In this document: piece after piece, positions 1 to 60,940 of the stretch | Position numbering within the stretch: position 1 is the first letter of the stretch | Layout of the letters: each line of letters starts with the position of its first letter | Assembly: GCA_014879445.1 (NCBI GenBank) | Contig: JACSSC010000026.1 | Span: 66,033-126,972 of the forward strand | Source: Candidatus Competibacteraceae bacterium | Lineage (GTDB): Bacteria > Bacteroidota > Bacteroidia > CAIKAF01 | Reading direction: 5' to 3' | Length of the DNA stretch: 60,940 nt | Made by a program: the position numbers and the translations under genes | The notes under the pieces: generated by a model | What the model was told of the DNA's origin: nothing | The model's database searches: none | The model's input: the letters and a program-made list of their open reading frames with translations, nothing else

Positions 1-978
1 CTGCCCCCACTGCACTATGCCGGCATTGAGCGGGTCTATGCTGCATCCATTGTTGGCATTTGCCCCCGATAGATTATTAGCATCTCTCCAATACATGCGG
101 CCATAATCATTGGGGTCTCTTACCAATACCTGATTGAGTGTTTCATTTTGCTGTACACTGCGGATGCGTGCATCCCCATCTACATCCAAGGTAGCGCCCA
201 CATAGTTATTCGCATTGATTGCTGCTGCTGTAAAATCGCCTATACCCACCGATGGCTTGTTAATAACATTGGGATTGTTTACCACATTATTGGGCGTGAG
301 CCGCATAACCTCAACCCCGTTTACACTTTTGCTTTGTGATGAACCAAATGGGTCGTTGACACCTGAAGTAAAGATAAAACGAAGATTATCGGGACCTTCT
401 TGCAGCACAGGATTCACCATATTGTCGCCCCAGTTGATGACGGCATCATACCTGTCGCCCTGATTATTAGGGTTGGAGGACGTTTCCTTCTTTAATCCGA
501 TATACATATTATCGGTGCCCTGAGAGATATATGCACCTACATCCATCCAGGGGCGCCAGCCGTTTAGTGGACTGATGAATCCCGTAACATTGTAGCCCAA
601 ATGCAGCAAACTCAGGGGCTGGCTAACCGGATTAGAGGGATCGTGGCTAATGCTGATGCGTGTCAGGTTGTTGGCTATTGCGCCCGGATTGTTTAGGCCC
701 GGTGCCCCGATCTGTGTTATGCGCATACGCTCGTTGAGGGCAGTGGCCGCATTGGTAAACAGGCGGATATGGCTGTTTTCTTGTTGGCGGATGTGTGCTT
801 CGTTGTTTGTGCCGGTTATGCCAAGGCGTAATCCGTCAGTTCCGGCTGCGCCACTTGTGGTGCTGGTAATTTGAAGGTAATCGTTATCGGCAAAGGCATT
901 GTGCAGATGCAGGTGGCTTTGTGGGCCGGTAGTAAAGTTGATAAAATCGCCAATACCCACGTTGCGATTCACACAAAA
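1..978 (-). pseudogene. Downstream part of interrupted surface repeat protein (3' end outside window)
   Basis: An open frame of 326 codons runs on the minus strand from just after the stop at 979-981 to the window edge, in the same frame as the upstream gene, and has no obvious start of its own. The translation is rich in Asn, Thr and Gly and carries GWRPWMD, NMYIG, NWGD and LRFIFT motifs that recur in the upstream piece, and a VGIGDF motif occurs twice. This is the composition of a Bacteroidota cell-surface protein. I read it as the continuation of the 979-1578 gene, separated by one in-frame TAG. It could be a true nonsense mutation, a sequencing error, or a separately translated remnant. 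Function unknown. Confidence 0.6.
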
Positions 979-1578
979 CTACATCATTTCCTGATCTTTT
1001 ACATGAAGGGGCTGCGTGCCGGGTAATATTCCGGTAGTGGGGGTAAATATAACCCGTAGCCGGTTGCCTGTTCCGGCACCGTCATCGCCCCAGTTCATCA
1101 CGGCATCTTCACTTGAGGCGGTTGGCAGGTGATACATTCCCACGTACATGTTGTTGCTGCGCTCGTTCATAAACACGCCATTCTGCATCCAGGGGCGCCA
1201 GCCGGTGCCCGGGCCAACCGTTGTTACTCCCGATATGTGCAGCCGGCTTTGCGGCTTGTCGGTATTAATGCCAATAAAGCCCGAGGGTTTGTTACCCGCA
1301 CCAAGTGTGTAGGTGGGATAATTGGCCGTTAGCCATCCAAAAAATCCAGGCGCCGGAAAGTATGCACCATTGTAGTTGAGATTACCATTAACTGTTATTC
1401 TCATTAAATTGTTGGTGCGGATTTGCAAAGGATTTAAACCATTTGTTGTATTCCATCCTAAGAAATAATTAGTTTGATAATTATTACTGGCTGATGAACT
1501 TTGTCCATACATATCAATAATATCAGCAAACAAAAACAATAATGTTGCAATCGCATAAATATTTATTACTTTTTTCAT
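979..1578 (-). CDS. Secreted surface protein, N-terminal part, ended by in-frame TAG
   Basis: Encodes 199 residues starting MKKVINIYAIATLLFLF, a clear signal peptide. The mature part holds a GFIGINTDKPQSRLHISG segment typical of Bacteroidota surface proteins and then a module with GWRPWM, NMYVG, NWGDD and LRVIFT. The frame ends at TAG (979-981) and simply continues beyond it in the same frame with a second copy of the same module, so the natural protein was probably longer. It lies 28 bases downstream of the 1607-2596 gene on the same strand and may be co-transcribed with it. No enzyme motif is visible; a structural or adhesive surface role is a guess from composition. Confidence 0.7.
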   Translation of the reverse strand: MKKVINIYAIATLLFLFADIIDMYGQSSSASNNYQTNYFLGWNTTNGLNPLQIRTNNLMRITVNGNLNYNGAYFPAPGFFGWLTANYPTYTLGAGNKPSGFIGINTDKPQSRLHISGVTTVGPGTGWRPWMQNGVFMNERSNNMYVGMYHLPTASSEDAVMNWGDDGAGTGNRLRVIFTPTTGILPGTQPLHVKDQEMM

Positions 1579-1606
1579 GATTCATCATTTTTAGATAAAA
1601 CTCTTT

Positions 1607-2596
1607 TTACCTGAAAAGATGAACAAACCCATTTTTGATTTCTGTGTTACATCCGGGTAGAGTGAGAATCGCCACATAAAAATAAATACCTTCTATGGCT
1701 TCGCTTCCGGATAGTGTATAACCATCCCAACTATGATTTAAACCATCAATTTGCTGAACGATGCCTCCCCAACGATTATAAATAGTGAGCTGCATATCCA
1801 CCACGCTATCGGTATGAATAATAAAAGCATCGTTAATGCCATCATGATTGGGTGTAAATACATTGGGTGCGCTAAACTCGTAAGTAATAGAATCTATCAA
1901 TATCACTGACACATCATCTACATAGTAATATCCCACATCATCAAACGGAATAATGTTTTCAGGATAAATGGTATCAATTACAGATGAAGAGTCAGGGTAA
2001 AAATTACCGATGATAAAATACTGTTCTCCTCCTGCTGCAATAAATTCACCTGACACTTTTACCCAGTTCAGGGTATCGGAAATAATGTTGGAAGGTTCGT
2101 TTTGTACTTGTGGAATATAGGGGAGCTCGTATGTAAGGTTGGTGTCTATTTGATAAGTCGAGAAATATACCCCCATAGTACTTGTAGCAACCGGACATGC
2201 ATTTACTAAGTTTGTATAGAATTCCACATAATACTTATACCCTTTAATCAATGGGCAGGATAGTTGGCCTTGAATATATTCTCTTGGTGCTTGATCATTT
2301 GTGCCAGGCCCATTCATTACCATCCCCATATAAGCGTTTCCAGTGCGTGCAGGTTGAAATCCTGAATAATTTAAATTAAGGGGAACAGACACAAATCCAA
2401 TTAAAGCACAAGAATTATAATAATCAGACGAACTTGCCGCAGGATTAGTCCAGAATTTTGCAAAATCGGTTTGATTACCTTCATAAGGACATTGATAGTA
2501 CTCTTCAAAGCTTGGGTTGAGCACAAGGTTTCCCTGTCCGGGTATCAATAACCGGCTACACATCAGAAATAGAATAATTAAAATGGATTTGAACAT
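1607..2596 (-). CDS. T9SS type B sorting domain surface protein
   Basis: About 329 residues from the start MFKSILIILFLMCSRLLIPGQG, a signal peptide; a longer upstream frame to 2680 exists but would bury this signal, so the ATG at 2594-2596 is preferred. The mature N-terminus reads NLVLNPSFEEY, as in Bacteroidota extracellular proteins with a carbohydrate-binding-like fold. The last 85 residues (APNVFTPNHDGINDAF, IYNRWGGIVQ, WDGY, GIYFYV) are the gliding-motility-associated C-terminal domain that directs export by the type IX system. The cargo part has no recognisable catalytic motif, so the role is unknown; cell-surface or secreted location is well supported. Confidence 0.85.
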   Translation of the reverse strand: MFKSILIILFLMCSRLLIPGQGNLVLNPSFEEYYQCPYEGNQTDFAKFWTNPAASSSDYYNSCALIGFVSVPLNLNYSGFQPARTGNAYMGMVMNGPGTNDQAPREYIQGQLSCPLIKGYKYYVEFYTNLVNACPVATSTMGVYFSTYQIDTNLTYELPYIPQVQNEPSNIISDTLNWVKVSGEFIAAGGEQYFIIGNFYPDSSSVIDTIYPENIIPFDDVGYYYVDDVSVILIDSITYEFSAPNVFTPNHDGINDAFIIHTDSVVDMQLTIYNRWGGIVQQIDGLNHSWDGYTLSGSEAIEGIYFYVAILTLPGCNTEIKNGFVHLFR

Positions 2597-2699
2597 CTTT
2601 TCAGATTTCTTTTCCTTCCTCACTTCGGGGCAGAGGTTGGTTACACTCCCACAACTTGCATGCAATGGATACCGAAACACTTGTATTGGATGCCGTTGA

Positions 2700-3105
2700 T
2701 TGGATGATATGTTGTATTAGTTGCCTTGCGGCAACTCGGCGGATGAAGATATTTTACCCCCCCCCACTAAATACTTGATTATGATTGATTTGCATGTTTT
2801 GAGTTAGTGTTTAGTTTTGCAATATATTTATTTTTTTGATATCATGCAAATAAGTAAAAAAAATTAATTGCAAATGCCAAACTGTGTTTGTCAGAAATGG
2901 AATGGTTATGAAGTTAGTAGTTGCTAACGCCCTGCTTGGCTACATACTACAGACGTAGAGGTGGGGGGGGTGGCTGTTTTGCGACAGGGATAGGAAGGGC
3001 GCTGCCCAATGGCAGCGGTGCGTAGCACCGTAGCGAAGCGGAGCCCTGCATAGCCCGGCGCCCCGCGATTGTAAGAGCGGGGCGGGCGCCCAAATAAAAA
3101 CAGAA
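2700..3105. other. Non-coding stretch with GC-rich inverted repeats and homopolymers
   Basis: No convincing gene. The part 2700-2945 is AT-rich, with a hairpin GTTGCC-TTGC-GGCAAC at 2720-2735, a run of nine C at 2757-2765, and a 9-base inverted repeat ATTTGCATG (2788-2796) / CATGCAAAT (2843-2851). The part 2950-3090 switches to high GC: a run of eight G at 2963-2970, then short complementary segments (GCGGTGC/GCACCG; GCCCCGC/GCGGGGC near 3059-3082). This looks like a REP-like intergenic repeat element as found between genes in many Bacteroidota, but whether it recurs in the genome cannot be seen here. A frame of 91 codons over it is rejected because it runs through the tRNA. Confidence 0.5.
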
Positions 3106-3123
3106 AAACCGCCGAAGCGGTTT
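3106..3123 (-). terminator. Intrinsic terminator downstream of tRNA-His
   Basis: Seven-base-pair hairpin AAACCGC-CGAA-GCGGTTT with a tetraloop, lying 10 bases past the 3' end of the tRNA on its strand and followed on that strand by a T-rich tract (TTCTGTTTTTATTT). The tetraloop with flanking C-G pairs is a stable arrangement. Confidence 0.75.
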
Positions 3124-3133
3124 ATTATTTAGG

Positions 3134-3208
3134 GGAGGAAGATGGGGCTCGAACCCACGACCCTCAGAACCACAATCTGATGCTCTAACCTGCTGAGCTA
3201 CATCCTCC
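3134..3208 (-). tRNA. tRNA-His (GTG anticodon)
   Basis: Cloverleaf on the minus strand. The D arm is GCTC-loop-GAGC, the anticodon stem TCAGA/TCTGA encloses loop TTGTGGT with anticodon GTG, and the T arm is GTGGG-TTCGAGC-CCCAT. An extra G at position -1 (3208) faces C73 (3134), the hallmark of histidine tRNA. The acceptor stem has one T-T mismatch at the sixth pair. No CCA is encoded. A terminator hairpin follows closely. Confidence 0.92.
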
Positions 3209-3333
3209 GTTTGAGGGCACAAATATACAATTTTTATTTTTCATAATCATGGGATTGAAATAGCGTTGTTTAAAACTCTGAGAAAGGAGGTGCTGAACAT
3301 GGGGAGAATCGTTATTATTTAGCAAAAAAAATT

Positions 3334-4686
3334 ATGCGAATACATTTCATAGCGATTGGCGGAGCGGCAATGCATAACTTAGCGCTGGCACTGCATCAGC
3401 AGGGGCATAGTGTATCGGGCTCGGACGATGAGATATTTGAGCCCTCCTACAGTCGGCTGCAAAGAGCGGGGTTGTTGCCCCAAAAAACGGGCTGGTTTGC
3501 AGAAGCCATTCAGTGCGATATAGATGCCATCATCTTGGGGATGCATGCCCGCAGCGATAATCCTGAATTGCTGGCAGCCCAAAAATTGGGCATACCCGTG
3601 TATTCGTATCCTGACTTTATGTATTGGCAATCGAAAAACAAGAAGCGAGTGGTAATTGGGGGCAGTCATGGCAAAACCACCATTACCTCGATGATAATGC
3701 ACGTGTTGCGGCAACAGCATAAATCTTTTGATTACTTAGTGGGATCGCAAATAGAGGGTTTTGATACGATGGTGCAGCTTAACGAACGGCATGGGGTGGT
3801 AGTGATTGAGGGAGATGAATACTTGGCCTCGCCGATTCAGCCTGTGCCCAAATTTCATTTGTATCATCCGCACATAGCTGTATTAAGCGGCATTGCTTGG
3901 GATCATATCAATGTGTTTCCGACATGGGATAGTTACTATCAGGCATTTGTAGAATTTGTAAACAAAATTGAATCGGGTGGCATCTTAATTTGGTATGATG
4001 GCGATGCCCATTTGCAAAAATTAGTAGCCGATTGTATGCGCTCTGACCTTCGATTTGAGTCGTACGGATTACCGGCTCACCGCATTACAAATTGTGTAAC
4101 GCACATACCTGTTGCAAATGGTCAAGAAGTGGCATTACAGTTTTTTGGCGCACACAATCTCATCAATATGGAGGCGGCGCGCCGTGTTTGTCGAGAACTG
4201 GGGGTTGGGGATGTCGATTTCTATGCTAGTATTTCGCAATTTAAAGGTGCGGCGCGCCGGCTTGAGACCCTTTATAAGGACGATAAGCGATTTGTGTTTC
4301 GTGATTTTGCCCACTCTCCCTCGAAGCTAAAAGCCACGATTGAGGCGGTTGTGCAGCAATTTGCCGACCGGAGGGTGGTGTGTGTGATGGAATTGCACAC
4401 CTTCAGCAGTTTGAACAAGCATTTTTTGCCTCAATATGCGGGATGCATGGATGCCGCATCGGAGGCCGTGGTTTATTATAATCCGCAGACACTGGCACAT
4501 AAAAAGCTTGATGCCATAAGTGCTGAAGATATCAAATCGGGATTTGCCAATACCGCAATACGCGTGATAAATGACCCTGAAGAATTACGTTGCTATTTTG
4601 AGCAATTACGACAGGATGAACATTCGGCATTGTTGATGAGTTCGGGCAATTGGGGAGGATTGGATTTGGCGACGATATTGTGTTAA
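3334..4686 (+). CDS. mpl: UDP-N-acetylmuramate:L-alanyl-gamma-D-glutamyl-meso-DAP ligase
   Basis: 450 residues with the Mur ligase layout. The N-terminal Rossmann part (MRIHFIAIGGAAMHNLALAL) binds the UDP-sugar, the ATP-binding loop is GGSHGKTTITSMI near residue 109, and the central and C-terminal Mur domains follow (HIAVLSGIAWDHINVF; RDFAHSPSKLKATIEAV). Length and the HFIAIGG start fit Mpl rather than MurC. The enzyme attaches the recycled tripeptide to UDP-MurNAc in the cytoplasm, so this organism probably recycles DAP-type peptidoglycan. It is followed after 62 bases by asnS on the same strand, which has its own promoter-like box. Confidence 0.88.
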   Translation: MRIHFIAIGGAAMHNLALALHQQGHSVSGSDDEIFEPSYSRLQRAGLLPQKTGWFAEAIQCDIDAIILGMHARSDNPELLAAQKLGIPVYSYPDFMYWQSKNKKRVVIGGSHGKTTITSMIMHVLRQQHKSFDYLVGSQIEGFDTMVQLNERHGVVVIEGDEYLASPIQPVPKFHLYHPHIAVLSGIAWDHINVFPTWDSYYQAFVEFVNKIESGGILIWYDGDAHLQKLVADCMRSDLRFESYGLPAHRITNCVTHIPVANGQEVALQFFGAHNLINMEAARRVCRELGVGDVDFYASISQFKGAARRLETLYKDDKRFVFRDFAHSPSKLKATIEAVVQQFADRRVVCVMELHTFSSLNKHFLPQYAGCMDAASEAVVYYNPQTLAHKKLDAISAEDIKSGFANTAIRVINDPEELRCYFEQLRQDEHSALLMSSGNWGGLDLATILC

Positions 4687-4720
4687 GTTGGCTGGAGCAT
4701 ACTTAGATTAGGAATATTAT

Positions 4721-4728
4721 TATTTTTG
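4721..4728 (+). promoter_or_regulatory. Bacteroidota-type -7 box TATTTTTG upstream of asnS
   Basis: Exact match to TAnnTTTG, 20 bases before the asnS ATG (4749), which would give a short leader. No clear TTTG is seen at the usual -33 distance, so this is a moderate call only. Confidence 0.4.
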
Positions 4729-4748
4729 CACCCTTAATGTAAGCCACC

Positions 4749-6200
4749 ATGCTGCCTGAAAAAACAATAAAAACGCTGCTACAAGATACTGCATTTGGTA
4801 CACGGGTTCACATCAAAGGATGGGTTCGCACATTTCGCAGCAACCGCTTTATATCCATCAGCGACGGAAGCAGCATACATCAACTGCAATGTGTAGTAGA
4901 TTATGAGCAAACAGACGAGGCACTGCTGAAGCGCATAACAACCGGGTCGTGTGTGAGCGTAGATGGCATATTGACAGAATCGTTGGGAAAGGGTCAGCGA
5001 GTAGAAGTGCAAGTTGAACGTATAGAAATATTGGGTGACGCAGAAGCAGATCCTGAAAAAGGGGAAGTGTATCCGCTGCAACCCAAGGCCCACTCGTTGG
5101 AATTTTTGCGTGAAAAAGCGCATCTCCGATTCCGCACCCATACTTTTGGTTCCGTGTTTCGCATACGCCATGCTATGACATACGCCATGCATAAGTTTTT
5201 TCATGACCGTGGATTTTTCAATATTCATACACCCATTATCACAGGCAGCGACTGCGAGGGCGCCGGTGAAATGTTCAGGGTTACTACTTTAGATCCGCTT
5301 CGACCACCACTTACGCCTTTGGGTGAAGTAGATTATACAGAAGATTTTTTTGGCAAGCAAACACATCTCACGGTTTCGGGGCAATTAGAAGCTGAGTTAG
5401 CCGCCATGTCGCTGAGCAAGGTATATACATTTGGACCGACATTCAGGGCAGAAAATTCGAACACTGCCAGGCATTTAGCCGAATTTTGGATGATCGAGCC
5501 CGAAGTGGCTTTTGCCGACCTTCACGACAACATGGATTTAGCAGAGGCCAATTTACAATATCTCATACAATATGCCCTTGAACATTGTGCCGACGATTTA
5601 CAATTTTTAAATCAACGCGCCATAGACGAGGAAAAAAACAAGAAAAAAGAAGAGCGAAATGAGATGACATTGCTAGATCGGTTGCAGTTTGTATCCGAAC
5701 AAAAATTTGAGCGCATATCATATACCGAAGCCATTGAAATATTACAAAAATCAAAGCCCCATAAAGAAAAGAAATTTCAATACCCGATAGAAGGATGGGG
5801 TGCTGATTTGCAAAGCGAACACGAGCGCTATCTAGTAGAAAAGCATTTCAAAAAACCGGTAATATTAACAGATTATCCAAAAGAAATCAAGGCATTTTAT
5901 ATGCGAATGAATGACGATGGAAAAACCGTCAGGGCTATGGATATTTTATTTCCGGGCATAGGCGAAATTGTGGGTGGCTCGCAACGCGAAGAACGACTGA
6001 GCCATTTGCTACAACGCATGCGTGACATGCAAATACCTGAAAAAGAAATGTGGTGGTATTTAGATACCAGAAAATTTGGTACAGCTCCGCATGCAGGTTA
6101 TGGAATGGGCTTTGAGCGGTTGTTACTTTTTGTAACGGGCATGACCAACGTACGCGACGTGATTCCTTTTCCGCGAACGCCAAAAAATGCAGAATTTTAA
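4749..6200 (+). CDS. asnS: Asparaginyl-tRNA synthetase
   Basis: 483 residues, close to the usual length of bacterial AsnRS. The N-terminal anticodon-binding OB fold is visible ([22 protein letters not shown]), followed by the class II catalytic core with motif 2 ([24 protein letters not shown]) and motif 3 ([27 protein letters not shown]). The long linker around residue 290 rich in Lys/Glu is usual in the family. The protein charges tRNA-Asn in the cytoplasm. The gatC gene lies further on in the window, so both a direct AsnRS and amidotransferase components occur, which is common because GatCAB also makes Gln-tRNA. Confidence 0.95.
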
Positions 6201-6225
6201 CTGATGACACATTAAGACCACTTAC

Positions 6226-7287
6226 GTGCGAAAACCCCACTATAACAACTGGAGAAGCCGACCCTTTTTTACCAAACTTCTGCACTGGGAATACTGGCCT
6301 TTTGGTGTGGTATATTTCCCTGTATTCTTTTATTATTTATGGCTAAGCATTCGCGCCCGTTCACTTTGGTTTTTTAATGCTGCCAATCCGGGTATAGAAA
6401 CAGGAGGCATGCTGGGTGAGTCAAAAACGCCGATACTTGATATGGTTCCTGATGCATACAAGCCGATTACCATTTCAGTGAACCCCGGCATCCGCTTACA
6501 GGAGTTAAAAAAGTGGCTTTCGGCATCTGGCATTCAATATCCTATTATTGCCAAACCCGACAGAGGAGAAAGAGGGCTGATGGTTGAGCGTATTAATAGC
6601 GACAATGCCTTGGATGCCTATCTGCATAAAATGCCTTATCCGTTTCTGATTCAAGAGTATGTAGATTATAAAGAAGAGTTTGGCGTTTTATACTACATCC
6701 TTCCGGGCGAAAAGAGAGGCAGGGTGGTTTCGGTTGTAATGAAAGAATTTCTGAAAGTACGAGGAGATGGAAAATCCACCATGCAGCAACTCATTGAGCA
6801 AAGTCCGAGGGCATTATTGCATTGGAATAAGTTGATGCAAAAATTCGGCCATCGTTTTGACGAAGTTCTTCCAATGGGAGAAGAACTTGAGTTAGAGCCC
6901 ATCGGCAACCATGTAAGGGGGACAAAATTCATCAACGGCAATCGTATCATTGACGACCAACTGCATGAAGTATTTGCACATATAACAAATCAGCTTCATG
7001 GGATTTATTATTGTCGATTTGATTTGCGTTGCACGAATGTGGACGATCTAAAAGCAGGTAAAAACATACGTATTGTAGAAATTAACGGAGTTGGGGCAGA
7101 GCCGGCACATATTTATGATCCGGATTACCGCATTGCAGATGCCTGGAAAGACATGTTTCGATTATGGGATGCTATATATTCCATTGCCCGAGACAATCAT
7201 AAAAAAGGTGTGCCCTACATGACTACAAGAGAAATCATTCAACAATGGAACAAAGTAAAAAAGTACCGTAACATTCCCGTTTCATGA
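6226..7287 (+). CDS. ATP-grasp domain protein, D-Ala-D-Ala-ligase-like
   Basis: 353 residues, starting at a GTG 25 bases after asnS. A hydrophobic segment at about residues 22-45 suggests membrane association at the N-terminus. The ATP-grasp fold is visible downstream: YPIIAKPDRGERGLMVERI (phosphate-binding strand), PFLIQEYVDYKEEFGVLYY (adenine side), and RIVEINGVGAEPAHIYDP (metal-binding EINGxG). Such proteins form peptide-like or ester bonds with ATP, but the substrate cannot be told from sequence. It overlaps the next gene by four bases (ATGA), so translation is probably coupled to the LysE-type exporter; a linked metabolite synthesis and export role is possible. Confidence 0.75.
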   Translation: MRKPHYNNWRSRPFFTKLLHWEYWPFGVVYFPVFFYYLWLSIRARSLWFFNAANPGIETGGMLGESKTPILDMVPDAYKPITISVNPGIRLQELKKWLSASGIQYPIIAKPDRGERGLMVERINSDNALDAYLHKMPYPFLIQEYVDYKEEFGVLYYILPGEKRGRVVSVVMKEFLKVRGDGKSTMQQLIEQSPRALLHWNKLMQKFGHRFDEVLPMGEELELEPIGNHVRGTKFINGNRIIDDQLHEVFAHITNQLHGIYYCRFDLRCTNVDDLKAGKNIRIVEINGVGAEPAHIYDPDYRIADAWKDMFRLWDAIYSIARDNHKKGVPYMTTREIIQQWNKVKKYRNIPVS

Positions 7288-7922
7288 GTGCATACATAAG
7301 TGAATTTTTGATTGGATTTGGGGTTAGTTATTTGTTTTCATTGCCGCCCGGTATGATAAGTTTGAATGTATTGCAAACCACTATTCAAAAAGGGTTGCTT
7401 AGTGCTTTTTGGCTTGCATTTGCAGCCGTTTTGGTCGAATCGGTGCAGGCCTTTGTTGGTGTAAAATTTTCGGCATGGATCAACGCCAATGAATCGTTGA
7501 AACTGGGGCTTGAAGCATTTGTGATACCCGTATTTTTAGCATTTGGCATTGGCAATCTTGCGATCGGAATACGCACATTGCGAAAAAAGAACAAAGAAGA
7601 AATTAAACCCAGCAAAACCATAGGCAGTTTTTGGAAAGGGTTAATTGTAAGTGCGCTGAATCCTGTAGCCATTCCATTTTGGGTGGGGGCTACCGGAATA
7701 ATCCAAAAAAATCTGCTTAATCTTGAATTAAGTCATATATTGGTATTTGTATTTGGCACTACAATTGGCACGCTGGCATGCCTGATGACATATGCAGTGC
7801 TTAGCGCTTTTATTGCCCGCCGGATTCATGCCGTAAAAGTGTGGATGAACATCATAGTAGGCATATTATTTTTAGGATTGGCCATTATACAACTTGTAAG
7901 TATAATCATAAAAACCCGATAA
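7284..7922 (+). CDS. LysE-family exporter
   Basis: 212 residues with about six hydrophobic helices. The N-terminal FLIGFGVSYLFSLPPGMISLNVLQTTIQKG segment is the LysE/RhtB signature region (PPGxxxLN), and a second conserved stretch is SALNPVAIPFWVGATG. The family exports amino acids or small polar metabolites through the inner membrane. The start ATG overlaps the ATP-grasp gene stop. The substrate is not predictable. Confidence 0.8.
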   Translation: MSAYISEFLIGFGVSYLFSLPPGMISLNVLQTTIQKGLLSAFWLAFAAVLVESVQAFVGVKFSAWINANESLKLGLEAFVIPVFLAFGIGNLAIGIRTLRKKNKEEIKPSKTIGSFWKGLIVSALNPVAIPFWVGATGIIQKNLLNLELSHILVFVFGTTIGTLACLMTYAVLSAFIARRIHAVKVWMNIIVGILFLGLAIIQLVSIIIKTR

Positions 7923-7928
7923 GTTAGC

Positions 7929-8498
7929 ATGTATTTATTTTTTGATACCGAAACAACAGGTCTGCCGCGAAACTGGAAAGCCCCGATAACAGACCTAAAC
8001 AATTGGCCTCGTATGGTTCAGCTGGCTTTCTTAGTGTACGATCAACACGGCAATTGCATTACAGGCGCTGAGCATATTATTAAACCGGTTGGGTTCACCA
8101 TTCCGGCAGAGGCGTCAAAGGTACATGGAATAACGACACAGCGAGCAATGGATGAAGGCGTGATGCTAACGGAAGTATTACACGAATTTCAATCCTACCT
8201 GAAAGAATCAGAATACATTGTGGCACATAACCTTCCGTTTGACGAAGCCATTGCAGGCGCAGAATTTTTGCGGTCTAATATGGAGAATCTGTTACCCTCT
8301 CGAAAAAGAATATGCACCATGAGCAGCAGCACATCGTATTGTGCCATTCCGGGAAAATATGGCCATAAATGGCCCACATTGGCCGAGCTTCACAAGCGAT
8401 TATTCGGCACCGACTTTGTCAATGCACATAATGCAGCCGCAGATATTGAAGCAACCGCTCGCTGTTTTTGGGAATTAAAAAATAGGGGTATCATTTAA
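7929..8498 (+). CDS. DnaQ-like 3'-5' exonuclease
   Basis: 189 residues with the DEDDh exonuclease motifs: FFDTETTG at the N-terminus (metal-binding Asp and Glu), VAHNLPFDEAI in the middle, and the ExoIII motif HNAAADIEATARCFWEL at the C-terminus, where the His and Asp are present. This is the fold of the DNA polymerase III proofreading subunit, but a stand-alone protein of this size in Bacteroidota can act in repair or RNA turnover too. It starts six bases after the LysE-family gene and may be co-transcribed with it. Confidence 0.85.
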   Translation: MYLFFDTETTGLPRNWKAPITDLNNWPRMVQLAFLVYDQHGNCITGAEHIIKPVGFTIPAEASKVHGITTQRAMDEGVMLTEVLHEFQSYLKESEYIVAHNLPFDEAIAGAEFLRSNMENLLPSRKRICTMSSSTSYCAIPGKYGHKWPTLAELHKRLFGTDFVNAHNAAADIEATARCFWELKNRGII

Positions 8499-8509
8499 GT
8501 ATATGCAGG

Positions 8510-10060
8510 TTATTTTGCATATACAGACAATGTATCAGGATTAATCCAATACAACATAACAGTCCATTTATTACCTGGCATTGTTTGCTGCAACGAGTCG
8601 GCAATGGCTGATATCCGAATGCCATCGTTGGAAAAGGCCTGATTTGATTCTTGCTCTTCGGGTTCAGAGAAAATGATACGAGGTTGGTGCTGTGATAGAA
8701 TATTACGGTCGTTTAAAAAATCTTTCCATACCGGAACAGCTTTGATTTGTGTTCCCCACGTGATAGAAGGCGCCCAAGCGCCAACAGCGGTTATTTTACC
8801 AAGCGAAAGATTTTGCAGGTACCGATTCATGCGATGCATATCGTAACGACGTTTTTGATACATATCGGCATAGGAAAACAGATGATAGGCAATCGTGCCT
8901 GAAATCAAAACAAAAGCTATAATCCCCCAACCTCGCCGAAAGCGGCTTAACGTAAACCAGTCGGTAAGCGCTGGCAGAAATCGTCTGGCCATTTCCACCC
9001 ATGTAATACAAGCAAAAAAGCCCATCGCTGCAAAAGTTGAGACCAAATACCTGCCGGGCACATGATGAATCAAAACCTTATGCGTTTCGAGCAGTATCCA
9101 ACATGTAGCCGGGATTAGCAACAAGGGGAAAACGGATTTGGTGCGATGAAAAAGCAGACCCAAAGCTGCGGGAATGGAGATAATGAATAATCCAAAAATC
9201 GGCATAACCCTCTCATTCATAAAATACAAAGCAAAATTGTAGTCGAATACCTCGCCTTGATATTTCCATATAGGAAAACGAGCTGCGGTTTGGTTTTGCA
9301 TGATATAGGTCCAGGCCTGACGCAGTGGATAATACCATACAGCCAGATATAACAACACGAAAAGTGCGACAATGCCAAAAAGGAAAAAAGAAGAAATAAC
9401 AAATCGTGAGAAATTTTTTCGATGAGAGCGGTGTGTAAACCATAAGATTATTGTAGAAACAGGAATGAGTGGCAGGAGGTATATGAATTGAATTTTCATA
9501 TACCAAGCCATCGAAGAAAACATGATACTCAGTGCCAGCCACCGCAAGCGATGTGATCCGGGTTGTGGTGCCGCGTGTCTGCACCATGCAGCTATAGCTG
9601 CTATTGTACAGGCGATTGCCGGCATTTCGGCCATACTAAAATGCGAATACTGAAACATGTGAAACTGCAAAAAAACCATTGGCACCATCACGGCCCAAAA
9701 GCGACGATATGGCTTGTTGGTAAACAAGATGCTAAGAAGTAAAAAAACAAACAGAAGTACTGAAATTCGGGGCACTTCGCGATACGTACCGAATAAGGCC
9801 ATGGGGGGCCATATCATCAAGTTAAAGAGAGGGGTTTTAATCAAGTTGTCGCATTCCCATGCATTAATTTTACCATAATGAATAAAATTGCGAATCTGGC
9901 TTGAATTCAACCCTTCATCGCTAAGCGCATCACGGCTATGAGATAGTCGTACATCGGGGTCGGCTTGTAGAAATGGAATGTGCATCCCAATGACTACAAT
10001 CGGCACAATCCACCAGGCCTTGTACACCAAAGAAAAAAACCAATTTTTCGAAATCTTCAT
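8510..10060 (-). CDS. GT-C fold integral membrane glycosyltransferase-like protein
   Basis: 516 residues with about ten to twelve hydrophobic segments and a soluble C-terminal tail. Early in the protein, after the first helix, comes an acidic loop (DPDVRLSHSRDALSDEGLNSSQIRNF) with Asp and Glu in the place of the catalytic loop of GT-C enzymes such as ArnT, PMT and related GT39 or GT83 proteins. This suggests transfer of a sugar from a lipid carrier on the outer face of the inner membrane; acceptor unknown. It is convergent with the exonuclease gene (11-base gap) and starts two bases after the ornithine aminotransferase stop, so it is likely read together with that gene, without a clear functional link. 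Confidence 0.65.
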   Translation of the reverse strand: MKISKNWFFSLVYKAWWIVPIVVIGMHIPFLQADPDVRLSHSRDALSDEGLNSSQIRNFIHYGKINAWECDNLIKTPLFNLMIWPPMALFGTYREVPRISVLLFVFLLLSILFTNKPYRRFWAVMVPMVFLQFHMFQYSHFSMAEMPAIACTIAAIAAWCRHAAPQPGSHRLRWLALSIMFSSMAWYMKIQFIYLLPLIPVSTIILWFTHRSHRKNFSRFVISSFFLFGIVALFVLLYLAVWYYPLRQAWTYIMQNQTAARFPIWKYQGEVFDYNFALYFMNERVMPIFGLFIISIPAALGLLFHRTKSVFPLLLIPATCWILLETHKVLIHHVPGRYLVSTFAAMGFFACITWVEMARRFLPALTDWFTLSRFRRGWGIIAFVLISGTIAYHLFSYADMYQKRRYDMHRMNRYLQNLSLGKITAVGAWAPSITWGTQIKAVPVWKDFLNDRNILSQHQPRIIFSEPEEQESNQAFSNDGIRISAIADSLQQTMPGNKWTVMLYWINPDTLSVYAK

Positions 10061-10062
10061 GC

Positions 10063-11301
10063 CTAAGGCATTAACTGCTTAAGGGTTGTCTGAATTATGC
10101 CAATACATTCGTCCATTTGCTCCTGATTAATAACCAGCGGAGGCGCAAAACGAATGATATTGCCATGAGTGGGCTTGGCAAGCAGACCATTATTTTTGAA
10201 TGCGTAACAAATTTTGTTGGCGTCAACACCATGCGATTCGTTAATGACGATAGCATTCAGCAATCCTTTGCCTCGGATGGTTTGGACGAAAGGAGAGTTC
10301 ATTGCTTTCAGCCCATCGCGTAATTGATTGCCGCGGTGATAAGCGTTTTCGGCAAGATTTTCATCTTTCAAAACCTGTAATGCTTCGATAGCAACGGAAC
10401 AGGCCAGCGGGTTTCCGCCAAAAGTGCTTCCATGTTCGCCCGGCTTAATGGTAAGGATGATTTCGTCAGAAGATAAAACGGCGGACACCGGCATCACGCC
10501 ACCGGAAAGGGCTTTGCCCAGCACTAAGATATCCGGTTTGACCGATTCATAATCGCAAGCCAGGAGCATGCCGGTTCGGCATAGTCCGGTTTGCACCTCA
10601 TCGGCAATCATCAGTACATTGTATTGCGAGCACAAATTCCTAACAGCTTGCAAATACCCTTCATCAGGAACAATAACACCGGCTTCGCCCTGAATGGGTT
10701 CGAGCATAAAAGCGGCAATGTTCGGGTCAGAGGCAAGGATATTTTTAAGCGCATCAACATCATTATAGGGTATTTTCTCAAATCCAGGCACATACGGGCC
10801 AAATCCGGTATAGCTCGACGGGTCGGTAGATGCCGAGATAGCGGCAATAGATCGCCCCCAAAAATTTCCATCCACAAAAATAATTTTGGCCTGATTAGCA
10901 GGAATACCTTTTACATCATACCCCCATCTTCGTGCTAATTTAACAGCCGTTTCGCATGCCTCTACGCCTGTATTCATAGGCAATACTCGGTCAAAGCCGA
11001 AGTATCGGGTTATGTATTCTTCATACACCCCTAAACGGTTGTTGTAGAAAGCCCTTGAGGTAAGAGTAAGTTTTTCGGCCTGATCTTTTAGCGCCTGTAT
11101 GATTCGTGGGTGACAATGTCCCTGATTAACGGCAGAGTATGCAGAAAGAAAATCGTAATATTGCTTCCCTTCAGGGCTCCAAACATACACGCCACTCGCT
11201 TCAGCTATCACGACGCTTAAGGGGGCATAATTCTTTGCCCCAAATTGATTCTCAAGTTCCATGGCCTTTTCAGACCCAATCATGTCATGCGTTGCAACCA
11301 T
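10063..11301 (-). CDS. rocD: Ornithine--oxo-acid aminotransferase
   Basis: About 412 residues counted from the ATG at 11299-11301; the frame is open to 11328 but the first conserved residues ([16 protein letters not shown]) fit a later start. Class III PLP aminotransferase features: [37 protein letters not shown] (phosphate pocket), [21 protein letters not shown], and the PLP lysine in [10 protein letters not shown]. The NYAPLSVV start and GFGPY motif are typical of ornithine aminotransferases, which make glutamate semialdehyde from ornithine. Divergent from the BaiN-like gene with a 110-base gap. Confidence 0.88.
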
Positions 11302-11411
11302 ATACTTGCTTTTGTTGCAAAGATACACAAAAAATACCGGCAGCCATTTTATCCCCTTGTATCAGAAATGCCCATTTCATTTACTATACTTGCCATACAA
11401 TTCACTTATAG

Positions 11412-12617
11412 ATGAACATAGCCATCATAGGTGCTGGCGCAGCGGGATGTTTTGCGGCAGCCAATATAGATTTAAAAAAGCACTACGTACAGTTGTTTGA
11501 AAAAACACACCGTGCCTTACAAAAAGTTCGCATTTCGGGTGGTGGCCGCTGTAATCTTACGCATCATTGTTTTGATGTAGATACTTTGACAAAATCATAT
11601 CCTCGAGGCGCACGCCTGATGAGAAAAACCCTATATCGCTTTGGGCCGGCCGACACTATAGAATGGTTCAACAGCCGCGGTGTGGCTACATATGCAGAAA
11701 AAGACGGACGTGTATTCCCGGCCAGCAATTCATCACAAAGCATTGTTGATTGTTTGCTAAAACCCATTCACCGTCATATTCAATATCAAAAAGAATTAAT
11801 TGAATTGACTCATAAAGACCAACAGTTTAAGCTCTTATTTTCAGATCATACTTCGTTTGTTGCCGACAAAGTACTAATTGCCTCAGGAGGATTTCAAAAA
11901 CCTTCTCAATACAAATGGCTGCAAGCTTTAGGTCATAGTTTTGAAAATCCGGTTCCTTCGCTGTTTACATTTCATATTCAGCAAAGCGAACTTACCCATC
12001 TCAAAGGCATAAGTATTCCACAGGTTACACTTCGCATGGCTGGCACCTCAATCATGCAATCCGGGCCCATACTCATCACACATCAAGGTTTAAGTGGCCC
12101 TTCGGTATTACGCCTTTCGGCCTGGGCTGCACGCGAATCACATCAAAGAAATTATCATTTTGACATCTTGATAAACTGGCTGGGGGATGCAACCGAAACA
12201 GATGTGCGCAATATTCTCAAAGCAAATCGGCAATCATCTGGAAAACAACAGGTGTCGCATCACAACCCTTTTCAGTTGCCTCGCAGGTTTTGGGATTATA
12301 TCTTACATGCGATAGATATGCCGCCGGCAACAAAATGGGGTGAAATGCCGGCATTGCATCAAAACCGAATGGTTGAAAAATTAATACGCGATGTGTATTC
12401 CGTTGCCGGGAAAAACACATTCAAAGAAGAATTTGTAACCTGCGGAGGCATTAAAATCAAAGAGATTGATCCTGAAAGTATGCAAAGTCGCATCATAAAA
12501 GGATTGTTTTTTGCAGGCGAAATTATGGATGTGGACGGGCTTACCGGTGGATTCAATTTTCAACATGCATGGAGCAGTGGATGGATTGCTGCACAAGGCA
12601 TTCAATACACCCCTTGA
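11412..12617 (+). CDS. HI0933/BaiN-family FAD-dependent oxidoreductase
   Basis: 401 residues. FAD-binding Rossmann motif at the N-terminus (IIGAGAAGCFAA), then RISGGGRCNLTH, a signature of the HI0933/BaiN family, and the C-terminal FAD contact GGFNFQHAWSSGWIAAQGI. The middle contains GLSGPSVLRLSAW, also family-typical. Family members are flavoproteins of mostly unknown substrate; a bile-acid 7-dehydroxylation role was proposed for one gut homologue and should not be transferred here. A TATACTTG box at 11384-11391 may be its promoter. Confidence 0.85.
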   Translation: MNIAIIGAGAAGCFAAANIDLKKHYVQLFEKTHRALQKVRISGGGRCNLTHHCFDVDTLTKSYPRGARLMRKTLYRFGPADTIEWFNSRGVATYAEKDGRVFPASNSSQSIVDCLLKPIHRHIQYQKELIELTHKDQQFKLLFSDHTSFVADKVLIASGGFQKPSQYKWLQALGHSFENPVPSLFTFHIQQSELTHLKGISIPQVTLRMAGTSIMQSGPILITHQGLSGPSVLRLSAWAARESHQRNYHFDILINWLGDATETDVRNILKANRQSSGKQQVSHHNPFQLPRRFWDYILHAIDMPPATKWGEMPALHQNRMVEKLIRDVYSVAGKNTFKEEFVTCGGIKIKEIDPESMQSRIIKGLFFAGEIMDVDGLTGGFNFQHAWSSGWIAAQGIQYTP

Positions 12618-12697
12618 TACTTATAACAAAAAAAAATTTAAAAATAATTTTTGACAAAACATGCTGATTATTCTTTGGTTTTACTAATTTTGCTACG

Positions 12698-13084
12698 GTG
12701 ATACGCAGAATATTTGGCATATTATTAATTCTTGTCAGTTTGTTTTCTACCGCAGGGAAATTGGCTGTGTTCACCTATTATCAATTGAATAAGGATTACA
12801 TTGCAGCCAATCTTTGTGTTAAAAAAGATGTTCCTGATTCTTGTTGCAAAGGGTCGTGTTTTTTAGAAGACAGCTTACAAAAGGTTGATACCACTGAGCC
12901 CGATGCTGAAGTGCCATATCCTGATTTATCAAATATTAAAGAACAGTTGGTGTATCAAAACGCCATTATTAATACCCATTTTAAAATCACATTATTGCCC
13001 GTTGGTTATCTCCCCTACGGCTTTGCACGACACGAATTGCAGTTCCCCACTGGTATATTCCACCCCCCGGAAATACTGGCCTAA
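12698..13084 (+). CDS. Small membrane protein with conserved Cys cluster
   Basis: 128 residues from a GTG start, with TAATTTTG just upstream. One N-terminal hydrophobic helix (FGILLILVSLFSTAGKLAVFTYY) is followed by NKDYIAANLCVKKDVPDSCCKGSCFL, a pattern I recognise from a widespread but uncharacterised Bacteroidota family often beside metal or TonB-linked genes. Four Cys in 14 residues suggest metal binding or redox activity at the cell envelope. It heads a three-gene cluster with an outer-membrane protein and a lipoprotein; a joint envelope or metal role is plausible but unproven. Confidence 0.65.
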   Translation: MIRRIFGILLILVSLFSTAGKLAVFTYYQLNKDYIAANLCVKKDVPDSCCKGSCFLEDSLQKVDTTEPDAEVPYPDLSNIKEQLVYQNAIINTHFKITLLPVGYLPYGFARHELQFPTGIFHPPEILA

Positions 13085-13121
13085 TTGTTTTTGCCAGTTA
13101 TTATTTCCTTAATTGATTTTT

Positions 13122-14024
13122 ATGAAAAAATGGATTGCGATTTGTGTGATCCTTTTCACACAAGTCGTGCATAGTTTTGCATGTGATATTTGCGGTTGTT
13201 CGGTCGGTGGCATGTACATTGGTATTTTGCCTCAGTTTCAAAACCATTTTGTGGGCGTTCGCTATCATTTCCGTACGTTCGATTCGTATCATACGGTTAA
13301 TAATACTCCTGCAGTATCGTACGACCAATTCCATACAGTAGATGTGTGGGGGCGATTTTATCCTCACAAAAGGGTACAACTTATGGCTTTTGTGCCTATT
13401 AATATTTTTAGCAAAGAGGAGAATAATAAATTCACGCAATCTGCCGGCATTGGCGATATTCAAATTTTGGCTAACTACATTGCTTATCAAACCCCCGACA
13501 CAGCCATTACTTACTGGAAACACAATCTGATGGCAGGCGGTGGGCTGAAAGCGCCAACCGGCGACTTTAATATTTACCAAAACGACACACTGATTAACCC
13601 CAATCTGCAGCTCGGATCGGGCTCATGGGATTTTCTGCTAAATGCCATGTACACCATCCGGTATAAAAAATTTGGTTTGAACTTAGAAGGCAATGCCCGC
13701 TTTAATACAACCAATACACACGGGTTTCGTTTTGGACATCGTTTCTCAGGCGCAATGCGCTTCTTCTTCTGGACTAAATACAAAAGCACATCCTTTGTGC
13801 CACAGATCGGACTTATTGCCGATTATGGCATGCGTGATACCGAAAAAGGGTTAATGCGACTTCAATCTGGAGGCCTTACGCTTTCGGCTCAAGCCGGAAT
13901 TGATTTTTATATAAAAAGATTTGTTATTGGTGGCACTTATCTTCTTCCTGCATACCAGGATTTGGCAGGTGGAGATATCAAAGCCAAACATCGCTTTATG
14001 GTTAATTTTTCTGTTTTATTTTAA
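13122..14024 (+). CDS. Outer-membrane beta-barrel transporter-like protein
   Basis: About 300 residues. The ATG at 13122 is chosen because it starts a signal peptide (MKKWIAICVILFTQVVHSFA); a TTG nine bases upstream is less likely. The mature protein starts CDICGCSVGG, a Cys-rich motif typical of a Bacteroidota outer-membrane family related to the phenol-degradation MetA-like porins, and continues with alternating amphipathic strands ending in an aromatic C-terminal segment (HRFMVNFSVLF) as expected for a beta-barrel. Located 37 bases after the small Cys protein and 18 before a lipoprotein gene. The cargo is unknown. Confidence 0.65.
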   Translation: MKKWIAICVILFTQVVHSFACDICGCSVGGMYIGILPQFQNHFVGVRYHFRTFDSYHTVNNTPAVSYDQFHTVDVWGRFYPHKRVQLMAFVPINIFSKEENNKFTQSAGIGDIQILANYIAYQTPDTAITYWKHNLMAGGGLKAPTGDFNIYQNDTLINPNLQLGSGSWDFLLNAMYTIRYKKFGLNLEGNARFNTTNTHGFRFGHRFSGAMRFFFWTKYKSTSFVPQIGLIADYGMRDTEKGLMRLQSGGLTLSAQAGIDFYIKRFVIGGTYLLPAYQDLAGGDIKAKHRFMVNFSVLF

Positions 14025-14042
14025 CTTAATTCAAATTATTCT

Positions 14043-14438
14043 ATGAAAACTTCATCTTACGCTTTGATTAATATTTGTTGTGTGTTGATGATTTTGTTTG
14101 CCGTTGGTTGCACTAAAGAAACTACTCGCTATTCAACCATTACCATCTACAATCCCACTTTGAATCAAACATTTTGCGCAGGCGATACTGTGCACGTAAA
14201 TGCACTGATTACTGCCGATATTGAACTACATGGATATAGTGTGATAATAAAAAATCTAACCTCAGGACAGCAGGTACACACCATTGATCAACATTCACAT
14301 GGTGGCACAATTCCAATTGGAACTTTTTGGATTAATACCGTTTCTGAAGATAGTGATATGCGTGTTTATATCAATGCTCATATTGATGATGATGGCAAAC
14401 ACGAAACCGATTCACTTGACTTTATTTGCCACAGCTAA
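14043..14438 (+). CDS. Small lipoprotein
   Basis: 131 residues. The N-terminus MKTSSYALINICCVLMILFAVGC ends in a lipobox (FAVGC), giving lipid-anchored Cys. The mature domain looks like an Ig-like beta sandwich (TITIYNPTLNQTFCAGDTVHVNALI) with several His (HSHGG, HIDDDGKHETD). The family resembles the DUF4625-type lipoproteins of Bacteroidota, but I am not certain of that assignment. It is the third gene of a cluster with a Cys-rich membrane protein and an outer-membrane barrel, ended by the palindrome at 14521-14542. Confidence 0.7.
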   Translation: MKTSSYALINICCVLMILFAVGCTKETTRYSTITIYNPTLNQTFCAGDTVHVNALITADIELHGYSVIIKNLTSGQQVHTIDQHSHGGTIPIGTFWINTVSEDSDMRVYINAHIDDDGKHETDSLDFICHS

Positions 14439-14520
14439 TACAATATTTCATCGCGCTTCATGCGTGAAAAGCGGACTTACAATCCGAGATACAATTTCAT
14501 AAGGGTGGTTTATAACAGTG

Positions 14521-14542
14521 GGGCGTAACATATGTTACGCCC
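14521..14542 (+). terminator. Perfect 22-base palindrome, probable terminator
   Basis: Eleven-base arms (GGGCGTAACAT and its exact complement) with no loop bases besides the centre, followed on the plus strand by CTGTTGTTTTG. It lies 83 bases past the lipoprotein gene and before psd, which fits a terminator for the three-gene envelope cluster; T-richness is moderate, so an operator cannot be excluded. Confidence 0.6.
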
Positions 14543-14600
14543 TCTGTTGTTTTGTACCTTTCATAATTGGTTTACATTTACGCTTAAATTCGAAATCAAA

Positions 14601-15254
14601 ATGGGAATTCATCGTGAAGGACGAACATGGCTCTTGGTAAGTTTTTTTTGTTGGGTACTAATAAGCTCAACTCTCTACATGCTACATGCTCCCGGCTGGC
14701 TAAGTATATTGATAAATGCTGTTTGCCTGCTTATTTTTATCATCCTTTTGCAGTTTTTCAGAGTGCCCAACCGCAATCCTATAACAGGCGACGATTGGGT
14801 TATTAGTCCTGCCGATGGAAAAATTGTTGTGATTGAAAAAACGATTGAGCCAGAGTACCTGAACAAAGAAGTTTGGCAAATTTCCGTTTTTATGAGTCCG
14901 TTTGATGTGCACAAAAACTGGTATCCTATTTCGGGCGAAGTTGAATATTATACTTATCATCCAGGCAAATATTTAGTGGCCTGGCATCCTAAATCATCTA
15001 CCGAAAATGAAAGAAGTACTACCGTCATTCGCCGAATGGATGGCAAACAAATTCTGGTTAGACAAATTGCTGGTATTTTAGCTCGTAAAATTTGTTGCTA
15101 CGTTAAGCCACAAACACAAGTCAAACAATGTGATGAGTTGGGATTCATCAAATTCGGGTCACGCGTTGATATCTTTTTGCCTTTAGATGCTCAGATTCAG
15201 GTTTCGATGAATGAAAAAGTAACCGGTGGGCAAACCATATTAGCTTCTATGTAG
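14601..15254 (+). CDS. psd: Phosphatidylserine decarboxylase proenzyme, small type
   Basis: 217 residues from the ATG at 14601 (MGIHREGRTW), the start usual for the small Psd group; an upstream ATG at 14532 adds an unlikely leader. Two N-terminal helices anchor it, then VISPADGKIVVIE, VFMSPFDVHKNWYP and the self-cleavage region IKFGSRVDIFLP, where the Ser of FGS becomes the pyruvoyl group. The enzyme makes phosphatidylethanolamine at the inner membrane. In Bacteroidota psd is often next to cdsA or pssA, but neither is adjacent here. Confidence 0.9.
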   Translation: MGIHREGRTWLLVSFFCWVLISSTLYMLHAPGWLSILINAVCLLIFIILLQFFRVPNRNPITGDDWVISPADGKIVVIEKTIEPEYLNKEVWQISVFMSPFDVHKNWYPISGEVEYYTYHPGKYLVAWHPKSSTENERSTTVIRRMDGKQILVRQIAGILARKICCYVKPQTQVKQCDELGFIKFGSRVDIFLPLDAQIQVSMNEKVTGGQTILASM

Positions 15255-15313
15255 ATATTTCGTTACAAAGTATGACGCGAATATCTATTTATTCAAATTC
15301 AGTGCAAAAAAAA

Positions 15314-15336
15314 AGCCGGCTTCTCAAATGCCGGCT
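15314..15336 (-). terminator. Intrinsic terminator after DUF5684 gene
   Basis: Hairpin AGCCGGC / GCCGGCT with a nine-base loop, followed on the minus strand by a run of T (nine A on the plus strand at 15306-15314). It sits 24 bases beyond the stop of the minus-strand gene at 15361-15720; the plus-strand psd gene converges on it. Confidence 0.8.
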
Positions 15337-15360
15337 AATAATGCTTTTTCAAGGTTAGGT

Positions 15361-15720
15361 CTATGCTGCAGCAGGTTTAGTGTACTGAGCGCTGCCAAAT
15401 GCCAACATCGGAATGAAAATAATCGGAACTAAAATTAATCCGATAGCAAAACCGATGTCTTTACCAAATGCTTTGGCCAGTTGAACCATAATAACAATAC
15501 CCACGACGATATTAACAATCGGAATAAGGTAAAGCAAAATCCACCAAGCGGGTTTTCCTACAATGTCGAGCATCACAATGATGTTGTAGATAGGAACAAT
15601 ACAGGCCCATCCTGGCTTGCCTGCTTTAGTAAAAATCTTCCACATGCTCACCAGCATTATAACCAAAATTGCGATGTAAATGATGAGCATAAATGCTCCA
15701 GCTGCTAATATAGCTTCCAT
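15361..15720 (-). CDS. DUF5684-like membrane protein
   Basis: 119 residues with three hydrophobic stretches. The motif FTKAGKPGWACIVPIYNIIVMLDIVGKPAWWILLY is the conserved core of the DUF5684 family, small membrane proteins sometimes found fused to or beside signal peptidase I. It stands alone here with its own terminator. Function unknown. Confidence 0.75.
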   Translation of the reverse strand: MEAILAAGAFMLIIYIAILVIMLVSMWKIFTKAGKPGWACIVPIYNIIVMLDIVGKPAWWILLYLIPIVNIVVGIVIMVQLAKAFGKDIGFAIGLILVPIIFIPMLAFGSAQYTKPAAA

Positions 15721-15888
15721 ATAAATGAATTTTTGTTGGCGCCTACTCTGTTAATATGGTTTTCGGCTTCCCCATATATGACGAAAATACACATTTATTT
15801 GAATACGATACATGATTTGTTAAAAAATTTAAAAAAACATTAACCTATTTCACATATTACAAAAGGCGCAACGTGCTGATTATTAATC

Positions 15889-16917
15889 TTAAGATTGTGG
15901 AAACAAATGATGCAGCAGTTGCAAAGCAGCGCGATAGGGGTCGGCTTTGCCTGCTTGAATGAGATTTTCGGCCTGTTTAATTTGTGTAGCAAAAGGATCC
16001 TGATGAAAAAACCGCATCATTAATTCGTGTTGTAAAGTTTCTCTAAACCAATACACTTGCTGTTCAATACGTCTTTTTGAAAGATATCCGGATTGCAGCA
16101 CATTTGTTTGATAATCTTTTATGGTTTGCCATACTTGGTCAATATGTAAATCATGCAAGGCATCACATGTAATCACACTTACCTGTTGATTTGAGGAATG
16201 CGAGGGAAAGAGATGAAGAATATTTTCCATTTGCACTTTAGCAAGTTGCGCTCTTTCGGGTTGATGAGCTGCTTTATTGATTAATATCAAATCGGCCATT
16301 TCCATGATGCCGCGCTTGATGCCTTGCAGTTCATCGCCTGTTCCTGGCACGGTTATTAAAACAAACATATCAACCATAGCATGAACCGCGGTTTCGGATT
16401 GCCCCACGCCAACCGTTTCGATGAAAAGGGTATTGAATCCTGCTGCTTCGCAAAGCAACATAGATTCGCGTGTAGTGCGAGCCACTCCGCCCATATTACC
16501 TGAAGAAGGCGATGGCCTTATGAATGCCAAAGGATGTCGAGAAAGGTTTTCCATCCTGGTTTTATCACCTAATATGCTCCCTCCCGAAAGCTGGCTGCTG
16601 GGGTCAACGGCTAATACAGCCACACGTTGCCCAAGGTTTACTGCCTTCATCCCAAGTGATTCGATGAGTGTGCTTTTTCCGGCACCCGGAATTCCTGTTA
16701 TGCCTACACGAAATGAATTTCCAGTATAGGGCAATATTTGGGCTATTAGGGCTTCCTGTTTGGGCTGGTCGGCTGGCAATGTACTTTCAATCAGTGTAAT
16801 GGCCTGAGCTAAGGATGTTCGATTGCCGGCGACAATTTGTTCCACTAATGTTTCAACAGAAAGTTCTGTACGAAATTTGGGCCTAAAGTCGGGATTTAAA
16901 GATTTTTCCCCACTCAT
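15889..16917 (-). CDS. meaB: MeaB/ArgK-family GTPase
   Basis: 342 residues with the G3E GTPase pattern: Walker A GIPGAGKSTLIES, then AVDPSSQLSGGSILGDKTRM (switch region typical of MeaB), and a GVGQSE segment. MeaB proteins load and protect adenosylcobalamin-dependent methylmalonyl-CoA mutase. No mutase gene lies in the window, so the client must be elsewhere. Its start overlaps the stop of the thioredoxin-like gene by one base (TAATG), so the two are probably translated in tandem. Confidence 0.88.
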   Translation of the reverse strand: MSGEKSLNPDFRPKFRTELSVETLVEQIVAGNRTSLAQAITLIESTLPADQPKQEALIAQILPYTGNSFRVGITGIPGAGKSTLIESLGMKAVNLGQRVAVLAVDPSSQLSGGSILGDKTRMENLSRHPLAFIRPSPSSGNMGGVARTTRESMLLCEAAGFNTLFIETVGVGQSETAVHAMVDMFVLITVPGTGDELQGIKRGIMEMADLILINKAAHQPERAQLAKVQMENILHLFPSHSSNQQVSVITCDALHDLHIDQVWQTIKDYQTNVLQSGYLSKRRIEQQVYWFRETLQHELMMRFFHQDPFATQIKQAENLIQAGKADPYRAALQLLHHLFPQS

Positions 16918-17423
16918 TATCTTTTTATTTTTTTGAGTATTTCTACCAAATCATGCTCTAGTGTTTGCTTGGGGAGCTCAACAATTCTGCCCACTTCATC
17001 ATTGTTGTAATATACAATAAATGTAGGCACATGTGTAATATGAAGAGCAGCAAAACCATCAAACCCCGCTTGTTTATTTTCATTCACGCCATAAATTTTA
17101 ACAATCTGATCTTCTTCAACATCCCAACCAGCCACTTTCAATAATTTAAGCATACGTGGCACATATATTTTACTATCATCACACCAAAAGCCCATTACGA
17201 TTTTCATTCTTAGTCCTTTACGGTTGGCCTTAATGTATTTGATGGCGTCGGCATCCGGCACATAACTGTTAAATTCGGGTTCGAACATTCCTTTGTTTTT
17301 TGAATTGAACAATACCGAATAATTGATATTACCCTCCGGGTATTTTTTTTGTCCGTGGTCTTGTGCTGATAGTGTACTAAAAACAAAAAGCACAAGCCAT
17401 ACAGCGAAAAAGTGTTGTTTCAT
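16917..17423 (-). CDS. Secreted thioredoxin-fold protein lacking the second Cys
   Basis: 168 residues with signal peptide (MKQHFFAVWLVLFVFSTLSAQ). The thioredoxin-like part reads KIVMGFWCDDSKIYVPRMLKLL: the usual CxxC has become CDDS, so simple dithiol exchange is unlikely. A cis-Pro loop is visible (HITHVPTFIVYYNNDEVGRIVE). It probably acts in the periplasm or outside the cytoplasm as a thiol chaperone or single-Cys redox protein. It lies between a T9SS surface protein gene (12 bases upstream) and meaB on the same strand. Confidence 0.7.
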   Translation of the reverse strand: MKQHFFAVWLVLFVFSTLSAQDHGQKKYPEGNINYSVLFNSKNKGMFEPEFNSYVPDADAIKYIKANRKGLRMKIVMGFWCDDSKIYVPRMLKLLKVAGWDVEEDQIVKIYGVNENKQAGFDGFAALHITHVPTFIVYYNNDEVGRIVELPKQTLEHDLVEILKKIKR

Positions 17424-17435
17424 CTTTGATTATAC

Positions 17436-19643
17436 TTATGGTTGAACAATGAGTTTGTGAAATAAATGATATTGGCCTGAAACAAGACGTACAAGATACA
17501 TGCCTGATTGAAAAGAAACAAGAGAAAAAGTGTTGGATTGAAAAATATTTTCTTTACAAGATATAAGGCGTCCTGCCATATCATACACATACATGTCGAA
17601 CAATCTATCGGGCCATTCAATAGTGACTGATTCCTGAGCCGGATTGGGCCACAAGGTTGATGATAATTCAATATGCGGCAGGGGTATTCCGGCATATCCC
17701 TCTGAGCCAAAAAATAAATTCAGGCCACCAGCCCTATTCCCTGTAACCAAATCAGGGAATCCGTCATTATTAATATCATACAAAGCAGGGCTACTGTATG
17801 TTCCGGGTTTTAGAAATCCCATATTGTTTTGAATCAGGGTAAAATCGTCGAGCAATTGGTGATTGATGTCGTGTAATATATAGTAATGAGCTATTTCGCC
17901 CGAATAAGAACCTACTGCCAAATTCCACTGCCCTTGATACATAAATAAATGGGGTATGCTATGTCCAAAATTGCTAATTTGAGGATTGTGAACCGAAACT
18001 CCACCCAGATTAGCTATATGGGGCAATGTTGCAAATTGTGGATTTGTAGCTGTTCCTATGTTTTGATAATAATTAAGCTTTCCTGCCCGATTCCCACAAA
18101 TAATATCCGGCAGATTGTCGCCATTTAAATCGGCAATAAATGGAGCACTATAGGCCTGCTCCTTAATTTGATGATATTGCATTTGCGGTGAGGCAAATAA
18201 TGCTTGCATGCCTGGCAAAACTGCAGCAATGTTTTCAAAATAATGTAAATAGCCGGATATGTCACCAATAAGCATATCCATATCGCCATCGGCATCCATA
18301 TCAGCAAAGGCCGGTACAATATGAGAAAGCTGTAAAGCAGAGAGCCCTGCATAATCTTGTGTAATGAGTGTAAAAGATGGCTGTTGAGGTGTGCCTGTAT
18401 TTTTGTATAAAGCAAGTTGAGCATGCCCGTTCCAATAATACGCATTTCCTACTACTAAATCCATCAAGCCATCAAGATTATAGTCCACCCAGACAGGATA
18501 GGCGCCTAGCCCAAATTCTATCATTTCTCCCTGTAAAAAATTGTTTTCCATAAACACAAATTCCGGTTGTGAATTGGTGCCATGGTTTTGGTAGTGCCAT
18601 ACACTATTCCGCGTTTCAGCATGATCGGTGGTATTAGGACAAACTATAAGATCGCGGACGTTGTCATTATTCACATCTACATAATATGCCGCTGGAAATA
18701 GGTCAAGCTGAACAGGCAGTGTTGAATGGTTATTTTTAGGAAATTCGGCATCAACAAATCCTATCTGAGCAAACGAAGATGTTCCGTCATTTCGTAACAA
18801 GCTAAGATGATTCCCATCTATATCGCCCAACACCAAATCTTTGTCAAGATCCTGGTCAATATCAATTGCCAACAGGGTTGATCCTGAGTGTCGCCAACCA
18901 CCTGGCGTACCTGGGGCATCACAACTATCATTCAAATGAATGTCATAACTAAAAGACCCTTCTCTGAACAAGCCCCAATTGTCAGATGCCAAACGAAAAA
19001 TCAAACTATCAGCGTGACCATATAACTCTACTGATTGGTTTTTGTGGTATTCGACACATCCGCCCATAAAATGAAATGTTAGTATATCCAAATCGCCATC
19101 ACCATCAATATCTTCTATTGCCGGAATATCGGCTGCACTAATATAAAGTGGCATGGTACTGTATGTATAAAAGGATTTGAGTTGTTCATTTGCCAATTCA
19201 AACACAGGACCTGTTGATGCGTTGCCAACTTGCTTATACACTTTCACGCCGCCATTCCAGTAATGAAAAATATCGGCTTTCCCGTCTTGATTATAATCAG
19301 TCATCAGCATCCAACCATATATGTCGGGGAATGCATTTGCATATTCAGGGCAAGGAAAAAATTGGGTTGAAGAAGGCAGGCCTGAATGGCAAAATGTTAG
19401 TATTCGATTTCCTTCACGGTCAAAAACCACTATATCATTCACCCCGTCAAAATTCAAATCAGCATTCGAAAATTGAGCAAAATTGATGCCTCCGCACCAA
19501 GGATATGCCAAGCGAAGATTGTTTTCCCAAACAGCAATGGTGTCTATTCGCTGAAGTGATATAGTTTGTGCACACACACATGCCGACACAACCCCCAAAA
19601 ACAACGTATATAAAATTTTTTGTTGCACGAAATAAAGATACAA
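17436..19643 (-). CDS. FG-GAP/VCBS-repeat surface protein with T9SS type A sorting signal
   Basis: 735 residues with signal peptide (ILYTLFLGVVSACVCAQT). Many Asp-rich Ca-binding loops of the FG-GAP type repeat through the chain (DLNFDGVNDIVVFD, DYNQDGKADIF, DIDGDGDLDILTF, DADGDMDMLIGD, DLNGDNLPDIICG, DINNDGFPDLVTG), predicting a seven-bladed beta-propeller. The last 80 residues (LSSTLWPNPAQESVTIEWP, MYLVRLVSGQYHLFHKLIVQP) form a type A sorting domain for the type IX system. Exported Ca-binding scaffold or adhesin; ligand unknown. Confidence 0.88.
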   Translation of the reverse strand: MYLYFVQQKILYTLFLGVVSACVCAQTISLQRIDTIAVWENNLRLAYPWCGGINFAQFSNADLNFDGVNDIVVFDREGNRILTFCHSGLPSSTQFFPCPEYANAFPDIYGWMLMTDYNQDGKADIFHYWNGGVKVYKQVGNASTGPVFELANEQLKSFYTYSTMPLYISAADIPAIEDIDGDGDLDILTFHFMGGCVEYHKNQSVELYGHADSLIFRLASDNWGLFREGSFSYDIHLNDSCDAPGTPGGWRHSGSTLLAIDIDQDLDKDLVLGDIDGNHLSLLRNDGTSSFAQIGFVDAEFPKNNHSTLPVQLDLFPAAYYVDVNNDNVRDLIVCPNTTDHAETRNSVWHYQNHGTNSQPEFVFMENNFLQGEMIEFGLGAYPVWVDYNLDGLMDLVVGNAYYWNGHAQLALYKNTGTPQQPSFTLITQDYAGLSALQLSHIVPAFADMDADGDMDMLIGDISGYLHYFENIAAVLPGMQALFASPQMQYHQIKEQAYSAPFIADLNGDNLPDIICGNRAGKLNYYQNIGTATNPQFATLPHIANLGGVSVHNPQISNFGHSIPHLFMYQGQWNLAVGSYSGEIAHYYILHDINHQLLDDFTLIQNNMGFLKPGTYSSPALYDINNDGFPDLVTGNRAGGLNLFFGSEGYAGIPLPHIELSSTLWPNPAQESVTIEWPDRLFDMYVYDMAGRLISCKENIFQSNTFSLVSFQSGMYLVRLVSGQYHLFHKLIVQP

Positions 19644-19816
19644 ATTTGATCAATAAAAGTGCAAGGATTGCTATAATTCATGCTGGAGAATAGGCAAATA
19701 AACAACCTGTGTGTAATAAATGTTGAGAAAATACTAATTGGTGATATTTGAAGTTTTTAGAAGTCGTTTGTTCGCCTGATATAAAAAGGCAACACTGCTA
19801 AAAAATTTATCAGGGC

Positions 19817-20731
19817 TTAACCCTCCTTTTTCAATTTTGTATGTATGGTATCTATCCTCACTTTTATTTCTTCCATTTTTGATGACAAATTCGCCATTTC
19901 ATCAAGCAAGGTAAGTCCATTTTTATTGGTGATATCCTCCTGCATTTTTGCTTCAGCATCTTTTTTTGCTTCATCCATGCTACTCATGATTACGCCAATA
20001 AACAGGTTCAGCACTATCATGGTGCCAATAAGTACAAATGAAATAAAAAATAGCGCTGCTCCCACGCCAAATCCTTTTGGGTTTGTGCACCCTTCAGAAG
20101 CCGAATATCCCCAAATGCTATGATCGCAGCCATATATATTTATATACATTATATCGGTCCAATCCTCCAGCGTTACAACCCTAAAAAGAGAGAGCACACT
20201 TAATTGTAAGTTCCCAAAATGAACGGGATCGTTCTCACTAAACATGAAAACGCCCATTGAACCATAGATATAAAACAACAATCCCAACAATATGGCTACA
20301 TAACCCATCGAAGGTATTGATTTCAATAATGCTCCCACCAATAATTGCAACTTAGGCAATGTTGTAACCAATCTGAACACCCTTAAAATTCTTGCCAAAC
20401 GCAATACTGCAATAAATGAAGCATCAATGGTTGGAACGATAAATGCCAAATAACATACTGCTACAATCGAAAAGTCAAATATATTCCATGCATCAGAGAA
20501 ATACTTCCAAGGTTTGCTTCCCTCGGCAAGCATCTTAATAGCTATTTCTACAGTAAAAATGAGAATAATGATGAAATCTATCAGGTTCAAAACATGTTCA
20601 ATATGTGCTACCTTTTCCTTATATGTCTGAATACCTACAACAACACCGGCAACAAGGATAACAAAAATGATGAATGCCTGAAATGATTTATTATCGGCAA
20701 TTTTTTTAGATAAACTAAATATGTTTTGCAT
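19817..20731 (-). CDS. Bacterial voltage-gated cation channel with acidic selectivity filter
   Basis: 304 residues with six transmembrane segments and a pore loop, as in NaChBac-type homotetrameric channels. The S4 voltage sensor is VLRLARILRVFRLV with four Arg at every third position (R111, R114, R117, R120). The selectivity filter reads TLEDWTD (187-193), unlike the TLESWS type of sodium-selective members; extra Asp at these two places made engineered sodium channels prefer calcium. Between pore and S6 lies an insert with two Cys (YGCDHSIWGYSASEGC). The C-terminus (EEIKVRIDTIHTKLKKEG) is a coiled coil for tetramer assembly. Ion preference is an inference from the filter. Confidence 0.85.
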   Translation of the reverse strand: MQNIFSLSKKIADNKSFQAFIIFVILVAGVVVGIQTYKEKVAHIEHVLNLIDFIIILIFTVEIAIKMLAEGSKPWKYFSDAWNIFDFSIVAVCYLAFIVPTIDASFIAVLRLARILRVFRLVTTLPKLQLLVGALLKSIPSMGYVAILLGLLFYIYGSMGVFMFSENDPVHFGNLQLSVLSLFRVVTLEDWTDIMYINIYGCDHSIWGYSASEGCTNPKGFGVGAALFFISFVLIGTMIVLNLFIGVIMSSMDEAKKDAEAKMQEDITNKNGLTLLDEMANLSSKMEEIKVRIDTIHTKLKKEG

Positions 20732-20935
20732 AACTGATTAATTTAAAAACCTAATAAATTTTACTTTTCATAAACGGTGAGCAAATATAAAAGAATGTTT
20801 ATTGAATTTTAATGCAGAGTGTGTCATTATCCATTCAAATTCGTTTTTGAAAACAAACTCTTTTCCAATCAATAGATTAAACAGGATACAATCACAAATG
20901 CCGGATGAAAAAAATAAATTGAAAATAGTTAGGCG

Positions 20936-21628
20936 TTATGTTGAGAGGAGTTTTTGTTCCCATTCGAGCGGTGTGAATGCGCTTGAAAGCAAATAATCGC
21001 CAATAGCTGTTCGTGTGAGGGATGCCAAATAAGCTCCGGAATGTAGCGCTTTGCCTAAATCGTTTGCCAATGATCGGATATAAGTTCCTTTGCTGCAACG
21101 CACACGAAATTCAATTTGCTTGTTTGCCGATAACTTTCCTTCAAAAACAGTTATAACAACAGGATGAGGTTTGAGTTGCACATCTTCCCCTTTTCGAGCC
21201 AATGAATATGCTCTTTTTCCATCCACCATCCGGGCAGAAAATATAGGCGCTAATTGCATTTGTGGCCCAATAAACTGAAGCATTACTTCCTGAACTTTTT
21301 CTTCTGTGATATGATCCGTGGGGAATGTTTTATCCGGCATTGTTTCTAAATCATAGCTGGGAGTAGTTGCGCCCAATTGTATCACACCGGTATATTCTTT
21401 TTCTGCGTCCTGAATAAATTGAATTTTTTTGGTTGCTTTTCCCGTACAAAGTATCAGCAACCCTGTAGCATAGGGATCAAGCGTGCCGGCATGACCTACT
21501 TTTATAGGTTTCCCAGCCGCCTTTTTTAAAACATAACGAATTTTCTTAACCACATCGAAAGATGACCAGTCAAAAGGTTTGTTCACAAGCACAATCTGAC
21601 CGGCATCATACAATTCTGCTTTTGTCAT
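20936..21628 (-). CDS. truB: tRNA pseudouridine-55 synthase
   Basis: 230 residues with the TruB core: [40 protein letters not shown] (catalytic Asp in TLDP), [17 protein letters not shown] and [15 protein letters not shown]. The enzyme makes pseudouridine 55 in the T-loop of tRNAs. The C-terminal PUA domain is short or missing, as in many Bacteroidota. Overlaps the end of uppP by four bases, so it is the last gene of the DUF3098-uppP-truB unit. Confidence 0.93.
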
Positions 21629-22413
21629 ACCATAGCCAAATTATAACCTAAAGTATATAGCGCCAAAATAATGAGACCAATGGCAATGCGATAAATACCA
21701 AATATCCTAAATCCGTATCGTGTTAGATAGTGAATAAACGCTTTAATGGCAACCAATGCAACGATAAATGCAACCGTATTGCCTATTAACAACAACATGA
21801 TATCGTCTTGATTAAAACCTATTTTTGAATGATAGGCATACATTTTATACAATGTGGCTGCCAGCATAGTAGGAATAGCCAGTAAAAAAGAAAATTCAGC
21901 GGCTGTTTTACGATTTAATTTTTGTGTTAATCCGCCAATAATTGTTGCTGCTGATCTCGACACGCCTGGTATCATCGCAAGAACTTGAAAGAGTCCGATG
22001 ACAAATGCAGAGCGATTGGAAACCTGTTTGTTTGATTTTTCGTTTGTGGCGAACCACTTGTCAACATACAGCAAAACCACACCTCCCAAGACCAAAGATA
22101 TAGCTACAACTATAGCATTTTCAAGTAAGGCATCAATGTAATCCTTCAACAAAAACCCTACAACGGCAGCTGGGATAAATGCAACAAACAGCCGAACATA
22201 AAAAGCAAAAGATTGAAAAAATTTTTTGTAATACAAAACCACAACAGATAGGATTGCGCCAAATTGAATAGCTACTGTAAACATCTTCACAAAGTCGCTG
22301 TCTGCTATTCCAAAAAAAGATGATGCCAGTATCATATGACCAGTGGATGAAACCGGAAGGAACTCAGTAATCCCCTCCACAATAGCTAAGACAAGGGCTT
22401 CAAGAATTGTCAC
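21625..22413 (-). CDS. uppP: Undecaprenyl-diphosphate phosphatase
   Basis: 262 residues from a GTG at 22411-22413. This start gives the standard N-terminus [28 protein letters not shown]; a longer frame reaching 22557 would overlap the upstream gene and is rejected. The catalytic signature [14 protein letters not shown] and the second motif [14 protein letters not shown] are present, with about eight membrane helices. The enzyme recycles the lipid carrier for cell-wall and glycan synthesis at the inner membrane. It begins 10 bases after the DUF3098 gene and overlaps truB, an arrangement usual in Bacteroidota. Confidence 0.92.
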
Positions 22414-22423
22414 CGCAAAAAAT

Positions 22424-22690
22424 TTATTTCTTGAACTTTTTAATGATACCTGTTCCGATAACCACAAAGCCCAGTAATACGATAATGGGGGCAAGGGTAA
22501 TACGACGGGCATTAAAGATCTCAGGATTAAACTCATTCGGGTCGTTGCTGCCTCCACCTATCATCAGCAAAAAGCCGATTAAAATAATCAATATTCCTGC
22601 ACCCATTACCCAAACATTCTTGGATCTTAAAGGAAAAGCATCTAACTGCGATTCGTTTGCTGAAGGATTTGTTTGTTTCGTTTTGCTCAT
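22424..22690 (-). CDS. DUF3098 small membrane protein
   Basis: About 88 residues with two membrane helices ([22 protein letters not shown] and [18 protein letters not shown]) separated by a short loop [17 protein letters not shown]. This is the DUF3098 family, typically found before uppP in Bacteroidota, often after ftsX. The ATG at 22688-22690 is chosen: the upstream ATG at 22717 overlaps the -7 promoter box at 22715-22722 and could not be transcribed from it. No ftsX gene is adjacent here. Confidence 0.8.
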
Positions 22691-22714
22691 TTCTGTTTTC
22701 GGATTATCACTTGT

Positions 22715-22722
22715 CAAAAATA
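22715..22722 (-). promoter_or_regulatory. -7 box TATTTTTG for the DUF3098-uppP-truB unit
   Basis: Exact TAnnTTTG on the minus strand, 24 bases before the preferred ATG at 22690. It also decides the start of that gene. A clear -33 TTTG is not seen. Confidence 0.45.
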
Positions 22723-22785
22723 TACAAAATGTGTAAATAAAACATTATCACGAATAGAATATGAAACAAGAATCGTATTAATCAA

Positions 22786-22793
22786 TACTTTTG
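22786..22793 (+). promoter_or_regulatory. -7 box TACTTTTG upstream of plsC
   Basis: Exact TAnnTTTG match, 26 bases before the plsC ATG at 22820, in the short divergent gap between the DUF3098 gene and plsC. Confidence 0.45.
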
Positions 22794-22819
22794 CCTGATA
22801 TTATAAATACACATGCCGT

Positions 22820-23581
22820 ATGCAAAAAATCAGAAATCTGCTTACTGTATTATGGGAGGTGATTTTCATCATGCAGTTTGTGGGATGGCTGATTATTTTT
22901 TATTTACCACTGCGCATTTTGTTTTCAAAAGAGTCGTGGTGGCCCGCCTCTATGAAATTACAGCGATTCTGGGCTGGATGGCTACGTGTAGTGATGGGCA
23001 TCCGAACACACATTGAATACGAAACGCCCCTCGACCCCAATCAGGTATATATTTATACGCCCAATCACACCAGTTTCCTTGATATTTTAGTTGCATACAA
23101 ATACATACCCGGCTATTTCCATTTCTTAGCCAAATCATCATTAGCTAAAATCCCGCTTTTCAAAATCATGTTTTGGAAAACACATATCCCTTTTGAACGC
23201 TCCAAACTATTAGAGTCAACACGTGCTTATCAAAGGGCATGCGAAGACCTGCACAAAGGTTACAGCATCTTAGTGTATCCCGAAGGTACACAAAACAATA
23301 GGCCATTTGCACTATTACCTTTTCGCTCAGGTGCTTTTCGAATGTCGGTTACAACAGGCGTGCCTATCGTACCTGTAACATGCCTCAACAATCTGGAGCT
23401 GCTTCCTCACCAGGCAGACCTTTTCAAACCCCATCCTGGTGGCCCCGGAAACCTTTATATTAAAGTTGGAAAACCTATTTTTCCATCAGATTGCAACAAC
23501 GACCCCGCTGAATTAAGAGAAAAAGTGTTTAATATTGTCAAGCAAAACTTAATAAACCATGCAACTCATACATCAAGATAA
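22820..23581 (+). CDS. plsC: 1-acyl-sn-glycerol-3-phosphate acyltransferase
   Basis: 253 residues. An N-terminal hydrophobic region (VLWEVIFIMQFVGWLIIFYLPL) anchors it, followed by the acyltransferase motifs: NHTSFLDI (HX4D catalytic pair), FERSK, YPEGTQ (glycerol phosphate binding) and VPIVPVTCLNN. These are the four motifs of the PlsC family, which adds the second acyl chain to make phosphatidic acid at the inner membrane. Its end overlaps gatC by 23 bases. Confidence 0.88.
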   Translation: MQKIRNLLTVLWEVIFIMQFVGWLIIFYLPLRILFSKESWWPASMKLQRFWAGWLRVVMGIRTHIEYETPLDPNQVYIYTPNHTSFLDILVAYKYIPGYFHFLAKSSLAKIPLFKIMFWKTHIPFERSKLLESTRAYQRACEDLHKGYSILVYPEGTQNNRPFALLPFRSGAFRMSVTTGVPIVPVTCLNNLELLPHQADLFKPHPGGPGNLYIKVGKPIFPSDCNNDPAELREKVFNIVKQNLINHATHTSR

Positions 23582-23852
23582 TGTTAATCGCTTGGCAGAA
23601 CTTGCCAAACTGGAATTTTCAGAATCGGAAGCTTCGGCTCTGTTGCAGGACTTAAACCGTATCCTTGATTTTGTAAACAAGCTCGGCGAATTGGATACCG
23701 AAGGCGTAGAGCCATTGGTTTATATGAACGATGAACCATGTACCCTGCGTGCCGATGTAGTGGTTGAAGAAATTACACATGAAGAAGCATTGCGTAATGC
23801 CCCTAAAAAAGATTCTGATTATTTTAGAGTACCAAAAGTTCTTGACAAATAA
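23559..23852 (+). CDS. gatC: Asp-tRNA(Asn)/Glu-tRNA(Gln) amidotransferase subunit C
   Basis: 97 residues of the usual GatC length and pattern: VNRLAELAKLEFSESEASALLQDLNRILDFVNKLGELDTEGVEPL, then the C-terminal belt ending LRNAPKKDSDYFRVPKVLDK, which wraps around GatA and GatB. The protein holds the amidotransferase together in the cytoplasm; gatA and gatB are not in the window. The start overlaps plsC. Confidence 0.9.
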   Translation: MQLIHQDNVNRLAELAKLEFSESEASALLQDLNRILDFVNKLGELDTEGVEPLVYMNDEPCTLRADVVVEEITHEEALRNAPKKDSDYFRVPKVLDK

Positions 23853-23886
23853 TCGTTTTATACATTTTCAAACCTACTATCTTCGC

Positions 23887-24588
23887 ATGAAATACATCAT
23901 TTTATTTTCAGTTTGCCTCCTTTCATTCAGTTCGCTTCATTCGCAACAAAAAATTGGAAAATACGAAATATCATCCCCTTATGATGTTAGAGAATATTTT
24001 TTACTAATGCCCAAATCTGTTTTTGATGCATCAGAAAAGGCAAAACTGCTTTTGCTTGAATGCACAGATTATCGGATGGCTTGGGAAAAAAAGTCAGAAT
24101 ATAAATTAACAACTCTTGATTTGGGTAATGGTTTTATGGCTTGGGGCACAATAGGTGATGGTGGCGGATCAAATTATCAACTCACATATTTTACAAAAAC
24201 CGACAAATCACGAATCGTTGCATTTCAGGAATTAAGTTGGTCAATGTGTTGTGAGGTTACCAATCATATTCATTTTTTTGATGTAAGCGCATCGAATATA
24301 TGGACTGATGTAACAAATAAATATTTACCTGCATTATCATTTTCCGACTTCTACAACCAAGCAACGCCACCTTCTACGTTATTATCTGAATTTTCTATTA
24401 CATATGACTTGCCTCAAAAGGGAACCACAATTAAAGCATTTATTTCGCACAGTTTTTTTGAATACATGGACGAAAAAGACAAAAATTGGTCTGAAAAAAA
24501 TCTACGATACAACATGCTTGATTTGCTATGGGAAAAAGGCCATTTTGAACCTGCTAATTTTCGCAAATCCAACAAATATCCCTGGTAG
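23887..24588 (+). CDS. Secreted protein of unknown function
   Basis: 233 residues from the ATG at 23887, which begins a signal peptide (MKYIILFSVCLLSFSSLHSQ); a longer frame starts inside gatC and is rejected. The mature chain has no motif I recognise. It contains DLGNGFMAWGTIGDGGGSNYQLTYFTKTD, looking like a beta-rich soluble domain, and one CC pair (SWSMCCEVTNHIHFFDV). Lies 34 bases after gatC and converges on the terminator of the minus-strand operon. Confidence 0.6.
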   Translation: MKYIILFSVCLLSFSSLHSQQKIGKYEISSPYDVREYFLLMPKSVFDASEKAKLLLLECTDYRMAWEKKSEYKLTTLDLGNGFMAWGTIGDGGGSNYQLTYFTKTDKSRIVAFQELSWSMCCEVTNHIHFFDVSASNIWTDVTNKYLPALSFSDFYNQATPPSTLLSEFSITYDLPQKGTTIKAFISHSFFEYMDEKDKNWSEKNLRYNMLDLLWEKGHFEPANFRKSNKYPW

Positions 24589-24628
24589 AAAATTATTATT
24601 TGATTAAGGTGTAAAGATGCCAAAAAAA

Positions 24629-24647
24629 AAGCCGGCAAAACCGGCTT
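24629..24647 (-). terminator. Terminator at the end of the benzoyl-CoA operon
   Basis: Hairpin AAGCCGG-(5 bases)-CCGGCTT followed on the minus strand by nine T. It lies 17 bases past the stop of the small lipoprotein gene and is the first strong terminator met by minus-strand transcription coming from 57.8 kb. Confidence 0.82.
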
Positions 24648-24664
24648 CTCATTGGGAAAATAGA

Positions 24665-24901
24665 TTATTGGCAAGTAAAGCCCATAAGCTCCAGCCCTTG
24701 CTGCGTGGCCTGAATAAATGCCTCATTGGCAGTTGTGTCAACACATGGGCCTCCCGTAAAACAAATTTCATATCTGTTTCCGCAAAGTTTGTGAGTAGAA
24801 TCTTCTCCCACCTTTGTACATGTTGTGCAATTTTCATTACATGAAACCAAGCCCCATGCTCCAAGAACTACAAATGCTGACAAATAAATAAGTTTTTTCA
24901 T
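24665..24901 (-). CDS. Small Cys-rich lipoprotein
   Basis: 78 residues from the ATG at 24899-24901 (MKKLIYLSAFVVLGAWGLVSC), whose lipobox LVSC predicts a lipid-anchored protein; a frame reaching 24970 would start without a signal. The mature peptide has CTTC, two further single Cys and a C-terminal FTCQ, so disulfides outside the cytoplasm are likely. It follows the glycyl-radical enzyme gene by 69 bases and precedes the operon terminator; whether it belongs functionally to the operon is unclear. Confidence 0.65.
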   Translation of the reverse strand: MKKLIYLSAFVVLGAWGLVSCNENCTTCTKVGEDSTHKLCGNRYEICFTGGPCVDTTANEAFIQATQQGLELMGFTCQ

Positions 24902-24970
24902 AAATGCTGAATCATTATTGGTTAATAAATAAAAAGCAAATTTATTAAAGTAATCAATAATGCGAAACAC

Positions 24971-27358
24971 TCAACAGCTTAATGTACTTCGCTGAATGAT
25001 TTCGTCTTTCATGGCCGGCGACAAATCGTTAAAATAGGCAGAATACCCTGATACCCGTACAATAAGCCATGGGTATTTCTCTGGATATAATTTGGCATCC
25101 TTCAACATTTCAGTATCCAGCACATTTAACTGAACCTGCATGCCGCCTTTCTTAAAATAGGTAAGCAACAATGCCTGAAGAATGTCCTTTCCATGATCGC
25201 CTCTTAAAGTAGCTGTATCAAATTTCGCATTTACGTTGGCACCATTATGAGCCCGTTCGAAATCTATGCTAACAATAGAATTAAAAAGTGCTGTTGGGCC
25301 GTTTTTATCCATACCATTAGTAGGAGCAATACCGGAAGTAAATGGCTGCCCTTTGAGTCGCCCATTGGCCATTGCCCCGGTCAACAACCCAAAACTATAA
25401 TGTGTGGTTGTAGAATAAAATCCGGCAACAAACCTTCCTCCACGCGTATTATATAAACCCTCAAACGCATCATAAAACACGTCAGACACCCATCGGGCAT
25501 AAGCATCTACTGCCACATTATCATTCCCAAATTTTGGCAAATTCATTACGTCCATTCTCATGCGCTCCTCCCCATTAAAATTATTTTTTAATGCCCCTAT
25601 TAACGCTGTTAATGAGTATTTTTTTTGTACAAAAACTATTTGTTCAATGGCAAATAAACTATCGGCAACATCTGTGATGCCAACGCCCTGTACCCCGCTA
25701 AAATTATATGTAGCACCACCCGCCGTAACATCTTTGCTTGACTCAATGCAGCCCTGTATCAACGCAGATGTGAGTGGCGTAGGATGAAAATCGCGATTAG
25801 CTTCTTCAATGGGAGCCAGCACTTGATGCAATTCATCAACCAGGTGTTTTACTTGCAATACAAACGCCTGTTTTACATCTTCCATACATTTCATCTGACT
25901 TGGCAATATTGTTTTATACCCGCGACGAGTAATCGATCCAAATGTTTTACCCCCATTTAAAGCCATTTCAAGACATATGGGCACATTCAGTAATGCGGCA
26001 TCAGTTGAACCAAAGGTTTTACCGGCAGAGCATAATTCTACACAACCCAACGTAGAATATTCCATTGCATCAGCATGCGACATGCCACATCGTTCAAGCG
26101 ATCGAATAATCAACTCATCATTATATATGGCCGGAGAGTTTACGCCCTTCACCAAATTGCCCATGATTTTTTCCAAATATTTTCTTGGCGACCCAGCATG
26201 TATCCTTGCATGATAATTCGGCTGACGCATTCGTATTTCGTCCATAAGTTCTAGAAAAACATAAGATACATCATTCACCACGTCATTCCCATTACTATCT
26301 GTTCCTCCAATCGTTAGTGCTTGTCCGCTTAAAAAACCACCATGACTTTTTGATATCTTATTGCTAAAAACGGGAATAATTTCTGCTGTCTTTATTACAA
26401 AACACCCAATTAGTTCTTTAGCCTGTTCGGATGTCAGCGCGCCCTTCTCTACATCACTTTTATAAAATGGAAACAAGTACTGGTCCATACGACCCAAGCT
26501 TATTCCATTATCAAGGCCTTCAAGGGTAATAGCAATGTGCAGCATCCAAACCGATTGCAAAGCATCATACAGTCCTCGGGCCGGATGCGCCGGCACATGT
26601 CGTAATACCCCAGCCAACTCCATAAGCTCTGACTTACGTTGTTCATCAATAGCACAAACAGCCATTCGTTCGGCCTCCTGAGCATAGCGCTGGCTCATAT
26701 CAATTACTGCTTGACAAATAATAATAACCGCCTGATGGAATGCATGAGAAGGATGATTCTCCGAAAATGAATCACGTTTACTTTCATGTTGGGCGATTAC
26801 TTCCAAAAGGCCTTTTTGCATTAATGATTCATAATCGGGTATAAGATGGCCGATACCCCCTGTTTCATTTATTAAATAAAACCGCGGGCTTAACTGATCC
26901 ATCACAAAACGCAATAACGACTTTCCTGAAAAGGCCTGATAAGCTAAAAATTTATTAGCCCAAAATGGAATTACATAAGTAGCTAATTTATTAATTTCCG
27001 GTTTTTCAATTTGCAAAGGATTCAGCTTGCGGTTAGAAAAACTCAACAAATCTTCCATCACAGGCAATCCATGTAACTCGGGATAGAGAGGACCGGCCAC
27101 ACGTTTACTGGTTGTTGATCCTACGATGCGCTCATGATCATAGATAAGGCATTTTTTGTTGCGAAGCAAGTGTGCTAATGCCTCAGCTTTTTGAATAACA
27201 ATCGGCTTTTTTCTGTTGTCTTTGATTTTGAAATATTCAGTAATTCTTACTGCTCGCTCTATACAAACAGAATACGGGAAGCTGGTTACGTCATCTTTAA
27301 GTTTGTTGAGACGCGACAAGGTTGTTGATTTTTCGGTAAGCGTGGCTGTTGTTTCCAT
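24971..27358 (-). CDS. Glycyl-radical enzyme of unassigned substrate
   Basis: 795 residues, a full-length member of the pyruvate formate-lyase superfamily. The glycyl-radical motif RVSGYSA is at the C-terminus with Gly771. The active-site loop reads GCVELCSAGKTFGSTDAA with Cys439 and Glu441, the C-x-E arrangement of eliminases and arylacetate decarboxylases. It lacks the CC pair of pyruvate formate-lyase and does not show the loop I expect in fumarate-adding benzylsuccinate synthases. Its activase gene is one base upstream, and the pair follows dch, oah and had in the same direction, so an anaerobic step on an aromatic or alicyclic compound is the natural guess. Oxygen-sensitive once activated. 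The substrate cannot be fixed from sequence. Confidence 0.85.
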   Translation of the reverse strand: METTATLTEKSTTLSRLNKLKDDVTSFPYSVCIERAVRITEYFKIKDNRKKPIVIQKAEALAHLLRNKKCLIYDHERIVGSTTSKRVAGPLYPELHGLPVMEDLLSFSNRKLNPLQIEKPEINKLATYVIPFWANKFLAYQAFSGKSLLRFVMDQLSPRFYLINETGGIGHLIPDYESLMQKGLLEVIAQHESKRDSFSENHPSHAFHQAVIIICQAVIDMSQRYAQEAERMAVCAIDEQRKSELMELAGVLRHVPAHPARGLYDALQSVWMLHIAITLEGLDNGISLGRMDQYLFPFYKSDVEKGALTSEQAKELIGCFVIKTAEIIPVFSNKISKSHGGFLSGQALTIGGTDSNGNDVVNDVSYVFLELMDEIRMRQPNYHARIHAGSPRKYLEKIMGNLVKGVNSPAIYNDELIIRSLERCGMSHADAMEYSTLGCVELCSAGKTFGSTDAALLNVPICLEMALNGGKTFGSITRRGYKTILPSQMKCMEDVKQAFVLQVKHLVDELHQVLAPIEEANRDFHPTPLTSALIQGCIESSKDVTAGGATYNFSGVQGVGITDVADSLFAIEQIVFVQKKYSLTALIGALKNNFNGEERMRMDVMNLPKFGNDNVAVDAYARWVSDVFYDAFEGLYNTRGGRFVAGFYSTTTHYSFGLLTGAMANGRLKGQPFTSGIAPTNGMDKNGPTALFNSIVSIDFERAHNGANVNAKFDTATLRGDHGKDILQALLLTYFKKGGMQVQLNVLDTEMLKDAKLYPEKYPWLIVRVSGYSAYFNDLSPAMKDEIIQRSTLSC

Positions 27359-27359
27359 A

Positions 27360-28256
27360 TTATCGCAATGAAATGGTTTCTAATTCCTGTTCGTGAAAAT
27401 AATGAAGCATCTCGTTCCACTGTTCGTTGTTAAATGATGACACGCCCAAAGGAGGAAGAGTGCTTCCAATACGCTCTGCCTTGGCTTCTCCCATATTATG
27501 ATAGGCTAATAAATGAATTTTTTTTATGCCCATTTCTTTCAACTTTATTACAACCGATCTGATGTTTTGGTCGGTTGCTGTGTAGTCGGGTATAAGTGGC
27601 ATTCTGAACTCAACGGGGGCATTTGCCCGAATCAGGTTCTTTATGTTTTCCCAGATTTTCTCATTCCCAGCATGCAAGTGTTTCTTGTGTAATAATGTGT
27701 CAGCAATTTTAATGTCGAAATAAATGAGATCTAAATAAGGTAAAAGTTGCTGAAATTGATTCCATGAAAAATATCCATTTGTTTCAATGTTGGTGTGAAT
27801 ATTTTGGGTTTTGCATCGCTTCAACAAGTCGAATAAAAGATCAAAATGTAGGGTTGGCTCACCGCCCGAAAAAGTAACGCCCCCTCCGGATGTTTGATAA
27901 TAATCTTTATCCTTTTCGATTTCAAGCATAATCTGTTCGGGTGTTAAATGTTGCCCAATTACTCTAATAGCACCAGCATGGCACGATACAGAGCATGAAG
28001 TACATTGTGTGCATAATGCACGATTAATTGTTAAATTGGGCTGGAAACCAATTGCCCCATGAGGGCAAAACATTGCACAATCACGAAGATTTTGGCATTT
28101 ATCAGGATAATAAGCCAATTCAACTTTATGAGAAATAGATTCAGGATTCTGACACCAGGGGCACTCCAGGTTGCACCCTTTTAGAAAAACGACCGTGCGT
28201 ATTCCAGGTCCGTCGTGAATAGAAAATCGCTGTATATCAAAAACCAATGGGATCAT
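27360..28256 (-). CDS. Glycyl-radical enzyme activating enzyme (radical SAM)
   Basis: 298 residues. The radical SAM cluster motif CNLECPWC lies near residue 29, after DIQRFSIHDGPGIRTVVFLKG, the standard start of activases. Between it and the SAM-binding GGGVTFSGGEP are two extra ferredoxin-like motifs (CQNLRDCAMFCPHGAI and CTQCTSCSVSCHAGAI), as in activases of 4-hydroxyphenylacetate decarboxylase, benzylsuccinate synthase and glycerol dehydratase, unlike the shorter PFL activase. It generates the radical on Gly771 of the enzyme encoded one base downstream. The gene starts 77 bases after the dch stop. Confidence 0.92.
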   Translation of the reverse strand: MIPLVFDIQRFSIHDGPGIRTVVFLKGCNLECPWCQNPESISHKVELAYYPDKCQNLRDCAMFCPHGAIGFQPNLTINRALCTQCTSCSVSCHAGAIRVIGQHLTPEQIMLEIEKDKDYYQTSGGGVTFSGGEPTLHFDLLFDLLKRCKTQNIHTNIETNGYFSWNQFQQLLPYLDLIYFDIKIADTLLHKKHLHAGNEKIWENIKNLIRANAPVEFRMPLIPDYTATDQNIRSVVIKLKEMGIKKIHLLAYHNMGEAKAERIGSTLPPLGVSSFNNEQWNEMLHYFHEQELETISLR

Positions 28257-28333
28257 CTCATATAAATCTTAACGGTATGAAAGTTACAGCAAAAAACAAA
28301 ATTAGCCAAAAGAAATAGGCGTGTGCCTGATGC

Positions 28334-29107
28334 TTAGGTATTTGTCCATAGAGGTTGTCGCTTCTCCAAAAAGGATTGTATCCCCTCATTGGCATCCGAC
28401 GTTTCCATAAGCTGACGGGTGTATATATATTCAAGCTGAGGCAGGAAATTGCCGATGATGTGATTAAACTTTGCACGAGCAGCCCTTACTGCAAAGCGCA
28501 ATGAAGTGGCGCTTTTAGGAATAATATGTTTTTCAATCCAAGCATCTGTACCGGCATTCAATGCATCTTTATCTTCAAACACAACATTCAGTAATCCTGT
28601 TTCCAAAGCTTCGATGGCATCCATGGATCTTCCCGTTAATAGAAGCTCTTCAGCGCGTGCAAGACCTATCTTTTCGGGCAGAATGATGGAAGCGGGCGGA
28701 GGGAATACCCCAAGTACTATTTCGGGCTGTCCCATCTTAGCAGATTTATCGGCGAAGAGAAAGTTACAGATAAGAGCTAATTCCATCCCACCACCCAAGC
28801 ACTGACCGGAAATTTTGGCCAAAGTTGGCACTTGCATTTCAACCAATGTCATGAAAATTTTATGAAATGTTTGCAACATAACAGGCGCCAATTCTTTGGT
28901 ATGCTCTTCGACGCTGGCACCAAAAGAAAAATGTTTGCCTTCTCCTTGAAAAGTAATGAGCTTAATTTCGTTTTGCTGGCGAATTTCATTAAGGCAATCC
29001 AAAATTTCATTCATCATGATATTGTCAAGTACATTACCCTTCCCATCGTTGAGAAGAATATTTGCTACAGATTGGTTATAAGAATACGTTAGCTGAATTT
29101 TTTCCAT
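28334..29107 (-). CDS. dch: Cyclohexa-1,5-diene-1-carbonyl-CoA hydratase
   Basis: 257 residues of the crotonase fold: ISGQCLGGGMELALICNFLFADKSAKMGQPEIVLGVFPPPASIILP. The oxyanion-hole segments (FSFGASVEEH and QCLGGGMEL) and the PEIVLGVFPPPAS stretch are characteristic of the dienoyl-CoA hydratase that adds water to the product of benzoyl-CoA reductase. The length fits Dch of Thauera and Azoarcus-type clusters. Context is decisive: it lies beside oah and had and in one run with bcrCBAD. A general enoyl-CoA hydratase would be the alternative by sequence alone. Confidence 0.85.
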   Translation of the reverse strand: MEKIQLTYSYNQSVANILLNDGKGNVLDNIMMNEILDCLNEIRQQNEIKLITFQGEGKHFSFGASVEEHTKELAPVMLQTFHKIFMTLVEMQVPTLAKISGQCLGGGMELALICNFLFADKSAKMGQPEIVLGVFPPPASIILPEKIGLARAEELLLTGRSMDAIEALETGLLNVVFEDKDALNAGTDAWIEKHIIPKSATSLRFAVRAARAKFNHIIGNFLPQLEYIYTRQLMETSDANEGIQSFLEKRQPLWTNT

Positions 29108-29144
29108 GAATATTAGATGTAGTGTTTACACTAAGAAATTATGA

Positions 29145-30248
29145 TTATGCATTTTCTGTTTTAAACTGAGGAGAAATAGCACGATGCATGTCTTCATCCC
29201 ATTCCTTTCCTTGAGCTAAAAGCAGGCGTAGTTTTACAAAATCCACTTCACGGTCGTCTTTTGGGCCGAAATTAAACGCCCTGAATCCTGCTTTGGCTTC
29301 GGTCATCATGTTTAATGCCAACCATTCGCGACTACTTTCTTTATTCATATCCCAATGCTCCAATTTTTTCTTTCTCACCTCTGTCAGTGTTTTGTTTGTG
29401 CAATTAGGAAATGTATGAAGAAGCTTGGCAATAAGTTTATTTACGGCCTCATCAAGTTTTGATAAATCAATTTCGGCTTTGCTCATTAACTCTTTTGCTT
29501 TAGCTAATTCTTCGCCTGTTTTCATTGTCCCGAATATTGGCTTGCCCCACTCATCAGCATATTTATCTAAAACAACCAGCGGATTTGGAATAAATTTCCC
29601 ATCCACTTTCAATACTGGGGCGATATCTGTTATTAAACCCAAGTGCAATGCCTGATGAGCAGTCCAAGGTTCACAAAGTGTAAGTGATGCCATTGCCCTT
29701 TCAACCCCCACGTATAAGTGTAGAAAATCGGTTGCTCCACCAATAGCCGCACTTCCATGTTTGGGGCCGGCCTGACCAAATCGCGCCATGTCAGAAGCAA
29801 CCGTAAAGTCGGCCGCCATTCCTATTTCCTGACCTCCTCCAATACGCATTCCATTTACCCTGCAAACAACCGGCTTTTCGCATTTTAAAATAGCCGACAC
29901 CATATCATTAAACAAGCGCATATATTGAGAATATTCCTGAGGATTGCCGGAATAATACTCTGCATATTCTTTTGTATTTCCTCCTGTGCAAAACGCTTTA
30001 TCTCCTACGGCGGTAAAAACAACGGCCACGACACTTCTGTCGTTAGATGCCTCTCCAAAAGCCATAATAATTTCTTTTACGGCCTTTGTGGTATATGAAT
30101 TATATTGCTTCGGATTATTCAAAATAATCCATGCATTGTATAATCCATCCACTGGTGTTCCATTCTTGTTTATGCAAGGTCTTTTTTCAAATAAAATTTC
30201 TGTGAAGTTGTATCCTTCAACTAGATCGTGATTCTTCAATGCTTCCAT
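29145..30248 (-). CDS. oah: 6-oxocyclohex-1-ene-1-carbonyl-CoA hydrolase (ring-opening)
   Basis: 367 residues, the length of the Oah/BamA family and longer than ordinary crotonases. Recognisable segments are LVEGYNFTEILFEKRP at the N-terminus, ILNNPKQYNSYTTKAVKEII, DKAFCTGGNTKEYAEYYSGNPQEYSQYMRLFND, and VCRVNGMRIGGGQEIGMAADFTVASDMARFGQAGPKHGSAAIGGATDFL. These are strongly conserved across anaerobic aromatic degraders and are used as a marker for the benzoyl-CoA pathway. The enzyme hydrolytically opens the ring to 3-hydroxypimelyl-CoA in the cytoplasm. Nineteen bases follow the had stop, and dch comes 37 bases later. Confidence 0.95.
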   Translation of the reverse strand: MEALKNHDLVEGYNFTEILFEKRPCINKNGTPVDGLYNAWIILNNPKQYNSYTTKAVKEIIMAFGEASNDRSVVAVVFTAVGDKAFCTGGNTKEYAEYYSGNPQEYSQYMRLFNDMVSAILKCEKPVVCRVNGMRIGGGQEIGMAADFTVASDMARFGQAGPKHGSAAIGGATDFLHLYVGVERAMASLTLCEPWTAHQALHLGLITDIAPVLKVDGKFIPNPLVVLDKYADEWGKPIFGTMKTGEELAKAKELMSKAEIDLSKLDEAVNKLIAKLLHTFPNCTNKTLTEVRKKKLEHWDMNKESSREWLALNMMTEAKAGFRAFNFGPKDDREVDFVKLRLLLAQGKEWDEDMHRAISPQFKTENA

Positions 30249-30267
30249 ATAATCATTATTAAATTAT

Positions 30268-31329
30268 TTATTCAAAATCAGGCACCAATACTGAGCGTTT
30301 ATCGTATTTATGATGGAGTGTATTAGTAAATACTTCATTAATCTGCGACATAGGAAAAGTTTGAACGAAGTCAGCAATTTTTAATTTGCCCGAATCAATC
30401 AAATCCACAACTTCAGCATATAATTCGGGCTTGCATCCCCATGTGCCAATGAGTTTGGCATCAAATGCCATAAGATTGCTAAGTCGCACATCTGGCTTGG
30501 CCATGGTAAACCCAACAATGCTCAAAGTAGAAGTAAATGTAATCAGATTAAAAGCCAATTCTTGGCCTGGTGCTGTGCCCGAAATTTCAAAAATTTTCCA
30601 TCCATACTGGGGTGCGCCCAAATCCTTGGCTATCTCTTTCACCCTGGCTTTGATTTCTTTAATATCAAGACCTTTTGTATTAAGTGTTGCATCTACACCA
30701 TTACGTTTTGCTGCTTCCAGCTTTTCATCGCTTATATCGATGGCAAGCACTTTGGCCCCCATTATTTTTGCAATCAAAGCGCCATATACGCCAACGCCGC
30801 CAACGCCAATCACAATGGCCAAATCGCCGGACTCTAATTCTGATTTCTTGATAACCTGATACGGTGTTGAAATGGCATCGGCAATAACTGAGAGTTGTTC
30901 AAGCGAATATTTTTGCAATACTGAATCGGGCACCGTGCAAAGATATTTATGCGGAACCACGATATGAGAAGCAAATCCACCATGAAAATCATTTCCGGGC
31001 ATCAGTTGTTTTTGGCAAATATTACTTCTTCCCTTTTTACACAAATCACATTCCCCACATGGCAAAACCGCAGGGATAATCACATTTTTGCCTTTTAAAT
31101 GAGCAGGCCCTTCTATAACCGTACCACTAATCTCATGACCTAAAGTAAGTGGCAATTCCTTTTTGGTTCGAACCCCATCATGCCAAAAACTCAAATCGGT
31201 ATGACAGACACCACAGCCGGCAACCTTAATCAAGGCCTCATGTTCCTGCACCTGTGGAATGTCGGTGCTAACTAAAGAAAATTCTGTTTGAAGGGCAGTC
31301 ATCTGCCACTGTTGCATTTTTGTACTCAT
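30268..31329 (-). CDS. had: 6-hydroxycyclohex-1-ene-1-carbonyl-CoA dehydrogenase
   Basis: 353 residues of the zinc alcohol dehydrogenase type. Catalytic zinc site GCGVCHTDLSFW and GHEISG; structural zinc Cys in CGECDLCKKGRSNIC; NAD-binding GVGGVGVYGA. The family-specific C-terminal part (SGTAPGQELAFNLITFTSTLSIVGFTMAKPDVRLSNLMAFD) matches Had of the benzoyl-CoA pathway. It oxidises the hydroxyl formed by Dch and yields NADH, which could feed Rnf. The second Met (31317) is an alternative start, because a TAATTTTG box at 31337-31344 would place transcription start at about the first ATG. Confidence 0.92.
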   Translation of the reverse strand: MSTKMQQWQMTALQTEFSLVSTDIPQVQEHEALIKVAGCGVCHTDLSFWHDGVRTKKELPLTLGHEISGTVIEGPAHLKGKNVIIPAVLPCGECDLCKKGRSNICQKQLMPGNDFHGGFASHIVVPHKYLCTVPDSVLQKYSLEQLSVIADAISTPYQVIKKSELESGDLAIVIGVGGVGVYGALIAKIMGAKVLAIDISDEKLEAAKRNGVDATLNTKGLDIKEIKARVKEIAKDLGAPQYGWKIFEISGTAPGQELAFNLITFTSTLSIVGFTMAKPDVRLSNLMAFDAKLIGTWGCKPELYAEVVDLIDSGKLKIADFVQTFPMSQINEVFTNTLHHKYDKRSVLVPDFE

Positions 31330-31336
31330 AGTGGTG

Positions 31337-31344
31337 CAAAATTA
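31337..31344 (-). promoter_or_regulatory. Possible internal -7 box TAATTTTG before had
   Basis: Exact TAnnTTTG on the minus strand in the 62-base gap between the small Cys-tailed gene and had. It could give separate transcription of had-oah-dch and the glycyl-radical pair. No good -33 element is visible, so confidence is low. Confidence 0.3.
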
Positions 31345-31391
31345 GGTGTTTTTTTTTATGAATGGATGCGTTTCGGGACTATATCCAAGAA

Positions 31392-31553
31392 TCATTTTTC
31401 ACAGGTCTTTCCGTTACATGCGCCACAGCACCCACCACCATCAATATGATTTTTGGTTTTTAATTTTTTAGCTAATAATTGCACCCCCATCCATCCGGCA
31501 GCTAAAGCTGCAAGAGCAAAAACGGGAATCAGATATTGAATATATTCTTGCAT
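31392..31553 (-). CDS. 53-residue membrane protein with Cys-rich tail, rnf-linked
   Basis: A short gene from ATG at 31551-31553 to TGA at 31392-31394, 12 bases after rnfA. The peptide starts MQEYIQYLIPVFALAALAAGWMGVQLL, one membrane helix, then a basic linker KKLKTKNH, and a tail GGGCCGACNGKTC with four Cys. This resembles the small FeoB-associated Cys-rich membrane proteins, and I believe similar short genes accompany rnf in other bacteria of this phylum. The position suggests iron-sulfur or metal delivery to the Rnf complex, or a small subunit. Role unproven. Confidence 0.65.
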   Translation of the reverse strand: MQEYIQYLIPVFALAALAAGWMGVQLLAKKLKTKNHIDGGGCCGACNGKTCEK

Positions 31554-31565
31554 ATAAATATTTAT

Positions 31566-32138
31566 TTATCCAAACAATCCGGCAAACCCCATAAACGCAA
31601 GCGAAATAATACCGGCAATTATTAAATTAAGAGCAGCGCCACGAACCAATCTTGGGATTTGCAATATTCGTGTTTCTTCGCGAACGCCAGCCAATAATAC
31701 CAACGCCAGTGTAACGCCTAATCCGGCTCCAATAGCATAAATCAATCCTTCCAAAAAACCATATCCCTTATTGGTTGAAAAAAGTGCCAATCCTAAAATC
31801 GCACAATTGGTGGTAATGAGCGGAAGAAAGATACCAAGAGCTTTAAACAATTCCGGGCTGAGTTTTTTAATCGCCATTTCCACAAATTGCACAGCGCTTG
31901 CAATAACAATAATAAAGCTAATAAGACGCAAATACGGTGCATGTATCAATACCCATGTATTCAGCGCATAGGATGCCAATGCTGTGATAACCATAACAAA
32001 GATGTTTGCCAATCCCAAACGAAACGCCGTTTGTAATTGTGCAGAAACCCCCAAAAATGGGCATAAGCCCAAAAACATGGAAAGCGTAAAATTATTTACT
32101 AATAATGCAGAAATAAAAATCCAAATTAACTCGTTCAT
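31566..32138 (-). CDS. rnfA: Rnf electron transport complex subunit A
   Basis: 190 residues with six membrane helices, the RnfA/NqrE type: LVNNFTLSMFLGLCPFLGVS near the N-terminus and ITTNCAILGLALF in the middle, each with the conserved Cys that bind the intramembrane Fe-S cluster together with RnfE. The start overlaps the rnfE stop (ATGA). Rnf couples electron flow between ferredoxin and NAD to pumping of Na+ or H+. Confidence 0.95.
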   Translation of the reverse strand: MNELIWIFISALLVNNFTLSMFLGLCPFLGVSAQLQTAFRLGLANIFVMVITALASYALNTWVLIHAPYLRLISFIIVIASAVQFVEMAIKKLSPELFKALGIFLPLITTNCAILGLALFSTNKGYGFLEGLIYAIGAGLGVTLALVLLAGVREETRILQIPRLVRGAALNLIIAGIISLAFMGFAGLFG

Positions 32139-32773
32139 GCTGTTTTGCTTCTTTTTTGTTTGTTGCGTTCAGTCATCCAATTAAAAAATAACAGTAGAAA
32201 TCCCAAACTAAAAAAACCACCTGGTGGCAAAATCATAATAATCCAGGGCTCAAAACTTTTTCCAAAAAGATCAACTGCAAAAATTGAACCGTTGCCCAAG
32301 ACCTCACGAATAATACCAATGCTAACTAGAGCAAATGTAAATCCGGCGCTCATGCCTGCCGCATCAATAATTGACATACCAATATTGTTTTTACTTGCAA
32401 AAGCTTCCTGACGTCCCAAGATAAGGCAATTTACAACAATGAGCGCAATAAAAGCACCAAGCTCCTTGTGGATATCGGGCAAAAACGCTTCCAGTACAAA
32501 ATCAATAACCGTAACGAATGTGGCAATAATAACGATGTAAGTAGTGATGCGAACTTGTTTGGGTATTACTTTGCGTAATAATGACACTAAAATGCTAGAA
32601 CAAACAAGCACGAATGTAGTAGCCAACCCCATCGCTAAACCATTAATGGCGCTATTGGTAACAGCTAAGGCAGGGCACATTCCCAGCAATGCCACAAAAA
32701 CGGGATTTTCTTTCCACAACCCCTTAATAAATTCAGCCGCTACCCGGCTTTTTTCTGTTGACATATCACTCAT
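32135..32773 (-). CDS. rnfE: Rnf electron transport complex subunit E
   Basis: 212 residues, six membrane helices. Conserved segments VFVALLGMCPALAVTNSA and ALIVVNCLILGRQEAFASKN contain the two Cys that share a [2Fe-2S] centre with RnfA. Overlaps rnfG by eight bases and rnfA by four. Confidence 0.95.
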   Translation of the reverse strand: MSDMSTEKSRVAAEFIKGLWKENPVFVALLGMCPALAVTNSAINGLAMGLATTFVLVCSSILVSLLRKVIPKQVRITTYIVIIATFVTVIDFVLEAFLPDIHKELGAFIALIVVNCLILGRQEAFASKNNIGMSIIDAAGMSAGFTFALVSIGIIREVLGNGSIFAVDLFGKSFEPWIIMILPPGGFFSLGFLLLFFNWMTERNKQKRSKTA

Positions 32774-33464
32774 CTTTTGCAGGTGTTGAAATTTGATTTT
32801 CGTTTAAATATGCTTCAATTGCCGTTTTCCACTTGGTCAGATTTTTATTTAAAAGTCGAACTACTGCCTTTGAAGAAATAGTAGCGCCGGTAATGGCTTC
32901 CACTTCGTTGGGATTTTGTTTTTCGCCCTTTTTAACGGGTACTATTTCGGGCTCAACAGCCAGTTGTGTAAAGTTCATTACAAAGGCCTCATCTTTAAAA
33001 ATTTTATCGCCTAATCCTGGGGTTTCTTTACACTGCAACACTTCATAACCGATCACCATTTTTCCTACTGCATCATATCCAAAAAGAACACCTATGATAT
33101 CTTGAAAGCCGGGCTCCCCTCCATGAATTGCCACGCCGGTAAACTCTCCATTATCATTCATCCCAAAAAAAATTCGCTCAGGTTCTTCGCCTTTTTTGGA
33201 TTCAGGGCTGGGATTATATTCGGCTAATTTGCCATTATTGTCCAAAGCCAATGTTTTGAACGTCGTAGTGCCTGGCAATACTTTAAAGATGGCTTTTTTT
33301 AGTGCTTCGGCTTTATTATTCTCAATAATCGGTTTTGTAAATAAAAAAACGCCCACCAAAATTAATCCCGACATAAATCCAGCAAACCCGAGCGTGAAAA
33401 TCAATCGAAACGAACTGGGTTCTTTCTCTGCACCTTCTTCAATCATTTTTTCTTCCTTACTCAT
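32766..33464 (-). CDS. rnfG: Rnf electron transport complex subunit G (FMN-binding)
   Basis: 232 residues with one N-terminal membrane helix (LIFTLGFAGFMSGLILVGVFLF) and an outward-facing FMN-binding domain. The covalent flavin site is EAITGATISSKAVVRLLN, with the Thr/Ser of GATIS as attachment point; the ETPGLGDKI motif of the family is also present. Overlaps rnfD by four bases. Confidence 0.94.
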   Translation of the reverse strand: MSKEEKMIEEGAEKEPSSFRLIFTLGFAGFMSGLILVGVFLFTKPIIENNKAEALKKAIFKVLPGTTTFKTLALDNNGKLAEYNPSPESKKGEEPERIFFGMNDNGEFTGVAIHGGEPGFQDIIGVLFGYDAVGKMVIGYEVLQCKETPGLGDKIFKDEAFVMNFTQLAVEPEIVPVKKGEKQNPNEVEAITGATISSKAVVRLLNKNLTKWKTAIEAYLNENQISTPAKDE

Positions 33465-34465
33465 TTGTACCCGTATGGTTTAATTTTAGTAAAACGATTA
33501 ATTAAGGGTGTGGCTGCATTCATCAACAGAATAGCATACATTACACCTTCGGGCAAGCCACCCCAAATACGAATCAACACTACAAAAAACCCGATGCCCA
33601 AGCCGTATATCCAAAGGCCTTTTGGCGTAACCGGCGATGTAACCAAATCGGTAGCCATATAAATGGTTCCTAACAGAAGTCCACCAGAAAAAATCATAAA
33701 CAATGGCGAGGGATATTGTTCTGGATTGATAAGAAAAAACATACCTGAAAAAACGGCAACCGTAAGCAGAATTGAAAGCGGGATACGCCAATTAATAATT
33801 TTTCGCCAAATCAAATATATGCCTGCTAAAAGAAAAAGCAGGGCACTTGTTTCGCCCAAAGAACCACCTGTGCTTCCTAATAATAAATCAATAATCGGTG
33901 TAGAAGTATGTTCAAATTTCATTTGAGCCAAGGGTGTCGCCGTGCTTACGGCATCTATGTTTTCACCCTGAAAAAAAGGCATCGCCAAATTGGTGCCACG
34001 GAATGAAAAATGTTGACCATTGGGAGCTGACCAGGTAGTAATCGCTGTTGGAAAAGATGCTTGTAAGAAAGCTCTGCCCAACAATGCAGGGTTGAACACG
34101 TTTTGTCCTAAGCCGCCCCAAATTAACTTACCAACGCCAATGGCAACAACCCCTCCCAAGAATGCCATCCAAAGCGGAAATCCTGGCGGAAGACATAAAG
34201 CCAAAAGCAAACCTGTAATTACCGCACTGCCATCTTTCAGCGAAGTCCATCGCGGTTGTGATATTGAAAAAGCATACTCTGTAACCAAACAACCGGCCAA
34301 AGAAGCAATCAAAACAGAAAGAGCTCCTAAACCAAAAAAATAATAAGCCGCCAAAACCATAGGAATAAGAGAAAGCACAACCTCCCACATAATACGTGGC
34401 GTACTGTCGGTACTATGTAAAAATGGAGATGTAGAAACGGTAATTATTTTCTCTTTATGCTTCAT
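33461..34465 (-). CDS. rnfD: Rnf electron transport complex subunit D
   Basis: 334 residues with about nine to ten membrane helices. The covalent FMN site is in DAVSTATPLAQMKF, matching the S(T)AT motif of RnfD/NqrB. N-terminal SPFLHSTDSTPRIMWEVVLSLIPM is typical. Part of the rnfBCDGEA set; begins 42 bases after rnfC. Confidence 0.95.
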   Translation of the reverse strand: MKHKEKIITVSTSPFLHSTDSTPRIMWEVVLSLIPMVLAAYYFFGLGALSVLIASLAGCLVTEYAFSISQPRWTSLKDGSAVITGLLLALCLPPGFPLWMAFLGGVVAIGVGKLIWGGLGQNVFNPALLGRAFLQASFPTAITTWSAPNGQHFSFRGTNLAMPFFQGENIDAVSTATPLAQMKFEHTSTPIIDLLLGSTGGSLGETSALLFLLAGIYLIWRKIINWRIPLSILLTVAVFSGMFFLINPEQYPSPLFMIFSGGLLLGTIYMATDLVTSPVTPKGLWIYGLGIGFFVVLIRIWGGLPEGVMYAILLMNAATPLINRFTKIKPYGYK

Positions 34466-34507
34466 GTTCTTATTTCTTCAAATCGTTGACTCTTGTATTA
34501 TGCATAT

Positions 34508-35851
34508 TTATCCTGCTTTTTCCTTTGCTTTCTTTTCTCTGAGCAATCCCTTAGCAACCCTAAAGCTCTGTACTAAAGGTATCCCTGACGGGCAAACAAA
34601 TGAGCAGCTTCCACACTCAAAACAATCAAAAACATAATTCTCTTCCATTTCATCCCACAAATCATTTTTGGCAAGCAGGCCTAATAACGATGGATTCAGA
34701 TGCATCGGACATGCATCTATACATTTTCCACATCGTATGCAACTATACTCTTCCATGGGCTTCACCTCCTTGTCCGTGAGGGCTAACAACCCTGATGTTC
34801 CTTTTACAACAGGCGTATGTATCGTCTTTTGCACTTGACCCATCATAGGGCCTCCAAGCAATATTCTGGATGCTCCGGGCTTTAATCCTCCACAATAATC
34901 GAGCACTTCACGAATGGGTGTACCTATCGGAACTAATAGATTTGCCGGACGATTTAGTGCTGTGCCTGTTACTGTAACAATTCTTTCAATTAATGGCATT
35001 CCTTTTCTGAACCAGTGGCTGATAGCAGCAATGGTTCCGATGTTGGAAACCAGCGATTCAACATCCAAAGGTAGTTTGCCGGATGGCACTTCCTTGTTAA
35101 GTACAGCCGTTATTAGCATCTTCTCTGCACCCTGGGGATACTTTACTTTCAGTGGAATAACCTCGACCGGTAATGTGCTATCTGCGATTTTGCGACCTAG
35201 TATCTCAATGGCATCCGGCTTATTGGCCTCAATTCCAATAAATATTTTTTCGGCTTTAATAAAGTGTTGCAAAATACCAATCCCGTCCACAATAGCGTCA
35301 GGTTGCTCAACCATGGTGCGATGATCTGAAGTAAGAAATGGCTCACATTCGCATCCATTAAGTATAATATAACGACATGTTTTGCCTTCTGGAATAGCAA
35401 ATTTAACGTGTGCAGGAAAAGCTGCCCCTCCCAAACCTACTAAGCCCGACTCCTGCACTGAGGCCAAAAACTCTTTCATGGACAGGGTTGTAGGATCAGG
35501 TGGCAAGGGTTGCGAAAACTGCTGTGTGGAATATGCGTCCGTTTTGATTCGAATACCTGGCACCATCTGCCCCGACGTGTTTTCAACCAAATCAACAGCT
35601 GTAACCGTGCCATCTACTGGAGCATGCAGCGCCACCGAAACAAAGCCCGTGCTTTCGGCAATCTTTTGACCGCGTAACACTTTATCACCCTTTTTTACGA
35701 TTGCTTTTGATGGGGCGCCAATATGCTGCCCCAATGGCAACACATATTCATCAGAAAAAGGCATCCGCTCAACCGGCAAATGCTCGGTAAACTCTTTGTA
35801 TTCATCGGGATGAATGCCGTGAGAAAAAGTATGAAGTTTTGACATGCCCAT
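34508..35851 (-). CDS. rnfC: Rnf electron transport complex subunit C
   Basis: 447 residues. GLGGAAFPAHVKF is the NADH/FMN-binding Gly-rich loop shared with NuoF, followed by ILNGCECEPFLTSDHRTM. Near the C-terminus are two cluster motifs, CIRCGKCIDACP and CFECGSCSFVCPSGIPLVQ. RnfC is the soluble NADH-oxidising or NAD-reducing subunit. Its start lies 16 bases after the giant PFOR-like gene, so that gene is inserted between rnfB and rnfC. Confidence 0.95.
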   Translation of the reverse strand: MGMSKLHTFSHGIHPDEYKEFTEHLPVERMPFSDEYVLPLGQHIGAPSKAIVKKGDKVLRGQKIAESTGFVSVALHAPVDGTVTAVDLVENTSGQMVPGIRIKTDAYSTQQFSQPLPPDPTTLSMKEFLASVQESGLVGLGGAAFPAHVKFAIPEGKTCRYIILNGCECEPFLTSDHRTMVEQPDAIVDGIGILQHFIKAEKIFIGIEANKPDAIEILGRKIADSTLPVEVIPLKVKYPQGAEKMLITAVLNKEVPSGKLPLDVESLVSNIGTIAAISHWFRKGMPLIERIVTVTGTALNRPANLLVPIGTPIREVLDYCGGLKPGASRILLGGPMMGQVQKTIHTPVVKGTSGLLALTDKEVKPMEEYSCIRCGKCIDACPMHLNPSLLGLLAKNDLWDEMEENYVFDCFECGSCSFVCPSGIPLVQSFRVAKGLLREKKAKEKAG

Positions 35852-35867
35852 CTGTTCGTTATTGTGC

Positions 35868-38800
35868 TTACTGACGATTTGCTATTGATAATTCCACAAG
35901 TTTATTTTTCAATTTTTCGCGAACACTAAGCAGATATTCTTGCTCTAATTGTTGAATGCGTGATTCATATTCTTCAATCAGTTTTTTCTTTTCCATTTCA
36001 TATCCTGCTGATGCTTCTTTTTGTGCTAAAGCATACAACTTTTCTGGATACTCTGTCAAATCGCCTGAAAATTCTTTGAGCATTCTCCAATTTCGCATCA
36101 CTGACTCTGTTTGCATTATCACATATTGTGGAACCACATATCTGACAAGCTCTTTGCGTGCATTTAACCGATACAAAACAGGCACCTTCCCTTTGCGTTC
36201 GGCCTCAGATTGTTGCAAATACTCTTCAACTGCAACAGCACTACCTATACCGGGATGAAACAACGAAAACTCTTCAGAAGAGGTGCGATTGGCAAAACAC
36301 CAATCGGCCCAAGTAAGAACAGTTTGAAATTCTTTTTCCTCGTTATCCTCCATATATTTTAATGACACCCTTTGCCAATCTTGGTCGGGCGATGAGTTAG
36401 AGGACAATGAAATATGCGATGAAACCAACCGGCCTTCGCGCTGAGGATTATAGTCGGCATGTTGATATGAACGACTATGCATGGCAAGACGCTGCAAATC
36501 CCTAATTGAATAATCTGATAACAATTCTTTCTCTGCACCTGATTCTAGTAACCAAAATATTGCCGACCCCGATTGTTTGAATCCTGTCAGCAATCCATTA
36601 ATAAGATGACTTGTATCGGCTAACGAACTTTTTAGAATGTATGCCTGCTGTGTGGCTATTGCCGAATAAATCCAGGAATCTTTAGCTACAATCTCACCTG
36701 ATGTTTGCATTTGATTCGGTGAAATATCGTCTAATACAATCCACTTAACCGGCCATCCATCATGCAACATCTGCAATGTTGACCGCATATTCAATTTGGC
36801 CAACGACGAATAGCGAATTGCAACCAATACTGGAGGAACCTGCAATCGTTCTTCAGGAGTTAATCGCTCATAACTCAATGAAGCAATTTCTTCATCATGA
36901 ATAGCTGGATTATAACTTCCATCTACTTCCAATGCCGCCATGCGCATTAATTTCATGTTATCAATCACTGATTCGGTATGACCTGTAACCAAACCCAAAA
37001 TCATGTCGGGTGAAGATGCTGTCATTAGTGTTACGGGCGTTGAAAATGGGTTATTCGGATAAGTAGCCAACGATGACAATGATGCATCCAGTATCACGGC
37101 ATATCTTGCTCTACCCATGCCTGAGTTCCCTTCTGAAACCAACTGCTTTAAAGCTCCTAAGCTTTTTAACAATGAGGAACGACGCTCTAATAATGACTTG
37201 TTCAAACGAGTCATCGGCTGAATCTCTTTACCCTTTTCTATGATTTCATCAATACTTACTCTTTCACTTGAAACATCAGAAAACATTTTTGAAAACTCTG
37301 TAAACAAAGAGGGAGGAATGGCATCTGCCAACGCTTTCTTTATGCTATCTGATAATTGCTGACGTGCATGGTCTATTTGTGATAAAAAATTAGAAACAAC
37401 TGGTTGTACTGTGGCCTCGGCTACCGATGATACCAAATGTAACAACGTGCGTGCTACTGCGTCTTCATGGCTGCCGGCGCCATGCATTGTCATATAAAAA
37501 TTTCTACTTAGCATAATGGCTGCAGCAGATGAATAGTCGGCGTTGTCAATTAATCGTGCAATGGTATCTGATGATGTGTCGGAAAGTTGTTCCCAAATCG
37601 CATATTGTTTTTGCGCTTGTGCAAGAATTTCAGTTGTGATATCCTGCATAATAATGGCTTCTTCTTCACACACGCTCTCACATATCCCACAACCAATACA
37701 TGCATTTGTATCAACGCTCAAAGCGAACAATTCGCCGGTATCTTTTGCAACGGCCTGTGGGGTGCGGTAAAAAGTATCGGTAATCGAAATCTGAAGTTCT
37801 CCTATACTTTCCGAAATTGCATCACATTCATGTAAAAATCCGGTTCGCTTATCTCCATCCAGTGCTAGCTGATTGGCTAATTCAACACCGGCGGGTTTGA
37901 TAATTTCTTTCAAAAAAATCGGCCTATCGCTTTCGATCTTAGACGCCTCTTTATAAGCCAATTTAACGAATGCTTTCTGCATGGGCACTATTTGGGAAAT
38001 CATTTCGCCTCTTGACTGAGCAATCGAAATTCCCGATTTAATACATGCCTCCATACTTAAAGCAACTGATGGTAGAGCTGCGTGTGGGCAATACACAAAG
38101 CAGTCACCACAACCGGTGCATTTTTCTGTTTGTATAACTGGAATTTTGTTTTTATTCTCAGCTCCTCTGCCAAAAGATGCTGTTGATGATGGAACAACAG
38201 GAATGGCTTGCGACGGATCGCTAAACCAATCGGCAGAAGCGGTATCATAAAAGAAAACAGTATGATCAAAAAATTCAGACAACCTTGAATATGCCGGACC
38301 CTTATCGGTATGCTTACGTAATGAAAGAGGTATATGCTTGGATACAAATGTTGACTTGATTGATGTGTCGGCAAGCAGATTAACAGAATGTTCAGAAACA
38401 GAAGGATATTCGCGCTGCAGTTGTTTCATTCTCACATCGTGTTTGGGAAGTAAAGATGAAGAAATGGGAGTCATGACATCCATGCGGAGTTTCTGAGATT
38501 TTTCTTTTCTACTCCACCATTTTTCTACATATGCAGACAATTGGTTAGGGGCAAGAGAAGCGGAATAAAGACCGGTTGTAACAATCACAGGCAATCCAGT
38601 TAATAGAAGACATAGTTTGTCGGAAAGCAAATGATTGCTATTTGCCGATTGCTCTACAATGCCCAAATATTTAATATTAGACAACAAATCTGTCAACTGG
38701 TTAGGCAAAGGCAACAACTGATGAAGCGAAATTCGCCCATATGGTTCTTTGTCTTTTGCATTCAATTTTTTAAGTTGATTACCAAATGAAAGAATGGCTG

Positions 38801-39566
38801 CATCTTTTTTTTCAATCCCCTGTATTGTATATGCAGATAATATTCTTCCAGTAATTTTCTCCCATTCATTGGATGATTCAATAATAGCTGATTCAATATG
38901 GTCTGCAAAGAATATCGTTTGTGATGTAGCTTCATATGCTTTTCCTAATAATGACTTCTCTGCGCCTGTCATAACCGGAGTATCAGCACTAAACCAATTA
39001 GGAATACGACGGCGTGATTTGCCAAAAAACATTTGTTGGGCAGGTGTTGGTGAATCAATGCGGTGGTCAGACACTCCCACAAAGCTCATTAATTGTTCAT
39101 CTGAGGGCAATAATAATTCGGGCGATTCGATAGCCGATAATTCTGGAAACGCAACGATACCTGGCATAAGAAGCATTTCAGAAATACGATGCGCCAGCAA
39201 AATACGGTCAGATAGTTCTTGTGGCGTATCCGCCCAAAATAAAAAAGTATCGTTAGAAGCAAATCTTAATAAAGCATTTAGGCAACGTGAGCTAACCGTA
39301 ATAACTAATGGGGTATGATTTCGAGCCGCCTGGCGTAAAAACGGCTCACTTTCGGCAAACGAATCGTCAGAAAGTAATGTATTGGTTCGCATACCCGACA
39401 TAGCCAATCCGCAGCTAAAGGACAATGATGACGACGCATTGTACTGTATTCGTTTGCCATTTAAACGACAGGTTAACGACGACATCCGAACATTGCCTGC
39501 TATGCCATCAGAAACCGACTGGGTCGTTATTTTCCACGCTTCTACAAAATGATTCATCCTCTGCAT
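35868..39566 (-). CDS. Giant PFOR-like protein with two ferredoxin-type cluster motifs, inserted in rnf operon
   Basis: 1232 residues. Residues about 1-470 resemble domains I-II of pyruvate:ferredoxin oxidoreductase in layout (NHTPLVITVSSR; SRRRIPNWFSADTPVM; GRISLHQLLPLPNQLTDLL). A ferredoxin-like part follows with CTGCGDCFVYCPH (C483, C486, C489, C493) and CIGCGICESVCEEEAI (C623, C626, C629, C633), enough for two [4Fe-4S] clusters. The C-terminal half sits where the thiamine domain would be but shows no GDGxxxD-type thiamine-binding motif, and ends in a coiled coil (about 1170-1225). About residues 820-1130 are paralogous to the protein at 40514-43003. I infer an electron-transfer partner of Rnf that has lost oxidoreductase activity; not a known named protein. 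Confidence 0.8.
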   Translation of the reverse strand: MQRMNHFVEAWKITTQSVSDGIAGNVRMSSLTCRLNGKRIQYNASSSLSFSCGLAMSGMRTNTLLSDDSFAESEPFLRQAARNHTPLVITVSSRCLNALLRFASNDTFLFWADTPQELSDRILLAHRISEMLLMPGIVAFPELSAIESPELLLPSDEQLMSFVGVSDHRIDSPTPAQQMFFGKSRRRIPNWFSADTPVMTGAEKSLLGKAYEATSQTIFFADHIESAIIESSNEWEKITGRILSAYTIQGIEKKDAAILSFGNQLKKLNAKDKEPYGRISLHQLLPLPNQLTDLLSNIKYLGIVEQSANSNHLLSDKLCLLLTGLPVIVTTGLYSASLAPNQLSAYVEKWWSRKEKSQKLRMDVMTPISSSLLPKHDVRMKQLQREYPSVSEHSVNLLADTSIKSTFVSKHIPLSLRKHTDKGPAYSRLSEFFDHTVFFYDTASADWFSDPSQAIPVVPSSTASFGRGAENKNKIPVIQTEKCTGCGDCFVYCPHAALPSVALSMEACIKSGISIAQSRGEMISQIVPMQKAFVKLAYKEASKIESDRPIFLKEIIKPAGVELANQLALDGDKRTGFLHECDAISESIGELQISITDTFYRTPQAVAKDTGELFALSVDTNACIGCGICESVCEEEAIIMQDITTEILAQAQKQYAIWEQLSDTSSDTIARLIDNADYSSAAAIMLSRNFYMTMHGAGSHEDAVARTLLHLVSSVAEATVQPVVSNFLSQIDHARQQLSDSIKKALADAIPPSLFTEFSKMFSDVSSERVSIDEIIEKGKEIQPMTRLNKSLLERRSSLLKSLGALKQLVSEGNSGMGRARYAVILDASLSSLATYPNNPFSTPVTLMTASSPDMILGLVTGHTESVIDNMKLMRMAALEVDGSYNPAIHDEEIASLSYERLTPEERLQVPPVLVAIRYSSLAKLNMRSTLQMLHDGWPVKWIVLDDISPNQMQTSGEIVAKDSWIYSAIATQQAYILKSSLADTSHLINGLLTGFKQSGSAIFWLLESGAEKELLSDYSIRDLQRLAMHSRSYQHADYNPQREGRLVSSHISLSSNSSPDQDWQRVSLKYMEDNEEKEFQTVLTWADWCFANRTSSEEFSLFHPGIGSAVAVEEYLQQSEAERKGKVPVLYRLNARKELVRYVVPQYVIMQTESVMRNWRMLKEFSGDLTEYPEKLYALAQKEASAGYEMEKKKLIEEYESRIQQLEQEYLLSVREKLKNKLVELSIANRQ

Positions 39567-39582
39567 ATTCCTAATTCATTGT

Positions 39583-39606
39583 ATCTATATATGTGAACAT
39601 ATAGAT
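39583..39606. repeat. Inverted repeat between rnfB and the PFOR-like gene
   Basis: Eight-base arms ATCTATAT / ATATAGAT with an eight-base loop in the 49-base gap. No T tract follows on the minus strand, so it is more likely an RNA processing or stability element than a terminator. Confidence 0.45.
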
Positions 39607-39615
39607 TGGTTATTT

Positions 39616-40509
39616 TTATTGATAATACACATCTTCATCATAGTTCTGATTCTCAACTTTACCTATAGGTAAAGCTGATTTTTGATTGGGCACGAACTGC
39701 TTATCCTGATCTAACCATACAATAGCAGATGTTGGGCATCTCAAAATAGCTGTTTTAGATGCTTCGTTATTTCGAGAATAATCAACCACTGCGAGGTTAC
39801 TTTTTATTTCAATCACCCCTTTTGGCGAGTCAGCAGCACAGCGGCCACAACCATTACATGCTACCGAACATCGAGCCAATGCCTCATCGCCCTCAAGCAA
39901 TGATTTGCACTGCACAATAAGTTTTTGACTCACAGGCATCAATACAAACAATCCCTTCGGGCAAATATCAACGCAATCTCCACATGCAACACACTTGTCA
40001 ATATCCACTACAGGGAGTGAATTGGCGTTCATATGAATCGCATCAAAATCACAAATTACTTCACAATCTGCCAACCCTAGGCAGCCCCACGAACATTCTT
40101 TTACGCCGCCACTTACCAAAGCAGCGCCACGGCAAGTTTTCAAATTTCCAGAATAACCGGCCTTATTAGGCGATTCTTTTGCGCCACCTGCACATAAAAG
40201 ACGTGCATATCGTTTTTCCTCCTGCGAAGCAGAAACCCCTAGATACGTTGCAATGTTTGAAATGCCATCCGAAGAGCTCACTGTACATTTGCTAGGACTT
40301 AACTCATTATTAACCACTTTTTCGGCAAAAGCACGACAGCCGGGAACTCCACAGGCGCCACAATTTGCATTGGGTAACATGCTCTCCACCTTGTCTATTC
40401 GTGGGTCTTCTTCCACTTTCAGCTTTTTATATGCTACCGCCAAAATAGCGGCAAAGAGCAATCCTAAGCCGGTTAGAATAATTAACGATACAACAACTTC
40501 ATTGGCCAT
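39616..40509 (-). CDS. rnfB: Rnf electron transport complex subunit B
   Basis: 297 residues. One N-terminal helix (VVSLIILTGLGLLFAAILAVAYKKL), then the Fe-S domain NANCGACGVPGCRAFAEKVV, Cys-rich middle (CSWGCLGLADCEVICDFDAI), and two ferredoxin-type motifs (CVACGDCVDICPKGLF; CSVACNGCGRCAADSPKGVI). RnfB is the entry point for electrons from ferredoxin on the cytoplasmic side. It lies four bases after the 829-residue ferredoxin-domain gene and 49 before the PFOR-like gene. Confidence 0.95.
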   Translation of the reverse strand: MANEVVVSLIILTGLGLLFAAILAVAYKKLKVEEDPRIDKVESMLPNANCGACGVPGCRAFAEKVVNNELSPSKCTVSSSDGISNIATYLGVSASQEEKRYARLLCAGGAKESPNKAGYSGNLKTCRGAALVSGGVKECSWGCLGLADCEVICDFDAIHMNANSLPVVDIDKCVACGDCVDICPKGLFVLMPVSQKLIVQCKSLLEGDEALARCSVACNGCGRCAADSPKGVIEIKSNLAVVDYSRNNEASKTAILRCPTSAIVWLDQDKQFVPNQKSALPIGKVENQNYDEDVYYQ

Positions 40510-40513
40510 GCTG

Positions 40514-43003
40514 TCAGTTTAATGCTTCCGCTCTTTTTATCAAATCATCTAATCCCTGCTCGTTCGGATTTTGTGGTTTGCCGGGATGAATACATTTGGC
40601 TGGACATTTTTCGGCAACAGTTACAATTTGTGCAAAGGTTCCTTTAGATGGATCTTGAACAAATGCTTGTTTGTCGCCATTGTATTTGAACACACTTGGC
40701 AACTTTTCTATGCACTCGTTGCAAGATGTACAACGGAATGTTTCAACCCACACCTCACTACTCACCAACGATTCTTCCTCTTCGGCTGGAGCCGGAACAG
40801 GTGAGGATTCCGTTTGTACTATTGGCGTTGAAGCAACCACCGGCTTTGACGGCCTGCCTGAATTTGGCGCCACATCCCACGAATCTAAGTCAAGCAGCAA
40901 TCCTGCCAAACGATCCATTGCCAGGCCGGCTTCTTCTCTTCTCAATCTTTCTATTTCTTCGGCATGTGTTTGTTCTCGAATTGCCATTTCGGTTGCCTTT
41001 TCTTGATCCCATTCCTCCTGAGCAACAGCAATAGCTCGCTGTACATGATAACTGTTTACACCTCCCAATTCTTGAACAAATTGCCAAAAATCAATACGTT
41101 CTTTACAAACAGACACATTGCGAAAAGCAACAGCTGCTTTATATAGACGAGCGTTGGCATCACTAACCCAAATAAATGGAATTTTTCCAATCAGATTTTC
41201 ATGAGCGGCATTCAGATAATCTGTGATATACATCAAATCATCCGTATCATGTGCTGCATCAAGAACCTCCATGCTAAGTGTATTTGATACGCTAAGTAAT
41301 TCAAAATCGAGTGGTGAAAGTGCGATGCGAATTTTATTCGTCCCTGATTCAGATTTTACTTCTAAATCATGTACCGGCATTAATTTTTCAGGTTGCGGAT
41401 TTTGATTAATATCAAAACGACTGCCTAATCTTTCTCCAATGGAAGGATTATAAGTAAATCGAGGAAAATATCTTCCTTCAATAGCTGCATACAAAGAAAC
41501 ATAATGTAATGTAGTATCGGTTTGGATGGCATAAAGCACATTCCAAACTGCAGGCGTTGAAGAAACAAGCCCTTCAGCATAGGACTGATTCAGCAGCAAA
41601 GGGGTATCGTATGATCCCTGAAAAATATAAGGACTTCGATACGAGATAGCCAATGATGCAATTTCCTGACGATATCCACCTGCTGATGCATGTGATGTTT
41701 GAGACAAATCTTCCAAAGCATTTAATGAAATAATTTTAACAGGGAAATTACCTGAAAGCACTTCCGAAAACTGCGATAAAGAGGTTGTCATGAGTTGGCT
41801 TGCCATATCCACCACAATATGAAGTGGCATAATGGAAATTTCCTCTTCCGACATCCTTTCATATGTGAAGGTTCGGAAATACTGGCCATGAATTTGCTCA
41901 TCATACTTGTCTGAAATTTCAAGTTCTGCTATACGTAATGCAGCAATAAATGAAGCAAACTCGGAGCGTTGCTTTTGACATTTCGCCAATGCCAGTTTGC
42001 AAGGCGTTTCGGTTTCTTCAACAGAAGCATTGGTTAGAGCTGTTCTAAGGCCCAAGCGTGATGAAAAATCAGCCGAAACATAAACTGTGTCGGATTGATT
42101 TAGTATAAATGATTCTGCTTTTTTCAGACGTTCAACACAGTCGGCAATTCTCTTCATCCGATCTTCACTCAATCCTTTGGTTGCACTTGGCGGAATCATA
42201 CCCGAAAGTTTATCAAACTGAATCATTCCCATGCCAATCCCAAACTGTGAGCTTGATTTTTCCGGATTCTTTTCATCCTCCACCATCAGCATTTCCTGAA
42301 GAGAAAGCATTTTCTTTTTCAATAAATCCAAAAAAACTTGACGGTCTGCTTTGCAAACCCGTATTTGCTCATTGAGTAGAAGAAAAAGTGTAGTATGAGC
42401 AAACGGGATTAATGTGGATGAAATGTTTTGTAAGGCCATCTGATACTTTACAAGTTGTTCTCTGAATTGAGACGCCTCATCTCCCTTTATCTCTATCTTT
42501 TTCAATTCTGAAATGGCCTCCATCACAACAATACCAAAATCAGAAGACGTTGTGCCTGAACTAAGCCGGCCTCTGATAATATTCACCAAATTGGGAAGTA
42601 ATTTTCTAAGAAGTATCGCCTCGTTTTCTGCAAAAAGATCGTTAAAGATACCAAAAAGAAAATTCTTCACAGACAAGCCATACTTGCTCTTAGGCGAGGT
42701 AATGCAGAATGGATAATCCATTTCCGGGGCTTGGCCATTGAGATATGGAGCCAACAATGCAGGACTGAATCCTCGATTTTCAGAAAAATTTTCGCCGGTT
42801 AAAAAAAAGGTGCGAAGTTTCTTCCAGTATTCACGCGTTTCATTCTCTGATGCCGGCACACTTTCAGAAAGATGTGGAATAATCGCTTTCTCGGGCTTTC
42901 GAATATCCTCTACAGTTTCGATAGCCGGTTCTTCGTTTTTAAAAATATCTTCTTTAAAGAATTCGGTAAATGAAATTTCTTTTTCGCCTTTCATAGTATG
43001 CAT
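40514..43003 (-). CDS. PFOR-derived protein with C-terminal ferredoxin domain, paralogue of the giant protein
   Basis: 829 residues from the ATG at 43001-43003; a TTG at 43009 would overlap korB. The central part (about 310-650) aligns by eye with the giant protein at 35868-39566: ELEISDKYDEQIHG against ALEVDGSYNPAIHD, FTYERMSEEE against LSYERLTPEE, and RYFPRFTYNPSIGERLGSR against RSYQHADYNPQREGRLVSS. A charged coiled coil (EEIERLRREEAGLAMDRL) and a Pro-rich linker lead to a single-cluster ferredoxin domain, CTSCNEC then CPAKC (C758, C761, C764 and C800 or C804). No thiamine motif is seen. It lies between korB and rnfB, so it may bridge 2-oxoacid oxidation and Rnf. No named family is recognised. 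Confidence 0.78.
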   Translation of the reverse strand: MHTMKGEKEISFTEFFKEDIFKNEEPAIETVEDIRKPEKAIIPHLSESVPASENETREYWKKLRTFFLTGENFSENRGFSPALLAPYLNGQAPEMDYPFCITSPKSKYGLSVKNFLFGIFNDLFAENEAILLRKLLPNLVNIIRGRLSSGTTSSDFGIVVMEAISELKKIEIKGDEASQFREQLVKYQMALQNISSTLIPFAHTTLFLLLNEQIRVCKADRQVFLDLLKKKMLSLQEMLMVEDEKNPEKSSSQFGIGMGMIQFDKLSGMIPPSATKGLSEDRMKRIADCVERLKKAESFILNQSDTVYVSADFSSRLGLRTALTNASVEETETPCKLALAKCQKQRSEFASFIAALRIAELEISDKYDEQIHGQYFRTFTYERMSEEEISIMPLHIVVDMASQLMTTSLSQFSEVLSGNFPVKIISLNALEDLSQTSHASAGGYRQEIASLAISYRSPYIFQGSYDTPLLLNQSYAEGLVSSTPAVWNVLYAIQTDTTLHYVSLYAAIEGRYFPRFTYNPSIGERLGSRFDINQNPQPEKLMPVHDLEVKSESGTNKIRIALSPLDFELLSVSNTLSMEVLDAAHDTDDLMYITDYLNAAHENLIGKIPFIWVSDANARLYKAAVAFRNVSVCKERIDFWQFVQELGGVNSYHVQRAIAVAQEEWDQEKATEMAIREQTHAEEIERLRREEAGLAMDRLAGLLLDLDSWDVAPNSGRPSKPVVASTPIVQTESSPVPAPAEEEESLVSSEVWVETFRCTSCNECIEKLPSVFKYNGDKQAFVQDPSKGTFAQIVTVAEKCPAKCIHPGKPQNPNEQGLDDLIKRAEALN

Positions 43004-43005
43004 AA

Positions 43006-43962
43006 TCAATTGGTGTACTTGTCTAACATGTCGTTGATTGCCGCCGCTTTTTCGGCTATTGTCATGCCAAGATTATGTGCGCCATAATCATCGTAATTGG
43101 GGTTTTCAGCATTTTGATAGAAAAGACCGACTGGAATGGTTTCTTTCATTTCGGCATGCTCTCTAGCTTTATTAATATCAGAGGGGTCGTGTGATACCAC
43201 ATGCTTGAATGTTTTTTCAATAGCTGGATCAAGAACAATTCCATTGTCATGCTTTAACAAAGTAAGTGAGCCGGGATCGGCAGCAGCCGACTCATACAAG
43301 TCACGCATAAATACCGGACAGCGCTGAACGATACGGACAAAAGACAAGCCGGGATGATCTGCCGCTTTGCGAATAGTAGCATATAAATGCGCCGGATGCC
43401 AATCGGTAGTTTGAGCAACAAACGACACATTAGAAATGCTTAGTGTGGTTTGAATCGGATTAAGTGGGGGCAAAACAGACCCTTTAGGGTGAGTATTTGA
43501 AACAGTTCCGACACGGCTTGTAGGCGATGTTTGCTTTTTGGTCAAACCATAAATCGCATTATCAAACAATAGCACTACCATTTTCATGTTGTAACGAATG
43601 GCATGAACCCAGTGACCTGCACCAATTGAGCAGCAATCGCCATCTCCGGTAACAACAAACACGTTTAAGTCGGGACGACGAAATTTTACGCCACAAGCTA
43701 CTGGGAAAGCACGACCGTGCAGACCATGAAACCCGTATGTGCTCATATAGTGAGGGAAACGGCTGCTACAACCGATTCCAGACACGAATACCGTTTTTTC
43801 AGGAGCATATTGTTTGTCTTTACATACTTTGTGTACTGTTGACAATATGGAATGCCCGCCACACCCAGGACACCAGCGTGCTGCATTTTTTGCATAATCA
43901 TCAGCGCCCAAATAGGTTTCTGGCATGGGTATAGAACAAAGATCCGGTTTTAATCCAAACAT
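43006..43962 (-). CDS. korB: 2-oxoacid:ferredoxin oxidoreductase beta subunit
   Basis: 318 residues. RWCPGCGGHSILSTVHK holds the first Cys of the proximal [4Fe-4S] cluster, and VVTGDGDCCSIGAGHWVHAIRYNMKMVVLLFDNAIYGLTKKQTSPT is the thiamine-diphosphate and Mg site. The GLTKxQxSPT signature fits the 2-oxoglutarate type more than pyruvate. In Thauera the korAB pair in the benzoyl-CoA cluster regenerates reduced ferredoxin for the reductase; the location here says the same. The korA gene ends 39 bases upstream and the ferredoxin-domain gene starts two bases downstream. Confidence 0.9.
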   Translation of the reverse strand: MFGLKPDLCSIPMPETYLGADDYAKNAARWCPGCGGHSILSTVHKVCKDKQYAPEKTVFVSGIGCSSRFPHYMSTYGFHGLHGRAFPVACGVKFRRPDLNVFVVTGDGDCCSIGAGHWVHAIRYNMKMVVLLFDNAIYGLTKKQTSPTSRVGTVSNTHPKGSVLPPLNPIQTTLSISNVSFVAQTTDWHPAHLYATIRKAADHPGLSFVRIVQRCPVFMRDLYESAAADPGSLTLLKHDNGIVLDPAIEKTFKHVVSHDPSDINKAREHAEMKETIPVGLFYQNAENPNYDDYGAHNLGMTIAEKAAAINDMLDKYTN

Positions 43963-44001
43963 GGTATTTTATTTTATAAGGTTATTAATCTGATTTGAAA
44001 A

Positions 44002-45897
44002 TTATTTGATGTTCAATTCTTGTTTAATCATATCGAGCACTTTGCCCGGGCTCATGGGCTGTCCGTACACATTACTGAAACAATCAATATCCATGAGTGT
44101 CTGTGCTCGCAGATACCAAGCAAGTTGAGCATAACGACGATTTTCTGGTGTAATCATCGGATCGCCCAGCTTATCGCTGTAATTAATTTCAACGGTCATT
44201 ACTTTTTTGAATCGGCTGAAAATTTCTTTCAGTCCCGGCTCTAGCGGGAACAAGAATCGCAAGTGCAAAGCACTTACTTTGGCGCCCATTGCTCTGGCTT
44301 TTTCAACTGCTTCATCAATAGCCCCCAAAGTTGACCCCCATCCTACAATCAACAAATCACCTGTTTCGTCTCCGTTAATGGTTGGCTTTTTCAGTGTTTG
44401 CTGAAATGCTGCCATCTTTCTGCTTCGAGCTTCCATGCTGCGCTGATTGCTATCCGGCTCATACGCCACACGGCTTTTTTCATCATGCGCCAATCCTGTA
44501 AGTGTGTACATGCCGTTTTTCTGACCCGGAATCGGACGCTTGCTCAAACCATTCTCGGCATTCCATTCATAAGGTCTTACATCTTCCTTCCAAGGACTTT
44601 GGTCTATAGGTCCAGCAAACCATTCCTGATTAATTTTAGGGCGCGGAAATGGTTGTACGCCAGTCGCTAAATTGGCATCTGTAAGCAAGATAACCGGTGT
44701 GCGGAATGCTTCAGCCAATTTACGGGCCAAAATCACGAAATGAAAACACTCTTCAATAGTAGCAGGCGCCAAAATAATTTTGGGTGCATCGCCGGTTTCC
44801 GCAAACAATGCAGCCAATAAATCACCTTGCTCTACTTTGGTTGGCAATCCGGTTGATGGCCCACCACGCTGTACATTTACAATTACTAAGGGCACCTCCG
44901 CCATAACAGCCAGCCCGATAAATTCTGTTTTTAAAGCCAACCCGGGCCCCGAAGTAATGGTAATGGCTGTTTTGCCGGCATATGAAGCGCCTATGGCAAA
45001 GCCAATGGCAGCAATTTCATCCTCTGCCTGATGCACAACACCTCCTGCCTTTTCAAAATAATCTGCCAAATGATGTGATGCCGAAGTAGCCGGAGTAATA
45101 GGATACATGGAGCAAAGTTCAATACCTGATGCCATGGTTCCAAAACTAATGGCTTCATTTCCGTTCATCACCACCTGATCTTCTGCAACAGCCATGGCCG
45201 GTATCTCATAATTAAAATCTAGATTTTCTTTAGCCCAGTTATATCCTGAATCAAATAAGGCAATATTGCTATCAATAATCTTTTGGGCTTTCTTTCTGAA
45301 AATACCCTTAATCTGATCATGTGATTTCTGAACTTCGCGTCCATAGATATAACAAATCATACCCAAAACCCACATGTTTTTTCCTTTTTGGGCATCACGT
45401 ACAATCTTTAAACACTCCACCTCCATCGGAATTTCAATAATTTGATAGCCGCGTTCTTTAAATTCTGCCAACGCTTCAGCATACTGTTTGCGAATGTTTT
45501 CCTGTTCACTTTGCGCCCATTTATTTTCAATCAACAAAACAGTACCCTCTTTATAGGCCTGTTGTGAAATTCGCCCAAAAAGTACCTGCTCGTTAAGTGC
45601 TACTACCAAGTGCGCCTGATCGCCCATATTGGTTACTTTCTTTGATCCTACTCGGACGCGAATACCTGACGCTCCTTCGCGTGAACGAGCGGGGGGCTGA
45701 ATTTCTGCCGGAATAATCTCTACTGTCCATACTCCATTTCCCATTTTAGCCGAAATGGCGCCAAAACTCTGTCCACATTTTTGTGCGCCCTCTCCCGAGT
45801 CGCTCACAATTTCCACAATGGCCTCATCAATAATTACTGGCGATGTGCCTTTCGCTGATGTGTTTTTTTCCTTAGCGGATGTTGCTGCTTTTTCCAT
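44002..45897 (-). CDS. korA: 2-oxoacid:ferredoxin oxidoreductase, fused gamma-alpha subunit
   Basis: 631 residues. The first 200 are the gamma domain (SGEGAQKCGQSFGAISAKMG; GSKKVTNMGDQAHLVVALN), fused to the alpha domain with GTMASGIELCSMYPITPATSASHHL, AIGFAIGASYAGKTAITITSGPGLALKTEFIGLAV and VNVQRGGPSTGLPTKVEQGDLL. The fused arrangement is the usual one in Thauera-type KorA and many bacteria. With KorB it oxidises a 2-oxoacid (probably 2-oxoglutarate) with CoA and reduces ferredoxin. An arylpyruvate or phenylglyoxylate substrate is an alternative in an aromatic cluster. Confidence 0.9.
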   Translation of the reverse strand: MEKAATSAKEKNTSAKGTSPVIIDEAIVEIVSDSGEGAQKCGQSFGAISAKMGNGVWTVEIIPAEIQPPARSREGASGIRVRVGSKKVTNMGDQAHLVVALNEQVLFGRISQQAYKEGTVLLIENKWAQSEQENIRKQYAEALAEFKERGYQIIEIPMEVECLKIVRDAQKGKNMWVLGMICYIYGREVQKSHDQIKGIFRKKAQKIIDSNIALFDSGYNWAKENLDFNYEIPAMAVAEDQVVMNGNEAISFGTMASGIELCSMYPITPATSASHHLADYFEKAGGVVHQAEDEIAAIGFAIGASYAGKTAITITSGPGLALKTEFIGLAVMAEVPLVIVNVQRGGPSTGLPTKVEQGDLLAALFAETGDAPKIILAPATIEECFHFVILARKLAEAFRTPVILLTDANLATGVQPFPRPKINQEWFAGPIDQSPWKEDVRPYEWNAENGLSKRPIPGQKNGMYTLTGLAHDEKSRVAYEPDSNQRSMEARSRKMAAFQQTLKKPTINGDETGDLLIVGWGSTLGAIDEAVEKARAMGAKVSALHLRFLFPLEPGLKEIFSRFKKVMTVEINYSDKLGDPMITPENRRYAQLAWYLRAQTLMDIDCFSNVYGQPMSPGKVLDMIKQELNIK

Positions 45898-45946
45898 GAA
45901 TCTGCATTTATAAATTGATGTTTATCGAAGGTGTTTATTTGCTATG

Positions 45947-47791
45947 TTATGTCGTTTGTTGTGTATTATATTGTGATTGTGCATGCTTCTTTTGGAATGC
46001 TTGTAATGCCATGATTGATGCCCCGAAAGAAACCATAAATTGAGGGTTATCCATCACTTCTATCTCTTTATTGAATTTTTCGGCCAACAGTATTTTTAAA
46101 TAGGGGTGATGCGCAATCACTCCGCCTATCATGTATGTGGGAATGCCGGAATCGAGACGCATTTTCGCCACTTTATTAGCGATGGAAATGTATATACCAC
46201 GAGCAATATCCTGCAACGACATGCCGTCAAATATCCAATTCATAATTTCTGTTTTGGCAAATACGGTACAAAAACTGTTTAATTCTTTATCATAATCAGA
46301 AAGCGATGCCAATCCACTCATTTCACTAATATTGATATGGGCTCGTTCGGCAATTTCAGACAAGAATGAACCGGTGCCGGCAGCGCACTTGTCATTCATA
46401 TAAAAATTCATCACATTGTTATCTGCATCGCAGCGTATCACTTTGATGTCTTCACCTCCAATATCTATGATGTTTTTTTCGCCGGAATGGTAATAAGAAA
46501 CCCCTGCAGCGGCACAGTTTATTTCCGTTTTTACAATATCGGTTTGCGTAAAATGCTTTCGTCCATATCCCGTTGCACAGCTATATTGAATATTAAAACT
46601 GGATGCAATGGCCTGCATCACCTGGTCTCTCGATTGCTTATCGCTGCTGAGTGTCGGCAGGAAATATCGGAATAGAACATGGCCTTTTTCATCAATCACT
46701 GTAAACTTTGTGTAGGCCGAGCCCAGGTCAATACCTAAATAAGCAGGGGTGTTTTTGAGTTGGGCAGGCAATATATTCTTGTCAGCTATGCCTTTTTCAA
46801 TAATCTTTCGATTGGCATCACCTGCAGCACCCGGCACACGCAACAAAATGTTTTTGTTGGTCATGGCTTTTACCAAGTTGGCAAGCGTTAAATTTAATGT
46901 TGTGCGGATATAATGCTTTCGACCATATTCCACAATTTTTCCGTTCAAATAATCTATCTCGGTGGGTCGGTTATTGATTAGGTCAACAGCTAAAGAAGGG
47001 AAGTGGTCCCCACCTTTTTTCAAATATCGAATACATTGACGCAAAAAGTCGTCAGGAAAAACTATTTTTTCGGCACGAGCTACTTCAATTCCTTCTTCTA
47101 TTACCTGCTCAATGAGTTCAAGCGTGTCACGATCGGCCATTGCTTCGGCCATCGTCAAACGACTTACCCCGCACAACGGACTTAACGCTGAGTTGAGAAT
47201 GGTTTTTTCCCAAGTTCGTTTCATCAATTCAAAAGAACCTACTTCATGGGTTTCAAGACCTGACTTTGTAAGAAGATTGGCCAACCCTTCGGCTTTATCT
47301 TTTGAAGTATCATTGATGCTCCCGACATAGTTGGGTGGTGTAAAGAAAGTTACACGTGCTGTATTGTGTGATATTGAATTTCCGGCAAAATTCACCACCA
47401 TGCGCAATGTTTTATTTTCGCCAAATCCTGCAACCAGCATCTGTTCAGTATCAATACCATTTTGCACAGAAACCGCCATCAGCTTTGGCGTAATCAATGA
47501 TTCTGCCTGCTTTACGGCTCCCGGCGTATGGGTGGTTTTTAATGCAAATAGTATATAATCGGCATCAAAATCTTTGGCATCTTCAATGCGCATAAAAACA
47601 TCATCAAATTGCGCTGAGGTATTCAATACATTCTCCAGCACGATTCCTTCAGATTTGATTTTTTCGGCTTTAGTTCTACTGGCTTCACAAACCGCCACAC
47701 GGCATCCTGCCTCCTTCAGCTTAACTGAAAGAATCATTCCGACAGGTCCTAAACCTATCACCAAAACTCGTATGGGCTCGATTTCTTTCAT
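45947..47791 (-). CDS. Fusion of ketopantoate-reductase-like dehydrogenase and BcrA/HgdC-type ATPase activator
   Basis: 614 residues, two intact modules. Residues 1-320 are a PanE-type 2-hydroxyacid dehydrogenase: GLGPVG (13-18), K85 in ALKTTHT, NGID (111-114), WEKTILNSALSPL with K196 and N200, and RPTEIDYLNGKIVEYG. Residues 350-600 are an ASKHA ATPase of the dehydratase-activator type: GIDLGS (353-358), DIGGED (443-448), and the two Fe-S Cys (C469 in KCAAGTGS and C508 in FCTVFA), 39 residues apart just as in BcrA and BcrD of this operon. The gene overlaps the preceding dehydratase-like gene by four bases. A 2-oxoacid-reducing and dehydrating branch is an attractive inference; I know of no characterised fusion of this kind. 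Confidence 0.85.
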   Translation of the reverse strand: MKEIEPIRVLVIGLGPVGMILSVKLKEAGCRVAVCEASRTKAEKIKSEGIVLENVLNTSAQFDDVFMRIEDAKDFDADYILFALKTTHTPGAVKQAESLITPKLMAVSVQNGIDTEQMLVAGFGENKTLRMVVNFAGNSISHNTARVTFFTPPNYVGSINDTSKDKAEGLANLLTKSGLETHEVGSFELMKRTWEKTILNSALSPLCGVSRLTMAEAMADRDTLELIEQVIEEGIEVARAEKIVFPDDFLRQCIRYLKKGGDHFPSLAVDLINNRPTEIDYLNGKIVEYGRKHYIRTTLNLTLANLVKAMTNKNILLRVPGAAGDANRKIIEKGIADKNILPAQLKNTPAYLGIDLGSAYTKFTVIDEKGHVLFRYFLPTLSSDKQSRDQVMQAIASSFNIQYSCATGYGRKHFTQTDIVKTEINCAAAGVSYYHSGEKNIIDIGGEDIKVIRCDADNNVMNFYMNDKCAAGTGSFLSEIAERAHINISEMSGLASLSDYDKELNSFCTVFAKTEIMNWIFDGMSLQDIARGIYISIANKVAKMRLDSGIPTYMIGGVIAHHPYLKILLAEKFNKEIEVMDNPQFMVSFGASIMALQAFQKKHAQSQYNTQQTT

Positions 47792-49005
47792 CCGTTAATT
47801 TTCATTTCTTCTAATTGTTCAATAAATGTTTCAATCTTGGTAATACTTTGTCCTTCACTGAAGAATCGCAAATCACACAAATCTCCTTCAATCACCAAAG
47901 AGGGCACTCCGGTTATTTGTTGCAACCTTTGAGGCATGCCAAACTTGGCATTAGAATTATTAAAACATGTTTTTGAATCATGAAAAACGACACCGTCAAT
48001 ACTAAACTCTTTAAACCAATCTGCCAACATTTTCATTTTTGCTTTTTCACTGCGATTGATGAAAATTTCGGTATATGCACGTGCCGTAGAGTTCCAAGGA
48101 TCATTTTCATCAAACTTGTCAAACACCCAACTGCTACAATACGTTGACGCTACTACTGCCGTGCCATTTCCGGTAAACAGATCGCTCAACATTCGCAATT
48201 TGCCCCAAATGGGCATGCCCTCCCAAAAAATTCGCGTTCGCGCTTCAGGCAAAAACCCGATATTGCTCTTTACATTCTCCTCCAACTCTGCCAACAACTG
48301 TGTATAATAATCTTTTGCCACCTGTGTGCCTCGCAGCACAACAATGGGCCCCATGTGTATTGTGCCGTCAAAGAAACTCAGAGGCGCATTCATGGCCGTT
48401 GATGTTTTGAGCACTTTTTGCCATAGCAATGTGGCCTCCTTACTGAGCCGAACCGTTTCTTTAAATTCAGATTCGTCAAATTTTTTACCGGTTACTTTTT
48501 CGCACACCGGTATCATATTTTTAAACTGCTTTACTACTAAATCTATTTCATCCTGCGAAACCTCATCTACATGACGTGGTGGTGTTATCCCTACTATGGG
48601 GCATTCAAATTCATCGGCAAAAAACTGAAACCAATCTTGTACTTCTCGACACTGATTGGTGTTGTAGGCAATTAAATCGGGCTTAGGATGACCTGACATG
48701 CCGTAATGGCTTTTCAATGGTGATTCTTTTTTTAAATAAGAACCAATATCAGCTGTTGTGTATGAGCAAACGTGTCCTGAATATCCACGCTGTATCGCTT
48801 CTGGAATATAATCCATGGCTGTACGCGTAGCGCCAAGTAATGCACCATGATTTTCAGGAAAAAAAACCTCGAATCCAAATGAACGTAACAGCTCTGCCGG
48901 CCCAACACTTGTGCACCAAGCCACTTTGCGATTGCCTCTTTCAAGGGAGTGAAAATAATCTCCCATGATTTTTTTCATTGTATCGGTTGCCTTTATCTTG
49001 TACAT
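47788..49005 (-). CDS. 2-hydroxyacyl-CoA dehydratase/BCR-family subunit (BcrB/HgdB-like)
   Basis: 405 residues from the ATG at 49003-49005, which overlaps the ligase stop as TGATG; a GTG three bases upstream is less likely. The family pattern is clear: CTSVGPAELLRSFGFEVFFPENHGALLG, GHVCSYTTADIGSYL, NQCREVQDWF, TGKKFDESEFKETVRLS, and VVASTYCSSW with a final GDLCDLRFF. The Cys in the CSYT and NQC segments are candidates for the [4Fe-4S] site. It is distinct from the bcrB at 55334 and has only one chain here, while these enzymes usually work as heterodimers. Its activator would be the fused ATPase encoded next. Confidence 0.85.
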   Translation of the reverse strand: MYKIKATDTMKKIMGDYFHSLERGNRKVAWCTSVGPAELLRSFGFEVFFPENHGALLGATRTAMDYIPEAIQRGYSGHVCSYTTADIGSYLKKESPLKSHYGMSGHPKPDLIAYNTNQCREVQDWFQFFADEFECPIVGITPPRHVDEVSQDEIDLVVKQFKNMIPVCEKVTGKKFDESEFKETVRLSKEATLLWQKVLKTSTAMNAPLSFFDGTIHMGPIVVLRGTQVAKDYYTQLLAELEENVKSNIGFLPEARTRIFWEGMPIWGKLRMLSDLFTGNGTAVVASTYCSSWVFDKFDENDPWNSTARAYTEIFINRSEKAKMKMLADWFKEFSIDGVVFHDSKTCFNNSNAKFGMPQRLQQITGVPSLVIEGDLCDLRFFSEGQSITKIETFIEQLEEMKING

Positions 49006-50753
49006 CACATTTGTCTTTTGGGATTGTCTAGTTCAATCACATATACTTCTTCTGTAACTGGCACATTGTCGCCATACATGTTTTTCAAATGTGCCTTATA
49101 GCGCTCCAGCACATTTTTTGGCGCAACTTTCATGGAAGGGGTCAATGTATTGTTTTCTAGCGACAGTTCGTCATGTATCAATGCCACAAAGCGTGCCTTT
49201 GAAAATTTTTGACCAATGCTATTGTTGGCCTTGAGCAAACAGCCGTGCAAGCATCTGGTTAACTCATCTAATGAGCGTGGACAAAAACACCCTTCCTCTG
49301 GAGATAGTTGATAATCGGGCTTCTCAAGAAGCTTGGTGTTGGGAAAAACCAATGCAACAGGATATTCTTCTCCACTGCCGGCCACAACCACATACTGTAC
49401 ATAATGACAACAATACTCTATGGCTTTTTCTAAATCAGTAGGAATAACCTTTTCTCCATTCGATAATTTAAAGATGCGATCCTTTCGAGCAATCAATCGC
49501 AGCCCATCCGCTGTGATTTCTCCCACATCGCCGGTTCTATACCAGCCATCAGACGTAAAGGCCTGCTCGTTGGCTTCTGTATTATTGAAATATCCCATCA
49601 TCACATTGGGGCCAAGCACTTGTATTTCATCATCCTCAGCTATGCGAATGCTCACACCGGGAATGGGCTTACCCACCAAACCAGGCACACGTTTCAATCG
49701 TGGGTCTGTAAGTGTGCAACAGGGAGAGGTTTCGGTTAGCCCCCATCCTTCAATTACAGGTATATTTCGTTTTTCAAATTCGTTAGAAAGCTTTTCGGGC
49801 AGAGCTGCTGCCGCCGTAAACACAAAACGCAATCCTGAATTAAAAAATACCTGTTCGGCTTCCGAGCTTTCCATAGCCAGCTCAAATAAGGCCTGATACA
49901 CTTTCGGAACACTAAAAAAAACTGTAGGTCTTACTTTTTTCCAATTCTCAAAAATTTGTACCGCATCCTTGCCATAACTGCTTTCAAGATAAAAAGGGGC
50001 ACCATTATACAAAGCTGAAAAAAGCTCGAATATGCCACCAAAACTATGATGCCAGGGCAAATAAGCTAAAAATCGATCTTCTACAGTAATGTTCAAAATC
50101 TTCTCTATGGCTGCTTGCTGTGATAATATATTCCTATGTGTAAGTTGTACACACTTGGGTATTCCCATAGTGCCCGATGTGTACATATTCAAACATACTG
50201 TGTCAGGAGGTGTTTCATTTTCAAGATTGAATGATTCTTCTTTGCGTTGTTGAACCAACTCGCTAAAGGCATGAATGTTTGACACTCTTGGATGGGAAAT
50301 CTCGTCAAACGACCATATTCTTTTAAGCTTCAGGCCGTCTTCAAGTTGTTCGCTTTGTGCTTGTCCGGCAATAATCAAATATGCCGATTCAGAATGCTTA
50401 ATCAACAACCCTGCAGTTTCTTTCTTGAAATTGGCAAAGATTGGAACAGCGATGCCTCCGGAAGACATAATAGCCAGTTCGGCTTCTAACATTCGCAAAC
50501 AATTGCGTGAAAACAAAACCACTTTTTCGCCTTTCTGAAAACCGGCAGATTTCAGGTTGGCTGCAATGTTAAGTATGTTGTTGTAAAATTCAGCCCATTT
50601 TATCCCTCGATATTCGCCTAATTCATCTTTTTCAAAAAAAACATCCCTATCTGCAAATCGCACCGCATTTTGCTTAAGCATCACTGCCAGATTAGGAATG
50701 AGCTGACCGGGGGTAATATCTGAACGAATCTCCTGCACGTCTTTATCTGGCAA
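49005..50753 (-). CDS. Acyl-CoA (or aryl-CoA) ligase, AMP-forming
   Basis: 582 residues of the ANL family, starting at a TTG that overlaps the upstream T9SS gene by 11 bases. Motifs: P-loop MYTSGTMGIPKCVQLTHRN, core GWGLTETSP, GWYRTGDVGE, the hinge RKDRIFKLSNGEKVIPTDLE and the C-terminal catalytic Lys region LTPSMKVAPKN. The overall pattern is that of long-chain-type or FadD15-like ligases rather than compact benzoate-CoA ligases. Within this operon it may activate benzoate, another aromatic or alicyclic acid, or the 2-hydroxyacid handled by the following dehydratase. Substrate unknown. Confidence 0.85.
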   Translation of the reverse strand: MPDKDVQEIRSDITPGQLIPNLAVMLKQNAVRFADRDVFFEKDELGEYRGIKWAEFYNNILNIAANLKSAGFQKGEKVVLFSRNCLRMLEAELAIMSSGGIAVPIFANFKKETAGLLIKHSESAYLIIAGQAQSEQLEDGLKLKRIWSFDEISHPRVSNIHAFSELVQQRKEESFNLENETPPDTVCLNMYTSGTMGIPKCVQLTHRNILSQQAAIEKILNITVEDRFLAYLPWHHSFGGIFELFSALYNGAPFYLESSYGKDAVQIFENWKKVRPTVFFSVPKVYQALFELAMESSEAEQVFFNSGLRFVFTAAAALPEKLSNEFEKRNIPVIEGWGLTETSPCCTLTDPRLKRVPGLVGKPIPGVSIRIAEDDEIQVLGPNVMMGYFNNTEANEQAFTSDGWYRTGDVGEITADGLRLIARKDRIFKLSNGEKVIPTDLEKAIEYCCHYVQYVVVAGSGEEYPVALVFPNTKLLEKPDYQLSPEEGCFCPRSLDELTRCLHGCLLKANNSIGQKFSKARFVALIHDELSLENNTLTPSMKVAPKNVLERYKAHLKNMYGDNVPVTEEVYVIELDNPKRQM

Positions 50754-51855
50754 TTATAAATCTGCCTTGTGTTGTATTTCCTTTATGATTGGTAATGGTG
50801 TAAACATATAATCCCGCTGGAAGATCTGCTGTATAAATTCCTGTGGTTTCGCCTTGCGATAACACATTCAGCACCTGCTGTCCTGAAAGGTTATATACGG
50901 AAATCACACAGGGTTTATTATCAGAAAGAGCCACAGGAATTTTCACCTGAATAACAGATGATGCAGGATTAGGATACAAAACAGGTTGGTATGCCTGTGT
51001 TTGTTCCTCTTCAGCACTCATAGGCACTTTGATTACATAATGCTCGGTGGAGTTAATATAATTGCTGCCATCTGCATGCACAATACAGAGTGGATAACTT
51101 ACAATATTAGAATAATACATATAGTTATTGGATGTGTCGCGTGACAATTCCATGCTATACAGTACAATTGAATTAAAAATAGCAAATACGCTATCCACTT
51201 TAACGGCATGTTCGTGTATGCGCAACACATTGTTGAATGTTCCGGAGGGAATTATCAAGTCACCATGTGCATCGGAAGTTAGTGTTTTTGTAACCGTACA
51301 AGTGTATAGGGTATCCACGTCAGCGGGATTATTGTTCATCCATAATTGCCAACGGCTGGTATTGTTAAACACCGTGCCATAGGTGGCAGGAGCGCCTATC
51401 AGTAATTCTTGTGGTGTATAATACACGTTTTCTCCGGCAAAAGTTCCTCCATCAGCGCGAAATCCTTCAATCCAAAAACCTGTAGCATCTCTTCGCCAAA
51501 ACATATATCCGTTATTCATGCCCTGAGTACCAACGGGTGCGCCTCCGTGAAAAGTGCCATACAGCATGGCAGGTCCGTAGGTATAGTGAGATGATGCTGG
51601 GAAGTCGCCGGCATAAGGGGTATTGATTGTGCTATCATATGTAGGCACCTTGGGATAGTGACTGGCCAACATGCTGTAATCCCACACCTGAGCGCTTGGC
51701 CCGGGTGTGCCGAGTGGTACCTGAGTTGATGTATCATTGTTTACCACATAAGTAAAGCCCGCTTCGGGCAAATCGTTTTCTGTAATGGTAATTTGAGCAG
51801 GCAGCAGATAACTCATGCTAAATAATAACCCGGATGTAAAAATGACCTTTTTCAT
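50743..51855 (-). CDS. T9SS type A sorting-domain surface protein within the operon
   Basis: 370 residues with signal peptide (MKKVIFTSGLLFSMSYLLPAQ) and a C-terminal sorting domain (YQPVLYPNPASSVIQVKI; GLYVYTITNHKGNTTQGRFIIAR). The middle has no recognised motif. It lies 11 bases after bcrD and its end overlaps the ligase start, so it is an integral operon member even though all neighbours are cytoplasmic enzymes. A role at the surface in binding or taking up an aromatic substrate is possible but only from location; it may also be a chance insertion. Confidence 0.8.
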   Translation of the reverse strand: MKKVIFTSGLLFSMSYLLPAQITITENDLPEAGFTYVVNNDTSTQVPLGTPGPSAQVWDYSMLASHYPKVPTYDSTINTPYAGDFPASSHYTYGPAMLYGTFHGGAPVGTQGMNNGYMFWRRDATGFWIEGFRADGGTFAGENVYYTPQELLIGAPATYGTVFNNTSRWQLWMNNNPADVDTLYTCTVTKTLTSDAHGDLIIPSGTFNNVLRIHEHAVKVDSVFAIFNSIVLYSMELSRDTSNNYMYYSNIVSYPLCIVHADGSNYINSTEHYVIKVPMSAEEEQTQAYQPVLYPNPASSVIQVKIPVALSDNKPCVISVYNLSGQQVLNVLSQGETTGIYTADLPAGLYVYTITNHKGNTTQGRFIIAR

Positions 51856-51866
51856 ATAGTAGTGTA

Positions 51867-52712
51867 TTAGTTTGCTACGGCCTCTTTCTTGCCCGACAGT
51901 TTAAAATATCTGAAACCACCCCAAAGTGCTGCGCCGATTGCCCCTGCATAAATAGCATCAGCATGTGTGTGAATTTCAAACTTTTTGCCTGTTTCGGCGA
52001 GTTGTTCTTCAATGGCTTGTATCATTCCTTTATTAAGCGCCATGCCGCCGGTAAGCATAATGGGCGACTCGGCCTTTAGAGAAGAAAGGAGCTTGATGAT
52101 ACGTGAAGCAATCGAAATATGAATTCCTTTGATAATATTAGGTGTTGAAATTCCTCTTGAAACCATATTAATCACATCGGTTTCGGCCAAAACGGCACAA
52201 ATTCCGGAAGACACTTCGGGGTCGTCGGAAGTAAGTGATACGTCGCCCACTTCTTCTAATGAAAGCCCGAGATAACGAGAAATATTTTCGACAAACTGCC
52301 CCGATCCCGAAGCGCATTGTCCTGTCATTTTATAATCCTGCACCCTGGCATCTTCAGACACTTTGATGGCCCGCACGTAGAGTGCACCCATGTCCACAAT
52401 GGTTTTGGCGCCCGGGCAAAGAAACTGTCCGCCTTTGGCATGGGTCGTCATACCATAAAAATGCCCTTTCTTTCGTTTTATCAAATCGCCTTCTCCGGTA
52501 GATGCCAAATAGGCAATGTCATCATACGAAATATTATGCTTTTTATACAACGCCTGCAACATCTCATCTGCCACAATAGATGGGTCGCGTTTGCGAATTT
52601 TCTCTGTTGCCTTGTCTAAAATTTGAGGATTTTCGGCTGAATACGAAACCAATACCAGCTTGATGAAATTGCTGCCGACATCTATTCCTCCTGTGTAAAC
52701 GGGCTTACTCAT
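51867..52712 (-). CDS. bcrD: Benzoyl-CoA reductase ATPase subunit D
   Basis: 281 residues, the length of Thauera BcrD. ASKHA fold: GGIDVGSNFIKLVLVS (phosphate 1), DMGALYVRAIKV, the first Fe-S Cys in GQCASGSGQF and the second 39 residues on in GICAVLAETDVI, and LTGGMALNKGM. BcrA and BcrD form the ATP-hydrolysing module that drives electrons from ferredoxin to the BcrBC ring-reducing site, spending two ATP per electron pair. Starts 10 bases after the saccharopine-dehydrogenase-like gene, which separates it from bcrA. Confidence 0.92.
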   Translation of the reverse strand: MSKPVYTGGIDVGSNFIKLVLVSYSAENPQILDKATEKIRKRDPSIVADEMLQALYKKHNISYDDIAYLASTGEGDLIKRKKGHFYGMTTHAKGGQFLCPGAKTIVDMGALYVRAIKVSEDARVQDYKMTGQCASGSGQFVENISRYLGLSLEEVGDVSLTSDDPEVSSGICAVLAETDVINMVSRGISTPNIIKGIHISIASRIIKLLSSLKAESPIMLTGGMALNKGMIQAIEEQLAETGKKFEIHTHADAIYAGAIGAALWGGFRYFKLSGKKEAVAN

Positions 52713-52722
52713 GTTCGTTGTG

Positions 52723-53883
52723 TTAAATGATTATTTTATGTTCTGATTGTGAAAATGTTTGTTCTTTGATTTGCACATTTCTTTTGGCTAGTGATTTATG
52801 AACGAAGGCATAGGACTGTGGGTCGGAGCCAATGAATTCGGGCGGACAAATTCCTTTGCGCTGAAAAATGTCGTTAAGCAGCAAACGTGCAGCAGCAGTA
52901 CAAGTAAATCCAGTAGTGCGTGCCATGGATGTTAGATTAGATTTTGTGTCATAACGGTCATATAGTGTATATTGTACACTTATTGATTCGCTATTCTCAT
53001 TTTCGCCTCGAATGGTTACACGCATAATGGTAAAATCTTCTTCTCCGGGCATGAGTTTCCAGTTAGAAAACAACAGTTTGGAGGTAAATGAAAGTGGCGA
53101 AATATCGGTTTGTTGTAATGAAATCATTTGCTTATCAAAGAATCCCGCATCTCGAAACACCCTCATCAAATCGGCATGGCCTGGATAACGCAAGGTTTTT
53201 TCTTTCATATCAGGCACATGTGGCATGGTATAGGCAAGTGAGCGCAATCCATCTGTGTTGAATGCCTCAAGTGTATCAACGCCCGGTATTTGCACTTGTT
53301 CAACATCAGATAGGGCCTCCCTTACAACCTGCTTGCCATTTTCTATATAACGAGCCGGACGGGTGTACTCTTCAATTACATCTGCTGGCGAAAAAACAGC
53401 TTTATACTCGAATGGACGTGTTCGTACAACAGGCAACCCGCCAACCAAACATTCGTACCCCAACATTTTCATGCGGGTATTTTGATAACCGGCCCAGATG
53501 TTGCAAAGCCCAGGCGCTACGCCACAATCCACTATTGCCGTTACGCCTTGCTTGATGGCAAGTTCATTCAGAGAAAAGGGATCTTCTGGAAAAAAAGAGA
53601 TATCAACCAGGTTTTTTCCGGCCTCAATAACTATTTTTAGTGTTTGATAACCCAAAAATCCCGGCACCGCAATAATAATCAAATCAAAAGATGCCACAAG
53701 CTTGGCCAACGCCTGAGCATTACGCACATCAATTAAATCTGTTTTTACATTATATCGGCTTGAAATTTCATGCAAAGCTTCCTGTTGATAATCGGCACAG
53801 GTAACGTTATAGTCATGGCACAAATCCGCTGCAATGGCTTTACCTATCAATCCTGAACCGAGTATGAGAATGCTTTGCTGCAT
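52723..53883 (-). CDS. Saccharopine-dehydrogenase-like NAD(P)-binding protein
   Basis: 386 residues. N-terminal Rossmann fold ILILGSGLIGKAIAADL, then IIIAVPGFLGYQTLKIVIEAGKNLVDISFF and GVTAIVDCGVAPGLCNIWAG, and KTLRYPGHADLMRVF in the C-terminal domain, a segment shared by saccharopine and lysine 6-dehydrogenases. The gene sits between bcrA (two bases) and bcrD (10 bases), so it is transcribed and maybe assembled with the reductase. Nothing in the known benzoyl-CoA pathway calls for this activity; an alternative dehydrogenation, an electron donor function, or carry-over from another pathway are all open. Confidence 0.75.
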   Translation of the reverse strand: MQQSILILGSGLIGKAIAADLCHDYNVTCADYQQEALHEISSRYNVKTDLIDVRNAQALAKLVASFDLIIIAVPGFLGYQTLKIVIEAGKNLVDISFFPEDPFSLNELAIKQGVTAIVDCGVAPGLCNIWAGYQNTRMKMLGYECLVGGLPVVRTRPFEYKAVFSPADVIEEYTRPARYIENGKQVVREALSDVEQVQIPGVDTLEAFNTDGLRSLAYTMPHVPDMKEKTLRYPGHADLMRVFRDAGFFDKQMISLQQTDISPLSFTSKLLFSNWKLMPGEEDFTIMRVTIRGENENSESISVQYTLYDRYDTKSNLTSMARTTGFTCTAAARLLLNDIFQRKGICPPEFIGSDPQSYAFVHKSLAKRNVQIKEQTFSQSEHKIII

Positions 53884-53885
53884 GA

Positions 53886-55310
53886 TTAATCCTGCTCTAC
53901 ATTTTTTGCTTGTTTACTATTGGGTAGTGTTGCGCTGATATTTCGTCGTGCAAATAATGCCCCGCCCAATGCTCCCATAAAAATGGAGTCGGCGTCAATG
54001 TTAATCTTAATTTGGTCGCCATAATTTTCTCGAACCAATTCGGTAAGATATTTAACAATGGCTGGATTGCGTGCAACGCCTCCGGTAAAAGTAAATTCGT
54101 TAAACGCTCCGCCAGATCGGGCAATCAAAGACATTGCACGCATAATAATGGCCTTGTGCAGTCCTCCCAAAATATCCTCACGTTTCTCTCCTAAATTCGT
54201 TAATTCGCGTAACTCTGCACCGGCAAAAACGGTACAGGTTGAACAAATATTCACTTCTTTATCGGCTTTCATAGCCATAGGGCCTAATTCATTGAGAGAA
54301 ATACTCATCTCATCAGCAATATATCCGAGATAACGGCCACAACCTGCAGCACAACGGTCATTCATCTGAAAGCTGGTTACTAAGCCATATTTATCTACCT
54401 GAATGGCTTTGGTATCCTGGCCTCCGATATCAAGTACGGTTCGAGTATTGGGAAAAATGGCATGTGCGCCAAAAGCATGACAGAGAATTTCTGAGCGAAT
54501 ACATTCCTGCGGAAAAGGCAGCAATGCACGACCGTATCCTGTACCGGTCATATTTGAAATATTGAACTCCATTTCTGCAATCTCATTGATATGCGTTCGC
54601 AATGTTTCTTCGGCATGTTCAAATTCGCCTTTGAGAATATTCAGCTCCGCATCAAAGTTTACGCTTACTCCCTCTGCCTTAGTATCAGGAAGGTTATCAT
54701 ACTTCTTCTTCAACTCAACCATGGCCTTATTCACCAATTCTTTGAAGTCGAATTGCACCCTTTCGTTTTCTGCAGGGCTGATACTTTTATCCCAAACGGT
54801 CATCAGCGGCTCAAAAAGCGACATGTCGAGTTTGTTTACCTCTTCATTGTATTTTTCTGATACAATATCACGGAAAAACTGATTACGCGACCCCAAATCA
54901 TTATAAAGATAATCCTGTTTGATTTTGGGCTTAAACTCTTTTCGTATGTTGCGCAAATGACCAATCATTTCATCACGTGTTGCTTCATCGGTGAAATATT
55001 CTTTACAAGTTTTCAGCAACTCTTCTCCGAGTTTGTCTAAACGAACTTTAAACTGTTCGTATTGAAACATGCTTTCCAAATCTACAATGTATCGCTCGAA
55101 TGCGGGTCTGGCTTGAATTTCTTTTTCTAATTTTTTCTTTAGAATAGAAAAACGTGCGTTGTAAACGGCCTCGTCGCGTGCAATGTCTGATGCCACTTTG
55201 TAATTAGCCCTGGTATTGGTAATGCCTCGACCAACAATCTGGTCGTTTTCATCAATAATAACCGCTTTGGAAGTGGTTGAGCCAAGGTCTATGCCCAAAT
55301 AATATTTCAT
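53886..55310 (-). CDS. bcrA: Benzoyl-CoA reductase ATPase subunit A
   Basis: 474 residues. GIDLGSTTSKAVIID at the start, then a long helical insert (about 30-260, charged, for example KLDKLGEELLKTCKEYF) characteristic of the longer BcrA type, then DIGGQDTKAIQVD, NDRCAAGCGRYLGYIADEM and NICSTCTVFAGAEL with two Cys 39 residues apart for the shared cluster, and TGGVARNPAIVKYL. The insert separates it from BcrD and BzdQ-type short subunits, so the complex is of the Thauera type rather than the Azoarcus type. Slightly longer than Thauera BcrA (about 436). Confidence 0.93.
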   Translation of the reverse strand: MKYYLGIDLGSTTSKAVIIDENDQIVGRGITNTRANYKVASDIARDEAVYNARFSILKKKLEKEIQARPAFERYIVDLESMFQYEQFKVRLDKLGEELLKTCKEYFTDEATRDEMIGHLRNIRKEFKPKIKQDYLYNDLGSRNQFFRDIVSEKYNEEVNKLDMSLFEPLMTVWDKSISPAENERVQFDFKELVNKAMVELKKKYDNLPDTKAEGVSVNFDAELNILKGEFEHAEETLRTHINEIAEMEFNISNMTGTGYGRALLPFPQECIRSEILCHAFGAHAIFPNTRTVLDIGGQDTKAIQVDKYGLVTSFQMNDRCAAGCGRYLGYIADEMSISLNELGPMAMKADKEVNICSTCTVFAGAELRELTNLGEKREDILGGLHKAIIMRAMSLIARSGGAFNEFTFTGGVARNPAIVKYLTELVRENYGDQIKINIDADSIFMGALGGALFARRNISATLPNSKQAKNVEQD

Positions 55311-55333
55311 GCTCGGATTTTTTTTGAAGTTAT

Positions 55334-56626
55334 TTACTGTTGTGCTAAAATGATTTTACGTTGTTCAAGCATCTGGAAGTAGGATTCCAATCGGTTTTTA
55401 ATATTTGCATATGAAAAATAACGCGGATCTACCAAATCTGATTCGATAAAACCAACGGGCACTCCTGTCCGTTTTTCAATTTCACGCATAATCATCAGCT
55501 GTCCTGCCGAAAACGAATTACAACTCTTAATGGAGTTAATTAAAAAACCATCCGCTTTATACTCTTTTACATAATTCTCTATTAAATCTATCCGCTGTGG
55601 TAGGTTAAGATTGGTATAGCAATTCATACAATACTTAGCCAAACTTTCAAGGGGCTGTGTTGGATCGTGGCGAAAGCCGGTATCATAAGTTCCGCCAACT
55701 TTGGTATAGGTTGAGGCAACTATAACTGCCCCCATATCATAAAAGATTTTCCAGAATTCGCGGAAATTAGTCCAGTTGGGAGGCCCTTCCATCACCAATC
55801 TGAATTTTTCTTCCTTAAGCTCTCCTTCGGGTGTTACCGGACCCAGGCCGGCAGCCGCTCGTTGCTGAACTTCGTTCCACAATTCCTGATAATATTCAAC
55901 AGCTTCGGATGTGCCTCTGAAAGCAGTAAAAATGGGGCCAATATAATACACCCCTGCAAAATACGCATCAATGGGCGTTGGAACACTTTTGGCGCTTTCC
56001 AGTACCTTTACTAACAAATCTTCCGACTTTACAGAGTTTTCCATCATGGCCGACAGGCGATCCATGTCGAATTTCTTCCCTGACACCATTTCCATTTTAG
56101 GAATCACCTCTTCCCTTAATTGCTTTACCATATAGTCAACCTGGTCCTGCGTAATGATGCCATCTTCCTGATAAGGCGTATGAAGCATGGCTACAGGCAC
56201 GCCGGGATACAGGCGTTCTAAGTTTTCGAACCATTTCATAAACGTATAGCAGCCGGTATAGCTGAGTAGTAGCAAGTCGGGCTCAGGCAACTTTTCGCCC
56301 GTTGGACCAATGTTTCCGTTCAACATCATCCCAATATCACATTTCACATAGGTGCAAACGTCTTCTGAATAACCGATTTTTTCAGCATCGCGAATGTATG
56401 CCGCCGACTTTTTACGCATACCCGATTGCAATGCATTAATTTCAGGATAAACGGGTAATAAATCAAATGATAATATCAGTTCGGTCAGATTGCCTGGTAC
56501 AAAAGTGTACACCACTTTTTTGCCCAGCTCTTTGGCCTGACTTAATTCTGTGAATTGCTTGGCCAGCATGTCCTTTTGAAGAACCATGCTTCTTTCTTTG
56601 ATTGCTTCTTGCTGTGCTTTGCTCAT
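55334..56626 (-). CDS. bcrB: Benzoyl-CoA reductase subunit B
   Basis: 430 residues, the usual length. FVPGNLTELILSFDLLPVYPEINALQ at the N-terminus, DVCTYVKCDIGMMLNGN and LLSYTGCYTFMKWFENLERL carrying Cys of a [4Fe-4S] centre, then YQEDGIITQDQVDYMVKQL, and LINSIKSCNSFSAGQLMI with ESDLVDPRYFS. With BcrC it forms the substrate-binding and ring-reducing module. Lies 14 bases after bcrC and 23 before bcrA. Confidence 0.93.
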   Translation of the reverse strand: MSKAQQEAIKERSMVLQKDMLAKQFTELSQAKELGKKVVYTFVPGNLTELILSFDLLPVYPEINALQSGMRKKSAAYIRDAEKIGYSEDVCTYVKCDIGMMLNGNIGPTGEKLPEPDLLLLSYTGCYTFMKWFENLERLYPGVPVAMLHTPYQEDGIITQDQVDYMVKQLREEVIPKMEMVSGKKFDMDRLSAMMENSVKSEDLLVKVLESAKSVPTPIDAYFAGVYYIGPIFTAFRGTSEAVEYYQELWNEVQQRAAAGLGPVTPEGELKEEKFRLVMEGPPNWTNFREFWKIFYDMGAVIVASTYTKVGGTYDTGFRHDPTQPLESLAKYCMNCYTNLNLPQRIDLIENYVKEYKADGFLINSIKSCNSFSAGQLMIMREIEKRTGVPVGFIESDLVDPRYFSYANIKNRLESYFQMLEQRKIILAQQ

Positions 56627-56640
56627 AAAAATTTAGATAA

Positions 56641-57807
56641 TTAAGCCCATAATTTAATACTGTCTGAAAATGTGCCTGCCTGTTCTTTGATAACCTTAAA
56701 CTGGCCAGTGTTCTCGTGAAACTGAAAATTGATATGTGGTATGCCTGCCGCATCACATTCTTTTTGCATTTCGGGTCGATCAAGCAACGCCGGATCGCAA
56801 AAACTGGCTGCCGAAAAAATGATCCCGTCGGCCTTGCGCTGACGAGCCAACTCGACCAATCGCTTGCCTTTGGGATTGCCTACATCATATACTGCAGATG
56901 AAAAAGTGCTTTGATTAAGATATGCTGTAACCAACGCATCTATCGGACTGTCGGTCGTGTCGTCCACATCGCCTTGTATCCAACGGGCACCCAACATGAA
57001 GTCGTCGTCAACAATATAACATCCGGCCATCTCTACCGACTTTATCAAGCCAATAGGCGGCTGCTCACAAAACGACCCTGTAACCACAACACGAATGTTG
57101 TCCATGGGCTCACCCCTCTCATTATTCTCAATGATCGAAACCACTTCTTCAAGCAACGAATTATGCTCTTCAACCGTAATGGCCAATCCTGCTCGTATAA
57201 TGTGATAGGTTTCAACAGCCGATAATCTCCATGGATACTCCTGCCGAATATCATAAATGCGTTCAATCAGGCGTCGATTGGCATTGTATAACCCAATGGA
57301 CTTGTTCAATGCCGCCTTGTCGGGCTTAACACCGTTTACTTGCTTTACATCATCCAATATTTTTAATATCTCCTCGCGGTAAAAATCCCCGCCAATATGC
57401 TTTTGAAAGTTTTGTGGATAATCAAAATATCGACTGAATTTGCCATTGCCTGTGATGCGAAACATCCCAGATAAATTTCGAACACAGTCACAAATTGCCG
57501 GAAAAACAAAACCATCAAAATCCTGCAAATTATCATCCAATCCCATCTCTATCACCCCGCGTGGCAAATGACAAATGTATGACTGATAATAGGCGTCTCC
57601 CTTGATGATTTGCTTTCTGTCGCCCGAACCCATTATCCCTACTGCCAATCCATGAGCCGCATGCACAACTTCTCGAGGAAAATATATGGGCAAATAGCCC
57701 ACCAACACCCTGTCGGCTGAAGCCGCCTTCCACTTTTTGGCATCTGTAAAATGTAAATCAAATGCCGTCTTTTCGCAATATGCCAAGATTTGTTCTAAAC
57801 GATTCAT
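56641..57807 (-). CDS. bcrC: Benzoyl-CoA reductase subunit C, first gene of the operon
   Basis: 388 residues, the length of Thauera BcrC. VGYLPIYFPREVVHAAHGLAVGIMG, the Cys in YICHLPRG and FPAICDCVRNLSGM, TGSFCEQPPIGLIKSVEMAGCYIVDDDF and FSAASFCDPALLDRPE are strongly family-like. It pairs with BcrB. It is the first gene downstream of the divergent control region; a TACTTTTG box at 57864-57871 would give a leader of about 50 bases. Gene order C-B-A-(x)-D copies that of Thauera. Confidence 0.93.
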   Translation of the reverse strand: MNRLEQILAYCEKTAFDLHFTDAKKWKAASADRVLVGYLPIYFPREVVHAAHGLAVGIMGSGDRKQIIKGDAYYQSYICHLPRGVIEMGLDDNLQDFDGFVFPAICDCVRNLSGMFRITGNGKFSRYFDYPQNFQKHIGGDFYREEILKILDDVKQVNGVKPDKAALNKSIGLYNANRRLIERIYDIRQEYPWRLSAVETYHIIRAGLAITVEEHNSLLEEVVSIIENNERGEPMDNIRVVVTGSFCEQPPIGLIKSVEMAGCYIVDDDFMLGARWIQGDVDDTTDSPIDALVTAYLNQSTFSSAVYDVGNPKGKRLVELARQRKADGIIFSAASFCDPALLDRPEMQKECDAAGIPHINFQFHENTGQFKVIKEQAGTFSDSIKLWA

Positions 57808-57863
57808 CTTCCTGTTTTTTTCAATTGTTGTTTATATCTTTGTAACCTCAACTTTTTGGAGTT

Positions 57864-57871
57864 CAAAAGTA
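57864..57871 (-). promoter_or_regulatory. Candidate -7 box TACTTTTG of the benzoyl-CoA operon
   Basis: Exact TAnnTTTG on the minus strand 57 bases before the bcrC ATG. The inferred transcription start near 57857 puts the inverted repeat at 57895-57906 about 43 bases upstream, where a class II Crp/Fnr activator would bind. A -33 TTTG is weak (GTTT at the expected distance), consistent with activator dependence. Confidence 0.5.
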
Positions 57872-57894
57872 GTAAAGGATGGATTAATAAACTA

Positions 57895-57906
57895 TGATAA
57901 CTGTCA
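57895..57906. promoter_or_regulatory. Crp/Fnr-like inverted repeat 1
   Basis: TGAT-AACT-GTCA, near-symmetric with the four-base spacer of the Fnr consensus TTGAT-N4-ATCAA. Imperfect at one base. Its centre is about 43 bases upstream of the inferred bcrC transcription start. Confidence 0.4.
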
Positions 57907-57935
57907 CAACTTTGAATGACAAAACATTGATGAAC

Positions 57936-57953
57936 ATCACAAAAAAATGTGAT
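57936..57953. promoter_or_regulatory. Crp/Fnr-like inverted repeat 2
   Basis: Perfect ATCACA-N6-TGTGAT with an all-A spacer. The arms match the Crp half-site TGTGA/TCACA in outward orientation; spacer length and A tract also allow a different dimeric regulator. It lies 44 bases from repeat 1 and 33 from repeat 3. Confidence 0.45.
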
Positions 57954-57970
57954 TCGTGTTACATTTTTAA

Positions 57971-57984
57971 GTGATGTTAATCAC
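57971..57984. promoter_or_regulatory. Crp/Fnr-like inverted repeat 3
   Basis: Perfect GTGAT-GTTA-ATCAC, differing from the Fnr consensus TTGAT-N4-ATCAA only in the outermost base of each arm. It is closest to the plus-strand MocA-like gene (start 58026) and could serve both directions. Confidence 0.5.
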
Positions 57985-58025
57985 AATATAAGGGCGCAAC
58001 TTTCTCAATGTTTGTTAGTAAGCTT

Positions 58026-58634
58026 ATGAAAAACGACCATATATCCGTCATCATCCTTGCAGCTGGCAGTTCTACCAGAATGGGCAGCCATAAAGCTTTT
58101 TTGCCATATCGTGGCCAATTATGGATCGAAGAAATCTTGCATGCTTACCTCGCCGTCGGCATTCAAAAAGTGTTGTTGATAACCATCCCCGAAATCAGCG
58201 ATGACCCAAAGATGCAAAAAATACTGACAAATTTTACTCAACTCTCTATTGTTGTTAATCAGCATCCCGAAAAAGGAAGATCCCATTCTCTTCACCTTGC
58301 CGCTCAACACCGACTTCCCGCTTCTGGTTATTTCTTGCAAAATATTGACAACCCCGTTCCATCTCCTTCCATCCTACAACAAATGATTAACACCCTACAT
58401 GACGGCGCTACATGCACTGCTCCTCAACTAGATTCTAAAATTCTTCATCCTACACTGGTATCTTCTGCTATTCTTGAGCATATTCTTTCTCTCCAAAACC
58501 ATGATTGGACGCTCAAAGAGCTGCTTCTGGAGTATAAACTTTCGCCCGTTTTATGCCATGACAGAAGATTGATGTTTAACCTCAATACGCCCGACGACTG
58601 GCAAATGTATATAAACCTAACCCTTGCGACATGA
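58026..58634 (+). CDS. MocA-like molybdopterin nucleotidyltransferase
   Basis: 202 residues from the ATG at 58026 (an upstream ATG at 58008 is less fitting). The N-terminus VIILAAGSSTRMGSHKAFLPY is the NTP-binding motif of the MobA/MocA family, and NIDNPVPSP is in place of the metal-binding Asp region. MocA adds CMP to molybdopterin for xanthine-oxidase-type enzymes; MobA adds GMP for others. The XdhC partner next door (ATGA overlap) favours the MocA role. Divergent from bcrC across the repeat-rich control region. Confidence 0.75.
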   Translation: MKNDHISVIILAAGSSTRMGSHKAFLPYRGQLWIEEILHAYLAVGIQKVLLITIPEISDDPKMQKILTNFTQLSIVVNQHPEKGRSHSLHLAAQHRLPASGYFLQNIDNPVPSPSILQQMINTLHDGATCTAPQLDSKILHPTLVSSAILEHILSLQNHDWTLKELLLEYKLSPVLCHDRRLMFNLNTPDDWQMYINLTLAT

Positions 58635-59419
58635 ATAGTTTGCTCAATCCGGCTCATGACTTAAAACCCAATCAATTGCCCGCTGCGCTCTGCTTAATTG
58701 TGTCGGCCAAAGGATCAACCCCTCGAAGGGAAGGCGCTCGTATGTTGGTTTTTGCCAACGGATCCATCGAAGGAAGTATTGGCGGTGGCGCACTCGAAAA
58801 GCAAGTCATCATCGACGCTTTAATTACTATAAAAGAAAAAAAACCACGACTCTTTCGGCACGACCTCCTACACCACCACGGGATGTGCTGCGGTGGCAGT
58901 TTGCAAATTTATATTGAACCAATTATGGCTAATCCCAAACTTTATCTCTTCGGTGCCGGTCATACCGGACATGCCATTGCGCTTCGCGCTGCCGGCTGTG
59001 GATTCGATACTTTTGTAATTGACGACCGCCCCGAATACACCCACCAAATTCAAATACCCGGCGTGAATATCTTAACCCTCCCGTTTTCTCAAGCCCTGCA
59101 GGCCCTCCCTTTCGATTTGCATACATATATTGCTATTCTTACATACAACCACGCTACCGACCGCGAAATATTATTTCATTGCATACAACAACCTCATGCA
59201 TACATTGGCATGATTGGTAGCCAACGCAAAGTGGAATTAACCAAAAAACTATTGCTCGAAAGCGGCATTGCCTCAATCGAACAAATTAACCTCGTTGATA
59301 TGCCCATGGGTATGCCCATCTTAGCCGAAACCCCTGAAGAAATTGCTATCAGTATTTTAGCCAAACTCATTCTGATTAAAAACCAGTCCCATACTCCCCC
59401 TCAAAATTCTCTCGATTAG
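58631..59419 (+). CDS. XdhC/CoxI-family molybdenum hydroxylase maturation protein
   Basis: 262 residues. N-terminal XdhC-CoxI domain with SAKGSTPRREGARMLVF, GSIGGGALEKQVI and HHHGMCCGGSLQIYIEP (Cys pair), followed by a Rossmann domain LFGAGHTGHAIALRAAG, IDDRPEYTHQ and YIGMIGSQRKVELTKK. The family holds the sulfurated molybdenum cofactor and inserts it in xanthine-oxidase-type enzymes. No such enzyme is in the window; 4-hydroxybenzoyl-CoA reductase, a member of that class, would suit the neighbouring operon, but this is inference. Confidence 0.85.
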   Translation: MNSLLNPAHDLKPNQLPAALCLIVSAKGSTPRREGARMLVFANGSIEGSIGGGALEKQVIIDALITIKEKKPRLFRHDLLHHHGMCCGGSLQIYIEPIMANPKLYLFGAGHTGHAIALRAAGCGFDTFVIDDRPEYTHQIQIPGVNILTLPFSQALQALPFDLHTYIAILTYNHATDREILFHCIQQPHAYIGMIGSQRKVELTKKLLLESGIASIEQINLVDMPMGMPILAETPEEIAISILAKLILIKNQSHTPPQNSLD

Positions 59420-59510
59420 CCATCTTTTCGCTTCCTCTTTTGTTCTGCCAAATTTTATTCATATATCTCCCATCTATTTTTATTATCTTCGTTGGTAAAA
59501 CGCAAACCAC

Positions 59511-60179
59511 ATGAATCGTATTAATAAATTTTTCTCTCACCAAGACCTCATTAATATTGAACAAGCCGTTAAAGACGCCGAAAAACAAGTGTCAGGCGAA
59601 ATTGTGCCCGTTTTTATTGAACAAAGCGACAACTATCCCGAAGCCGCATTGCGTGCTGGCATTCTCTCTATTATGATGACAGCTGTTGCCATCTTACTCA
59701 TTGATGAAGGGTTGGGATGGAAACAGTTTGTTTTGTTGCGCAATGAATGGGTTTTTTTGGGAAGCATCCTCTTTGGGGGCGTCATTGGCGCTCTTGCCAC
59801 TATCTACATTACGCCTATCAAAAGATGGATGATTGGCACACGACGAATGGACGAACATGTGGACGCTATGGCCAAACAATTATTTTTGGAGCACCGCCTT
59901 TTTGAAACCTCCAACCGAACGGGTATTCTTATTCTCGTCAGCTTGTTTGAAAGAGAAGTTGAAATATTAGGCGATAAAGGAATCAACGAAAAAATTAATC
60001 CCGAACAATGGCTGAATATCGTAAACGAAATGACCGATCTATTGGCTAAACGCAAAAATTTTGATGCCATCCTAACTGGCATTCATATGTGCCGCGACCT
60101 GCTGATTGCCAATCATTTTATTGCAAATGGCGAAAACCCCAATGAACTATCAGACCATTTAAGACCTGCATCAAGATGA
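59511..60179 (+). CDS. TPM-domain membrane protein
   Basis: 222 residues. TPM-type N-terminal region (DLINIEQAVKDAEKQVSGEIVPVFIEQSDNYPEAALRAG), two central helices (LSIMMTAVAILLIDEGLGW and FLGSILFGGVIGALATIYI), then the second half of the domain (LILVSLFEREVEILGDKGINEKI). The TPM fold has been linked to phosphatase or photosystem-repair functions elsewhere; its role in Bacteroidota is unknown. Stop overlaps the next gene (ATGA), also a TPM protein. Confidence 0.8.
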   Translation: MNRINKFFSHQDLINIEQAVKDAEKQVSGEIVPVFIEQSDNYPEAALRAGILSIMMTAVAILLIDEGLGWKQFVLLRNEWVFLGSILFGGVIGALATIYITPIKRWMIGTRRMDEHVDAMAKQLFLEHRLFETSNRTGILILVSLFEREVEILGDKGINEKINPEQWLNIVNEMTDLLAKRKNFDAILTGIHMCRDLLIANHFIANGENPNELSDHLRPASR

Positions 60180-60940
60180 AAAAATTACTTATATTGATAT
60201 TATTATTCCATGCAAAATCTCTTTTTGCTTTAGATATTCCCGCTCATAATGGCCAATGGCTGAACGACCAAGCAGGAGTTCTTTCTCAACAAACCGTTAC
60301 CCTGCTCAACGATCTGCTTCGTCTTCATGAAGAAAATGAAGGCAATCAAGTAGTGGTATTAATCATCAATACACTTGAAGGCGAAACCATTGAATCCTTC
60401 GCCAATCAGGTGTTTAATGCTTGGCGTATTGGTCAAAACAAAACCGATAATGGCGTTTTGCTGCTCGTTTCTATGCAAGATAGAGCTATTCGCATTGAGG
60501 TCGGTTACGGCCTAGAAGGCGAACTTACCGATTTGGAAGCAAGCGAAATCATTGATTACGTTATCGTGCCTTACTTTAAAAATGGCGACTATGACCATGG
60601 TATCATTCAAGGTGTTAATGCCATCCTGGCTGCCATAAAAGGTGCATATGAAGCGCCATCTAAACACAAAGCCGACAATGAAGGTAGAAATATTTTGTGG
60701 GGCATTGTCTTGTTTTTTGCTTTTATGTCGTTTACTATGGGTGGTGGTAAAGGGTTTTGGGGATGGGGTTGTGGTTTCGCTTTTCTTTTGCCTATCCTTA
60801 TTATCGTATTTTTTACTCTCCCTTCGCCTTGGAACCTGATTGCTTTTGTGGCACTGATTTTGGCCTTCTTGCTTCGGCGCCTTCTCGGCCGTAAAACCAA
60901 TATCGGCGGGGGAGGGTTTAAAGGATGGGGCGGCGGAAGC
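60176..60940 (+). CDS. YgcG-family TPM-domain protein, 3' end outside window
   Basis: About 255 residues to the window edge. Signal peptide (MKKLLILILLFHAKSLFALDI), TPM domain (WLNDQAGVLSQQTVTLLNDLL, NQVVVLIINTLEGETIESFANQVFNAW, NGVLLLVSMQDRAIRIEVGYGLEG), two or three C-terminal helices, and a Gly-rich tail (NIGGGGFKGWGGGS) typical of the family. The Gly-rich end runs off the window so the stop is not seen. The two TPM genes are translated in tandem. Confidence 0.85.
   Translation, partial: MKKLLILILLFHAKSLFALDIPAHNGQWLNDQAGVLSQQTVTLLNDLLRLHEENEGNQVVVLIINTLEGETIESFANQVFNAWRIGQNKTDNGVLLLVSMQDRAIRIEVGYGLEGELTDLEASEIIDYVIVPYFKNGDYDHGIIQGVNAILAAIKGAYEAPSKHKADNEGRNILWGIVLFFAFMSFTMGGGKGFWGWGCGFAFLLPILIIVFFTLPSPWNLIAFVALILAFLLRRLLGRKTNIGGGGFKGWGGGS

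Follow-up and report, generated by a model that had tools for sequence, protein, structure and literature searches.

The Rnf complex is taught as an ion pump that is fed by free ferredoxin. The described proteins that are closest to the system analyzed here are the Rnf complex itself, PFOR (NifJ), the 2-oxoacid oxidoreductase KorAB and ferredoxin I of Desulfovibrio africanus. In a search of the open-access literature, no report of rnf operons with genes for PFOR-like proteins or KorAB was found. The rnf operons of Bacteroidota/Chlorobi-type and Calditrichaeota bacteria have been described, and the passages retrieved from these descriptions report no PFOR-like protein or KorAB (PMC3534657, PMC5317091). 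Here, we describe an rnf operon in a stretch of 60,940 nucleotides (the whole of it is called the window below), in which an initial annotation had pointed out two large redox proteins, termed A and B.

Genes of the operon

On the minus strand of the window, ten genes run from position 45897 down to 31566 in the order korA-korB-B-rnfB-A-rnfC-rnfD-rnfG-rnfE-rnfA (Table 1). Because the spacing between these genes is only -8 to 49 bases, they constitute one operon. The genes for A and B flank rnfB and separate it from korB and rnfC, exactly as the initial annotation stated.

Table 1 Features of the korAB-rnf operon in the window. Residue numbers refer to the encoded proteins.
Feature	Position	Strand	Description
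korA	44002..45897	-	2-oxoacid oxidoreductase alpha subunit with fused gamma domain; TIGR03710 above cut-off
korB	43006..43962	-	thiamine-binding beta subunit; PF02775, E 4e-26
Protein B gene	40514..43009	-	PFOR-derived pseudoenzyme, predicted KorAB partner; 4-base overlap with korB
B residues 358-666	41012..41938	-	degenerate PFOR domain VI, common to A and B
B C-terminal single-cluster ferredoxin domain	40604..40732	-	PF13370; Cys 760, 763, 766, 802
rnfB	39616..40509	-	20 of 20 cysteines invariant across A-type operons
Protein A gene	35868..39566	-	PFOR-derived pseudoenzyme between rnfB and rnfC
A residues 47-300	38667..39428	-	degenerate PFOR domains I/II; catalytic Thr and Glu gone
First 4Fe-4S motif of A, Cys 483-493	38085..38120	-	invariant in 13 of 13
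Second 4Fe-4S motif of A, Cys 623-633	37668..37700	-	invariant in 13 of 13
A residues 874-1184	36015..36947	-	degenerate PFOR domain VI; thiamine-site GDG and NTGGQ gone
rnfC	34508..35851	-	TIGR01945 over cut-off; complete
rnfD	33461..34465	-	same position in related operons
rnfG	32766..33464	-	same position in related operons
rnfE	32135..32773	-	same position in related operons
rnfA	31566..32138	-	same position in related operons

The catalytic residues of KorA are intact, and its PITP motif is invariant in 17 operon copies. The closest solved relative of KorA is 6n2n (E 1e-82), which is a 2-oxoglutarate:ferredoxin oxidoreductase; because of this match, the substrate of KorAB is probably 2-oxoglutarate. 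KorB has one 4Fe-4S cluster (C31, C34, C65 and C215), and these four Cys and the GDG motif are invariant in 18 copies. The RnfC of the window retains its two 4Fe-4S motifs as well as the glycine-rich stretch GLVGLGGAAFP. Across the operon copies, the thiamine motifs of KorA and KorB, the four cluster Cys of KorB and the cluster Cys of RnfB and RnfC have no exceptions. As judged from these residues and from the analysis of A and B described below, the operon encodes a single live 2-oxoacid oxidase and a complete Rnf, together with two PFORs that are dead.

Two other genes of the window are mentioned as separate observations. In one open reading frame (45947-47791, minus strand), residues 8-312 are a PanE/ApbA ketopantoate-reductase-like part and residues 352-595 are a BcrA/D-type activase ATPase, which is an unusual fusion. 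Amid the otherwise metabolic dehydratase/activase run on the same strand lies a gene (50743-51855, minus strand) whose product carries a type IX secretion sorting tail.

Proteins A and B and their relation to a long PFOR

Protein A has 1232 residues (ATG start, minus strand). Protein B has 831 residues if it starts from TTG and 829 residues from the ATG at 43003. The two proteins have in common a region of about 310 residues (A 874-1184 and B 358-666; 23% identity, E 2e-13), and their ends differ. A contains two CxxCxxCxxxC motifs, which start at residues 483 and 623, and B ends in a single-cluster ferredoxin domain. These features agree with the initial annotation, as does its statement that neither protein has a thiamine-binding motif: the thiamine domain PF02775 was matched by neither A nor B of the window, and the corresponding PFOR residues are missing in alignments with intact homologues. 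The Pfam search of A gave the two 4Fe-4S motifs and a sub-threshold match to POR_N (PF01855, E 8e-5), and that of B gave only the C-terminal ferredoxin I domain (PF13370, E 1e-7), of which the best solved relative is ferredoxin I 1dax. B did not match TIGR02179, the dicluster ferredoxin that represents the delta-type subunit of KorAB; its only such domain is the single-cluster one. The NCBIfam search gave no family above cut-off for A or B, and no curated family with an assigned function that covers A or B was found. AlphaFold models of A and B, made from two-row alignments (window and L004 sequences), had mean pLDDT values of 38.6 and 36.5, respectively, which are too low for use.

We built profiles from 13 A proteins and 13 B proteins and compared them with PFORs. 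Similarity over the full length was obtained with a long form of PFOR (E 7e-173 over 1305 columns for A; E 3e-102 for B), and the A profile also matched the solved PFORs (E 4e-72). The long PFOR has 1637-1686 residues and consists of domains I, II and III, the dicluster domain, domain VI and an extra C-terminal ferredoxin I domain. It is the nearest intact homologue of both A and B, and it is encoded at loci L015, L109-L121, L123 and L137, whose products are 50-67% identical to the member in genome G147. At every locus that carries it, the long PFOR gene is followed by rnfC, and rnfB lies directly ahead of it wherever the contig and the gene order permit; in G147 and G945, rnfB is located at the opposite end. 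Thus, A occupies the same slot between rnfB and rnfC as the intact long PFOR. Long forms of B (approximately 1270-1315 residues) align with the long PFOR over domains I-III as well, and the dicluster alone is missing. Therefore, B too derives from a whole PFOR. In a tree of domain VI, A forms one clade and B another (support 98/91). Because the branches of this tree are long, the exact branching of A and B from the long PFOR is uncertain. In G470 and in G624, an rnf operon or gene of the A type occurs alongside one of the long-PFOR type, and therefore the two types are separate systems.

Some of the long PFOR loci were observed to have a further component. At L015, L109, L116-L121 and L137, an intact PFOR of 1640-1670 residues with the C-terminal ferredoxin domain is encoded in an rnf operon together with a ferredoxin-NADP-reductase-like gene; this PFOR-Rnf-FNR module looks undescribed. 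In G743, a PFOR-like open frame of 1448 residues with an intact NTGG motif lies upstream of korA (L135 1-4347, plus strand).

The residues at the PFOR cofactor positions were tabulated for 14 long PFORs, 13 A proteins and the B proteins. All 14 long PFORs keep the thiamine residues, the four Cys of the proximal cluster, the eight Cys of the dicluster and the four ferredoxin Cys. In all 13 A proteins, only the eight Cys of the dicluster (domain V) are left, and the residues for thiamine, the proximal cluster and the C-terminal ferredoxin have been lost. In complete B proteins, the four ferredoxin Cys alone remain, and the dicluster, proximal-cluster and thiamine residues are gone; the B proteins without the ferredoxin Cys are contig-truncated copies and short forms beside an intact PFOR. 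The whole thiamine site (GDG and NTGGQ in domain VI; Thr, Glu and Arg in domain I) is present in 14 of 14 long PFORs and absent from 13 of 13 A proteins and from all B proteins. Similarly, PF02775 and the gamma domain III (PF01558) were detected in all 14 long PFORs versus none of the 13 A proteins. Thus, A and B retain clusters in a complementary manner, and the clusters that remain in them together make up the non-catalytic portion of the electron wire of the long PFOR. The profile comparisons and the lost catalytic residues show that A and B are homologous to each other, that both descend from a long PFOR, itself encoded inside rnf operons, and that both are catalytically dead. The idea of the initial annotation that they are PFOR copies turned into non-catalytic electron carriers or scaffolds is supported by the same evidence.

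Two explanations compete with this idea at the level of the residues. A and/or B might still be catalytic at the old site with another cofactor or substrate, since the profile comparison indicates that the folds of domains I, II and VI persist. However, A and B vary freely in the thiamine columns, and no conserved polar set has taken the place of the thiamine residues, so that continued catalysis is very improbable. According to the second explanation, A and B serve in structure or assembly, take no part in electron transfer and carry the clusters as leftovers. Their low overall identity and the loss of most PFOR motifs would suit such factors, but no residues of A and B are more conserved than the cluster Cys, which are invariant across phyla at 19-36% overall identity; we consider a purely structural role improbable.

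The rates of divergence point in the same direction as the cluster Cys. Between the window and G743, identity is 79% for KorA, 82% for KorB, 76% for RnfC and 87% for RnfA, and only 36% for A and 35% for B. The ferredoxin end of B, in contrast, is 68% identical. Therefore, the catalytic constraint is gone while the constraint on the cofactor sites is kept. The best conserved 50-residue blocks of A include those around the first cluster motif and parts of domains I and VI. This tempo is as would be expected for pseudoenzymes selected for their clusters and contacts.

In four operons that have an intact long PFOR, B is reduced and lacks the ferredoxin domain, which the PFOR possesses. This arrangement fits a shared assembly that needs one such domain. 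A strict rule of one ferredoxin domain per assembly was rejected, because in G147 the long PFOR is intact and B nevertheless carries a ferredoxin domain. At L110 (2689-4158), L111 (14233-15324) and L113 (11703-12704), B-like proteins of 334-364 residues (from likely starts) without cluster Cys are encoded between korB and rnfB, and the PFOR is intact.

Distribution of the operon in other genomes

The ten-gene order of the window is identical in G171 (L039), which belongs to another class of the same phylum, and in G689 (L134); in G743 it is spread over contigs. G689 and G743 belong to the window's class and to other families. At least seven Myxococcota genomes have the same ten-gene order (for example, G421, G477, G479, G492, G498 and G624), and the Myxococcales contig CALGHC010000182.1 carries the tail of B followed by rnfB, A, rnfC, rnfD, rnfG and rnfE. 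Because this order recurs in unrelated genomes, it is not due to chance. In the genomes of the window's own genus and family, A and B were not found, and none of the eight genomes searched from that genus and family has rnfC above cut-off. Therefore, the operon was probably acquired by horizontal transfer.

Wherever both flanks lie on the contig, A is located between rnfB and rnfC. B follows korB in 20 of the 20 operons first surveyed with korB on the contig, and in two operons found later. All Myxococcota genomes that bear A also have B (16/16), although B is present in only about 28 of 284 genomes; the hypergeometric p value for this co-occurrence is about 1e-18, uncorrected for kinship, with the genome lists of A and B matched by hand and many of the Myxococcota entries being draft assemblies with short contigs. 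The occurrence of A therefore depends on that of B. The association of the pair with rnf, which was raised in the initial annotation, holds for A. It does not hold for B, which adjoins korB in G200 and G535, where neither genome has rnfC above cut-off. B is primarily a KorAB partner and is present without Rnf in these two genomes.

Relatives of B and KorAB were also observed in other settings. In one Myxococcota lineage, a stand-alone B relative of 1306-1315 residues (degenerate domains I-III and VI, with the ferredoxin Cys) is encoded away from korAB (L106, L107 and L108), and at L107 and L108 its gene adjoins that of a RarA-like helicase. In G200, another 2-oxoacid oxidoreductase pair, which is divergent (29-34% identical), comes after korA-korB-B (L018 9793-12727, minus strand).

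The initial annotation had proposed a bridge that passes electrons from KorAB to Rnf or from Rnf to benzoyl-CoA reductase. For the second possibility, the module would send low-potential electrons derived from Rnf to the neighbouring benzoyl-CoA reductase/2-hydroxyacyl-CoA dehydratase system, genes of which are found immediately upstream on the same strand of the window. However, among 43 related loci with a length of 7 kb or more, not one has a relative of the window's dehydratase/activase genes. Therefore, a link with benzoyl-CoA reductase is at most a local add-on; a constant association with such genes was not found, and this part of the proposal has little chance of being right. A bridge from KorAB to Rnf is the best reading of the loci.

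Proposed electron path and comparison with known systems

We propose that A and B together link KorAB to the Rnf ion pump, serving both as an electron wire and as a docking scaffold, and we consider this rather likely. KorAB would perform the thiamine chemistry and hold the first cluster. B would dock on KorAB and offer a tethered ferredoxin domain; this docking is suggested by the position of B beside korB, also in genomes without Rnf. A, which is never found outside rnf, would dock on Rnf and offer two 4Fe-4S clusters. Electrons may then pass from the KorB cluster to the ferredoxin domain of B, the dicluster of A, RnfB/RnfC and finally NAD+, where the order of B and A is the presumed one. 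The path may also run backwards, in which case the ion gradient would drive reductive carboxylation. In either direction, little or no free ferredoxin would take part, its place being taken by the A/B chain. Operon membership alone does not prove contact: we infer physical contact, the order and direction of electron transfer and the substrate.

The strongest alternative is that the two halves work apart. B would be the electron-accepting subunit of KorAB, A would be an extra Rnf subunit, free ferredoxin would shuttle between them, and the genes would merely be co-regulated. Such an arrangement would account for the presence of B with KorAB in the genomes without rnfC, and in G147 B and the PFOR are at opposite ends of the operon. 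It would leave unexplained why A never occurs without B and why the clusters are retained in a complementary manner; moreover, A and B come from one PFOR, the parts of which would contact each other. We therefore regard separate halves as unlikely. The stand-alone long B-like protein of L106-L108, with no KorAB nearby, is also counted against coupling. Carrying the proposal of a KorAB-to-Rnf wire one step further, KorAB, B, A and Rnf may form a stable membrane-bound supercomplex, which would act as an ion pump with 2-oxoacid:NAD+ oxidoreductase activity, would use PFOR pseudoenzymes instead of a pool of free ferredoxin and would have evolved from an older PFOR-Rnf supercomplex. This extension is tentative, and we hold it to be somewhat doubtful. 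If the coupling is true, electrons from carbon oxidation are fed directly into an ion pump in some bacteria, with dead PFORs as the wiring.

Compared with the Rnf complex (rnfABCDEG; 7zc6, 9eri), the operon described here has all six canonical subunits with intact cluster Cys in RnfB and RnfC, but it adds the gene for a large PFOR-derived protein and the linked KorAB-B. KorAB resembles 6n2n/6n2o in its KorA sequence and in the intact thiamine and cluster motifs of KorB, whereas here it is encoded with a dedicated pseudo-PFOR partner that bears a tethered ferredoxin domain. This partner shares the korB-adjacent gene position of the delta-type electron-transfer subunit of KorAB but not its TIGR02179 sequence. 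The C-terminal domain of B is of the same type as Desulfovibrio africanus ferredoxin I (1dax; PF13370), although in B it is covalently tethered to a dead PFOR domain VI. Relative to PFOR/NifJ (1b0p/1kek, 6cin), A has the domain order I-II-V-VI and the same dicluster but is without the thiamine residues, the proximal cluster and the gamma domain III, and B is without the dicluster and carries a ferredoxin domain. The long PFOR shares the slot of A; however, it is one protein rather than two, its catalytic residues and four cluster sites are intact, and its members are 50-67% identical to that of G147, whereas A and B diverge strongly among themselves. The intact PFOR in this slot makes visible an evolutionary route from an enzyme to an adaptor.
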